In this document: piece after piece, positions 1 to 64,000 of the stretch | Layout of the letters: each line of letters opens with the position of its first letter | Position numbering within the stretch: position 1 is the first letter of the stretch | Assembly (NCBI GenBank): GCA_949152475.1 | Contig: OX424562.1 | Location: 2,728,001 to 2,792,000 of the forward strand | DNA length: 64,000 nucleotides | Direction: 5' to 3' | Source: Terebella lapidaria | Taxonomy: Eukaryota; Annelida; Polychaeta; Terebellida; Terebellidae | Program-made: the position numbers and the translations under genes | The notes under the pieces: generated by a model | What the model was told of the DNA's origin: nothing | What the model saw: only the letters and a program-made list of their open reading frames with translations | The model's database searches: none

Positions 1-64
1 GTCATTAAATCTCTTAATATTTCTCTTTTCACGGAGTGACATGTAATGAAAGTGTGACACAGAC

Positions 65-742
65 CATGATGAACATGTCGTTTTTCTGCATCATATCATT
101 GACCTGAGCCTTAGTTTTAGGCCATTCCGAGAACTTGAAGCCAGGGATCGACATTGGTAATCCGAAGTCCGAGTGCGCGTCTATGTGGATCTGGTGACAG
201 CAAGGACGTGCCTCATAATTTCACAATTAAACGTAACAAAGCGTTTTGTACTTGGCTACATATTAATAAATCTAAATGTACTTACAAGTGTATTGCCTGA
301 TTTCTCGATAGATCGATGCAAGATCTCGCGATTCCAAAACTGTAACACTGCAAGTAAAACACATTCATGAAAGGTACAGACAAAATCGTACTCAATCCCT
401 ATTCATATGATGATATTGCAATACTGATTTTATTATGGAACAACACTGATATTTTACCGATAGGCCTACATATTACCGTGAATCTATACAGTTGAATATT
501 GCATTTGATCATTAAAAATATAAAAATGTAGATACTAAAATGTATGTACCTTCATGATGTTCCTCAAAGACGTATACATTAACTCCAGGCGTTACCATGG
601 TGACCCTTCCCACGGTGTATATATACACCGCCATCACCATAGTAACACAGAATGCCGCCAATAAATTCTGCTTTCTTGAGAACATGTGCAGACATTGCCT
701 TCTGGCATTTATAATCCAGGGTATCATGTGGGGAATTGACAT
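65..742 (-). CDS. UPF0489 (C5orf22-like) protein, 5' exons only; gene continues beyond the left edge
   Basis: Three exons join in frame: 550-742 (ATG at 742, phase 1 out), 286-347 (phase 1 to 0) and 65-190 (phase 0 in). Residues 27-44 form a hydrophobic segment after a basic stretch, so this is probably a type II membrane protein. The lumenal part then carries EEHHEVLQFW across the first junction and HIDAHSDFGLP across the second. The acidic/histidine EEHxE and HxDxHxD pair is the hallmark of UPF0489 proteins, whose biochemical role is not established. The last donor (ATG before gtctgt at 64) is the least certain; reading through it reaches a stop within the window. The family call rests on motifs remembered, not on a search. 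An alternative is another metal-binding fold with a HxDxH motif. Confidence 0.72.
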
Positions 743-939
743 TTTTCCTTAGAAAATAAGCCGGTTCACAGGATGCATCCAAGTTGACAACTAACTGACG
801 AACCTATTGTTGCGCTGTGGCAACTGAACTTTTACAACTCCAGAATTATTAATTGTTCGTGTACTATTTGCAGTGACACTCAGGGATACATGTATTTGGT
901 CAAGATATATTACTATCTTATGCTTACTTGCAACTCACT
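743..939. other. Short intergenic stretch upstream of the UPF0489-like gene
   Basis: It should hold the promoter and 5' UTR of the minus-strand gene, but I see no clear TATA box or other site. Confidence 0.4.
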
Positions 940-3900
940 TATTGAGTGGCTGGTCATCAAATCCTACACATTGACAATTCAAAAGCGGGCTTGACACCAA
1001 CGTTATATAATTACGCTTTCTGCAAAGTGAAACCTCCCACTTGCACACGTGTCCACTTCCTAGTTTCCTAGGGCAAAAATCGTGTAGAGTGTGGTCTTAA
1101 TGTTGGTTGTCCAACAGGTATTGTGCTATTCACGGACGCAAACATGCGAGGTATAAAATCATACTGGCTGAAGGCACCCGAATATATACATTGTTCCTGT
1201 TCAATATAACACTGCATGTCTTGAACCAAAATGAAAGTAACGTCAACTCCGTTTAACTACACGTAGTCTGTAGCAAAAATGTATTTCCGCTGATGTAAAT
1301 AAATTGGTCTTGTTTTTGTTTCTTTTTAGAAGGAGACTGGTAAAATTTAGCAGTGTATATTATATACAGGGTGCATTCTTGCATGAGATATACAGGCTGG
1401 AAATCGAGCTACCTGGAATTGTCTCTGTAGGTTAGAATATACTGATATATTACTTCGAATATTTAGGGCATGTAGTAAAAGACACGTGGCGTGTGGAAAC
1501 TCATAACCGCCATTTTTTGGATGTTAAATATGATTATGCGACATTATTTCAATACTACAAACAGCTGGAATGAATGAATGTTGTTTACATGTACTACAGT
1601 ATCTTACATCGACTATAATCGGACCAGTGTATATGAGCTACAATAGCTTTTCTGGTATGATGAAAATCATACTGTGAGTGTGATAAAAAGAAACCCCACA
1701 AAAGTTGATCTCATATGACCTTCGGTGGTTCCGAAGTAAAACCTTGAGTGGTAAATCTCAAGGTCACGTCCAAACTGAAATTTGTGCATTGACTTCTGTT
1801 TGTGAAACGGTTGCAGATAAAGATTAGGTTGATATTATAAGTTTAAAGGAAGTCATATATTATAGCAGATCTTTCGATGGTTGATCACACAAATGACTTC
1901 GTGTAAAAAAAAAACCGAAGGGATCTGAAATGTGTTAATTAGACTCTGCATATAAAATGGCTGTAGATAAAGAAACTCAAATATGTGGGATATTTCCCCG
2001 ACCTCAAGATTGAATACAGATGACCTTGACTGGTAAATCATAAGGCCACATCTGACCTGAAATGTGTAAATTGGACTCCGCACACACAGCGTCTGTAGAA
2101 AGAGCTTAGGTTTGTATTATGAACATATAATAGACATATATTGCAATTCTTTTGGTGACCTTGTAATTGATCTAAAATGACCTTGAGTGATAATTGTCGA
2201 GGTAACGTCTCAGGTGAAAAGATGTAAATTGGCTGCTGCAAACAAAATGCTTGTGGGTAGAATAGGTTTGTAAGTTGAATTTTGAGCATACAGGCAATCA
2301 CATCAGCTGTTTTTGGCTGGTCATCAAATCCTGCACATTGAAAATTCAAAAGCGGGCTTGACACCAACGTTATATAATTACGCTTTCTGCAAAGTGAAAC
2401 CTCTCACTTGCACACGTGTCCACTTCCTAGTTTCATAGGGCAAAAATCCCTATAAGCTCCGCTCCTATTCCTTTAACTACATGTACGTGTAAAATGTGAT
2501 TCTAAAGTTGCCCTACAGGTATTGTGCTATTGACGGACACAAACATGCGAGGTATAAAATCACATTGGTTGAAGGCACCCGAATATATGCAGAGTTATAA
2601 CACTGTTTATTGCAAGTCTTGAACCAAAATGAAAGTAACGTCAGCTACACGTAGTCAGTAACAAAAATGTATATCCGCTTGTATGTAAATAAATTGGTCT
2701 TGTTTTAGTTTCTTTTTAGATCTGAAGGCTGATAAAAAGCAGTGTACATTATATACAGGGTACATTCTTGCATGAGTTATACAGGCTGGAGAGCGAGCAA
2801 TCAGGAATTCCCCTTTGTAGGTCAGAATCGATATACTGATATATTACTTTGAGTATTCAGGGCACGAAACAAGACACGTGGCCTGCGGGAACTTATAACC
2901 GCCATTTTTTTATGTTAAATAATTAATGATTATGTGACATTATTTCGGAACTATAGCTGGAATGAATGAATGTTGTTTATTTTATTTAAGAACAGACGAG
3001 CTACAATATATTTTGTCGTATGATAATCATTACATTGTGTGTATGACAGAAAAAAAATGTGCAATAGAAAAGAACTTGATCTCATATGACCTTCGGTAGT
3101 AAATCCGAAGGTCAAATCTGACCTGACATGTGTAAATTGAACTCTGTATACAATGCATTTGTATATAGAGCTAGATTTGTGTTATGAGCATATTGACGAT
3201 CATATATGGTGGACTTTTTTGTGAGCTTGAAGTTGACCTCAAATGACCAGTCCTTGAGTGGGGAATCTGGCCTAATCTGTCACTTCTATTATGAAACTCC
3301 GCAGATAATACATTTGAATAGAGCCTAATAATTTATTATGAGCATATAGGAAGTCATATATATGCATGTCTTTTCGCGACCTTGAATTTGACCTCAAATG
3401 ACTTTAAATGGTATATCTCAAGGTCACGTCCAAATTGAAATCTGTGGATTGACTTCTTTATATGAAACGATTGCAGATAAAGTTTAGGTTAACATTATGA
3501 GCTTAAAGGAAGTCATATATTATAGCAGATAATTCTCAAGGTCACGTCCAAACTGAAATCTGTGTATTGACTAATGTGTATGAAACGGTTGCAGGTAGAG
3601 ATTAGGTTGATATTATGAGCATAAAGGAAGTCATATTTTTAGCAGATCTTTTGATGGTTGATCATACAAATGACTTTGTTTAAAAAAATAAAACCAAGAG
3701 ATCTGAAATGTGTTAATTGGACTTTGCATATAATATAGCTGTAGATAAAGAAATTCAAATATGTGGGATATTTCCCCGACCTTGAACTTGAATACAGATG
3801 ACCTTGAATAGTAAATCATAAGGGCACATCTGACCTAAAATGTGTAAATTGGACTCCGCATACACAGCGTCTGCAGATAGAGCTCAGGTTTGTATTATAA

Positions 3901-4110
3901 ACATATAAATAGACATATATTGCAAATCTTTTGGTGACTTTGCAATTGATCTAAAATGACCTTGAGTGATAATTGTCGAGGTAACGTCTCAGGTGAAAGA
4001 TGTAAATTGGCTGCTGCAAACAAAATGCTTGTAGGTAGAGCTTAGGTTTGTAAGTTGTATTGTGAGCATTCAGGCAATCACATCAGCTGTTTTTTCTGGT
4101 GACCTTGAAC
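940..4110. repeat. Tandem segmental duplication (about 940-2308 and 2309-4110)
   Basis: The block around 948-1080 (lead word caaatcct, then the long match from aaaagcgggcttgacacc) recurs at 2316-2450. Downstream blocks recur in the same order: 1120-1600 matches 2510-2990 and 1855-2300 matches 3610-4110. Copy two also carries extra internal units near 3100-3600. Both copies contain many degenerate gaccttga-type words at 30-130 bp spacing, like the arrays elsewhere in the window. Short minus-strand open frames here (1853-2083, 2038-2367, 3631-3819) are paralogous to each other only because the DNA is duplicated and do not look coding. Confidence 0.75.
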
Positions 4111-4532
4111 TTGATCTTCAGTGATTTTATTAGTTCAAAGCAGCACTTTTACTGGAAGAAACGTTTTTCTGTCGAACACTATACAGTGTTCATTTTTCCG
4201 GTTACCCGTTTTCAGTCTTTGAGCTAATTTTTTATTTGCCTGCACCACGCCGGTTGTCCAATCGTCACTTCCACGCTATTTTCATCGACCGGGAACCTTG
4301 GCCTCCTTGATTCAACACTACGGGAAACTAACCCTGGAAGTTGTGGTCACTGACATCGTCCAAAATTGACCAAGGATAGACCCTTAATGCCACCCGTGAC
4401 CGACGAACCACAAGTCTATCAAACTCCTTCGGGTCTGTGGTGGGCGGCCATTTTGCATTCTTGACGTTTTCTTGGCTTTATTAAAAAAAAAATAGACTTC
4501 GAAAGACCTTTGATGACCTTGAAAGGCCAAAA

Positions 4533-4935
4533 GGAAGTTTTAACTTGTTTAAAACTAATATTTATTACATACCTACCTCTATAACAAACTCTTTGGGTAA
4601 TCCTACTTTGGCATTCAAAGAAGAGGAGAGAGAAATGAATGTCACAAGAATTTTTTTCTCAAAACTTCCTGGCATCCATCTCGAACTCTAAATTGAAAGA
4701 AATTACTCTCACACATCTCAGATTCCCCGCGGTGTAGATGTGACGTCACACCGGTCATATGATTGACCTTAGCCGCCATTAATTTGCCCACCTGGTTAAG
4801 GCAGGGGAGGCGGGAGGGAGAATAATCGTGTTTATTATAGAGGTAGGTATGTAATAAATACTGGTTTTAAACAAGTTAAAACTTCCTATTTATTGCCATA
4901 CCACTACCTCTATAATAAACTCTTTGGGTTATATC
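4533..4935. repeat. DIRS 3' inverted terminal repeat plus internal complementary region
   Basis: Positions 4533-4590 are the reverse complement of 4829-4890, about 57 bp with few mismatches. Positions 4570-4790 are the reverse complement of 10908-11100. Positions 4887-4930 are the reverse complement of 11090-11133. The segment 4829-4935 is therefore complementary to the outer edges of both terminal repeats. This is the layout known for the DIRS-1 internal complementary region, which is thought to template circle formation. Confidence 0.8.
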
Positions 4936-5070
4936 AGAATAACCAAAGGAGGTGGGTTTAACCCTCTCCCGGGAATTCATCATTGATGTGTGAGAGTAGG
5001 AAATATCCGTCGAAAGTAGTAAATATTGTGTTTTGCTTTGAAATTATAATTTTAAGCCGAAAATACATAT

Positions 5071-6310
5071 TTACAGGATATTTACAACCATAACATAATG
5101 CACGCCTGAATTACCTTCAGACGCATGGAGACGAGCAGGGGTTCTGCAGAGGTGACTTTCCTCCTGCAGATCAACAAAAATTTCCCTCGCCAAAGAAGAG
5201 GAGCAACCCCCCTGGGAGTCGACCTCAGGTGCGTCTGTACAGGGCGTGTATATATATACAGGAATTTCCAGGTGGACTATTTTCTCCGCCGCCACCAGTC
5301 GTCCAAGCTGGAAGCCGGAGCTATCCTCCCAAGCTAACTCCCTGAGATAGAAAGAAGTAAAGGTGTTTCGAGACTTCCAGGTACAGGCAGACATGACATC
5401 ATTCAGAGATACTTTACTCGTAAAGGCAAGTGAAGCCGCGAGAGCCCTCACATCATGCGCCTTGACTCTGAAACCTGTAGATTTTTTCGCCTTGGACTTC
5501 TCATAGCAAAATCTAACACACTTCTTAATCCAAGATGAGATCGTAGCAGGTCGAATGTCATTTGGAAAATCCTTAAGATAGGACACGAAAAGCAAACGCT
5601 TGCCGAGATGAAGCTCACGGGTACGATTCACGTAGATGCGGAGGGCTCGCACGGGACAAAGCTTCGCGTCTTCCTCCAGGCCCGGCCCCAGAGAAGGAGT
5701 CAGGGCGGGAATGGAAAAGCTCAATAACGGCGTACCTGCTAGTTGAGTTTTGGCCAGAAAGGAAGGAATGACTCCGAGGAGAACCGAGGAGCCATCCGAT
5801 TTCCATTTCACTTTGGAAAACGATAGGGCGTGGAGTTCACTCCGTCGCTTCCCTGACGCCAGAGCCAAAAGGAAGACCGTTTTAAACGTCAACAATTTCA
5901 GAGAAGCCCGCTCAAGGGGTTCGAAGGGCTCATTTCTTAAGATGTTGAGAACAAGCGATAGATCCCACTCAGGAACCGGGTTTCTAGCTTTCGGTCTTTC
6001 GATCTCGAAACTATTAATCAACGCAGTCAAACCTTGATCATGACCAAAATCGATACCAAGTTTGGGCTTTAGAGTTTTCGCGATAGCCGTACGGTAACCT
6101 GCGATCGTGGAAGGAGCTCGCCCTTCGTTGAATTTCTCGAGAAGAAACTCAGAGATTAGGGGAGCATCGACTCTGAAAGGACTAACCTTCCGGCGACGAC
6201 ACCAAGCACAGAAGGTGGTCCACTTTGACTGGTAGACTGCCAAAGAAGATTTTCGATTTGATCGGGCAATCCTTGCGGACACCTCCTTTGAAAATCCCTT
6301 CTTTCGGAAA
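5071..6310 (-). other. DIRS tyrosine recombinase region (fossil part)
   Basis: An open minus-strand frame covers this part. It contains the arm-binding-like N-terminal half (around 5900-6300) and a catalytic half with an HDVRALAASL box and a downstream FTSFYLREL segment, which fit the H-x-x-R and Tyr motifs of DIRS recombinases. The recombinase would insert a circular DNA intermediate without target duplication. Confidence 0.82.
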
Positions 6311-6650
6311 CATCGCTCGACAATATCCAAGCATGAAGTTTCAGACTTGCGGGAGCCTGATGAAACATGCTGGAGCGAGGTTGTTTGAGGAGGTCCCACT
6401 GGTCTGGAAGCCGACGAGGAGAGTCTACTATCAACTCCAGAAGGTCCGGGAACCACGACCTCTGTGGGAGACACGGAGCAATCAGCAGAAATCGACACTG
6501 ATGTGTCCTGAACTTGGTGATTACCTTGTCCAGAAGCACCGCTGGGGGGTAAGCATACGCGTACATGCCCTCCCAGGACGTCGACATGGCATCCACTGAC
6601 ATAGCCGTGGGATCGGGAATGGGAGACACAAACGACGCGAGTTTGTGATT

Positions 6651-8250
6651 TCAGCGGGTCGCGAATAAATCGACAATCGGCGTTCCCCACCGATTGCAGA
6701 GAGACAGGAACACCCGTGGCGACAATCTCCACTCCATGGCCTGGACTTGGCCCTTCCTGGAGAGGCGGTCCGCCCACACATTCATATGACCCGGGATGTG
6801 CTTGGCGAAAAACATGATCCCGCGATCGTGACACCACAACAGGAGGTCGATAGTCGCTTGACACAGAGACTCTGACTTCGTACTGCCCTGCTTGTTGATG
6901 TAAGCAACCACCGTGGAGTTGTCGGTTGCGACCAACACAATTTGATTGAGAAAATGTGTTTCCCAATGCCTGAGAGCTAAGGACACAGCCTCCAATTCCA
7001 GCAGGTTTATGTGCCATTCCCGCTGAGACGAAGACCAACTGCCCGAGACCTCGCTGTCGTCCCAGTGAGCTCCCCAACCGTCCATACTGGCATCTGAAAT
7101 ACGTGCCTGGATGGAAGCGGCCGGCGGAATGACGACCCGCGGAGCAGATTGACAGGATCCAGCCACCATCGCAGATGGGAAACGACTTCGGGAGACACCT
7201 GTATGAGCTGATACCTGTCTCCCGACACCTGAGACCACTGCGAGTGCAGATGCCGCTGAATAGGCCGCATGTGGAGACGGCCCAACGGAACTAACTTTTC
7301 CGTGGAAGCCAGCATCCCTAGCAGGGACTGCCAGTGCCTGGCCGTCTGCAGAATGCGACATAGGAAGCCTTCTGACAGCACGGATAACTTTGACTGACGA
7401 TCCAGCGTCGGCAAGACAGTCTCTGAGGTAGTCTGAAAGCGATACCCCAAGAAGACGAAGTCTCGACGCGGTGACAAGTCGGACTTTTTGAGGTTGATTT
7501 TGAACCCCATTCGTGCGCACAGATTGACCACAAATTGTGCCTGAACAATCAGCGTTTCGCGACATTGGTGTCTGATCAGCCAATCGTCGAGATATTGGTG
7601 GATGAAAATCCCCTGCTTGTGCGCGAGAATCTGGACTTCTCGAGCCACCATCGTAAATATCCAAGGCGCTGTTGACAGACCGAACGGGAGCGCCCGAAAC
7701 TGCCATATGCGGCCAAGATAAAGAAATCTCAGTTATTTGCGAACTGCGGGTTTCATCGGAACGTGAAAATAGGCATCTTTGAGATCTATCGTTACCACCC
7801 ATGAATCGCGAGGCATGACTGAACGAACTTGTTCCGGCGTTTCCATCGTGAAAGTCGGAATTAACAGAAATTTTTTCAACGGAGAAAGATCGATTACCGG
7901 TCTCCAACCCCCCGATGCTTTGGGAACCACAAATAACACGCTGTAGAACCCCGGTGTGTCCCAGGGAGCAGGTTCTATCGCTTGTTTCTCGATCAATGCC
8001 GTTATCTCCTCGTGGAGAACACGGCGGCGTTCTTGATCATTTGGAAGAGTGAAACCCCTTGGGACGGGCGATAACGGTGGCAATTTCTCGAATTTCAGGC
8101 CGAATCCTTGACGGAGTGTTGAGACGACCCAGGGGCAGGCCCCGAGCCGCTCCCATTCTTTCCAAAATAACATTAACCGAGCTCCTACGGGCTCGTCTGA
8201 AGCCCGTCTGAAGGGCTCGTAGGAATAACGACCGAAACGAGTTGACAATG
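6651..8250 (-). other. DIRS reverse transcriptase and RNase H region (fossil part)
   Basis: Seen in minus-strand translations: an RT block with DLKDAYFHVP and the catalytic YLDDWL box (about 7000-8000), and RNase H motifs DASMDGWGAHW, LLELEAV and TDNSTVVAYINKQG (about 6650-7150). The segments lie in overlapping frames, as is common in DIRS elements. The region is treated as a fossil. Confidence 0.82.
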
Positions 8251-10640
8251 CAACTCTCCTCGAAGCTCGAGTGAAGGATCCGGCCCGGAATCCGAAGCCA
8301 TACATACCCTGTTTCTTGTCCCCTGCGGGCTTGGGAGCCTCGCCACGTCCACGGCCTCGGCCACGACTGCGGTTTCCTCGGGTGCTGCCGGCAGGGGCCC
8401 TGCGAAAGGGCAGTCCCGAGGCCTTGCCTCGGGCCCTGCCGCGGCCACGACCTGGCTGTTGCTGCGGCCAGGCTGCTGTGCTGGAGGCTGAGGCTTCTTA
8501 AAAGCTGAGACCATCTGCTGGGTCAGACGTTCCAGGGACTTAGACTGGCTTAGGAGGGCGTTGGAAGTAGATGACTTCGCGGCCTTCTCATCGGCCTCCT
8601 TCTTGACCTCCCTCAACTCCGCAGATCGATCGGGAAGGAGAAGAGAGGTTGGAGCCCCAGAGGTGGGAATGATGGGGTGCAAAACCCGCATGTCCGTCAT
8701 AAGCTGGTCAGGCACGTCGTACTTCAGTGACGACAGAAACGCATCTCGGCGCCACAACTCCGATACCCACAACGAGTGGGAATCCAAGGCAACCTTGTCA
8801 CCCACGCCCTTGCCAATAGACGTCACCAGGGAAGCGCAACTAAGCAGGGCCTCGGCTAGATCGTCACGATCTAACTCCGGGTTGTTGAGAACCTGGTCTT
8901 GGCACTGCATAATGGCACGCTTCGCCGCCATAGAAAGCCAATCCATGGCTGAGTCAGTGGCAAGGCCAACGCGAAAGGTGTGCTGAAGCTCCGACAACAC
9001 CGGCCAGGGAACCTCCACGGACTTCGGCTCCTTAAAGAAGGAATAGTGGGGATGATGTCTCCTCAACGTCGTGGGCTTATCATCCAACTCAGAAGACGTA
9101 TAGTAGTCGTATACGGACGGACGGGCCGGATAAGAGCCGATGGCTGACTTATTAGTCCTGACTGTCTCGTCCATATGCTCCTGCATGGAGCCACTCACTC
9201 CCGCAGACAGCGGAAAACGTAGAGCGTCCTTAGAGGGCCTGGGTTGCTCCATCTCCGACGCGATCATCGATCGAGCTACCTTCTTAATAGGGGGCGGGGC
9301 ATACTCTTCAGGCCACAAACCCGAGAGGACCCGCTTGACAAAGTCCAATTTTTCACCCCAGGAGAGGGTGTCATCCGACTCGGGCTGAACCACCTCCAGG
9401 TCCGGCTCGGCCTTGCGCTTCAACGGCAGCGTAAGACCCGACGGCCCCGGCAAAGGCTGGCTAGCTGGCTGGGAACCCCGGCTGGACTCCTCGTCCGAGG
9501 ACAACTCGTGCTCGGGGGGAGGAGGGGGCGGTGGTGTAGGCTGGGGAGGCGGAAACCTCGCCAGAAACTGCTGCCACTGGCCCAAGATCTCGGCCCGAAA
9601 AGACTCAAGCTCGCCCCTGAGGCGCTGCTCGGCCGGTAACGCCGAAGAAGAGCTCCCCTGGGAAGGGACACTCGGCGGCTCCGTTGAGCGAGTAGACCCC
9701 TGGTCCGCCAACTAAGCAAAGGACATCATGCCCTGACTGGAGGAGGCGAAAGAACAGGCGGGCTGGAGGGCCGTCAAAGGAGAATCGTCCTGAATATCCT
9801 CGGCGATCTGAAACACACAAGGCGAATCATTATTCGAGGGCATAGGTAACCGTGGAAAATGCGAAATTCCAGGAACCCATGGGTTTGGACGGCTCATGGC
9901 CATTGGCTCCCGGCACCCACCAGCCACGGCTACGGTAGCCACGACCTGGGGTCCAGTAACCGACGGGGAATCGAGAACCGGTGGCCGTAACACTGGTGTA
10001 ACGGACCTGGACTGAAATCCGCCCTGGCTCGGGGGTTGAAACCCAGCTCCGGGGGCTGGAGCCCGACCCGGAGGGGGAAACAACGCTCTCTTTCCAGAGG
10101 GATTCCGGGCGCAAGGAACCGTCGTGTGCCCGACGGAACCGGCAAACCCCGAAACCACACTCGGAAACTGAAACCCAGGTCGTTCAGCCAGAGAAGCATG
10201 AGAACGAGGGGCCAGTAGAGAGGGAGCCAACGGTGAGCCACACAAACCCGTAGGCTGTGGGAAAGTCAGGTTGCCGAGAGCCGAACGCGCGGCTCCCGGG
10301 AACCGTACATGGCTGAAAGAAAATGACAATGATAAATCAAAACTTACAGCACAAACAGCATTGGATAACTGCAAATCTAACCGCCGCTTGCGTTCCTCAG
10401 ACGCCTTGGGACGCGGCCTGGCGCTATCAGAATCTGACGGGGAAGGGGGAGTAGGGCAACCAGCAAACCTGCAGGCCTGAATCTCCCGTAAGCCTTGCAG
10501 ACAAAGTTTCCACTCGTCGATGGACCAATCCGCGCACAACTCACAGGTGGCTGAAGGACGGCAATAGACAGTGTCCCTACACTGCCAGCAGGCGTTATGA
10601 ACCTCCTACTTAGGAAGGTAGTGTTTGCACACGATGCACT
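8185..10640 (-). other. DIRS Gag-like region (fossil part)
   Basis: Two long minus-strand frames lie here. The 508-residue frame at 8185-9711 is proline-rich near its start and has a helical middle part followed by Gly/Arg/Pro-rich sequence. The stretch towards 10640 encodes a Cys/His cluster and a Pro-rich segment. This position and composition match DIRS Gag-like proteins; no other function is suggested. Confidence 0.65.
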
Positions 10641-10904
10641 TCATATCTGAAACATAGCAAACATCGAAGTACGATCGGGCGATAATAGGGGAAGGAAAGG
10701 GGCCTGGGGAGGCTTTACCATTTCCTCCCAAAAAAAAATCACATACTCTTAGTAAAACTAACTATAAGCTAGCTAGCAACCGTAATAACGATCAGATGAA
10801 GAAAAGGCTGAACGAAGAACAGCCACAAGTCGATCGTGGAAGTGAAAATTCAACTTCGAATGCCGACAGTAAGACTTTGCTGACACATCCAACAATGGAG
10901 GAGC

Positions 10905-11133
10905 AAATTAATGGCGGCTAAGGTCAATCATATGACCGGTGTGACGTCACATCTACACCGCGGGGAATCTGAGATGTGTGAGAGTAATTTCTTTCAATTT
11001 AGAGTTCGAGATGGATGCCAGGAATTTTTTAGAAAAAAATTCTTGTGACATTCATTTCTCTCTCCTCTTCTTTGAATGCCAAGGTAGGATTACCCAAAGA
11101 GTTTATTATAGAGGTAGTGGTATGGCAATAAAT
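10905..11133. repeat. DIRS 5' inverted terminal repeat
   Basis: The segment is the reverse complement of 4570-4790 for about 200 bp, including the shared word cacaccggtcatatgattgacc, written on the other strand. Its outer 44 bp also pair with 4887-4930 in the internal complementary region. Confidence 0.8.
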
Positions 11134-12086
11134 ACAAACATTTTGTCAAAAATTAAGGACAATCAGCTTAACACTGTACCCAGTAACCTTTCTTAGCCCT
11201 AGGGTTCATTTTCTTCATTTTAGCCCAATTTCAGTTGTGAAGTTGCCTGTACAGCCTAAGTGTATTGAACATTCATGGGGATTCATATACAGCCTATATA
11301 TTGCTTATAAAATGGTGACCTTGAATTTGACCTTGGATGATGTTCAGTTATGATGAAAAGATACAACTTTGTTGCAAGTAATAACAGAACGTCTAGTTAA
11401 ACTGATGAATATTTTTTATTACAGATTTGATCATTATTTCAACAATTTGTTATTTCTCAACACACATGTAGTGGTTATTTGCAATAAAAAATACTGATAA
11501 GGGATATTACAAAATTAATGATACTGCACTATCATTATGATTGCTATATTGTTGATCAAGGAACTTATATTCATGTTACATTCAACACACAGTAATGAAA
11601 AGACACAATTCATCTTTCAACAGGTTTATTATTCAGTGTACACAGTGAGTTACTGTACACATTCCAGGATATTGCAATTACAACAGTAGCAAAGTAAATT
11701 GGATTGAAGTAATTGTAGAAATGTGAGTTCATTTAAGTTTGTACATGCACTCATGCAATTAAGTTGTCTTGCTTTAAAAGATGACAAAACAGGAAACACA
11801 ATGCCATCAATAACACTACAAGACAAATGTTTCAAGGTAAAACTTGATACAGGAATACAACTGTGACTTGAAATATATAAACAATAGACCTTCGGCAAAA
11901 TAGTACACAATATACTGAACTCACTTGGCAGTTTTGATTTCCGAGATACTGAAAATAGTCTGCAGGTTAAATTAATGGCGACAAACCTCAAAATTGTGTA
12001 ACTCTTACTCGATCAAGTCAATACACCATGCTCCAAACATTTGCGATTAATTCTGGAATGTTGATCACTGAAAACCAGCAGTAAAC
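11134..12086. other. Non-coding stretch downstream of the thioester gene
   Basis: A repeat fragment near 11185-11215 (aacctttcttagccctagggtt) resembles one end of the 1.5-kb repeat family described below. A minus-strand open frame at 11650-11991 has no recognisable motif. The word tttatt near 11622 could be a distal polyadenylation signal for a minus-strand transcript, but I see no proof. Confidence 0.4.
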
Positions 12087-13624
12087 TAAAATTAGCCCAA
12101 AGGCTAAGGTAGGTTACCGGACAATTTTGGTTTGGCCATGGCAGCATTGGTAGGTAACAGACCTTGAGATTTACCAATCAAGGTTCGCAGTGTAAACATA
12201 TGACCTTGGGATTTACCAATCAATGTCATCCGTATGAACTTCGATGTAACCATTACATGTATGTGTGCGGCATTTGATATTCTATATGTTGGGTGGAATC
12301 GTTTAGGCCGCTCAGGTCAATTTACACATTCCAAGTCAGACATTTGGCACTCAAGGTCATCTGACGTCAAGTTCAAGGTCATCATTAGTTGTGCCATATA
12401 TGTCTTCCTATATGTTCATAATGCAAACATGAGCTCTATCTGCAAGCATTTCATCTACAAAGGCAAATCTGGGCATTTTTTGACCCCAAAATGGCTGTTT
12501 TGACCTTTCAAGGTCATCCAAGGTCAAATTCAAGGTCACCACACAAGTCGCCATATATGACTTCCCATTTGAAAGTGCCAATTTCTAAGCTCTATCTTCA
12601 AGCGTTCTATGAGTACAGTCCTGACAGCTCCCATTATGAAGGAAAAAAGTGCCGAAAATTTTCTAAGTCCAAAATTTTTTTCAAAGGGTGAAAAATTTTT
12701 TTTGCCTAGAAATGGCCCAAAATGGATAGTAATGTTATTTGTGGCGAAAAAATTTTTTTTCGCCGACTCGTCAAAAATTCAAAATGGCCGCCACACTGAG
12801 ATCGGCGATTCAAGGGCAACAAAACTTATACACGTCACAGAGGTATATAAGAGGAATCTTTTTAAGCAAAAATCTCAAAACTGATCAGACAGTTTTTGAG
12901 AAAATACAGACCAGGTGCAAATTTGAGCGTTTTTCGACCCAAAAATGGCTGTTTTGACCTTTCAAGGTCATCCAAGGTCAAATTCAAGGTCACCACACAA
13001 GTTGCCATATATGATTTCCCATTTGAAAGTGCCAATTTCTAAGCTCTATCTTCAAGCGTTCTATGAGTACAGTCCGGACAGCTTCCATTATGAAGGGAAA
13101 AAGTGCCGAAAATTTTCTAAGTCCAAAATTTTTTTCAAAGGGTGAAAATTTTTTTTTGCCCTAGAAATGGCCCAAAATGGATAGTAATGCGATTTGGGTC
13201 GAAAAAAATTTTTTTCACCGACCCGCCAAAAATTCAAAATGGTCGCCACACGGAAACCGGCAACCAAACTTAGATTTAGGGCAACCAAACTTATACATAT
13301 CACAGAGGTATATGAGGGGAATCTTTTGAAACCAAAAACTCAAAACTGATCAGACAGTTTTTGAGAAAATGGCCGTCAAAGTCCAAAATTGAGCGTTTTT
13401 CGACAAAAACGGCCGCCATTTTGAAATAAATGCGAAAATCAAAAAACAAAAAAATACCTCCTTCTCAAAATATTTTTAGGCATTTTTGTGCAAAATTTCA
13501 GAAAGATTCGATCGTTAACTTTAAAGATAAAAATGTTAACGCCGGACGGACGGACGGACGGACGGACGACGGACGCAACGCCATGCCAATAGGTTATCGG
13601 ACCAAAGGTCCGGTAACCTAAAAA
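12087..13624 (+). repeat. 1.5-kb hairpin-ended repeat, copy 1
   Basis: It is bounded by ggttaccgga near the left end and tccggtaacc at the right end, a short terminal inverted repeat. Next to each end is a small hairpin: ttagcc-caaa-ggctaa on the left and ggacc-aaa-ggtcc on the right. Inside, a block of about 455 bp is tandemly duplicated (about 12475-12925 and 12930-13380). A gacg microsatellite lies near the right end (13545-13570). No transposase is visible, so this is a non-autonomous element. A near-identical copy lies at 16998-18537 in the same orientation. Confidence 0.8.
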
Positions 13625-14436
13625 TTCTCCGGAAAAAATTTACTAAAATCTAAAATATATGAATCATCTTGTAACAAAATTTTTGTTAAAATTGAACACC
13701 TTCCAGGAATTTGGCAAATAAGTGCATATATTAATTCTATTTTGGTGATTACACGAATACAAGACAGCATTCCATGACTACATATAAATATTACAGTGTA
13801 CATAATGTATTTCACCACCAATATTATCTCTGAAAACGAGAAGAAAAATGTTATATTTCTAAGCGGAAAGGAATACACAATATACTTCATATGACTCATC
13901 ATATATTACTACACCGTACATTTCAATTCTTTTGTACGTAACACATAAAACATTTACAATCATCAAACATTGTACACATACATCAATGTAATCTGCTAAA
14001 GAAAGTGCAACTCGAAGGTTTTCACATGGAAAAGAACTGTTTTTACGATTTTGTTTCATTTGCAGTATTAAAGCTTTGAAGCACATGTCTTCATTCTATA
14101 AAATATTACAACAACTATTTTACTACACAATGAAATGCAACTACATACACACTATGTATATACATAAAAATTGGCCATGACAACTTCTTTGAACACACTT
14201 AATCACTGACAACATTAATAGTTACATTCCCCACCAAAACATCTGTAGAAAATCTGATCTCCAACAGTTCATCAAATCCAACTGTTCTGTACCATACCAA
14301 ACATGACAAATATCTATAAACCTCACACCACGATATTGATCCACCATTTCAGATCATCTCAGCCTAACACATCAAACTCTTCCTAACTGTCTTTCCAAGT
14401 ATCTTGGCTCTTGTCCACACCGAGCCAGTCCGGGGC

Positions 14437-16255
14437 CTAGTTTTGGCACCGTGGGGACCGTCTGGTTTTCTTGAGAAGCTTGTTCAGGGACCGCGGGCGC
14501 TGGTCAACTGGGATGACCGTGTCTTTCTCTGTCAGCAGCAAAGCGCCTTTGTTACGTCCCGTGCTCTCCAGTGTCGAGTCTGCTGTGATCACCCATACAA
14601 ACTGGCCTCCTGCAGGGATTAGAACTTGTTACAGTGCTGCAAACAGACTACTATTTTACTTACATGTATTCATTATATGACAGGAACCCTTACTGAAACA
14701 TATCGTGTCATCCAATTTTCTGTCACATTTCCTAAATTTTATGGTGTATTTGACATCGCAATTGACCACTCTGTTCAAATATTGCCAGATAAATTTGAAA
14801 GAATTAAACATTTTTAATCCATCTTTTGAGATTTGTCAAAGGCCGAGTAATTAGCATCCCATATGTTTTACATCCGCACATATTTCCAGAAACACTTACG
14901 ATCATTGAGCACATCACAGCTGCAGCTTTCGTCCATCGTCACGACGACAGTTTTCCTGACCCTAGCAGCGCTCCCTGTCTTGGTCAAGTCTTTGTTGAAC
15001 TTCACACGACCGTTTCTCCGCACCACAGAGCCGTAAACTGTCGGATAAAACAAAGACGGGAAGATGAGAATTCCAAAGCCTACTCATGCAACATGAAGTT
15101 CAATTATTCACAGTATACCTTTTTTCCAGCATTTACCGGTAAATAAGTACAATTACATACATGTATACATGTATACTGAGACAATACAGTATATCAAACA
15201 ACAGGTAGAGCCACACCAAATTGTAAAGTTGGTCTATGGAATCGCCGCTCATTAAAAAACGAGTTTCACTTTTTAAAAAAGAAAATCGCCCCTACAAATT
15301 TCCACAATATCAAAAAAAAAAGTTTTTATTTCACCGCCGCCACTCATATTTCAAATTGGACTGTTAATGAGCAAAGCGGTTCGATATAAAATTCAGAAAA
15401 AATATGGTACTAAGCAGATTTCTTTTATTTTTCCAGGGAATTGTTGTACTATTCGTGGTATTAAATATGTGTCATCGTCCTTCCTAATCCCAAATCATTT
15501 CCGCAGATTTAATAATACCAGTACTTACATCTTTCTACATTCAATACTATGATTGGTCATAATGTCCATAGTTCGTGATAATGGCCAGTTCAACAATATT
15601 TATCATTGCATTGCAATCATGTATACAATTTGTTCCCTACCTGATTATATTGATTACATTCATTCTGATGCCTAGAGTTAGAGGCCATAAAAAAGTGTGT
15701 ATATCTTGCACAGATTTGTTTCATTCTTTGTTTATATGAGTTGGGCTACATGTGCACTAAGGTATATAATGTAAAGTTCATTGTAAAAACTCTTGATTGC
15801 ACATGTGTTACCTGTAATAACAATCTGAGTGGGAACATTTGACCAAAATATCCTCCGTATAGAAAATATTAGTCGAAAGTCCATTAAGCAAAACTCTATT
15901 TGTAAAAGCAAGTTTCCCGCATACAGAAAATTATTGTCGAAAATCCATAGAAGAAATATTTTTTTGTAAAAAAAAAAATTCTTTGTACAGAAAATTTTAG
16001 TCAAAATTCCATAGATGAAAAATTTTACTTGTAAAAAAAAAAATCTCCGTACAGAAAATTTTGGGAAAATATCCATAGATCAACTTTACAATTTGATGTG
16101 GCCTAAATGGGTATCCTCAACAAGTTGTAGCATATATTTTGAAAGATTTTGATTTATTTCCCCAAATCCAAATTGTATTTACCATGAGACGCAGAGCAGA
16201 ATACGTCCTTGAGCAGATTGGCATCAACGTTCTGGGTGTGACATTGTGGGCAAGC
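14437..16255 (-). CDS. Thioester gene exons 36-38: C-terminal netrin-like (C345C-type) domain
   Basis: Exons are 16183-16255 (phase 0/1), 14900-15037 (1/1) and 14437-14609 (phase 1 in, stop TAG at 14437-14439). The domain begins ACPQCHTQN, continues DVFCSASHVYGSVVRRNG, then has DESCSCDV and ends RRSPRCQN. Six cysteines fall in the pattern CxxC - FC - CxC - C of NTR modules, as in C3/C4/C5, PCOLCE and TIMPs. The conserved FC-(S/A)-(S/D)-x-V-x-(G/A)-x-V core is clear. I am confident of the fold but cannot say which NTR subfamily is closest. Confidence 0.85.
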
Positions 16256-19200
16256 CTGGAAATACAACTCACACGTATAGAAACCCGACCGAACAAAAAA
16301 AATCAGCCGTTATTGAAATGTGAAAGACAAATGTAAAATTGCACATAAAAGGGATACCATGAATTATGTGCATGGATACGATATCATAAACATATATTAC
16401 ATGGTATGTCTTGTTCTCTCCGCAAAATATGATTAATAGGCTTCAATTTAATAAACGACAGTACATGTAGTTTTCATTGAACAAGTTTTTTTTGCTAAAA
16501 ACTACAAATAATTCATGATTCACTGCATGAAGCCCCCAAGATCTCACCACGGGTTCGACGACAGTACATGTAGTTTTCATTGAACAAGTTTTTTTTGCTA
16601 AAAACTACAAATAATTCATGATTCACTGCATGAAGACCCCCAAGATCTCACCACGGGTTCTGGCTCGGGTTGTGACCCCAGGGGGCCAGGGAGCTCCACG
16701 GGCTGTCTAAGCTGGACTATCTCGTCCACATTCTCAAAGTTCCCCTGGTCCACGGCATTGAGCGGGATCTCCTCCTTCGTGCCACAGATCGTACGCAGAC
16801 TGTAGTCTGTCTCGGCATACACATCTAAATGACAGTACAAGTCATCTCTTATGATTTAGTAGTGACAGTGGTCTTTATAATGTGGAAACGAAATGGTGAA
16901 TCATTGTTTATGATGAGCTTTTATGATAAACAATTGATCTACACAATTTTAGAAGCATTTCGTCAAAATTAGTCACTTTAAGTAACTTTTGTAAGGGAAA
17001 AAATTAGCCCAAAGGCTAAGATAGGTTACCGGACAATTTTGGTTTGGCCATGGCAGCATTGGCAGGTAACAGACCTTGAGATTTACCAATCAAGGTTCGC
17101 AGTGTCAACATATGACCTTGGGATTTACCAATCAAGGTCATCCGTATGAACTTCGATGTAACCATTACATGTATGCGTGCGGCATTTGATATTCTATATG
17201 TTGGGTGGAATCGTTTAGGCCGCCTAGGTCAATTTACACATTCCAAGTCAGACATTTGGCACTCAAGGTCATCTGACGTCAAGTTCAAGGTCATCATTAG
17301 TTGTGCCATATATGTCTTCCTATATGTTCATAATGCAAACATGAGCTCTATCTGCAAGCATTTCATCTACAAAGGCAAATCTGGGCATTTTTTGACCCCA
17401 AAATGGCTGTTTTGACCTTTCAAGGTCATCGAAGGTCAAATTCAAGGTCACCACACAAGTCGGCATATATGACAGTGCCAATTTCTAAGCTCTATCTTCA
17501 AGCGTTCTATGAGTACAGTCCTGACAGCTCCCATTATGAAGGAAAAAAGTGCCGAAAATTTTCGAAGTCCAAAATTTTTTTCAAAGGGTGAAAATTTTTT
17601 TTTGCCTAGAAATGGCCCAAAATGGATAGTAATGTTATTTGGGGCGAAAAAATTTTTTTTCGCCGACTCGTCAAAAATTCAAAATGGCCGCCACACTGAG
17701 ATAGGCGATTCAAGGGCAACAAAACTTATACACGTCACAGAGGTATATGAGAGGAATCTTTTTAAGCAAAAATCTCAAAACTGATCAGACAGTTTTTGAG
17801 AAAATACAGACCAGGTGCAAATTTGAGCGTTTTTCGACCCAAAAATGGCTGTTTTGACCTTTCAAGGTCATCCAAGGTCAAATTCAAGGTCACCACACAA
17901 GTCGCCATATATGACTTCCCATTTGAAAGTGCCAATTTCTAAGCTCTATCTTCAAGCGTTCTATGAGTACAGTCTGGACAGCTCCCATTATGAAGGGAAA
18001 AAGTGCCGAAAATTTTCTAAGTCCAAAAATTTTTTCAAAGGGTGAAAAAATTTTTTTGCCCTAAAAATGGCCCAAAATGGATAGTAATGCGATTTGGGGC
18101 GAAAAAAATTTTTTTTGCCGACCCGCCAAAAATTCAAAATGGCCGCCACACGGAAACCGGCAGATTTAGGGCAACCAAACTTATACATATCACAGAGGTA
18201 TATGAGGGGAATCTTTTGAAACCAAAAACTCAAAACTGATCAGACAGTTTTTGAGAAAATGGCCGTCAAAGTCCAAAATTGAGCGTTTTTCGACAAAAAC
18301 GGCCGCCATTTTGAAAAAAATGCGAAAATCAAAAAACAAAAAAATACCTCCTTCTCAAAATATTTTTAGGCATTTTTGTGCAAAATTTCAGAAAGATTCG
18401 ATCGTTAACTTTAAAGATAAAAATGTTAACGCCGGACGGACGGACGGACGGACGGACGGACGGACGGACGGACGGACGGACGACGGACGCAACGCCATGC
18501 CAATAGGTTATCGGACCAAAGGTCCGGTAACCTAAAATTGTGACAGGTCGGTTTTAAAAGATCCGCAATTGGTCTGCAAAACTTGTTTAGCCTGATCCAA
18601 AACAGTAGTAATAGTATAGGCAGTCACGAAGTAAGTGTTACTTACTTTCGTCATCGTAATAGTCGAAGACCGACACGGATCCCGGGCGAGCGCTCGTGAC
18701 CACGATCTCCTCTACGACCTTGAACTCCACACACATCAGCTGACCACGCAGCAGCTGGGCAGGGAAAAATGGTTAGGAAAACAGTTTCTTATATCTCCTA
18801 TTTGTACATTCCTTTTGAGATTATTATTTTATTTCTGTGTGGCCTCCAAAAGGAGAGGTTACAAATAAAACAGTGTAAAATATATGTCATGTAAACAAAA
18901 ACAATGGAATCATTGAAATCTATCTTAACATCTAGTATCCATTGAAAATTTTCTCGTTTTCATGCATATTCAATGGGTAGCATAGACTGTCACTTTTAGT
19001 TTGGTATTGCTGTATTACAAAGTATTTGTATGGCTGCATGTTTCAAGTCTCACTTCATTGAAGTAGATGATAACTTTATTCTTTTCCGTCTCAACTCTCT
19101 TGATGTTGAGGGTCGTGTCTTGCTTCAGCTGAAACAATTGTATATCAATATAAGTCCGATTGTAATTTGACATCAAAGGAGGACTCCCTATCAAAATCAA

Positions 19201-22200
19201 ATTAACAAATTAGTTTAACTAACAATCTAACAAATTAGTTTCACACACATGAAGTATTCATTCAGATGACTTCAAAATCGAAGAAATTATATTTTTAAAA
19301 CTACTATCAAGAGATCAAGATCAAGAGAAACTAACTAGCGGGCCACGTCCTCAAACTGGGGAGAATGAATGAGTGGCAACTGATGACGTCATTGTTTTGA
19401 TGATGCCTCGGGCAACGGAGCACTTCCAGCATCTTTGGTTTCAGTGAAATGAGCCGCCTGTCGGGGCATCTCTCAAAACAATGACGTCACAGAAATTTAC
19501 GTCCTGTTTGACGTTTCTGTCAGCCAAGCACTGCCGAGTGGAAAACACTTGCAGATTTTCGGTGTTTTTGATGTTATATCCTCAGAACGATTTGTTTGTA
19601 CTGAACAAATTATACATATTTCATATGTGAACGAAGCTTCGAGTCTTTTCCATTCAAATGCATAGAAATATTTTCGCTATATGGAAGTTTTAACGGTAAT
19701 ACCATGAGTCGCAGGCCCGGATCTAGAGCATAAGCGTGACAGATGCACAATAACTAGACAAAACCCCAATCGGCCTGGGGTTCGGGGGCGCCGTAAGCCC
19801 CTGAGAAAATTTTAGCACTTGTGTGTTCATACAAGCATTCTGAGGCATGATTTGATCATGTTGATGAAGGCATTCGAAAGCAATTTTATCCATATATACT
19901 CCAAAAATACTATATTTTTTAATTGAAATAAGGTTTCATACATTCCCATTTGAATTCGCGACACAAATATTGAATTTCTGGGTTAAACTGAAATCTAACT
20001 TGAGACAAGGGCATGTAGAAACATTTGGAAACTATTGGAGGAGAACACTTTTATTGCCGCATAGTAATGAAGAATTGTTGTCATTGAATATATTATTGCA
20101 ATCTAAAAAGAATTGCATTCGTCACATTCTAGTAATATGCATTTGTGAAATAATATTTCATTGAATGACATTTATGGGTAATAATATATTTCTGTACAAC
20201 AAATTATATATTTATGTCTTAATAAAGATATCAATGACATTAGTACATTTACGTTCTAGAACATACCAAAATGTGATCAACATTGAACTTGCATGCGCAT
20301 CTACATTGCATGAAACAATGTACGTAGATCAGTAAAACTACAGCTTTGGACACTGGCAATCAAGTAGGCCTACTACTCCGTATATACAGCCACTAGGCCC
20401 CCTATTCGTAAACATTGCATATCCATCCAGATCGATGCTATATATGTATTACACAAAAACATAAAGTAATTGTTTTGTGCAAAAACAATTTATACAGGCA
20501 ATATATGGTCTCTCATGAAAGGAATAACAATGACACTAGCAACTGCCCACTGTATGGACTTTACGAAGAATGTTGCATTCTTTGATGGGATGGGATGTTA
20601 AGTCACACTGATCAATGCTCTGCTAATACATCCCTATATGGGGGAGGGTGGGTAAAGTGGGTAGGGTCTACTGTGGTGGGTCGAAAAGCGTGAATGTTGG
20701 TAGAAAAACAAGGTTGGAGGGAGAGGGGGATGGAGGACAAATTACCAGGGAGTCATTATTTTGCCCTGTATCTGAAGGCATGTATGTGTAAACTAGGAGG
20801 ATCAGAGAAAACTGACAGCAGGGTCCGATATTTCTCACCGATGCCTACCATTGCACTAGAAAATCTGACCGATGCACGTGCATCGGTGTGCACCGGTCTA
20901 GATCCGGGCCTGGGTCGAAGCCAATACACATTGATAGGAAGTCCTCCTTTAATGTATTGGTTTCCTGCACACAGTACAACTATTTCTCACAGAAAGAAAA
21001 AACATGCTCCTTGCAGGTTTGAGTTTGGTGCTGCGCTGCCTTGAATAACAATATTTGCACACTCTAATTTATAACATCAATATGCATGCAGAGTTCCCTG
21101 CAGGGACACTGACCTGTTCTACAGAGTCCTTGTCTGGCGTCCAGCCGCTGACCATCTTAGCCACCATCATAGCCATGTTAGTGGTGTCATCAGGTCCCTC
21201 ATACCTACAGTATAGAACATGTGCATTCAGTTCTCAATTCACGGTCTATATCTTAACAAAACTAATAAATGTTTCGGTCTTTCCCCTCTGTTCCTTTGCA
21301 ATCAGATGTATCAATCAATCCTTCATATTTCATACATACATGTTTTAATGCTTGTAACTTGAACAATCTGGATATCATTTATTCTTTACATTTTCATATA
21401 CATATCTTGTATTTACAATATTAAACTGACCTGCCTCCACCCCCTCTCCTGTTATGGACTTCCCCCCACCATGGACCCCCCAACTCCCCTATGACCTCCC
21501 CCCTCCCTGCCATGGACCCCCCAACTCCAGTGTACCCCCCACCATGGACCCCTCAACTCCCCTATGACCTCCCCCCTCCCTGCCATGGACCCCCCAACTC
21601 CAGTGTACCCCCTACCATGGACCCCCCAACTCCCCTATGACCTCCCCCCTCCCTGCCATGGACCCCCCAACTCCAGTGTACCCCCCGCCATGGATCCCCC
21701 AACAGACCTGAAGCAGGTCTTGAGAATACGGTGGCGACAGTTCTCGTCCTCGCTCCTAGAGGGCGTCACGTGTAGGGTGATGGACGGCTTCGAGCCGCTC
21801 GATATGTCCTGGATGTGGTACTTCATCGTTGACTGGTGTGGCATAAAAATAGTGGGTTTAATCATGGAGTGCATGTTTTACATGACAGTTGTTTTACGTA
21901 TATATATCTCCTTTTTCAGTAATCAATGATTTCCTAGACTTTTCGATCATTTGCAATTTATAACACAGAAATATTTCTTTTAAGTTTCAACATGTTCAAT
22001 ACCTCACAAAATACCAATTTTTTTCATCATGATTATATACATGTACATGTGTGAATTAAGATATTAAAGAATTTATGAAACAGGGTCAAGCAGACTGTAA
22101 AATCATGAAATTTCCACGCACCTGCACGAAGGCACAGCCTCGTCCACTGGTCTCAAATGTGATCTCATTTGGGACGGTGACCTCCTGGCGTTGTAACAGC

Positions 22201-25200
22201 AGCTTATTATCATTGTTCAGGACGAAGTTCATGCGTCGATTACTCGCGCTCTGTGTCACCTTGACGCGAACGTTCCCTTGCTCCCCATACACACGCTCAG
22301 CAAACATCGCGAGCGCCTGCAGCCCCACGACAGTGTCCTGCTCCGGCGGGAAAAATGTATAATCGCTATGCTTTTCATTTGTTGGTGTAGAATTCAAAAT
22401 GATCTCAATTAATCAAGATGTTCAATGATCAACTTGAAAAAATATTTTGTGAATAAACTGAATGCTATATCAGTCAATGCTAACTTAGAGGAACCAGCTT
22501 TGTGATTTACATTGTCTGCAATGACAGAATGTTAAATTATAGACATTGATATGCAATAGAAGCTTCTCACCTGAGTGGAGTGGAAGCCGCCTCCGTGATT
22601 CCTTGCCATCGTCAGCCAACGAACGATGGGCAACACCTCCATGATAACGCTACTGGACATCTGTAGTTTTGCCATCAGTGCGTATGCGGTTGTTTCGACC
22701 TCTGCCGAACTTTCTGTGCCACTGGCCCAGGACATGGTGCCATCTGTCAGGATGTGAGTGGTCGAGATTTTAGACATGACACAGTTTTGACATGAAGACA
22801 TTGCTAGCAAAGTTTCATTCATTCAAGTTTTATTTCATTGCACAGTTCAATCATCATTCATCATTTATCAAAACCCATAAATTCACCCAAAAACCCATAT
22901 AGTCTATGAAATTGCACTGCATGCAAGTTCAAGTCTATGTATCTGCATGTATATTCATATGTAGGAAGCCTGAACTGACCGTATGTGTTAGCCAGCGCGT
23001 CGAGTCTATCCATGAATTCCCTGGTGATGGCGTGTTCCGGATCCCACTTGGAGAGCGCGTACGCCGTCAGAGCGATGGTGTATGTGTCATTGATCGTCTG
23101 GATCCTCAAGCAGTCCACCGCTCCAGACACCATGAAACTCTGCAAGGATACAGCAGGCCTTGTCTGGTCATCATATAGTGACAGTCATTTTTTATTTTTT
23201 CATTTTAAGGTCACTCAGTTTGTGCACGGTCACTCGATTCGCAATGACTGAAATTGCACAAGTCAGACTGCATGAATTGGAAAGATGAATCATCTCGTAT
23301 GATTTATTATCATTCAATTCTTCACACAATATCTCCGCATCAACCAAAGAAAATGTTTCCCCAAAACAAAGAGAGGAGATATTGTAATATTTACGTCTTT
23401 ATTCTGGCCGGCCTCCAGCATTGCTCCCAGTACGTAAGCCGTCAGTCCCGGGCTGTTGTCTGTGTTGGATGAAAGTCCTCCCTTCATCGACTTGTGGATG
23501 ATCCGACCAACCTGCAACCATAGCAAGTGTCACCATAGCAACAGTGTAACCTTGGCAACAGTATAACCATAGCAACAGTGTAACCATGGCCTCAGTGTGG
23601 CCAACAGACAACAGTCCATGAACAGTCCACAACAGACTTTTTTATACAAAAATAGATTGTTTTGGAATGTTTATTCCGGACTATACAACTAAACTGTGTA
23701 TTCCAATCAAGATTCACTTCTACATCAAGTGAATGTTAGGACATGAAGTTTCATGAATTATTCAAAGAAAACAGAAGCTTAAGCACATAATTTTGGACAG
23801 TCACTCACGTGTCTGTAGCATCCATTTTCCATCTGGTTGCTGTTGAACCACTCCTGTGTTTTCATCAGGTCGTCCTCATCGATGTCAATGTATTGTTTGG
23901 CCTGTGAGAAGGACTTGAGCACGAACGCCGAGAGCCAGGTGCTTCCGGAGTCATCGCTGGAACCAAACGCACTGTATGACCCGTCCGGGTGTCTGTACGT
24001 CAACTCCCGCTGGTAACCTGCACGCGACATTATGTATATTGGGTTGTTCAGGGTGATATTAATGAGGTGTTAATATTTTTGTTAATAAGTTTTTTATAAT
24101 CGTATCTCTGAATATGATCTCATTAAATTGGCCGTAAGCTATTGTCTCATTTTTGGGGGTCTTTTGGCATAATGAAAATCTTCTGTAAATTTGACAGAAT
24201 ACAACTCATGTACATGTAAGCAGACTATTTCATAATTAATGTCACATTCTTTTCAACTCAAGTTAAATATACATTTCTCCTTAATTTTAAGTTGTTATAT
24301 TCCTCATGAATTGAATTTGTTCTTGCCAAATATTGGTAAATGATCCTGTCAAGTACGCAACATGTATACCAAATACCAAGCCACTGTATACATGGTATAG
24401 AGAGCTAACCTGAGCGCAGATAGCCGAGTGTTTTGGACTCGATTGCGTCTGTCAGCTGGTTCGTGTTGGTCAGGTACTGGAGAATATAGATGTTGGGCGA
24501 GAACCGCAGCATTGTTTGTTCTCCACAGCCCGTCGGCAGAGCAATCAAGTCCTCCAAACCAGACAGAGCCGGGCCCATTACATCACCTGTTGATTGGAAA
24601 CTGATCAAGTTGATACGGTATATTCTGCTGATGTGAGGTCAGTGAAATAAAGCAAAAAAAAAAAATAATAATATTAATATGTCGCTGAGTATCAAATCCA
24701 GCAGACACTCAATTCCTCCACAGTAAGATATATATGTCTAAGTTCGTGTAAATTACAAGTACTCATAAGTCAAGAAGTCATCAAGACGCACCCATCACAC
24801 TGACGTAAGCCTTGGCGGAGTCGGCTACCACGTCTGTCGGGAGCGTCAGTGACATCGTTCTCGTCTCCTTCGACCCTGTAACCATGGCAACATCACTTTT
24901 ATACATGTAAAAAGTCACTACTCATGAATGTACAACTCAACAATATTAAACTTTTCTGAGGTCAGGAGAAATACATGTTTTCGTTGTTTGTTAGCTACTT
25001 GAGTATATAAATCACCGATAACTGATAAAGGTATTAGATCATACCTGAGGGACACACAAAGTCACTGTCCGCAAATTCTTCCTCTTTGCCTTCGGGCTGT
25101 CGATACAAACATAAAGACAATGCAAGTCAATAATTCCAACACAAACTCTTTCATAATTGACATAATTTGTCCACCTACGAACAACATCAAACCCTATCAA

Positions 25201-28200
25201 GTCTAAGCTTCACGAACCTCGATCAGCAACTCTCTGATGACTGTGTCCCGCACTCCAATCTGTGTGCTCATTATCATGTTCCCACAAACTCCCGCCTTCT
25301 CGATGGAGACGGCCTGTCAGGGAAATAACAAATTGCATCCATTACAAAACGGAAAGTTATTGAAACTTGACTCATAGCCTGGTACCTATTTCAAGAAAAA
25401 TCTAAATTTACTTTGGCCGATGAAGTTTACGACTCAGCCTGCTACATCCATGTTAAAAGGAAAACTTCCGTTAAAATAGACTTAGGTTTTTTGTGGAATA
25501 GGTCTGTGATGGCACCATACCGTGACTGTGATATTGATGTGTCCGAGCTCTAGCGCGGTGATCGGGAAGGTTTGTGTGGCTTTCTCCTGACCACACACAC
25601 AGACCTCAGTGGACGCAGAACCAGAGGCCAGTCGGTACTTCGTGCTGGATTCCAGCTCCATCTGGATCTAAGGGTAAAAAGTAAAAGTGGAGTCAGGGTC
25701 ATAACGATAGATTTGTGCATTATCTCAAGGCTTAGACTGGTGTTCTGAAAGATTCAGCTACGAAAGCGACAGTCAAAGTTTAATTTTCACAATATTTTAG
25801 GACAGTAAACATGAAATTTGTTGTCTTGAATGATGAATATCACAGTCAAAGTACTGTCGAAGACAGAACGGATCCAGAACCAATTCAATTTACATCAGTA
25901 TGTGCATTTGAATAAAGAATAGCAATTAGAAAAGTAGTAAATAGTCCTATAAATTCGAGGGAGTGTACTTACGACGAGGCACTCGCTGAGGTAGTTGAAG
26001 ACAGAGACAGGCATGTGCACGGTCTCGCCGCGTACGACCGAGTACGGTAACGTGAAGGACAAGAAGAAAGGTTGGAAGGTCTTGAGCGATGTCTCCATGG
26101 AGATGCCGAGTCCGTCCTCGACGTGTGAGCAAGTCGCCCGTCCCACCCACTCCGTGATCGTGTCCGGGGCCGTCTGGGGCAAGGAGGCCACACCCGACGG
26201 TCTGGAGGGAAGAAGGGCGAGTTCGAAATGTAATTTGTTCATCAGTGGGGTGTTGAAAGAATATATTTATGTTGGATTTTTAACACATAAAATTTTGTCA
26301 ATCAATGAACAAACATATTATCAAAGGATCTGTTGAATTCTGATCATAAATTTAATTAGTATCAACAATTTACCAACAAATTATTCCAAATCTATAAGTG
26401 AAGAGTATACAGACTCATGAACATATTTGCGATGTTGTGACATACCCGACGGTGGCGAGACTCCAGAGCCAGGTCTCGGGGAAGAAGCTGCGGACGGAGT
26501 CGACGACTGGGGTGTTGACGGGGGCCATGGGGGCCGGGGCAGCGGGAACAGCAGGGCTTTCCTCCCTAGCCAGGCCTGGGGCTCCAGGGAGGGGCATCGC
26601 TAGAGTGGGGGGAGGGGGGGAAGGTTTCACATTGTGGAGTTTGTAGTGAGCAGATGTACATGTAGATATCATGGCAAGATATGTTTTTTTAGTAACTTAC
26701 TGACACAAATAATTGATCATTCTGTTGAAATTATATTGAATTCGTACGCAATTTTATGCACACATATTTGATAACTGTAATTGATATTATTTCTTAATTC
26801 TAATTTTATACAAACTGAATTAAGCTCAAAGTTTTCAGAAATGTTTTCATTTATCAGGAATATTCAGCAAGTAACTTAACATGCTTGTTCATACAAAGAA
26901 TATATAGCCATGCAATGTTATCAGTACTGCTGTATGCAACAGACTAAGTACATCTAGCTTGATCATAGAATCAAAGTATAATACATATATGTCTCTAGGC
27001 TTGGTCATATCTCTAGGAATCTCTAGGTAATCAGGTAAGTTATGAATATAGACAAAGAGGAATCATGCAAACCATGACATCAACATGCTGTCTGGAATCA
27101 GAAATACACAATCCAAGTTTAGAGTGATTTTAGCAATGGAATAGCAGGGCTAGAATTTCGGCAAGAATCCGAGAATCGATTCTCGCAAAGATTCTCACAA
27201 AATGCCCCTTGATTCTCGCAAAATATAATGGAGTATATGAGAACAGGATTCTCGCAAAATTTTACGAAATTTTAGCCCTGTAATAGTATAGTGTGTATCC
27301 TATTTGGATGTCCTTTTTGGTAAAACAATAAATGAAAATTATACATGCGTTTAGATCTAAGATTAGAACTAGGAAGATACCTGACTTCTAACAGATATAC
27401 ATGACCTTGGTTTAGGGAAGGGTAATCATATGGCTACTGACAAAATCATACTTTTTTGTGTGTCTCTGATTGTTGTTCAATGTTTTAGGAGCAAGCAGAA
27501 AAGCGGCACGTAACTATGACAAACTCCCTGGTAACTAGCTATGATGCGTACCAAAGGCCACATCAAACACGGGTACCGGCATCTCATCATGTTCATTGTA
27601 ATAAGAGAAATAGGGGTAGTCGGGTTGTGATTCACATGGGCGCGTGTCAAGTATGAGGTCACTCAACACGATGACACTTGTATCCTGGGGGGAAAAAAAC
27701 ATAACAAATATCATATCTATCTGGAGCGCTGATGATAGCTGTGAGCCTGGCACCTGTGATGTCCATTTTGGGAGATATCTCTTTCAAGAATTTCTTCCCC
27801 ACAACTTTTCCTTCCTAAGCTCACAAGATAGAGGCTTACCAGCGGCCTCTAAATTGTATTGATGACATGGCTGTCCCTCACTTCCACACGGACATTCATT
27901 AGCAGTTACTCAAAGATCATCGAGTCTTAGGTAAGATACCAGGTAATGCTTATGTGTAGAAGCATTGTTTGCTAAATAATTTTGTTTCAAAATTTTCATT
28001 TGTGATGGTTGAGCGAACCATCCTGCAAATAATTCAAGAATTCAAGTCAAGTTTGATCTGCTGTTCGGTTTTTTGTTCCAGACTTGAGCACTGAAAACTC
28101 ACTCAAATAAAAACTTTTCATAAAAAGCAGACCAGAAATATCACAACATAGAATCTCTGGTCTTGTTTTAGTTTTCACATTTCTTGATGATATCATGATA

Positions 28201-31200
28201 TCTTTGCCTCATTGTCTCAAAATCATACAACTACGTGTGGGGACTCCAGGTAGATCTACTGAAATCATCCTTCATCTCATTATCCAACGTGGTTTCTCAA
28301 CCCAATACAGCTTATCAGGTCGAAACATGGCAAAGTACAGTCTACACTGTACATGAATGTTGTACATCTCGAGCCCAGCGTACATGTAGTTAACTCCCAC
28401 CACCAGCGAAGGCTTCTAATACAGTTTATCCCTGGCCAGAGGTCAGCATCCTGAGCTCAGACAGGGAAATCCTCAGGACATTAATTACATCCAGGCATGC
28501 GGGTACTACTTAAAGGGTCCAGCAAACCGATATAAACTACATGTAACACATATTGAGCGAGGTTGATACAGTAAAAAAATCACTAAACACATGCAGAAAC
28601 ATCTCAGGGAAGGTTATGGACAAGCGTTATGCACCTTCTGGTACAGGTCGGACAGGAGACGAGTACGAGTAAAGGACGCGGTGCTGGATCAGGGACCGTT
28701 CACAGGGTCGGGTGTTCAACACGAGGTCACTGATAACCGCCAGAGATGGGCTCTAACCCCGGCAAATAGAAAACAGCATGATCAAAACAAAGGCATCAAT
28801 GTCTGTATGCCTGATAAAGAAGCCATGATATGTACGACTGCGCAAAGTGAAATATCACACTCATCATATTATGTATACAGAAGATGTCTGCTGTAGAAAA
28901 GTTCAAAGGTCACCTAGTTTGAAAAGTCCTTGCTGAGGCTGGAATTCATGAAATGGATGTAATTTTTATTCCCCATTGGTAGAATTCACATAGAACATGA
29001 TTTTCACCTTTTGACACATACATGTGCCATGCAACCTACATGTATTTATGATTCTTCCAAAACTTGCAAGTTTCCGAGTGCATAATATAATTTTGAATAG
29101 ATTCTGCTTGCGGCTGGATAGTTCCTTCCATTAAACTTCATGATTCCAAGACTGACAACATTCCTCCTCCTGGCCCTCTGAGTATGTTAGAGTGTGCACC
29201 AGATTGCAGAAATTTTGATTCGGTGAACACTTTGTTAATTTGAGTTCTCGCACAACATCTAAAGCAATCGTGCAATTAAAAAGCAAAAACAGTTTGCACT
29301 ACCACCGTTTGAAATTCACACACGTCATATCCATTACATTGCTTATACATGTATATATTCCACAAGATATACATGAAATAACCTACGTCCGGCCCCAGGC
29401 TTTCCGGCCCCAGACTTTCGTCGCATAGATCTACTGCGTAGATAGACATGATGGGGCCAATCACGTTTTTCACATGGCCTTGTATCAAGGTCAAGGTCGC
29501 TCAGGATTTCTAAGTTAGGGACCTTTGACACACAAATATCAAATCACAAAAAAAATCATCAAATCATCAATCACAAAAACATCCTTTTTACAATTTTTCA
29601 ACTGCAATTATTTTTAGGTTACCGGACCTTTGGTCTGATAACCTATTGGCGTGGCGTTGCGTCCGTCGTCCGTCGTCGTCCGACTACATTTTTATCTTTA
29701 AAGTTTACGGTCGAATCTTTCTGAAATTTTGCACAAAAATGCCTAAAAATATTTCCAGAAGGAGGTATTTTTTCAGTTTTTTTATTTTCGACATTTTTTC
29801 AAAATGGCGGCCATTTTTGACAAAAATTTTGGACTTTGATGGTCGTTTTCTCAAAATCTGTTCAGTAACTTTTTTTCTTATTGATGCATAACACTCCTCA
29901 TATATACCTCGTTATAACTTTCCCATGTTGAATTCTCCTATGCTTTATAATGGGACACATTATGCCTAATATCTAACTTAATATTGAGATTAGAGACTAG
30001 GAATCAATTGTGGACATATAGGAAATGGTATAAGCTGAATATTCTCGTGACCTTGAATTTGACCTCTGACCTCAGTTTCAAGGTCAGAGCACAAAATGGC
30101 TAATATCTCGCTTATTATCAACTTTACAGTTTAGGAATCAATTGTGGACATATAGGATATGATATATGCTGAATATTCTGATGACCTTGAATTTGACCTT
30201 TGACCTCATTTTCAAGGTCACAGGAAAAAATGGCTAATATCTTGCTTCTTATCGACTTTACAGTTTAGGAATCAATTATGAACACAATAGGAAATGATAT
30301 ATGTAGATTATTGTCATGGCCTTGAATTTGAAACTTGGCCTCATTTTCAAGGTCACAAGACAAAATGGCTAATATCTCACTTATTATCGATTTTACAGCT
30401 TAGGAATCAATTGTGGACATATAGGAAATGATATATGCTGAATATTCCTGTGACCTTGAATTTGACCTCTGATCTCATTTTCAAGGTCAAGAGCACAAAA
30501 TGGCTTATCTTGCTTATTATCGACTTTACAGCTTAGGAATCAATTGTGGACATATAGGAAATGATAAACGCCGAATATTCTGATAACTTTAAATTTGACC
30601 TTTGACCTCATTTCCAAGGTCACAGGACAAAATGGCTAATTTCCCGCTTCTTATCAACTTTACAGCTTAGGAATCAATTATGAACATATAGGAAATGATA
30701 TATGTAGATTATTGTCTTGATCTTGAATTTGACCTTTGACCTCATTTTCAAGGTCACTGAACAAAATGGCTAATATCTCACTTATTATCGACTTTACAGC
30801 TTAGGAATCAATTGTGAACATGTATACTAGAAATGATATATGCTAGACATTCTCATGACCTTGAATTGACCAATGCACTTATTTTCAAGGTCACAGGACA
30901 AAAGGCTAATATCTAAAATATATCTTGTCTGGTAACCTTTCTTAGCCCTTGGGCTAATTTTTATGATTTATTTTGCATAACATTAGCAATTATGATCAAA
31001 ACATATTTAGTATTCAAGTTTAATTGACGGATATCAAGATCATTTTCTTGCTATTCCCATTTCCCACCTTGAATGCTTCACTGGAGTCGACATATCGAGA
31101 GTAAGCACTGTAACGCCCGGGATACGGTTGAGGCATTATGTCCCGCTGTTGACGATTCTTTCTACCTCGCCCACGATTTCTTCTTCTCTCTTCTCTTCTC

Positions 31201-34200
31201 TCTTCTCTTGTCTTCTTCTTTTCATCTTCTTCCTTCTGCTCCTGCTCTTCTTCTTCTTCTGCAAATAGTTGAAAGGAATGGCAATAGGGTCACAAAACAA
31301 AACTTACATAAGGCCACATTTTTTTATTAATAGGTTTATGGATTTTTTTCACCCATTTTCAAGATCGAAGGAGGGAATAAAAAAAATTGGATTCTATTTT
31401 TTTTTCATTCTGGAGTTGTATAACAGAAAAAAATGCTCCGAACATATCTCGAAGGGGGGAAAACATCCTTTTTGTTTCATATTAAATTGCCTAAGTCCAG
31501 GGCTGGTGGACCATTTTATCAAGGAAATGCAGCATTCGAAGAGGTTTTTATAGATTTAACATAAAAAATCTAATTTTGGGGAGGTCGGAGGGGATGTAAT
31601 AAATAAAAAAAAGTGATTTTCATTTTGTTTTTTTTTGGTTTTGGCAGAAAACAGGGTCGACGGGTCCCTAAACCTATTTAGGTCCCTAAACCTATTAATA
31701 AAAAAAAAACATGGCCTAATTATGTGGAACAATGCGTAATCAATCTTATTATTCAAGCAAATCCCAAGATCAAAATACTATACAATCCTTATCAACAACA
31801 ACCAGTATTTAACATGTGTGAAAAGACAACTTACGAATGCGTATTTGCTCCTGGCAGTATTCGTCGGTATAACCCCAGTGACTGTACCCTCTGGATGGCA
31901 CTTTTGTAGGTATCCGCCACAAAAGCTATCGGAAAAAAATAGACAGTATTTCATGCGAGACTACAACTATGTGAGACTACACTTGAAAACATTTTTATAC
32001 TATCAAATTTCTGATAATATAAAGACAAAACAATGTATTTTCACTTATTAAGTTATTGCTGGTGAACACAGACACAAACACTACTATTTCACTGAAATTT
32101 TCTAGTTGCAGGCTATCAATTTTATATGTATTTTACTACACTGATTGTGACATACTGAAGACATTTCGACCCGATCACCAGTGGCGAGAAGCTTGATGCT
32201 CTTGTCCATGACCCCATAGCCACAAATGGACCCTGGTGAGGCCTTCAGTTCCACGCTCACATCGTCTCCCGGGGCAACTTCCGGGCTACTGAAGGACATT
32301 TCCACCTGGCGAACAACAAAGTAGAATCAATTTAATCCATCATAGCTGATTCTTTGAAGTGTTTTCTTTATTCCTCGATGAATATTTCCAATACATGTTT
32401 ACATCTGAAGGGATATGCATGAATTCTCAATAGTATTTAGAAGCTAAGTAATTTACAATTACATACTTTGTTTTTGATGCAGTGTTTGACATTGAATGTC
32501 TTGCTGTCTGCCACAATCTCTCCATCCCGTCGCACATAATAAACAACAAGACTGGATTTTCCCCAAACATCGTCGGGCAGCTGAACGTCCACAGTGATGC
32601 CGTTGGCTGGTGACGAATAAATAATAATAACAATAATAATATAATAATAATAATAATCAGATTTGTTTAATGACAGTCCATGATGATAGGCAAAATTCTG
32701 CCTATCTTCCCCATTTCAAATTCAGTGTTCACAATTTGTATTTGCTCACAATTACACGACATGGATTTATTTGACTTTCCAATTATTGTGAAGACTACAA
32801 TATCACACTGGTGGTCAACTTGAGTTACCAAAATATTTTGAAAACCACTAAATATTGGTAAACCTACCTCCATGTGTGTGTTCTAACTCTCCTTCCATCA
32901 CGATACTATACTGTGTTGTTATCTGGAATACAAGTTTTTATACAGAATTCATCAAAACTATCCATTCAAATTATAAATAAAAATTTGAAACAACAGAAAT
33001 TTGAATGTGCCAATTTTCAAACAAAAATGCCGAAAGATTTTTCTGGCAACTCAAAAAGATTTAATCAATGATGGATGAAGAAGGAAATGTCATTCAGTTA
33101 TTGTACTCTAGGTAAGGGAACCTGAAAACCTGAAAATTCCCATCATTCCCGAGGAGTAATGCACTACACACAGTGAGTTAATAATCATTATCCCTACTCG
33201 TTGCCATAGTTACCTTGTAGTAGAAATGGTGGCTGTGTCCCTGATTGTACGCAACATGTGCGGCGAGTCGACCCCCACATTCGATTTCCTCCGACACGGA
33301 GTCGATGACGAGGAAGGAGTCACTAGGCGAGTACCAGGCTTTGACCGAGGTCATCTCATCTGGCATCTGGTATAAGTCATGGTACGGGTCGGAGGTCGGA
33401 ATGTCTGCAGTCACTATGGCCTGAGGACAGGAAGAATGCATTGAGGTTCATATTTCAAAAGTGTGATCATTTCAGTCATAAAAATTTGCATTATCATAGA
33501 GAATTCAAATTTTTTTGGTAATAATACCATTCAATCAAAAAACTAAGATACAAAGGAACTTCACACCATCAAAATTACAGTAACTTTTCAGGCTAAGACC
33601 CAATTAAAGACTCACTGAGATCATCAAGTTTTGCTCGTTGTCGGGTAGCTCCAGGTTCGTCCAGGTCCACATAGCGACACCGTTGCTATCGGTAACCAAG
33701 GATAGCTCCTGTGGGGTGTCAGGATGCTTGGCTGTCACAGTAACAGTCACACCTTGAGCAGGAGATCCTGTTTTCACGTCCGTCACGGAAACCTGCTCAG
33801 GGGAACGAGAAAATTACCCAGAATCATCAGTTAGGAGGTTATTGCATAAACAAGAACATTACATTCAACTAGACGTCAAGGCCTAAAGATGCCTTGGAGG
33901 CATTTCGGTGTGATGAATAATTTATAATACTAGATATCGACGAAAATGAAAAATGTCGACAAATTTCGGGTCAAGGTCAAAGTTCATCCATAATACCCGC
34001 TAGACATGTTTGTCTAGGGCGACGAGTCCGAAAATACCATCCGTTTCGCTCTACGACGCACCGTTTCCGAGATATCGACGAAAACAAAAACTGCCGACTC
34101 GGCAAAAAAATTTCGGGTCAAGGTCAAAGTTAATCCATAATACCCCTTAGACATGTTTGTCTAGGGCGACGAGTCCGAAAGTAACGTCCGTTTCGCTCTA

Positions 34201-37200
34201 CGACGCACCGTTTCCGAGATATCGACGAAAACGAAAAATGCCGACTCGGCAAAAAAATTTCGGGTCAAGGTCAAAGTTCATCAATAATTCCCCTTAGACA
34301 TGTTTGTCTACTGCGACGAGTCCGAAAATAACGTCCGTTTCGCTCTACGACGCACCGTTTCCGAGATATCGACGAAAACGAAAAATGCCGACTCGGCAAA
34401 AAAATTTCGGGTCAAGGTCAAAGTTCATCAATAATTCCCCTTAGACATGTTTGTCTAGTGCGACGAGTCCGAAAATAACGTCCGTTTCGCTCTACGACGC
34501 ACCGTTTCCGAGATATCGACGAAAACGAAAAATGCCGACTCGGCAAAAAAATTTCGGGTCAAGGTCAAAGTTCATCCATAATACCCCTTAGACATGTTTG
34601 TCTAGTGCGACGAGTCCGAAAATAACGTCCGTTTCGCTCTACGAAGCACCATTTCCGAGATAACGACGAAAACGAAAAATGCCGACTCGGCAAAAAAATT
34701 TCGGGTCAAGGTCAAAGTTCATCAATAATACCCTTTAGACATGTTTGTCTAGTGCGACGAGTCCGAAAATAACGTCCGTTTCGCTCTACGACGCACCGTT
34801 TCCGAGATATCGACGAAAACGAAAAATGCCGACTCGGCAAAAAAATTTCGGGTCAAGGTCAAAGTTCATCAATAATACCCCTTAGACATGTTTGTCTAGT
34901 GCGACGAGTCCGAAAATAACGTCCGTTTCGCTCTACGACGCACCGTTTCCGAGATATCGACGAAAACGAAAAATGCCGGCTCGGCAAAAAAAATTCGGGT
35001 CAAGGTCAAAGTTCATCCATAATTCCCCTTAGACATGTTTGTCTAGTGCGACGAGTCCGAAAATAACGTCCGTTTCGCTCTACGACGCACCGTTTCCGAG
35101 ATATCGACGAAAACGAAAAATGCCGACTCGGCAAAAAAATTTCGGGTCAAGGTCAAAGTTCATCAATAATTCCCCGTAGACATGTTTGTCTAGTGCGACG
35201 AGTCCGAAAATAACGTCCGTTTCGCTCTACGACGCACCGTTTCCGAGAATTTCGGGTCAAGGTCAAAGTTCATCCATAATACCCCTTAGACATGTTTGTC
35301 TAGTGCGACGAGTCCGAAAATAACGTCCGTTTCACTCTACGACGCACCGTTTCCGAGATATCGACGAAAACGAAAAATGCCGACTCGGCAAAAAAATTTC
35401 GGGTCAAGGTCAAAGTTCATCCATAATACCCCTTAGACATGTTTGTCTAGTGCGACGAGTCCGAAAATAACGTCCGTTTCGCTCTACGACGCACCGTTTC
35501 CGAGATATCGACGAAAACGAAAAATGCCGACTCGGCAAAAAAATTTCGGGTCAAGGTCAAAGTTCATCCATAATACCCCTTAGACATGTTTGTCTAGGGC
35601 GACGAGTCCGAAAATAACGTCCGTTTCGCTCTACGACGCACCGTTTCCGAGATATGCAGGATGAATCAAGGATGACTCAGCAAAAAATTATTTCGACCTC
35701 TAGGTCAAAGGTCGTTTGAGGTATCGATCCCAAAATCAATAGGGTTCTTCCCTGGTGATATATAAACCTCCGTGCAAAATTCTGCAACTATTGCCTGAAT
35801 ATTTTTTGAGTTATCGTCCGGAAACCAAGTTCCTCGATTTCATCCTCACGGACCTCACGGACCTCGGAGCCGGATCAAAAAAAAAGGTACACCCTAGAGA
35901 TGTTTGTCTAGGGCGACGAGTCCGAAAATAACGTCCGTTTCGCTCTACGACGCACGGTTTCCGAGATATGCAGGAAGCCTCAAGGATGAATCAGCAAAAA
36001 ATTATTTTGACCTCTAGGTCAAAGGTCGTTTGACGGATCGATCCCAAAATCAATAGGGTTCTTCCCTGGTGGCATATGAACCTCCATGCAGAGTTCTGCA
36101 ACTATTGCATAAATATTTTTCCAGTTATCGTCCGGAAACCAAGTCTTAAAATTAGCCTTGATTTCATCCTCACGGACCTCACGGACCTCCGATCCGGCTC
36201 AAAAAGAATAGGGTTCTTCCTCATATCATTTCTGACTTGCGGTGAAAATTTGACAAGGATCTGTCAAGGCAATCTAAAGTTATCGTCCGGAAACCAAAAG
36301 TGGCGGAAGAAGAAAAAAAAAAAAAAAAAAAAAATTCTGCTAAAACCATAAAGGCATTTCTGCCGAAATGCCTTAATTACAAGTAAATTTGAGGTGCTGC
36401 AATATAGTTGATCTATTTTTTAATCCCGTAAATGTTCCAAAATGTATCCCAATATCAAATATTTCCAATAAGAAATAGATTCTGCACCCCAACATACCTT
36501 GCCGTGGTAGGGCAAGCCTGGTTTGAAGTATTGGGCCATGTCGACCATCTCCAGTTTGTACAAGTCAAACCCAAGCTTTGGAGTCTCATAAGTAGCATTC
36601 ATCACTACTCCTAGAAGGGCAAAAATTATCCATTTTATTAATTTATCATTGGATGCAGTGAAATATGTTATTTCTAAGTTGATATTTGTATTTGTAGATA
36701 CTAAGTCCACGCCCTGTACCTGTCCCCTCCTCCGTAACCATGGCGTTCATGTCCACATGGGCGTAGTAATACAGGTGTTTGGAGGCTCGTGTCAGGCGAC
36801 TAGAACCAATCAAGTCCTGGACTCGAATGTCAAACTTGTGACATCCGTTGATCTGCATGAGAAAAAATTTACACAGTTATATTGGATATATGCAAAGTCA
36901 AAAATTGACTCTTACGAAATATAGCATGACATGTATTGATATTAACCACATTGTTGTACATTTTATCAACTCATCTTTAAACTCACATTGCAACAAATTC
37001 TGCACATTCTTAACAATAAATTAAGAATTTATCTTTTTTCTGTTAATCGAGTCCCATACCTGGACATCAATGTTTTGACACTGGAAATCACTGCCTGAGG
37101 ACAGATACATATAAGCCGGGGGCGCAGTCATACACATATTGACCGTCAAATTGCCCTTCACTGGCTCACCGTATGTGTAACTGGAAGCAAGCGATACAAC

Positions 37201-40200
37201 TATATTCACAATACTGAGCACAATAAGTATGGAGCAATGAATATACATGAAAGCTCCTAAACTATCTGGGGGTCCTGTCATTCAAGACAGCTTTCCAAAA
37301 TTTCAATCAATACCACATATATCAGGTTACTATTCAATAAAACATGGGTACTTTATGATTATAATGTAGATACATTATGATTACCGGTACAAGAGATTGT
37401 TGTTAATATTGAATATCCCCCCCCCCCCGTGTTCACATTTTTACCAAGGTTTTAAATGAGGTTTGAAATTCACCACATACATGTTCATAAGTATCATCAA
37501 TGAATTATGATATGTCAATGAAACCGTATGATCTTCCACCGAAATGTTAAATTTTTTAATAGTTTACAATACTTATTTCTTTCGTATAAACTTGGTTACA
37601 TTCTTATCCTGTATGCTTTACGCAATTCTCATGTTTAATGTATGTTGGAAGCAAAACTACCTGGGGATTGAACTGATTCCACACTGAAAATATCAATACA
37701 AAATAACCCATGATGCCTGGAATAGATGAGTGTGGCACAGGACATGTTTTGCTAGTCATAGTCTAGAACTAAAAACTTGGTACCCGAAAAACTGCCCCAT
37801 TCAACTACACAACAAACTTGAACACTGAATACCATTGGAGCAAAAACAAAACATAATACGAAACTAGGCCACGTCAATTTTTTTAACATCCTTCGGTGTC
37901 GGATTGTAAAACTGCCCGAATTCCGGAAGTTAGTTGTTGGGTAAAACCGATCACAAATATCCTTTATGCAAAACAATGGTAATTTGAGCATTGCGGAAAT
38001 GTGACCATGCATTCAATGCATTTTTGTTGTTCAGAGCAGAAAAAAGTCGCATAGCACAACATATGATGGTGAATAATCTGGTGTAAAAGAGGTTTTCCCC
38101 TTTGAAAGTAATTCATTCATGTTGAATTCCAATTATGATCTGATAATTGATAAACACTTGATACATGTAATCAAAATGAGCGTAAAAAATCTGTCATTAT
38201 CTTTAATTGTAGCTGTTCAGCCGATTTCATTCTTGTTAAAATTATCATCATCTGATGTAAATCTATCTAAACTACGTGCAAAGTCCATATCTGACTGTTT
38301 TGAATAGCAAAAATTAAAGGAGGATAGTTCTGACAGCAGTTCTGTGTTTATGTTAAAGATTGCCGTTTTTATGAGATGATAATTTCATAATATCATCAAG
38401 TACCAGTAATAAGATATCCCGAAAACTGAACATCAACATCCTGTTTCCGTAACACATTATGTAACGTTTTCACTCCTAAAATTTTATACACACAGTTGTT
38501 GGTTTCTGTTCAGAAAAAAAAACCCACCTAAAATCGTGAAATATTACACCAATATCCGTTGCTACGGTTACTCACTGAGCGCACACTTCTGATTCTACGG
38601 CCTCGGCCCCAATAGACAGATACGTCACGGGGGATATCACCACTTCAAACTTCGGCAGCACTGTCAAAAGAGAGGCGTAAAAATGAGTCTGGCTGAAAGT
38701 CTCTTCTTCTGTCTATTAGTTAAGTGGAACTTTGTAAACACTCGGTTTTTAGTGTCTAAACATAAAGCACATAGCTGTGTCTATACAAACAGAAGTAATT
38801 GGTTTCTTAGTTTTTAATTCAATAGATTTTGACATTCTACAAATTGACTAGTAAGAGTCAAACAGTACAATTTACAGATATTTACAGCACTTTATCCATA
38901 ATGAAACTCTTTTCAGATTTATTCTCGAAGTTTTTTCATCTTCAAAGGATCCACAATCACATATTTTGTGCCATATTTTTTATATGAATGCTACTGCTAC
39001 AATAGTATATGAGACGATTCAGCAGAAAAGAATGATAATATCAATAATGATGGACATCGTACCATATTCCTTGACCTCGAATGTCCTGACCTCCGTGTAT
39101 CCGGACATCTGGACGTGTATCTTCCACTCCCCGTAAACCGGGTCCGAGGACAGCTCCATAGAGAACTCTCCAATACCTGGAGGTAAAAATGTGCCTCGAT
39201 CATTAAACACAAAAATAAAAATCATAACATATTTTCCCCCTCGGGAATTATCCAAAACATATCGTACACAGCTACTCTCAAATGTAAATATAAAATGGTA
39301 ACTGTCCAAGCATAAAATCGGTCAACAACTTTTTCCTAAATACATGTGTACAGCAATACAACATAAAATGGTATTCCTTCTCCTAAATTACACAATTCAC
39401 ACATAATTGACATCAAGTTGACACAGGGGTCGTTCTGTCTCACCCTGAGTAGCCTGAACATCGACATCTCTCCACTGCATGATCCGGACTTGCTGCGGGC
39501 TGGTGATGTACACCAGGGGAATCTGTGGCAAGTACAACAATTCTTTGAGTCAAGCCTATAGATACAAGTGTTCCACTAGCACTTATGTAGCACACAACAT
39601 TAACTTGATCATTAAATGACTATATTAAGTCTCAATATTTTTGTTAAATTTTTGTTACTGTCGTTACAGAAATGACCAATTTTCATTCATGAGAACTGGA
39701 CATTCTCAAAATGGAATTACAAGAGCCTTTTTACATCACTATCTCTGTTTTCGTACATTTTCTAGCCTTGGCTTCAGTTCTTCCTGAATCGTCAAGACTC
39801 GGAACTTTACTGGAAATGCACAAGAGAGAATTGAGAACACCATCATGAGTACATTAAAATACAAAATTTATCCCACTGAACCTATGAATATTCATTATAC
39901 CACCAACAATAACTGTCATGAAAGAATACTTACAGAAAATGTTCAATTTTCGAAAACTTGAAGATGTTCATAAATTATCATAATTTATCATTTACATGTA
40001 TATCTATTGATTTATTTGACGAGATTCACCAACCTTCATCCCCAGGTTTATACAGCGGTTTGTCGGTCTCGATGAAAGTGACATTCACTTTTAGATCTCT
40101 GTTATTGACGAGGAAGACTTCTGTTGTTTCGTCGAAGCTGTAGGTGGCGCCACCTGTCCCCTCCGCCACAAACCGCAGGGACATGTCACCCGACGATATA

Positions 40201-43200
40201 TCAGTCTCACTGCCTTCAACCATCATCGTGAAACAACCATCCGTACCTGGTGGTAGAGATGTCAACCAAGCCTGGAACACTTCCTACAACCTACTAATTA
40301 CTAGAATAAACAGACCAGGTACCTTTATTCTACTGTCATTACCTCCTATCAGGAAACCATAAGAGTCTCCTATGGGTTTCTGCTCCTATTCTGCTATTCT
40401 TAATTTTATTTCTAGCTCAATAGGCTTATGGTAAAACTTTATGTCATGAGGGCCCATAGGAAAATACAATAATGATCATGCCCAAATATGTCTTCATCAC
40501 TGATTCTGCTGTTGGAAAAATGCCTACTTTTCTGCACTTATCCAGAAACCAGCCAGACAGAGAGCAATTTAGATAAAACTCTGAGGGCTATTTGACCAGA
40601 GGAAAAAGCGAAGTCTTGATCGTGATGGCCTACCTTGATTGAAGTTGACCTTTCGGGAAAACACCTGTTGGTCTTTCGTGAGTGTGGTTGCTGTGGCAAC
40701 GTCAAAATCGATCCCGTGGAACGAGACGCAGATTTTTTCCTCCCGATTGAGCAGCCACGTGTTTGGAGCAGTAACAATCACTCCACTGTAACAGAAAACA
40801 TCCACGGGATGTGAGCTACGTATGCATCAAATAGGGAGAATTGTGGAGATCAAAACTTGATTAGCGGCATTGAGAGGCAAGACAGAAACTGTCGACAAAG
40901 AGCAATGATAATTTGTCACTGAGAGAAAAAAAAGTCTGGCATCTCCGTTACATTCATAAAATATTCAGCGATATCCCACAGCATTCTGGTCAGATTTATT
41001 TGGACACTCACGGGATGAAAACGAGGTCTAAAACCGACCCATCACAAATCCCCTACTTCTGGTTAGCTTTATCTGATCATGTGGGGAAACCAGTGTAAAA
41101 GGGTGAAAAACGGTTGAGCTTTTTTTCGATGCACCATCGCAGCGATAAACCTCAAATACACTGGATCAAATATCCTCAGTGAAATCTACCAATAATATGA
41201 ATAGACAAAACATGTGCTGACAACTAGTAATAGCAATTTGTTCATCAGATTATGGGCCCAAGTATCATATCCTGCGCCTTCCTCTATATTCAATAAGGAT
41301 TAAAAAGGTGCGAGACGGATTAAATGGTATGTTTTCAGTGGACGAGTAGTATTAAGGAGCAGTGTATGGTACTTGGGCCAGATTATGTACAAGAGTGAAA
41401 ATGTTTTCTAAACACATAATTGGTGTTGAAACATTCCAGAAAAAAAACCAATATATTCTAATATTATGAATTCCAATTTTAAATTGCTGAAATGATACAA
41501 ACTCCTTATAAGACTATGATATCTTTCAATAATTGTTCCCATTCCTGACATATCATGGATATAGTTCTATGGAGAAGATTTCTGTCTATTTGCCCAGTAA
41601 CCATGGTAATTTGACCTACATCCTCAGCTACGGACAAATTCCCCAGTTCAATTTCATGACACGTTCTGAAATGTCATCATTCCAAACAAAGCATTAGCTG
41701 GTAAGCCTTGCACTATTGGCTTCCTCCGTCCCATAGGGCTTCCCATGGCTTCCGAAGCCCACGGAAAGCAAACAGGTGGATAGCAAACACATTGGTGACC
41801 AAAAAGCTCCCATGCGAAAAATCATCCGGCATCAATGTTTTATCCTTTGTCGGGGCTGTGGGGAAAGATATATGGATAGTGGGACACAGTAGAAAGGGGT
41901 CTGACGGGTTCTACTTGTAAAAAATGGCTGCTCTGTTCTCGAGAGAAATGCAGGACTTTTACATTATGGCAGAGTGGATGGGGGAAGGTGGAGGGAGGGG
42001 GGCATGATAGCCTGGGAGAGAGAGGGGAAAAAATGGTAACTAAAACCATGTTTCTCGCTACTGAAATAGCGATTTGTCTTTGTCAGGGTTCTGCTGCAGT
42101 TTGAACTTTTTTCCCTCTTGTTGTCGGGAAAACAGGACATTTTATTCTCATGCTTAACCCGGTACCCCCTGCACCCGCCTCCCTCCCCTCACCTCTTCTG
42201 CTAACAATTACGGGGCTAGGACATGTGAGGGGAGAACACCAAAGGGTCATTCAAATGTGGTGGTGTTTTTTTTCTATCTTTCTTTCCTTTTTATGTAAGC
42301 TGGATAATTGCTCCTGGGTGGGAAAAGGTTAGATTTTATACATGTACAGGAAATATCCCATAGAGACAGGCAAGAGAAGGAATAAAACAGGGACAGTGTG
42401 TAAATCACACCTAATACGGGAGATAGGCAGGCAATTTCTACGTTGTGGTGCAAAATGACGGCATCGTTTAAATGTAGCAACGAGAGACAGCGAAAGAGAG
42501 AACAGGAGAGAACGCTAAACAGCACAGTTGCATAATGTACAATATCCGCGTGCAGAGTAGGGAACTCGACAAGCTGGGTTCATAAACAACGCCGCGATAT
42601 TATCATGATAATAGGAAAATTTACGACTGAGTTTATGCACACGGACAAATCGCTCCCCATACCCTGTATAAAACCCTGATGCACGTCCAAATGTCGCGAA
42701 AACATCAAGGGTCAAGCCGAGGGTAAACTGACCCCCATTCCTGGCCAGACCCTCAGTCTCCCCCTCCCCACAGACACAATAATCCACTAATAACAAGAAT
42801 ATGTTATTTCCCTGTAGAAGTATTATTGCCACCGATGTGGGCCTAGAACCCTGGAAACCCGGCAAATTATATTTGTCTGTCCCTGCATCTACTGCCGGGC
42901 AGTGCAGTCCACTGGTACACCCTCCTTCTTCCCCCCCCCCCCCCCCCTCAAACACAGAAACTGTCCTTATACGACTTGGAACAACATTTGCATTCCTAAT
43001 CTGATAAGAAATGTGATTAACCAAGTGGAAGGGGATGTATGTTTACAATGTTATCACAGCAGTAACTACATTATTGGACAAGGGCCTTGTAAAGTTGTGG
43101 CTATCTTCCATCTGACCCAGTCATTTTGTGATTACTAAGCCAAGCAAACATGCCATGTGTAAATAATGTAATAAATACTGGGCATGATATTTCATGGACA

Positions 43201-44442
43201 ATGCTGCTGAAACAGGAACAAACTGAATGGGCAACAAGGAATGCATGACTTCCTCATGCATTTTCCTGTACACTTATGAATCTCAAATTAACATTATCTG
43301 ATTATATTCCTATACAATATTTTAACATGTTTGTATCTCAAGTAGATTTCCATATTTTTCCTACATGAACTGTATGTAACGAAAATATTTGTTTTCATTA
43401 CATCACTCTATGCCAAGATATATACATGTACATGTCAATTATTAGATTTGCATACGTGTATTATGCTTTCAAATTCATGTTTCAAGTATTAAACTGGTCA
43501 CAGTTCATACCAAGGTGATGAGACAATATCGAAACGTATCACGTTCACAGTGTAACACAATAGCAATATATATTGACTATACACAATGTAGATGGATAAT
43601 ATTTCTACTTCCAGCGAGTGTTGCGTCATTAACAGGACTCTATAAAATATTGACTAGACACATAGGTATCCAATATAGAGATGCCATGTTCCTAGACATC
43701 TGAGGCACAATATAGGCCCTCAGGGTGACATGAAGAGGGTTAGAACTGGCCTCGGGCGAACAAAAAATGTAAATTTATAGGATACTCTATCCCTATTCAC
43801 CCCCGAAACACTGAACCCTCTTCTCTTCAGGAAAAAGTTGATGACATATAACCATGGCCCACTCAGGGGCAACTCAATATTTTAAGCCATCAAATATTCA
43901 TATATAAAACAGAGGCAGCGATGTACTGTAGACTATCTTGGGCTTAGTTCCAGTGTGAACAGACTAGAAGGTCGAAAGCTGGCGGAAAATTGATATTCTT
44001 GGAGCTTTGCCACGATACTTTTTGTAGCTCTCTATCTGGTAAACATCTAAGCAAAACTTGAGGAAATATTTCCATATTATGGCACAAGACAAGATAATGT
44101 AGCTTTATCCTCATAAATTAACTTCTATTTTTATAACTCACACAATATTGTTTTACAATATTATGACATAAAAATAATATAATCATGATAATCCTTCAAT
44201 ATCAAACATAAAATAGTGATAATATAATTGCATGTACATGATATTCATGCCAACAAAAACTCAACACATGACATGTATATAAAGTAAATATTTATCTTAC
44301 AGTTACAATTGAGATGATTACATGTAATCTTTATTTTATGAAAAAAAAGATCCAAGATCAAATATTTTGCTTACCTTTTCATCGATGCATTTGACAATGC
44401 AACACTTGCCATAGCGAGCAAGGCACACAGTAAGCTGGCCAT
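14437..44442 (-). CDS. Thioester-containing protein (alpha-2-macroglobulin family) with alternative bait exons and a C-terminal NTR/C345C-type domain
   Basis: I traced 38 exon positions, all with usable splice sites and consistent phases. The product is 1,682 residues with exon 18A, 1,676 with 18B or 1,681 with 18C. It should be a secreted trap/opsonin of innate immunity. In order it has a signal peptide (1-18), macroglobulin domains, a bait region (about 650-780) and a thioester GCGEQ with Cys about 1034. A catalytic His lies at about 1148 (RIIHKSMKGGL), followed by a receptor-binding MG domain near 1400-1510 and a six-Cys netrin-like domain (1556-1682). No anaphylatoxin domain is seen, which argues against a C3 orthologue. 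The length fits A2M/C3 proteins (about 1,450-1,700). Exon details follow in the segment entries. Confidence 0.93.
16448..16660. repeat. About 105-bp tandem duplication covering the exon 35 donor
   Basis: The block starting cgacagtacatgtagttttc occurs at about 16455 and again at about 16557. Each copy ends with ccaagatctcaccacgggttc, which on the minus strand is the last bases of exon 35 and its 5' splice site. A duplicate donor therefore lies in the intron, without the rest of the exon. Confidence 0.85.
16652..21832 (-). CDS. Thioester gene exons 31-35: receptor-binding MG domain and linker
   Basis: Exons are 21708-21832, 21114-21204, 19054-19128, 18646-18754 and 16652-16824 (phases 0/2, 2/0, 0/0, 0/1, 1/0). 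They encode NMAMMVAKMVSGWTPDKDSV, NKVIIYFNE and SVSVFDYYDDENVYAETDYS, the A2M C-terminal receptor-binding domain. Exon 35 adds a linker rich in Pro/Glu (LGSQPEPEPV). Its donor (gtg before gtgaga at 16651) is good. If not spliced, the frame reaches a stop within about 40 bp (at about 16616), which would give a shorter protein ending much like A2M, without the NTR domain. Confidence 0.85.
16998..18537 (+). repeat. 1.5-kb hairpin-ended repeat, copy 2
   Basis: It is nearly identical to 12087-13624 along its whole length and has the same terminal words and hairpins. The gacg microsatellite near its right end is longer (about 18433-18485). It lies in the intron between exons 34 and 35 of the thioester gene, in the same orientation as copy 1, which is just beyond the gene's last exon. 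Confidence 0.85.
19382..19490. repeat. Inverted repeat with TGACGTCA arms
   Basis: tgacgtcattgttttgatgatgcc at 19384-19407 is matched in inverse by ggcatctctcaaaacaatgacgtca at about 19465-19489, leaving a loop of about 57 bp. It could be a small MITE or a hairpin in the intron 32/33 region. The arms contain CRE-like TGACGTCA words. Confidence 0.6.
19712..20912. mobile_element. 1.2-kb non-autonomous DNA transposon with 16-bp perfect TIRs (hAT-like)
   Basis: CAGGCCCGGATCTAGA at the left end is the exact reverse complement of the right end TCTAGATCCGGGCCTG. The CAGG-start and the length of the TIR suggest hAT. I find no convincing target duplication and no transposase. It lies in the intron between exons 32 and 33 of the thioester gene. 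Confidence 0.7.
21425..21706. repeat. C-rich minisatellite next to thioester gene exon 31
   Basis: A unit of roughly 78 bp (containing ccatggaccccccaactcc and ctatgacctcccccc) is repeated about three to four times. It begins immediately beyond the exon 31 donor on the minus strand. Confidence 0.8.
22122..23139 (-). CDS. Thioester gene exons 28-30: rest of thioester domain and CUB-like part
   Basis: Exons are 22980-23139, 22571-22743 and 22122-22337 (phases 0/1, 1/0, 0/0). They encode DTYTIALTAYALSKWDPEHA, ESSAEVETTAYALMAKLQM, then RNHGGGFHSTQ joined to DTVVGLQALAMFAER, the conserved GGF-ST-QDTVVALQAL box of the family. FVLNNDNKLLLQRQEV and GRGCAFVQ follow. All are typical of A2M/TEP proteins. 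Confidence 0.9.
23395..24586 (-). CDS. Thioester gene exons 25-27: thioester motif and catalytic histidine
   Basis: Exons are 24410-24586, 23809-24017 and 23395-23511 (phases 1/1, 1/0, 0/0). Exon 25 holds LPTGCGEQTMLRFSPNIYIL, the internal Cys-Gln thioester, with Cys at about residue 1034. Exon 26 gives HPDGSYSAFGSSDDSGSTWL and VLKSFSQAKQYIDID. Exon 27 begins VGRIIHKSMKGGL. Its His, about 114 residues after the thioester Cys, lines up with the catalytic His of C3 and CD109, where human A2M has Asn. The thioester should therefore prefer hydroxyl targets such as sugars. Confidence 0.92.
23516..23612. repeat. Minisatellite of accatagcaacagtgta units
   Basis: A short unit of about 17-21 bp recurs roughly five times with changes, in the intron between exons 26 and 27. 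Confidence 0.7.
24792..25667 (-). CDS. Thioester gene exons 21-24: MG7/CUB portion leading to the thioester domain
   Basis: Exons are 25521-25667, 25218-25313, 25045-25096 and 24792-24875 (phases 0/0, 0/0, 0/1, 1/1). They encode VCVCGQEKATQTFPITALE, AGVCGNMIMSTQIGVRDTV and SDFVCPSGSKETRTMSLTLP. Together these follow the A2M order of a Cys pair, a DTV(I/V) segment and the PSG...S(L)xLP segment before the thioester domain. All four introns are short. Confidence 0.88.
25973..26599 (-). CDS. Thioester gene exons 19-20: end of bait and following MG domain
   Basis: Exons are 26446-26599 (phase 1 to 2) and 25973-26201 (2 to 0). Exon 19 starts with a Pro/Ala-rich stretch (MPLPGAPGLAREESPAVPAA) and then gives VRSFFPETWLWSLATVG, the A2M post-bait motif. 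Exon 20 has PDTITEWVGRATC, GLGISMETSLKTFQPFFLS and LPYSVVRGE, which match the A2M family closely. Exon 19 enters in phase 1, the same phase in which exon 16 leaves, so exons 17 and 18 can be skipped together in frame. Confidence 0.9.
27145..27280. mobile_element. Small MITE, about 136 bp, CAGGGCTAGAATTT ends
   Basis: The left end cagggctagaatttcg is matched inversely by cgaaattttagccctg. Flanks ggaatag and gtaatag are a possible imperfect target duplication. Inside, gattctcgcaaaa recurs three to four times. It lies between alternative exon 18C and exon 19. Confidence 0.6.
27552..27684 (-). CDS. Thioester gene exon 18C: alternative bait exon
   Basis: The acceptor has a strong tract (tttttttcccccccag) and the donor is tttg before gtacgc; phase 0 to 1, 133 bp. 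It encodes six variable codons, then LSDLILDTRPCE at positions 7-18, then an acidic and aromatic tail (SQPDYPYFSYYNEHDEMP). The tail has no Arg or Lys, in contrast with the basic 18A tail, so the protease specificity of the encoded bait should differ. It has the best splice acceptor of the three. Confidence 0.82.
28635..28752 (-). CDS. Thioester gene exon 18B: alternative bait exon
   Basis: The acceptor is ccggggttag and the donor is cagaag before gtgcat; phase 0 to 1, 118 bp. It encodes six variable codons, then ISDLVLNTRPCE at the same positions 7-18 as in 18A and 18C, then a distinct tail with Ser/Tyr/Pro (RVLYSYSSPVRPVPE). The donor is weaker than in 18A, which might mean less use. The same DNA has an open frame on the plus strand (28591-28896) that is only its antisense shadow. 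Confidence 0.78.
29387..29522 (-). CDS. Thioester gene exon 18A: alternative bait exon
   Basis: The acceptor is tgtcaaag and the donor is ggac before gtaggt; phase 0 to 1, 136 bp. After six variable codons it encodes LSDLDLDTRPCE at positions 7-18, followed by a basic, Gly-rich tail (RSRSMRRKSGAGKPGAG). It is homologous to 18B and 18C over the first 18 residues and unlike them afterwards. Because it enters in phase 0 and leaves in phase 1 it cannot be joined to 18B or 18C without shifting the frame. Confidence 0.8.
29612..30963 (-). repeat. Diverged relative of the 1.5-kb repeat with a 134-bp tandem array
   Basis: The left end (tttttaggttaccggacctttggtc) and right end (aacctttcttagcccttgggctaa) are the reversed ends of the repeats at 12087 and 16998. 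The core differs: a unit of about 134 bp, marked by taggaatcaattgtgg near 29999, 30133, 30267, 30402, 30537, 30667 and 30805, is repeated seven times. It lies in the intron between exon 17 and exon 18A. Confidence 0.75.
31068..31258 (-). CDS. Thioester gene exon 17: highly charged Glu/Arg/Lys-rich bait-region exon
   Basis: The acceptor is tatttgcag and the donor is aag before gtggga; phase runs 1 to 0. The exon encodes 64 residues. Of the first 39, 29 are charged (12 Glu, 1 Asp, 11 Arg, 5 Lys), with an acidic start (QEEEEQEQKEEDE) passing into a basic run (RREERRRNRGRGRKNR). The second half is Tyr/Pro-rich (PQPYPGRYSAYSRY). It lies exactly where A2M proteins place the protease bait. The basic part offers many trypsin-type and minimal RxxR cleavage sites, and the first part could form a single charged helix. 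The purine-rich DNA could have expanded by slippage. Confidence 0.8.
31835..33792 (-). CDS. Thioester gene exons 11-16: MG5-MG6 up to the bait region
   Basis: Exons are 33616-33792, 33214-33420, 32868-32922, 32467-32606, 32156-32305 and 31835-31925. They encode VSVTDVKTGSPAQG (bait-side MG domain), a Cys in ECGGRLAAHV, VVYYVRRDGEIVAD, and then VEMSFSSPEVAPGDDVSVEL with CGYGVMDKSIKLL, which matches the A2M segment just before the bait region. Exon 16 starts after a good polypyrimidine tract (attttttttccgatag) and reads GYSHWGYTDEYCQEQ. It ends in phase 1. The 2.5-kb repeat element at 33868-36375 sits in the intron between exons 10 and 11. Confidence 0.85.
32624..32660. repeat. AAT microsatellite
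   Basis: A run of aat triplets with a few interruptions lies in the intron between exons 13 and 14 of the thioester gene. Confidence 0.9.
33868..36375. mobile_element. 2.5-kb hairpin-ended non-autonomous element (pearl/Tsp or Helentron-like), copy 1
   Basis: It starts ctagacgtcaaggcctaaag with a subterminal palindrome around aagatgccttggaggcattt. It ends in a hairpin aaggcatttc-tgcc-gaaatgcctt. The ends share an inverted aaggcatttcgg word. The core is a tandem satellite, followed by a unique tail (about 35660-36370) with a poly-A stretch. The same ends and tail occur at 47537-48540. Short inverted ends, terminal hairpins and tandem cores are known from pearl, Tsp and Helentron-derived elements; assignment is by architecture only. 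Confidence 0.65.
33930..35660. repeat. 147-bp tandem satellite, about twelve units
   Basis: Successive units start 147 bp apart (for example gacgaaa at 34224, 34371, 34518 and 34665). The marker tagacatgtttgtcta occurs twelve times between about 34006 and 35600. One unit near 35250 is shorter. Each unit has the hairpins gccgactcggc and tagacatgtttgtcta and the word gggtcaaggtcaaagttca. Units are nearly identical, so the array is young or homogenised. Confidence 0.9.
36498..40785 (-). CDS. Thioester gene exons 2-10: macroglobulin domains MG1 to about MG4
   Basis: Exons are 40634-40785, 40034-40246, 39757-39809, 39444-39522, 39063-39176, 38576-38660, 37060-37180, 36720-36852 and 36498-36610. 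Phases follow as 2/1, 1/1, 1/0, 0/1, 1/1, 1/2, 2/0, 0/1 and 1/0. Family hallmarks seen are ETDKPLYKPGDE at the exon 3/4 junction, LKPRLENIPLVYI over exons 4-5, YGEWKIHVQ in exon 6, KFEVVISPV in exon 7, CAHYTYGEPVKGN over exons 7-8 and FKPGLPYHGK in exon 10. The exon 4 donor (aat before gtacga) is the weakest site but is forced by the phase and by the family sequence across it. Confidence 0.88.
41254..41378. mobile_element. 125-bp MITE with perfect 8-bp target duplication (hAT-like)
   Basis: The element is flanked on both sides by cagattat (41246-41253 and 41379-41386). Its ends gggcccaagta and tacttgggc are inverted. An 8-bp duplication fits hAT elements. It lies in intron 1 of the thioester gene. 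Confidence 0.8.
44375..44442 (-). CDS. Thioester gene exon 1: start codon and signal peptide
   Basis: The ATG is at 44442-44440 and the donor is gtaag at 44374. It encodes MASLLCALLAMASVALSNAS and two further residues, a typical secretory signal with a hydrophobic core and small residues before a likely cleavage near residue 17-18. The exon ends in phase 2 and joins exon 2 after an unusually long intron of about 3.6 kb. This start was chosen because it is the first ATG downstream of a TATA box and opens directly on the signal peptide. Confidence 0.85.
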
Positions 44443-44768
44443 GATAATGTCTTTAGAATCGTCTAAGCCAGCAGCTCTCAATATATTTTGTTCACGAACA
44501 AATTCAGATTCACAAATTCATCCCTGAACCCTTTTAGCCAAAGATAATCCACAAACGAATACACGGATGTCTTTAAGTTCCAATCGCTCACGATGCACGA
44601 TATATGTCACTCCAGCTATTGTTCCTGAACGACCATCAAATACACATCAATCTCTGTACTAGAAAGATCCATTGAGCACAGGAGCAGCACAAGTGAATGA
44701 CCCAGTGCCCTGCTTGTGCTTGCACGGGCGTACTTTGCCTAAATGTGACTTGCACGGTTTCCCCCGCT

Positions 44769-44777
44769 CTTATATAG
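44769..44777 (-). promoter_or_regulatory. TATA box of the thioester gene
   Basis: On the minus strand the sequence reads gctatataagagc, a good TATA box in a GC-rich setting, about 330 bp upstream of the ATG. Transcription should start about 30 bp downstream, near 44740. Confidence 0.6.
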
Positions 44778-44874
44778 CCAGAGCCTCAGCAGTGAACGCC
44801 GCGACCGAGAGGATCAACCCTTGTGGGCAGTCGCGGCATTTCCGCGGCCAAAACAAACAGCGATCCGCTTCTAG

Positions 44875-44883
44875 TTCCAGGAA
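44875..44883. promoter_or_regulatory. STAT-type palindrome TTCCAGGAA upstream of the thioester gene
   Basis: TTCNNNGAA is the consensus for STAT dimers. It lies about 100 bp upstream of the TATA box. Drosophila Tep genes are known JAK/STAT targets, so this site may make the gene immune-inducible. A 9-bp match with three free bases can occur by chance. Confidence 0.4.
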
Positions 44884-45240
44884 AATTGTATATCATCGGA
44901 GTGACGGGGGGCGGTCGGCCGAAAGAATTATCCAGAAGCGAATACACTATGCATGCGGGACATCAATTTAGATTTTTTTCAATATTTCATTATCAACTGC
45001 TCGTAATATGACGGCAATGCAATAAATATTAAGAAACTGATGCGTTGTTTCCGCACAGGATCTGACACCTATATTTTTTTCGTGCCCAACCGTATCACAC
45101 TCACAATAGGCCAAATGAATTAGACAATGGTTCTTTGATAACTCATTTTTCATTTTATTTTCATCAAATGACTTAATTAACCAGATTTTATACATACGTT
45201 GAAGATAATTGATAATTGAATATCTAAATTTGTTCGTTTT

Positions 45241-46910
45241 TAGGGGCCGGTCATTATTTATCAGGTGGGGGGTTGCGTAAAAACTGCGGGGGGGGGGGGG
45301 GGGTGTCACACTTTCATTTTCAACATTATTGGGGGGGGGGGGTCATACTTTTATTTTCGATGGGACTGGTGGGGGGGGGGGGGGGGGTCGGAGTTTGAAG
45401 TTGATTTATTTTGAGAAAATCTGAATAGTAAAATAGTTAAATAATTAGGTGGAAACAATTCACTCAATATCAGTACATGGACTGATTGCATGGAGTACGC
45501 GATGGAATTTCAGAACATTTTCAGTAAAACCATAATCTCACTGAAACTGGATCCCGCAGAGGACCATCCAGGAACACCAACATCGAGAGATGCCGCAATC
45601 CGTGTCCATCAGGGCTCAAAATTTACAATTTTATCCAGGAGCCAAAGGCTCTATTTCGCTCCTATTCAACATTTTTTAGGAGCCAATTGGCTCCTAGAAG
45701 CATATTTCAATATTACCTTAAACCGATTTTCATCAGCCAATTGGCTCGAGAGCTCTATTGCCTGGGAGCAAATCTGAAATGTTATGGGCCTATGGCTACC
45801 CATAAGTGGCAATTCTGAGCCCTGATGTGCATTGATCAACGCTCATCACTCAGATTGAGACCTAACGGAGCAGCACTATGTAGCTGAACACGATGCAAGC
45901 AAGGATGAACCCAGATCAGCAGGGTTCTGTCACAAACCAACCACGGATCAACCAGTCCATACCACCTTGAGCAACATATCATCCCTTACGATGAACCCGA
46001 ACCAGCATGCCAGAACCACAGACCGGTTTTCCACTCAAAAGTTTGTCAACACATGACCCCGCTGAGGATATTCCCCGAAGACCTCAGGACTATCGAAAAC
46101 CACCATGTAAAAGACCTGGACCTTTTCGCACAGAATGGCAAAATAGTCCTGGATTGCCCCGGATGACCCGGGTAGTGAATCTGACTCACATGATTTGGAT
46201 GGTGGCAGAACATTATGAGCCCATCATAGAGCCAACACAGAGCTGATTCAAGACTAGAAAAAAAACAGTTCGGAATGGCCTGATTCACCAATTCTTCCCG
46301 GCTCATCAATGATATGTGGAAGAGCCCTGTATTTTTCGCGAGTTCGCTATGGTGTCCAGTCAGTCCGTGAGGGTTTTCATACATTTTTTCCATTCCATCA
46401 AAATTTCGGAGTCAAGGAATCAACTGAATCATCTTTGACCTAGGTCTCGAGTGTTTCAAGTGGGCTCCGAAACGATGGCTTATGTAGTGAAAAAGAATAT
46501 GCTAGTATCATACAAGTAATAATTGTTGTAATGGCATTCACACTTGAAGCGAAGGAATGGTGGATACACGGGGAGCACAAATCATAATATTCACTGACCT
46601 TATAGTATCATAAATTTGCGACAAAAGTCACAATTGTTTCAATAGAAATGTAAATAAAGCGTAAAAAGCATTCAAGTATCATATATATTATGATACTGAT
46701 GCCTTACAATTGTCATCAATTGTGAAGCATAGCCTTATATTCATACATGGTGATTGGGGGGGGGGGGGTCATACTTTTATTTTGGATCTTGGTGGGGGGG
46801 GGGGGGTCATAGATTGGTTTTCGATATCGGTGGGGGGGTCACACTTTCAAAACTCATTTCTCGGAAAAACCATCCAACCCCCCCACCCAGTAAATAATGA
46901 CCGGGCCCTT
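45241..46910. mobile_element. 1.67-kb TIR element with long G runs, superfamily unknown
   Basis: The left end taggggccggtcattattta (then tcaggtgggg) is matched in inverse by the right end ccccacccagtaaataatga (then ccgggcccttа-type flank at 46901-46910), about 31 bp with few differences. Inside each end are several runs of 7 to 17 G alternating with gtcatacttttattttcga-like words. No transposase is seen. A second, smaller element (45613-45824) is nested within it. Confidence 0.75.
45613..45824. mobile_element. About 210-bp MITE with CAGGGCTC ends, nested in the TIR element
   Basis: The left end cagggctcaaaattt and the right end aattctgagccctg are inverted. Flanks gtgtccat and atgtgcat agree at six of eight bases, as an aged hAT-type target duplication might. 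Inside, aggagccaattggctcct is a near-perfect palindrome. Confidence 0.6.
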
Positions 46911-47536
46911 ATATAGATATACATCAGTGATATACAAGAGCGACTGATCAAATACAAATAAATATATGTTGAATTTGAATAGGCAGGCTTATTTCATGCA
47001 TTGAACAACACCGTTTTATGTTTCAAGATTTGATGTTAAAATTGTTAATCGAGCACTCATCAACTTATCTAACTGGAATTGGATGTCCGGGGAATGTTTA
47101 GCAAAACATTTCGCAAATGACTGTCTGTTTGTCTTTCTGTATTTCTGTGTACGATTGTAATATTGTATGCTTGGTGTAATAAAAACACTTCCCTGGTGTG
47201 TCGTAATAGCATGAAAAATAGGTGCCTGTACCTATAGCGGAGTGTTTAAAAAATAATAATTTAGTAGAAGTCTTCATAATTTTGCATATATGTACTATAC
47301 AATAATACAGCGACAAAATTGTCAACATGAAACACATGCCTGGTTTGTTTGGCCTAACAGTTTTATGCCCGAACCAACCCGATATGAATCCGTCTAGTTG
47401 CCATCCATAAAATGTGGATCCTGAATCCGATATGCGAAAAGAAATATTACCCTGTAATACCAAATGCTTGCCCCAAAAAATGACAAATTTATATTTTCTG
47501 GTGCAAAAAAAGATTGAATGAATTGACCAGGGTGAA
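46911..47536. other. Non-coding stretch
   Basis: AT-rich DNA. The minus-strand open frame 47098-47463 shows no motif or splice structure I can support. Confidence 0.4.
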
Positions 47537-48540
47537 ACTAGACGTCAAGGCCTAAAGATGCCTTGGAGGCATTTCGGTATTAAGACTAATTTATAATATT
47601 TATAACAAATAAATAAAATAAATGAATAACATGTTTACCATGGGCTCTACGACACAAGATCATGTTTCCAAGATATCAACGAAAATGAAAAATGTCGACT
47701 TAGGCATGTTTGCCTTTGGCATGTTTGTCTAGCGGGACGAATCCGAAAATAACGTTCGTTTCGTTCTAAGAAGCACCGTTTCTGAGATATCGCCGGAAAC
47801 AAAAATGCCGACTTGGCAAAAAAAAAATTCAGGTCAAGGTCGAAGTTCATCCCTAATACCCCATACACATGTTTGTCTAGGGCGACGAATCCGAAAATAA
47901 CGTTCGTTTCGTTCTACGATGCACCGTTTACGAGATATCGCCGATAACGAAAAATGCCGACTCGGCCAAAAAATACAGGTCAACGTCAAAGTTCATCCAT
48001 AATACCCCATATCGACGAAACCGAAAAAGCCAACTCGGCAGAAAAAAATTCAGGTCAAGGTCAAAGTTCATGCATAATACACTTAGAACATGTTTGTGTA
48101 GGGCGACGTGTCCGAAAATAACGTGCGTTTCGCTCTACGACGTACCGTTTCCGAAATATGCAGGAAGCCTCAAGGGTGAATCAACCAAAAAATTATTTCG
48201 ACCTCTAGGTCAAAGGTCGTTTAACGGATCGATCTCAAATTCAATAGAGTTCTTCCCTGCTGGTATATGAACCTCCATGCAAAGTTCTGCAACTATTGCC
48301 TGAATATTTTTCGAGTTATCGTCCGGAAACCAAGTCTCAAAATCAGCCTTGATTCCATCCTCACGGACCTCACGGATCTCGGAATCGGCTAAAAAAAAAT
48401 AGGGTTCTTCCACAAATCATTCCTGACTAGTGGTGAAAGTTTGGCAAGGATCTAAAGTTATCTTCCGGAAACCAAAACGGCGGAAGAAGAAAAAAAAATT
48501 CTGCTAAAACCATAAAGGCATTTCTGCCTAAATGCCTTAA
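47537..48540. mobile_element. Hairpin-ended non-autonomous element, copy 2 (about 1 kb)
   Basis: It has the same start (ctagacgtcaaggcctaaag) and end (hairpin aaggcatttc-tgcc-taaatgcctt) as 33868-36375. Only about three to four diverged satellite units remain, and the tail is shared. It is older than copy 1 judging by the number of differences between its units. Confidence 0.65.
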
Positions 48541-51500
48541 TAACGTGCGTATGTGCATTTTACATTCATAAACTTCTCATTTATTACACAGGTATAAATG
48601 TAAGTGTTTATATGAACGTATTGCACATTCAGCGAGTTGCTAATAGCTTTTAGGTTGTAAAATATTTTCACGACTCCGCGTGTAATTTGCGCCATTATTT
48701 TGTAACTAGTTATGAAGTGATGAGGTCCCTCGGAGCAGACAGCAACAATAGTCGTTATGAAATCAACACGAGAAGGCATCGCTTTTTGCACGATGTCAGT
48801 CGATGAAAAAGTAACTGTTATGTTTCTACAATCTAATGGAAGAGGTAGCAAAAATTTATAAATTTCGTTATATATTTTTGATGTTTTGCATCCGCGGTTT
48901 CCAACGTATCCCAACATGTACAATTTAGTGTACACCTCAAAACTTTGAAATGCCGAGCTTTTCTTTCAATGAATATGTTTAACTTTGAAATTTATGCACT
49001 CTAGTATAGTAGATGGAGCTGTATTCCATGTTTCATTGATAAAAAAAACCCAACCATATAGATCTGCGAAGGCGTCACAGATCCGGATTCACAAATGTAA
49101 TACACACCATATGAGTTGGAAAAAAACTCTACAAACACCAACACGTACTTCTTGTTTTTTGTTTATCTAATTCCAGTAAACCTGTAAGCTACTGCAGTAC
49201 GTGCGTGGGCGGACACGTGGCCGCGCAGGTGTGTTTATGTTTTTGTTTTCGACGGATCCAGGTCAGTTGTAGGCTAAGCTGGTGCAAAGTGGTACCAGAC
49301 ACGGCTTCCTGGAACATCAGAGATAATACTCGGTCTACCGATGTCACTATCCCAGTTATTTATCGGAACGTGACCCAGACAAAAATTCCAGAGATATTTA
49401 TAAGTGTATTATTTGGGAATTACCCTCGTGGAAGATTGTCTCAAAGATGAGTTACTAGATTTTCTTGGAATTATTTCAATCCAATTTCATGATACTGTTT
49501 TGCAATAAATTAGGCAGTGCTATCAAATTGCATAATCGAATCCAGCTTGACAATTACTTCGATGGTATTTTGTTACTGGTGTTTATTTCATAACCACCCA
49601 CACACAAACACGAAACAAAAATATGTGCAGATTTTTCAAGAGTCAAATTCGTGATGGACTAAGCCAGAAACGGATGACGCATAAGAAAGTTACAGAACAG
49701 TCGTACGAGAGAATGCCCGCTGTATCCACGGTACCATGCAACGCCAGGCACATGGAATGTGTTCTTTTTCGGCCAGTGTCCGGTGTGTTTGTAACCTTTC
49801 AAATATATGTCACTGTTATTTCCTGGTCATTGTGCTTTTATATAAGCATCGTTGTAGCGGATGGTCACATAGAAATAATAAATGTGGCCATTTGATAAAA
49901 GATATAACAAGCGCCGAGATTAACTTGTAATAAATGGACCCGCGGCCATTAGCGAATATTTGTGCGAGCTTGTGCATGGCATTAAAATGACAAAATACGC
50001 TTGTTATTTCCTGAAGCACGAGCAACAGTTTATCAGCAGTTTTATTTAAATGACAAATCAGAAGCTAAGAGGATTATGTGCAGTTATTGTAGTCGATTCA
50101 GTCTTTTGATTGATGGTGGGGTTAATATCGGTAGTGATGCGACACACCGAACGACGTAATACGCGATTACAAGAAGCCCCAGTCACATCAGAGAAAAGGA
50201 TCGGCCCGGATCCAGATCCGTATTATATCCTCGTCGACCCGGATGGTGTGACAACTGACCGGACGTTGTGGACATGTTTAGCTGTGTTTGGGGCGGTCCC
50301 GGGACGATCCATGACACTCGGTCTGCTGATCCCTGACCAAGCCGTGGTAACAGCGGGACCAGAACGACCGTGACTGATACCTATTAGCGACATACATGTG
50401 TTATTCATCAAACATCTCTCCCAGACATCATTTTCGAACGTAATGCATTCGTATTGGCTCCGGGGTTCGATAAGGATGGATGCTCAGTTCCCCGGACTGC
50501 CATGGATACATGGTCCACATCCGTGGAGATCCTTGGACATCCATGCATCCTCGTGTAATATGTGACCGTAGCTTTAAAATTAAATTGGTGTACGCCGTGC
50601 ATTATTCATTATGTTGAACACGTTCATCATAATAATTACAGTCGTACAACATCATTACTGAACATACCCTGAAGAAAAATGTACACTTAATCAATGTTAT
50701 TGACTGTATGCAATATCTTTTTAATTAATGTTTATCGTCCATGCACATTAATTGTGATTGCGCAATTATAAAAGCCCTATGTATTTATCAAACATTACAT
50801 CATCGTATAGTAAATCACATGCAGACTTTATATCAGATTAAAACTTTTTTTATTTTTATGTGAAATAAAATCCGTTTGTGGGAAACTATCATAATGTTTT
50901 GATACATAATACGCTTCTATTGCTTACTGTCCAAGAATGAAGAAAATTAGTGGAAAACTACTACTTCAGGTAGGCCTATACAACCTATAATTTTACGTTG
51001 TGGCCTACTGCAGAAGTCGTTTACGGTAACATTTCGCTTGTTCTGAATATTATACCTTGTTGATAGTTATATACCTGTGCCAAACATAGATCTGCGAGTG
51101 CTTATGAAGAAAAATATATATCATTCAATGCCATATTGTCTCACATAAGACACAATTGTATCTCTCTCGGGTACTGAGATGTTTCCATGCAAAACAGAAT
51201 ATTGTGTGTATTTTATATAGTGTTAATGCGAGTGTACATGTACGTATGCTGTGAGGGGTCCACTGAAAAGTAGCTTTGCGTTAATGTAGACATCCCTGAA
51301 TAATTATATATTTCTCTCTCTCTGTCTCTTACGTGATACAAATTACATATTGTTTTCCTACGCTCTTAATCCGCTTACAAACATAGATTAATATGTAGGT
51401 AACGACACACTGTCACACAATATACAAATAATTAACTGAACCGTCGTGGCCCAATTGGGCACAACACGTGGTCCATGTATAATCCATTAATTAGGTGTGA

Positions 51501-52147
51501 TTATTCTTGTGGATTATATGAAACAAAACGACACCGCATGAGTCGTACATAATCAGTGGATTATTATAATTTAGGAAAAAAATGTCAATATTTGTTTGTC
51601 GGTTTCATTGTTGACATGTTCAGGTCGCGGAAGCGTTCTGCCAAAGCTAGTTTGGACAAATAGTTTTCCCTCGAACGCTGAGGCAGAAAGAGCCGAGAAC
51701 CGCACAGGAGCACTGTCGTCTTTCAAAGCTCTGCAGTAACGCATTGATTGGAAGCACAATTGACATTTTGATGATCTTTAATATTTGCCCAGAAAGAAGA
51801 AAGATGAGTGCTTGAAATGACCCCTCGATATGAGACACATACATTGTCATTACAGCTAACATCCGCATGTAATAACGTCTGACATGACTAAGTGGATGTA
51901 GGGATTTCAAATTGACCTGCGGAATTATTGACTTGATGAGGTAAGTTTAATGTGTTTTTGACATCAATAATGCACCACAAATATGCAATTATGTAAAAAA
52001 AAAAAATCATTAATAATATAATTATGCAATGTCTGAGATCTGAACTAAGTGACAAAATTGGCAATACATTTTGCAGATAACGTCATCTATTCTAAATAAC
52101 ATTATTGTTGTAAGCCACTGACACTCATCATCCAGAGCGGCCCCACG
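48541..52147. other. 3.6-kb intergenic stretch upstream of the single-exon gene
   Basis: I see no gene that I can support. Several short open frames (for example 48537-48935 minus, 49623-49895 plus, 50110-50373 plus) lack motifs. The last 150 bp before 52148 may hold the 5' UTR of the next gene, with a possible acceptor catccag at about 52133. Confidence 0.4.
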
Positions 52148-53608
52148 ATGCCATCCAACAGAAAATGTTCCAGCGACCGTGAAACTCAGGCTATCATCTT
52201 CAACATCAAGGAGCAAAAACAGCTGGATAAGTCCATGTGTATTCTGCAGCGTGAGGCGCAGTATTCAATGAAGCTCATTGGTCTGGGCCACAATGACGTC
52301 AAAGTGTCACAGAAGAGATTCAAAGATCGAGTCTCCAAGATTAAGTCACACTTGAAGTCGGAAGAAATAGCGCTTATGAAGTCAATGGAAGAAGTTGGAG
52401 CATTCCAAGGTGATAAGACGAAAGCTTCCAACAGCGCAATCACGATCGAGTGTGCTAGGCGTCGGTTGAAATTGGGAACTGATGAGCAATTAAAGAAGAG
52501 AGCGAAGGGTAAAAAACCTGTGGAGGCAACCCCAGTGATTCAGTTAGACGATGAAAACGGCAGCTCCATTCTGGGGAAAAGCAATTCGGATGTGGACATG
52601 AAGCGGAAGAAATCCTCCACATCCTGTTGTCTAGAAAATTCATCTCTCAGAGAGAAAATCATGAAAGAAAAACTCTCACTCAGTTCACATCCCACATCGT
52701 CAAGAATGAAAAGTCCATGGCGAACGAGTGACTCGAATAATCCCCATCAACTACCAAACCCTTCCAACGGAAATGCTCCACGTCCCCAAACGTCAGAAGG
52801 TTATCAACGTCGTCCAGTCACAACTGACGCTGCAAAATACTCGTCTCATTGGTCAGCAGAAGATGTCCAGTGTACTGAGGAAGGAAAAGCAGCTGAGGAT
52901 GATTGCTTAAGGAGGTCCCTCGATGGAGGAAGCAGTCATGGTCTGCGATCTAGAGCATCTGAACACAATCTAGAACTTCTAGCAGACATGCAAGCACAGC
53001 AGTCTGAGCTCGATAAGAAGAGGAAGATGTTCCTCACAAAATCCAGCAGATGGGCTGAAGAGACGCCACTATATACAACCAACGGAATCATGGTCAAAGA
53101 CACTCTCAAGAAATTCAAAGACGACCAGCGGCAGTTGCTCTGGAAGAACATTCCATCCAAGAACATCAACCAAGATGGAGACGATACTGGCGACGATGGT
53201 GTTTCTGAGGTGGATGCCTTTGCAGATGATCTTCAGTCTACTTGGAAGGAGCTCAAGAAGTGTCGCTACCTCCGCATTTCAGATGATGATGCTGACCTAT
53301 CAGGAGTCGTGACACTCGCGACTGCGCAGTTTGGAATGTCCGAGGCTCTACGGAGCGGAACTCAACGTGCACCTCCAAAGCCAAGGATCACATCAGCTTC
53401 TGTCCCCAAACAAACGTTTCTCAGGCGAGGCAGTGCTTCAGCATTGCTTCCAGAACAGAACAAAGGATCACCGTCGCAGACCGATCCAGCACCTTTAGCA
53501 GCAAAACAGGGCAGCAAGTTACAGAAAAGGTCCAGCACACTGTCGATGATGGCACATTCCCTAAATCATCTGACTAGACGGTCGAGCTTAACATCTATTG
53601 TGGCATGA
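52148..53608 (+). CDS. Single-exon gene, 486-residue charged protein of unknown function
   Basis: One uninterrupted frame runs from ATG (context acgATGc) to TGA at 53606-53608. The first 110 residues are helical and charged (for example RFKDRVSKIKSHLKSEEIAL) and could form a short coiled coil. The rest is Ser/Lys/Arg-rich and looks disordered, with basic clusters (KKRAKGKK, MKRKKSSTS), an acidic patch (GDDTGDDGVSEVDAF) and a final basic, Ser-rich tail (LTRRSSLTSIVA). I do not recognise the family. Codon use and length argue for a real gene. A polyadenylation signal lies 200 bp downstream. It could be an intronless gene, a retrocopy, or one large coding exon with an upstream non-coding exon. 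Confidence 0.8.
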   Translation: MPSNRKCSSDRETQAIIFNIKEQKQLDKSMCILQREAQYSMKLIGLGHNDVKVSQKRFKDRVSKIKSHLKSEEIALMKSMEEVGAFQGDKTKASNSAITIECARRRLKLGTDEQLKKRAKGKKPVEATPVIQLDDENGSSILGKSNSDVDMKRKKSSTSCCLENSSLREKIMKEKLSLSSHPTSSRMKSPWRTSDSNNPHQLPNPSNGNAPRPQTSEGYQRRPVTTDAAKYSSHWSAEDVQCTEEGKAAEDDCLRRSLDGGSSHGLRSRASEHNLELLADMQAQQSELDKKRKMFLTKSSRWAEETPLYTTNGIMVKDTLKKFKDDQRQLLWKNIPSKNINQDGDDTGDDGVSEVDAFADDLQSTWKELKKCRYLRISDDDADLSGVVTLATAQFGMSEALRSGTQRAPPKPRITSASVPKQTFLRRGSASALLPEQNKGSPSQTDPAPLAAKQGSKLQKRSSTLSMMAHSLNHLTRRSSLTSIVA

Positions 53609-53707
53609 AACGATCTGTTTTCCGCCCACCCATCGCATGGATATCCGTTCTTCGCTCCAAGAGATTTTACAGCAAGGTTTTCGGGAGTGAACATTACCTT
53701 GCATAGT

Positions 53708-53713
53708 TTTATT
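53708..53713 (-). terminator. Polyadenylation signal for the PLP enzyme gene (minus strand)
   Basis: tttatt on the plus strand is AATAAA on the minus strand, about 80 bp after the stop codon at 53794-53796. Confidence 0.65.
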
Positions 53714-53793
53714 TATGCCATTATGATCCATTTGTGCAATCAAACCAACACAGAACTGTAACCATTTGCAACAATATCAATGAAATTTTTACC

Positions 53794-56700
53794 CTACACA
53801 ACTTTGCAATAAATACAACTAACGCATTGTTGAACTATGTTTATTATTAGATGTGTATTACACATCTTCATGACCACAAAACTCGTGTTTGCCTCAGGTA
53901 CATCATACTGATTATGCATCTGTATCATCTCACAAATCCTGTCTCGTAACTCCACGTCACATATAAATAGCCGGTGGTATTATTTCTTTCTGTTGAGTAT
54001 ACCTCTGAGTGTCTCTACGGACATGTTGGAGCCGCATGCGATGATCACGACGTTCTTCCCGCGGTACTGCTCCATGTTCTTCATGAAGGCCCCCAGAGCC
54101 ACACCAGTCGCCCCCTCTACTATCTGGCAACATGTCATGTGCGGAGGAGATATATGTTAATTGATAACTTATTGGGTTCTCAATGCTGCACTTGTGATGT
54201 TCGTGTTTTAAGATTAATGAGCATTCGTGGTAAAGATTGATTTACTTTATGATGATGCTCGACCATGAAATAGACGGCGTCAGCAATCTCTTCCTCAGAG
54301 ACAAGGATCCAGTCGTCCACGTAGTCTCGACACAGCTCGAATGTCACCTAGCAACGGGGTCGTGGTGGGGAAGGATTTTGTTGATTTAGTGCATGTGCAA
54401 TCTCCTGTCCTACAGTGATATGGTATTTCACAAGAGTGTATCACTTACCGAGTTGTCTTCTAGAGCTCCGGCCGTGGCGCTAGAAAGGGTCTCCTCAGAC
54501 TCCATAAAGATGATCTTGCCGGCCTTGACACTCTCGTGCATCACTCGCGAGGCGGCAGGTGAACAGCCTACAATCTGTCCGGGTCATAGAAATTTCGAAA
54601 ACATGAGAATGAAACGTTTCTTTCCAAACAAATCATAAGTCTATTTTAAAAACAATGCTTTCAGCTTTAATCCAAAGTCAATCAAAGCTAATCAAGAGGA
54701 CTCGGCAAAAATACACTACACTTAATACACTAAATATACTATAAACCTAAAATCGAATGACTCTAACTGGAGTATGACCTTGACACTAGGCTTGACGGCC
54801 TTGAGGTAGCCGGCTATTCCACCAATGAGTCCTCCGCCCCCCACCGGCACAAACACTGCATCCACATCCTTCAAGTCTTCGTGGATCTCGTAACTACACA
54901 AATATTGCGTATATACCTCAATCGTTGCCTGTATCCACACAACTATCACGTTTGGTTTAGAATTAAATTCATTCATTCATATTTTTGATAGATGTCTGGC
55001 AAACTGACCCTATGGTTCCTTGTCCTGCTGCCACATCGTAATTGTTGTAAGGAGATATATAAACCCGACCTTCCTCCTGCAAGTGAACACTAGGTAGTGT
55101 GGATAGTGTGACTGGGGCCTACATAACAGTAGGGACACGTATTACTGAGACATTACAAGGTAATGTGACTTGGATATTACAGTGGGTAGTGTGACTGGGA
55201 CATTACAGTAGGTAGCGTGATTCACGGATTAATTTAGATAGTGTGACTGGTGCATTACAATGGGTAATGTGACTAGGACAGTATAGTGGGTAGTACGACC
55301 GTAGCATATCGTAGTATGACTGAGATATTTACAACAGATAGTGTGGTACATGTAATGCATCATCTAATAATTGAATATAGCCTACACAATAGAATACATT
55401 TTAACAGTTTTTCTCAACACTCTTGCAAATGGTACCCCGATCGATATCCAATCACAAATCATGTCACCCTGAATCGGAACCGCTTTGCGCAAAGTATCTT
55501 AAATGACAATAAAGGGGTTATCTACCCACAGACCGACCTCGGCAGCTTTTCTGGCGGCCAGTTCCCCGTCCAGGCAATCCGTACCGGTCAGGACAAGCTT
55601 GGCCCCCATCCGCTTCAGCATGGCTTCCTTGTTGGGTTCTATCAGAGTCGAGGCGTACGTTACACCGTCCAGACCCAGTTTACCCAGTGCGTAGTTCTGT
55701 TCAGAGTGTGAATGTGATTGTAAGTTATTGTTAACTTGGGTTCGTGGAGCTGATGTCATACAGCTTCAATAAATGAAATCTTTCATGATTTCATAGGTTA
55801 ACTTCTTCATTTTTATAACAGATTGTTGTATATGGAAGACCATATATGAGAAATTAACAGAATCTAATAAGTAACTTTATATTCCACTTGCACAAGCCAT
55901 AGCGTGATTTCCAGTCGATGCTATTGTTGGACCTTTCCCGCTCGCCAATTTTCCTTCTTCTTTCAGCTTTAAAATCGCGTTGAAAGCTCCCCGAACCTTG
56001 AACGCACCGGTAATTTGCTCACTTTCTGTTAGGAATTACCAGAATAAAGAGTAACAGAGCATGTTGTTTTGTTGATAGAGATCTATGATTGATTGATGGG
56101 TCGAGGGATTTGAGAGTCAGAAGAACACGAGAAATACAAGTATAACGCCATGTTTCTAGAAAAACATGGCAGAAAACCCGGCCCTTTTATGTGCACATGT
56201 TTTCCATGGAATCACAATACTGAATATCGAGTTCAAATTGTAAGAAGATGTCCCATAAAACGTGATTACACAGTTTTATTTCCATATGAATAAGTCGCAC
56301 TAATATTTATACAGTTCAAATAGAAAGTCAGACAATCAGCCACATCAAAGTAACTGATGCGAGAAACGGTTACATCCTCAGCCAATTTATCTCCTCCAAG
56401 TCTATTTAAAGGCAACTTCATTTATCAGTGAAACCCGCTTTTTGGCTATAGTTTTGTTTTGGATCATCGTATCAAGCTGAAATTGTGTGTATCTTAATCA
56501 TGTATCATGCCGTAATTTGTCCCCAAATTTCAGAATTTTATCTAAAAGATTGAAGAAGTTGGCAATTAATATACATCAACTACGCATTCAGACTCCAAAA
56601 TCAGCGCAATAGGTTCATTCTGTACGAGCATAAACACGATTAAAGCCATGAATTTGTTGGAATTTATTTGATCCTATTTGGACTGAAATTTAACATTGGG

Positions 56701-58548
56701 GTAGATTGCAAACTTTTTCATTTTTTTAGATAGAATTCTGAAATTTGGTGCAAAATTACGGGATGATACCCAATGAAGACACACCAAATTTCAAGTTGAT
56801 CTGAATATCCAAAACAAACTACGGCCAAAAAGCGTGTTTCACTGATAGATGAATTTGACTTCAGATGTACCGTATCCTTGTTAGATCGCCATGGCAGTAC
56901 CCAGGTACCGGTCTTTGACCGTGAGTTTACTATCCGTCGGCAGCTCTGTTAAAAACATCCTACTGAATTCCAGTTCCATAAGTCTCCCCAGAACCTATCT
57001 TCCAGTTTAACACGCGGCATTACCAATATCCTCCAAACATATATAGGCACACGAAACGCCTTTATAATATTCTTAAGACTTTCCACAATCTAACCAGGTC
57101 TAAACCCTTCCCGTAGATATGCAAGAAAATTATCGATAGGGCATAACAGCCTATCAAGAATGATGAACAAAAACCAATTTCCACTCCCTTTAAATATTCA
57201 TAAACAGGTGGCAGGATTTGATGAATATGTGCAGGCCTATTACAATGAACAATTGTATAGTTCCTGCACACTAGGCCCATAGCTTGGCATATATACGATA
57301 TTGGGACTGAAACTTAACAGCATTGGGGTAGATTACCAGCTTTTTCAATTCTCGAGTTGGAAATCTAAAATTATGCAAGAATTTGCCGTATGATACCCAG
57401 ATGAATATGCTAAGTTATAATATGATATCATTTAGCATCGAAATAATATCAGTGAAAAACGAGTTAGAGAAAATCAGAGTACATGTACAGTAGTACAATT
57501 ACATTTCACAGAATACATCGAAGCCCGCACAATAGCGCGCAACGTATGACCACCGTGGGATCGCTCGTTGCCCATTCAACTTGCCACGAATATAGTAGTA
57601 GTCCTACCGGGCGTCATGCCGGACAAATATCCGTAGACCATGTAGACGTATAGGGCCGTGTATTCCCCTCCCTGTAGGATGCCGTGTTTCGAGCGATATG
57701 CAGTGAGAATTGGGCGGGGGGGAGGGGCAGGGAGGTATCAGGAGTTGGATATGCGGGCAGCCGACTGAGCCAAGCCATTGAAGCCAGAGTGTACACTCTC
57801 TTGCGGATCGGAATTTAAGGGGCCTACTCTGCCTACTCTCCGCCTAGATTCATAGACCTCATACACATGCACATGCGCTGCGACAATTAGTCCCTGGTCG
57901 TCTCGAGAGAAATAGCTTAATATTAGCTCAACACAGTCGAAATAATTCGGAATGAGTATCTAAAACTATTGTCTAAAATGCTTAAAAGTAATTCGTCCTT
58001 GTTAACCGCTGCAATACAACATATTTCTAGTGGTTACTTCTTGGCGTAGTAATATAAGTAATTACAGTAATTACAACCACACAATTGGAGCGGTCATACT
58101 TTGCGAGTTCTAAGATAACTGGCAGGAGAATCGGTAATTGCACTTGCGCATTCGACATGCGATCTAATTTAAAACATCAGTTTCCATTGTCATATGATGA
58201 TTGTTGTTTGAAGAATTATTATTAGCAATGCTTTTGTATCAGATTAACAGAATATATCGGCTTCTATTTCAAATTCGCGAAACCAACACCAGTGTATGCT
58301 GAATGTAAGAGAGTCGTCTGGTGAAGTCGGAAGACAGGAAATACATGGGATGAGGTCAACGACAATCACATATACCCGGCCCTGAGGGGCCGGGAATAAT
58401 TTGTTTATGTCTGACCGAGTTTGATGTAGACTTTAGCCCCGGCCATGTCCGAGAGGACGAGGGAATGCTCCAGAGGCGTCCACCTGACGTGGGAGGCGAT
58501 CCGCTCCCTCGCCGCCAGCACAGCCCCTCGCCAATCCCGCTCGCTCAT
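53794..58548 (-). CDS. Fold-type II PLP enzyme: threonine dehydratase / serine racemase family
   Basis: Nine exons give 368 residues: 58416-58548, 55892-56025, 55538-55696, 55009-55076, 54779-54893, 54449-54574, 54246-54347, 54003-54123 and 53794-53942. Hallmarks are [13 protein letters not shown] with the PLP Schiff-base Lys about residue 54, [13 protein letters not shown] (substrate/PLP loop), [14 protein letters not shown], and [10 protein letters not shown], the phosphate-binding glycine loop at about 181-190. [10 protein letters not shown] and IIACGSN follow. These enzymes deaminate Thr/Ser to keto acids or racemise Ser, probably in the cytosol. No ACT regulatory domain is present. Intron 2 appears to use a GC donor (tgt before gcaagt). 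The last exon is the least sure. Specificity cannot be read from the sequence. Confidence 0.88.
53808..53813 (+). terminator. Polyadenylation signal AATAAA for the single-exon gene
   Basis: AATAAA lies 200 bp after the stop codon. It falls inside the last exon of the convergent minus-strand gene, so the two 3' ends overlap. Confidence 0.65.
55085..55345. repeat. Degenerate minisatellite of gtagtgtgactgggacattaca units
   Basis: A unit of about 30-38 bp recurs seven or eight times with many changes. It lies in intron 3 of the PLP enzyme gene. Confidence 0.75.
56411..56858. mobile_element. Fold-back element, about 440 bp
   Basis: The left arm (from atttatcagtgaaacccgc) is the inverse of the right arm (ending gcgtgtttcactgatagatg) for about 150 bp with moderate divergence, including aaatttcagaatt and ttgcaatct words. 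It lies in intron 1 of the PLP enzyme gene. It is related to 62478-63046 and to a lone arm at 57296-57482. Confidence 0.75.
57296..57482. repeat. Single arm of the fold-back family
   Basis: ttaacagcattggggtagatt, then a diverged body and aaaacgagttagagaaaatc, follow the order of one arm of the 62478-63046 element. No partner arm is found nearby. Confidence 0.6.
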
Positions 58549-58549
58549 C

Positions 58550-58675
58550 CTCACTTAAAGCTGAACGTCACGATGTTAACCGGAATCCCCCCCACTTAAA
58601 GCTGAAGGTTCTAAAACGGAATCTCCTCACTTAAAGCTGAACGTCAGGATGTCGAACTGGAAGCTCCTGTTTCAT
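58550..58675. repeat. Three short tandem units just upstream of the PLP enzyme start codon
   Basis: cacttaaagctgaa recurs at about 58552, 58592 and 58628, in units of about 36-40 bp. It is in the 5' UTR or promoter of the minus-strand gene. Confidence 0.75.
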
Positions 58676-59211
58676 AGATAAGTACAACTTGCAGAAGGCA
58701 TTTCGAAGTACATCCGGACACCCTCTTTGCTCATCCTGCATGCAACTTATCATCGTACTCTGTTCTTTCTTTCTTAATATATAGGCAGAGTGCTTGAATG
58801 ATCAGCCAATTGAAATACAATTAAAGGTACACTTATTATGTCTATATAACAAAAATTTCTTGATATGAAAGAGAAAACACACGCTTGTTTTATACAGAAA
58901 TGAAAATATTAGCTTCAATAGTATCTGAAATGACTTGAAATATCGTTTTGACTCATGTAACAAAATTACATTTGTTCCTCGCATGCCTACATCTATATAG
59001 CTGATCCTGGTGATATGAATGTCTAGGTGCCCACAATCACTGTAATGACCATTCTATTTCACATCTAAATATAATGGAGTGAATTGTGTGTGCCTAAATT
59101 CGTAGCACATTGACAGATATCAATGTTTCTAATCATTCCAGAATTATACGTATATTGTAGACAAAACAAGTTTTGGCTTTCACGTTCTTTGCGTGATACA
59201 TGTATGTCAGG
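58676..59211. other. Non-coding AT-rich stretch
   Basis: It is probably promoter and intergenic DNA upstream of the PLP enzyme gene. I see no recognisable element. Confidence 0.4.
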
Positions 59212-59620
59212 TATGGAGCGTTTTTAGGGTCAATATTCATTGTCATGCATTGTAGATTTTCTTGTTGTGAATGATTGTTTCAATCGCAAAATTCTTTATT
59301 CCACATTACTATTTCTAAACTTTCTGTGTCGAATTCACATATTCTTACTGCATAGTTCTAATTTCCATCCCCTTGCTGCTTATTTCCAAGTTCTGACTGG
59401 TACTTTCTCAAGTCTTGATTCATCATGCCATATTCTAACATCTTTGTTCATGCAAACTATCAAAAAACAAATCGCATCTGGCACAATGCATATGGAACTT
59501 AGCACATTTCATTTAGAATAAAGCACATCGCACGAAGAACAAAGCAAAACGAATGAAGCATTTCATGTGCCAAAATTACTACTGCACTATTATGACAACA
59601 GACGGCGCTGCGGGTCGAGT
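59212..59620. repeat. Repeat block, partner of an inverted copy at 61490-61832
   Basis: 59212-59545 (with agggtcaatattcattgtcatg and aaatcgcatctggcacaatg) is the reverse complement of 61490-61832 with about 10-15 percent difference. Its right end (59573-59600, aattactactgca) also resembles the arms of the palindrome at 61389-61469. Confidence 0.75.
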
Positions 59621-59699
59621 GGCCACATTGTGAATGAGAAACTGAACACTCCTGGATGAGGGAAAGACCTTGGTTTGATGGACCGCTGGTTCGTACTGA

Positions 59700-60665
59700 A
59701 TTTTTAGCTTACCGTCCCATGGCCCGATAAGTTATCGGCGTGGTTTTTCGTCCGTCGTCCGTCCGGGAAAACTTCCGGGGTTTAGGGGCTTGAAAAAGAT
59801 GAAAATAGCCCTAAACCCTTTTTATGACTAGACGTGTATATAGGGGAATAATTTGGGGATACGGGGCTAACACGGGTGAGGAAATTTAACATGGTGAAAG
59901 CCCTTTAACCTAAAAAGTTGGTACGTTCGTCCGTCGTCCGTCCTGCAAATAACTTTTTTTTGCCTTGATGAATTTACTAAAACATTCCTGAAATTTACTG
60001 AAACATTCCTTGGGCTAATACCCTGAGACGTTTTCTCCTTTTCTGTCTTTTTTATTGAATCGTTTTTGCCGATTTGGCGGCCATTTTTTATGAAAAGTGG
60101 CTAAATTTGGACTTTGATGGCCTTTTTCTCGAAAACTGTCTGATCAGTTCGAGATTTTTGTTTCAAGACATTTCCCTAATGTACATTTCATTGCCCTTGT
60201 ATCGCCGGTCTGCGTGTGACAGCCATTTTGATTTTTTGACATGTCAGCGAAAAAAAATGTTATTGTCCCAAATCGAGCCACTATTTGTTCTAAGCCATTT
60301 CCAGCAAAAAATATAAATTTTTTGACCATTGAAAAATTTTTGGGAAAATTTCACCCAATTTTTCTTTCATAATGTTAGCTTTGCGGGGGTAAACTCCTAG
60401 AACTTTTCAAGATAGAGCCTAAGTATTGGCACATTCAAATGGGAAATCATATATTGCGGTTTGAATGATGACCTTGAATTTGACCTTGAATGACTTTGGA
60501 AGGTCGAAACCTTATTTTGTCACAAGAAATGATGATTTTTGTCTTTGGCTGCCATTTTCTCAAAAACTATTGACAATTTTTATCAAAATGCATAAGATTC
60601 TCCCTATGTACCTTTGTGATGTGTATAAGTTTTGTTGCCTTTGAATCGACGGTATGTGAATATAT
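59700..60665 (-). repeat. Decayed member of the 1.5-kb repeat family
   Basis: tttttagcttaccg, then the gtccgtcgtccgtcc words and a body with ggccattttttatg, ctcgaaaactgtctgatcag and gatgaccttgaatttgacc, follow the reversed order of 12087-13624 with many changes. The far end is missing. Confidence 0.6.
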
Positions 60666-61388
60666 GTCATTAACGGAAGAAACCTTTCAAGATGTAACTT
60701 GATTTCGTATTATATTCCACACAGGAAATATGTCTTTGGCAACATTTACGAACATGTTTTGACAATAGGTTTGAAGATCAGTTTAACAATTTATATTTGG
60801 GAAAATCAATACCTTGTGTAATTCTCATGATCTGCCGGTAAGCTGCAGCACCCTTGGTGCTACATTGTCGTTTTATGTGGCAAACAGGTAAATACGATCT
60901 ATAAGTTAAATCCAATACGACTACCGTAGCGTAGTGCTAGTGTATCTACTGTACTGTCATGAGTTGGACTCGGGCCAAATTAACGGCATGAAGAAATTAT
61001 GATCGGAGAGATCATAATATTTAGACTTGAATTTTTTTTTTCATATCTCAATTATCACTGTCCGGCTCAAGTTATGACTATTTTTGTGTGTTAATTTCAG
61101 GCCTATGTCATGATAATAACTGCACCTAATTAGCAACAGTGTATTATATTATAATGAGTATTCATGACGTCACATCGAAATTTGATTTTAATGAGCATAG
61201 AAATCTTAATAATAGGCTCATATTAATCATCTCTCACTATTCTTTCATTTACAGGGCAGGGCGTGGGAATTCATTCGGGGCCTGTGCTCAGCTGCATGAG
61301 TGTGGCGCCTGTTGGTCGCGCCAAAAATTCACGTGTCCAATGAAAGGAGTTCTTAGTTTCTCATACATCATGTGGCTACGCGCGGCCA
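60666..61388. other. Non-coding stretch
   Basis: Mixed-composition DNA. The plus frame 61139-61456 runs into the palindrome below and shows no motif. Confidence 0.35.
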
Positions 61389-61469
61389 GCGCCTCCTCTC
61401 GTCATAATGTTGCAGTAGTAATTTTGTCCACAACAATTACTACTGCATCATTATGACGACAGGCGGCGC
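61389..61469. repeat. Near-perfect palindrome, 35-bp arms with 11-bp loop
   Basis: 61389-61423 is the reverse complement of 61435-61469 with three mismatches. The arm holds gtcataatgttgcagtagta. A single arm with the same words is at 59573-59608. It probably marks two transposon ends lying head to head. Confidence 0.8.
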
Positions 61470-61489
61470 TAACCGCCGAGTGCTTCTTT

Positions 61490-61832
61490 CGTTGTGCGTT
61501 GTGCATCATGCGATATGCTATATTCTAAATGCAATGTGCTAAGTTCCATATGCATTGTGCCAGATGCGATTTGTTTTTGATAGTTTGCATGGACAAAGGT
61601 GTTAGAATTTGACATGATGAATTAAGCATTGAGAAAGTATCAGTAAGAACTTGGAAGTAAGCAGCAAGGATATGGAAGTTAGAACTATGCAGTAAGAATA
61701 TATGTAAATTCGACACAGAAAGTTTAGAAATAATAATGTGGAATGAAGAATTTCGCGGCTGATACAATCATTCACAACAAGAAAATCTACAATGCATGTC
61801 AATGAATATTGACCCTAAAAACGCTCCATAGT
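61490..61832. repeat. Inverted partner of the 59212 repeat block
   Basis: It reads as the reverse complement of 59212-59545, including ttgtgccagatgcgatttg and attgaccctaaaaacgctcc. Confidence 0.75.
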
Positions 61833-62477
61833 ATGGAACATATGGTTTACGTAAAGTTACAATACATACAAAAGAGACACCACACGTAAATAAGGCGCTT
61901 CACTGTGACAATAGACACACCAGCGAAACCGACTAACGGAACGCGCGTTCCCTCGATCAAAGATGGCGAGTGGTAGGTTTTGCTTCGAGAAATTTTCCGG
62001 CCGATGCAGCGAATTAGGGCGATATGTGCATGTGATCTATACATATAACAAAATTATGGATTGGTTAGTCAGGTAAAGCACCTGGATTAGATAGTAATAT
62101 GGGTGTATCGCGTCGAAAATGAGCTGATAAGAAAACACGAAGATCAGCGGAACGCGAAGATCAACTTTGCAAACGATTAACGAAACGCAAAGAATTGACC
62201 TACGGAACGCAAAGTCATGAACATGAAATTTCCAGCTAAGAATTTATTTTCCGAACTGTATCCATGTTTGTTCACTGTAGTGTTGAAGGTATATTCATAT
62301 ATTTCAGACATGGCAGCTGTTGACATTGTTATGCACCAGGTAGGCCTATATTAGATGAAGGTCAAATTTAACAAAAAATATAATAATGAGGTGTTCCGTG
62401 CTTGACTATGAAATGCAGGCCCATGTAGTCCTAGATGCGAACATCACTGACATGAGCTTGAATGAGTTATTGTCATT
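61833..62477. other. Non-coding stretch with ggaacgcaaag-type words
   Basis: The words gaacgcgaagatcaa, gaaacgcaaagaatt and gaacgcaaagtca recur between 62150 and 62220. I see no gene. Confidence 0.35.
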
Positions 62478-63046
62478 TATACTCTGATTTTTTTAACTCG
62501 TTTACACTGTTTTTCGCTGATATTCTTGCGATGCTAAATGCTATCGTTCTATAACTTGGCATACTTCACCTGGGAGTCAAACGGCAATTACTTACAGAAT
62601 TTCATCCTTCTATCACGAAAATCGAAAAAGTTGGCAATCTACACCAATGTTAAATTTAGCCCCGTCATTTAATTTCTGGGTCTGCACACAATTTTGTGCA
62701 TTTGCTCGGTTTTGTAGTGGTTCAATCTTTTGAAATCAACATGTTTGTGTAGAATGCACCCCAATGTGTCTTTTGGTCTAGAATTACAACAATACATCGA
62801 TTTCTGATCGATGTAAACAGGATCAACTCCTCGAATATGCTCAGATTCTCGAGATCCCGTTTTGGCTGAAATTTAACATTGGGGTAGATTGCCAACTTCT
62901 TCAATTGTTGCAATAGAAGTCTGAAATTTGGTAGAAAATTGCCGTTTGACTGTCAGGTGAGGAACGCCAAGTTATGGAACGATACGATTCAGCACCGCAA
63001 AGATATCGTCAAAAACCGGTGTAAACAAGTTAGAAAAATCAGGGTA
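62478..63046. mobile_element. Fold-back element, about 570 bp with 185-bp arms
   Basis: 62478-62665 is the reverse complement of about 62858-63046 (for example aaaagttggcaatctac against gtagattgccaacttctt, and agtcaaacggcaatt against aattgccgtttgact). The middle of about 190 bp is unique. The arms are clearly related to the element at 56411-56858. No coding capacity is seen. Confidence 0.8.
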
Positions 63047-64000
63047 TATAGCTTGAGAATTCAGATGGTGAGCCGCACTGTATGCAATTCATCATGCTAT
63101 ACATCATGTTACATGTATGTTATCTATGTTTATTTGATACCGTACCACACACATCACAATATCTTAACTGGACTTTACAAACAGATATGTACATTCAGAA
63201 TATTATGTCCAGAGTGTGCTTTGATGTACACTGAGGAATGGAATGAGACAATTACTATTAAATGGAAGTGCTTGGTTTCAACCACACGCGAAATATTATT
63301 TATATTCTAATATCAGTAAGATTTTGTGATGAGTGTAGTATGTTAAGTAGGCATAGCCTATAGGCCTTCAATTATAACTGACTACAATGCATTTTACATG
63401 AACGTACATAAGTTTTCCATGGTATCGTCGTGAGGAAATGTTACGGTTCTCATGTTTTTCAACATAGTAGCGGAATAGGGTGCTGACTGATTCGTACCGA
63501 CCGGTACTTGGTGGACAGTAATATCTCATGCTGTTTTTTCTGCAAGTACACACATTTTCATATCACTATCACAATGTCATGAAATGTTAAATAGATCATG
63601 GATAACCATAAAACGTTTTTGTATCGGTATAACGTTTTTGTGCATGGGACAATTTTCAGTGCAGATCATTTTTCGTGTTTATAAATCAAGGTCAAAGCTT
63701 ATAATTCGAAGCTGAAACGAATACATCGATCATGATTTCCACAATGACTGTCCATATGTTCATAATACTAATTTCAAACACTACAGTACTGATCTGGAAA
63801 CCATTCTGGTTATTTTATGCCCTTTTCGGTCTATATTTAAAGAGTGATACAAACCATCTACCATTTCGAAACATATGGCATATAGGGATACTAGTGATTG
63901 AGAAAATAAATTCCAGAGGTGGAAATTTTTCGGCATGAAAATGACCAGTAAAACGCCAAAAACAAAAACGAACAAGAAAAAGCACAAAATAAATAACACC
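63047..64000. other. Right-edge stretch
   Basis: AT-rich DNA in which I see no gene or clear element. Confidence 0.35.

What the first reader, a model, noticed from the sequence alone, without database searches (positions are those of the whole stretch)
27552..29522. Three tandem, mutually exclusive bait exons in a thioester-containing protein
Seen: exons 18A, 18B and 18C each have six variable codons, then (L/I)SDLxL(D/N)TRPCE at residues 7-18, then unrelated tails: basic/Gly-rich, Ser/Tyr/Pro-rich and acidic/aromatic. All enter in phase 0 and leave in phase 1, so joining two breaks the frame. Known: Drosophila Tep2 and scallop (Chlamys farreri) TEP vary this same region by alternative exons. 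Inference: one locus makes several baits with different protease specificities.
Basis: partly seen in the sequence, partly recalled or inferred. Interest (0 to 1): 0.88.

Follow-up and report, generated by a model that had tools for sequence, protein, structure and literature searches.

The report
Swappable bait exons in annelid macroglobulin
A worm's gene for a protease-trapping protein carries three interchangeable versions of the exon that encodes the start of the protein's protease bait, a known kind of arrangement seen before in snails, scallops, shrimps and flies.

Summary
Three minus-strand exons (18A 29522-29387, 18B 28752-28635, 18C 27684-27552) share an 18-residue head with TRPCE; their tails are unrelated. 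Each enters in phase 0 and leaves in phase 1. One copy alone is open; none, two or three copies shift the frame and meet a stop. Codon differences in the motif are mostly synonymous, as for three coding copies.

The gene is an alpha-2-macroglobulin (A2M) by sequence, not an insect-type TEP or complement factor. The head is the last MG6 strand; the tail is the first part of the bait. The rest of the bait, up to FPETWLW, is one constant exon, so isoforms differ in only part of their possible cleavage sites. The genome is an annelid, probably Phyllodocida.

The same genome holds a CD109/TEP-type gene with a larger array: 12 FPETWL sites, 10 sharing one donor context. There the duplicated unit is the other one: bait plus FPETWLW.

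Alternative bait exons are known from molluscs, shrimp and Drosophila (PMC7016707), so this is a new member of a known kind. No RNA data could be reached: exclusive use and different specificities are inference.

The parts
29387..29522 (-). Alternative exon 18A (136 nt): VPNLEILSDLDLDTRPCE + basic/Gly-rich tail
   Evidence: weakest acceptor of the gene by the matrix used; tail holds a 15-bp tandem repeat at 29388-29419
28635..28752 (-). Alternative exon 18B (118 nt): SPSLAVISDLVLNTRPCE + Ser/Tyr/Pro-rich tail
   Evidence: acceptor below all 34 constant ones
27552..27684 (-). Alternative exon 18C (133 nt): DTSVIVLSDLILDTRPCE + acidic/aromatic tail without K or R
   Evidence: acceptor above all 34 constant ones
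31068..31258 (-). Constant exon before the alternatives; polybasic, ends ...YVDSSEAFK in phase 0
   Evidence: its 5' half is a GAA-rich repeat, so its start is less certain
26446..26599 (-). Constant exon after the alternatives: second part of the bait (39 residues before FPETW, incl. GLAREE) and FPETWLW
   Evidence: single PETW in the window
25973..26201 (-). Constant exon PDTITEW...VFNYLSECLV (A2M domain)
24410..24586 (-). Exon with the thioester motif GCGEQ
14437..44442 (-). Predicted extent of the A2M gene, 36 placed exon positions, from a signal-peptide-like start to a stop; at least one exon unplaced between 33214 and 32606
   Evidence: all placed introns GT-AG
14437..16824 (-). Four predicted C-terminal exons after the receptor-binding domain; NTR/C345C-like at best
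   Evidence: first of them aligned to the tail of P0002 and P0008; Pfam NTR only E 0.07, 13.4 bits against a cut-off of 21.9

Best explanation
The locus is an annelid A2M gene in which one exon, coding for the last MG6 strand (GLxVxTDLxLxTRPC in other A2Ms) and the first part of the bait, exists in three tandem copies, of which one is used per productive mRNA. Shown: the copies, their homology, the phases, the frame rule, coding-type substitutions and the A2M-type sequence. Inferred: splicing picks one copy; mRNAs with none, two or three copies carry a premature stop and would be lost; the three proteins are the same except for the strand and 21-27 bait residues. By the established A2M mechanism, cutting the bait releases it from a central channel, changes the shape and exposes the thioester, which traps the protease; so the variable half changes which proteases fire the trap fast. 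18A (8 K/R) should favour trypsin-like proteases, 18C (no K/R, 7 aromatic) chymotrypsin-like or other ones, while the constant half (with Arg) gives all isoforms a common base line. Splice-site strength suggests 18C as the default and 18A/18B as regulated copies.
For: Three in-frame copies and the one-copy rule over all 8 combinations. Heads alike, tails unrelated. In codons 7-18 differences by codon position are 4/1/9, 3/1/6, 4/0/6 and residue changes 3, 1, 3 against about 7.9, 6.2, 6.2 for random changes (chance 0.0000-0.0111). A2M domains, best match to A2M-type structures. The head matches a strand found before the bait in 51 of 120 listed homologs. Bait variation in the same protein region is reported for Biomphalaria A2M (PMC7016707, passages) and is seen in tick database isoforms. 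Bait sequence sets specificity and Gly-Ser baits stay functional (PMC8267569, abstract); bait retraction triggers the change (PMC9352918, abstract). Acceptors: 18A -1.54 and 18B -0.02, below all 34 constant ones; 18C 5.72, above all 34.
Against: No transcript was seen. The copies were found by a protein motif, which biases the substitution test towards conservation. The frame rule follows from duplicating any exon of this phase and does not by itself show regulated exclusion. The 18A acceptor is poor and could be unused. Donors of the three copies are weak too but not all outside the constant range (2, 10 and 2 of 34 lower). No good RNA-pairing device was found. The constant bait half may dominate cleavage.
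Confidence: 0.8

Rival explanations
1. Only one or two copies (18C first) are used; the other(s) are old duplicates that still look like exons.
For: 18A and 18B acceptors score below all 34 constant acceptors while 18C scores above all; no RNA evidence for any copy.
Against: All three reading frames are open over 39-45 codons and the motif keeps residues while third codon positions change, which decaying copies would not do for long; all three phases and GT-AG borders are intact.
Confidence: 0.14
2. Copies are cassettes that can be combined in one mRNA, as the tick A2M isoforms suggest for pieces of their bait.
For: Tick isoforms carry different sets of pieces in one bait block.
Against: Here every two- or three-copy mRNA shifts frame and stops inside the second copy.
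Confidence: 0.02
3. The three copies do not serve protease specificity; they tune another property, such as pre-cleavage by convertases at the basic 18A tail, folding of MG6, or binding to targets after activation.
For: The unit contains a structural MG6 strand, not only bait; 18A has RSRSMRRKS, a possible convertase site (read from the sequence); half the bait is constant.
Against: The tails, not the strand, are what differ without limit, and in human A2M the bait is the part that sets specificity (PMC8267569, abstract).
Confidence: 0.2

Closest known systems
Biomphalaria glabrata A2M, variants BgA2M-A to -C (PMC7016707; passages and Figure 3 legend seen)
   Same: A2M gene; three variants; alternative exons (17 and 18) in the bait region; transcripts seen by the authors
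   Different: Variants are coded by one or two exons there; three single tandem copies here. Whether the Biomphalaria unit carries the MG6 strand could not be checked (figure not held). Annelid, not mollusc
Biomphalaria TEP2: 12 mutually exclusive tandem exons over 30 kb (PMC7016707, passages)
   Same: Tandem, exclusive exons for the variable central region
   Different: iTEP type; its exons conserve their C-terminal part, whereas the window's copies conserve their N-terminal part. It resembles the C11 array of this genome instead
Chlamys farreri TEP (six mutually exclusive exons) and Drosophila Tep2 (five isoforms), as reported in PMC7016707
   Same: Same protein region varied by alternative exons; scallop forms reported to respond to challenge
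   Different: TEP type, not A2M; original papers not seen
Fenneropenaeus chinensis A2M-2 (six variants) as reported in PMC7016707
   Same: A2M bait variants, reported to respond differently to Vibrio
   Different: Crustacean; exon unit not seen
Tick A2M database isoforms (Dermacentor)
   Same: Isoforms differ in one block of the A2M bait: 11 of 11 listed D. andersoni rows (plus one P/L site that follows the source), 6 of 6 D. albipictus, 3 of 3 D. silvarum
   Different: The TRPC strand is constant there; short in-frame pieces come and go within the bait
Hilsa shad A2M, twelve splice isoforms (PMC6650032; search listing and start of abstract only)
   Same: A2M isoforms by splicing
   Different: Vertebrate; details not read

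Membership tests
Alpha-2-macroglobulin protease inhibitors | MG domains, A2M, thioester and receptor-binding domains | tested here: met
   Pfam MG2, MG3, MG4, A2M_BRD, A2M, TED, A2M_recep above cut-off; SVA also, just above (23.2 against 23), overlapping A2M
Alpha-2-macroglobulin protease inhibitors | Intact thioester motif | tested here: met
   GCGEQ at 24530
Alpha-2-macroglobulin protease inhibitors | Closer to A2M than to CD109, TEP or complement | tested here: met
   453.7 (A2ML1) and 404.4 (A2M) against 375.3 (CD109), 208.7 (TEP1), 205.4 (C3) bits. The tree holds only proteins from the list, so it does not test this; no fork holding the window row reached 95
Alpha-2-macroglobulin protease inhibitors | Inhibits proteases by trapping | not testable with these tools
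   Needs expressed protein
Complement C3-type | Anaphylatoxin domain | tested here: not met
   No ANATO match at E 0.001. Against this reading: the annelid relative P0002 is named 'Complement C3-like'
Complement C3-type | C-terminal C345C/NTR domain | tested here: inconclusive
   NTR E 0.07, 13.4 bits, cut-off 21.9; P0002, P0008, P0032 gave none at E 0.1, though lancelet A2Ms carry it in the precomputed list
CD109 / insect-type TEP | GPI signal or C-terminal cysteine stretch | not tested
   -
Mutually exclusive tandem exons | Homologous neighbouring exons with matching phases | tested here: met
Mutually exclusive tandem exons | Only one copy keeps the frame | tested here: met
   All 8 combinations translated
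Mutually exclusive tandem exons | Each mature mRNA holds exactly one copy | not testable with these tools
   No RNA reads
Mutually exclusive tandem exons | An exclusion device such as docking/selector pairing (not essential) | tested here: inconclusive
   12 pairing tests; one 15-base perfect match beats 40 of 40 shuffles but brackets the whole cluster

The most novel reading that the evidence does not exclude
One annelid genome has diversified its baits twice, independently and with complementary exon units: its A2M swaps the MG6 strand plus the first part of the bait, its CD109/TEP-type gene swaps bait plus FPETWLW. With ticks varying short pieces inside the bait, the bait would be a repeated target of exon duplication in which each lineage uses a different unit. 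In the A2M the strong-site 18C would be the default and the weak-site 18A/18B challenge-induced.
Probability: 0.3. Interest if true: 0.6.

Novelty: new member of a known kind. Interest (0 to 1): 0.42.

Why it matters
The bait decides which proteases an A2M catches, so splicing would give an animal without antibodies several inhibitors from one gene. The three exons make this testable by junction reads and isoform assays. Among the papers listed by six searches of the open-access library (lists capped) I saw no annelid case. Bait variation in an annelid, molluscs and arthropods, with different duplicated units, bears on whether it is ancestral or was invented repeatedly.

Tried and rejected
Rejected: iTEP or complement identity. 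A fourth copy in the window. Combined inclusion of copies. Docking/selector pairing as the device: the one striking match, 30436-30450 with 26855-26869, brackets all three copies and its upstream arm lies in the 134-bp repeat.

Led nowhere: a genome search with PF00207 and one with the 134-bp repeat unit did not complete. At least one exon between 33214 and 32606 was not placed (27 open candidates, none convincing); homologs also have residues before the polybasic exon that my model lacks. Lancelet and oyster A2M isoforms are collapsed at 90% identity in the protein database and could not be compared. A gene model of the C11 gene was not completed.
Full report
What is there. On the minus strand the window carries a multi-exon gene predicted from 44442 to 14437. 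Between the constant exons 31258-31068 and 26599-26446 lie three exons: 18A 29522-29387, 18B 28752-28635, 18C 27684-27552. Lengths are 136, 118 and 133 nt. The upstream exon leaves in phase 0 and the downstream exon needs one base carried over, so each copy fits alone. All 8 combinations were translated through the next three exons: the 3 single ones stay open; the one with no copy runs out of frame to a stop far downstream; the 4 with two or three copies stop inside the second copy. A six-frame motif scan of the window found three copies and no other, and PETW, SEAF and GCGEQ occur once each.

More than chance. The 18-residue heads share 11 identical positions in each pair, and 0 of 1000 shuffles reach the alignment scores; the tails do no better than shuffles (935, 69, 463 of 1000 reach the score). 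In codons 7-18 the differences by codon position are 4/1/9, 3/1/6 and 4/0/6 for A-B, A-C, B-C. Residue changes are 3, 1 and 3, against about 7.9, 6.2 and 6.2 for the same number of random changes; chance values run from 0.0000 to 0.0111 over the six directions. This fits three coding copies under constraint, but the copies were found by the protein motif, which biases the test in the same direction.

What the gene is. Pfam finds MG2, MG3, MG4, the bait-region domain, A2M, TED and the receptor-binding domain, and a borderline SVA match (C-terminal exons not included). Of 1869 database hits, 120 are listed: the top one is an unnamed-function fish protein (1059 bits), the second an annelid protein named Complement C3-like (Pseudopotamilla, 989 bits, 41% over 62% of the query), followed by fish, Owenia, lancelet, mollusc and other A2M-type proteins. 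Against solved structures the part after the bait scores A2ML1 453.7, A2M 404.4, CD109 375.3, TEP1 208.7 and C3 205.4 bits. A quick tree of 34 rows, all from that hit list plus the window, puts it next to Pseudopotamilla (SH-aLRT 89; no fork holding it reaches 95). Mitochondrial COX1 of the same assembly is 88% identical to Pilargis wolfi and 85-86% to several nereidids and other Phyllodocida, with a saccocirrid also at 85%. The organism is an annelid, probably a phyllodocid. The first of the four C-terminal exons matches the tails of P0002 and P0008; an NTR/C345C module is possible but below the cut-off.

What the exon encodes. In 51 of the 120 listed homologs a pattern of the type TDL.LETRPC lies before the variable stretch that ends at FPETW; at least one of the 51, frog P0118, looks spurious, and few vertebrate rows match. 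The head of 18A-C is that strand; the tail is the beginning of the bait. The next 39 residues up to FPETW, with GLAREE and two K/R in all, lie in the constant exon 26599-26446. So the isoforms swap a structural strand and 21-27 bait residues and keep the second part of the bait.

How it probably works. Human A2M with a Gly-Ser bait stays functional but is not cut by any tested protease, and inserted substrate sequences decide which protease cuts (PMC8267569, abstract). Cleavage lets the bait retract from a central channel and triggers the change of shape (PMC9352918, abstract). By the same logic 18A (8 K/R of 27) should add trypsin-type sites, 18B (3 of 21) fewer, and 18C (0 of 26) other types (counts). 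This is inference. With an approximate splice-site matrix, the 18A and 18B acceptors (-1.54, -0.02) lie below all 34 constant acceptors and 18C (5.72) above all 34; the donors (0.51, 1.67, 0.41) have 2, 10 and 2 of 34 below them. It suggests 18C as the default copy. Exclusion may rest on frame and decay alone: of 12 pairing tests one beats 40 of 40 shuffles, in a layout that would loop out all three copies.

A second array in the same genome. Searches of the assembly for the thioester domain (17 matches, 8 places) and for the part after the bait (3 places) led to other loci. On C11 (+) a gene whose joined pieces score best with CD109 (246.7 bits; A2M 200.4) has 12 FPETWL sites between 4569535 and 4594730, upstream of one PDTITSW exon at 4596724. 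Ten of the 12 have GGGTA at the same distance after FPETWL; in the other two (4575288, 4588640) it is shifted, they lie 154 nt behind another copy, and they look like remnants. By the matrix only five of the 12 have a donor above 0 and one has no acceptor above 0, so how many are used is open. Three copies are 94-95% identical and collagen-like. An MG6-type strand (GVLVLTD) was read by eye in one stretch upstream of the array. This is the mirror image of the window's unit and resembles Biomphalaria TEP2, whose 12 exons conserve their C-terminal ends (PMC7016707, passages). In 20-30 kb fetched at each of the other six places, one FPETW-type match was seen on C3 and none at the other five, where the motif may simply have diverged. 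Arrays were thus seen at 2 of 8 places; the other six were not modelled.

Comparison with what is known. Duval et al. report three bait variants of Biomphalaria A2M by alternative exons 17 and 18, variants of CD109 and 12 of TEP2, and cite scallop TEP (six exclusive exons), shrimp A2M-2 and Drosophila Tep2 (PMC7016707, passages only; the originals were not seen). In ticks, 11 of 11 listed D. andersoni rows differ in one bait block, apart from one P/L site that follows the source database; so do 6 of 6 D. albipictus and 3 of 3 D. silvarum rows. There TRPC is constant and in-frame pieces come and go. Bait variation by splicing is therefore established; the window adds an annelid A2M with a unit that includes the MG6 strand. 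Whether Biomphalaria A2M uses the same unit could not be checked, because figures are not held.

Limits. No transcripts; predicted exon model with at least one exon unplaced; no second annelid genome compared; organism inferred from one mitochondrial gene.

Noticed in passing
G000:C11:4569535-4594730 (loci L015-L017): A CD109/TEP-type gene of the same genome has 12 FPETWL sites in tandem, 10 with the same donor context, several collagen-like: a larger alternative-bait array with a different exon unit.
   Followed up: partly
29962-30914 and 33961-35655: Two intronic minisatellites (134 and 147 bp units) both carry a nuclear-receptor DR1-like motif: AGGTCAAAGGTCA with up to one mismatch occurs 20 times in the window, against 0.09 expected; most matches lie in these two arrays. 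How common the unit is genome-wide did not complete.
   Followed up: partly
31178-31260: The constant exon before the alternatives begins with a GAA-rich repeat coding for Glu/Lys/Arg; several other A2Ms have an RKKRS-type basic site at this place.
   Followed up: partly
29388-29419: The 18A tail ends in a 15-bp tandem repeat coding for the repeated Gly-Ala-Gly, a hint that tails grow by slippage.
   Followed up: no
26855-26869 and 30436-30450: A 15-base perfect inverted match brackets the whole cluster; none of 40 shuffles reached it, one of 12 tests.
   Followed up: partly
G000:C2:55540001-55560000 and 55840001-55860000; C11:13687740: Two C2 loci give the same translated matches, as for a recent duplicate of another TEP-type gene; the C11 locus near 13.69 Mb reads GSAEQ where the thioester motif should be.
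   Followed up: no
G000:C417:44633-46450: Second COX1-like stretch, in two pieces with TGA codons, on a 61-kb contig besides the 16-kb mitochondrial contig C438.
   Followed up: no
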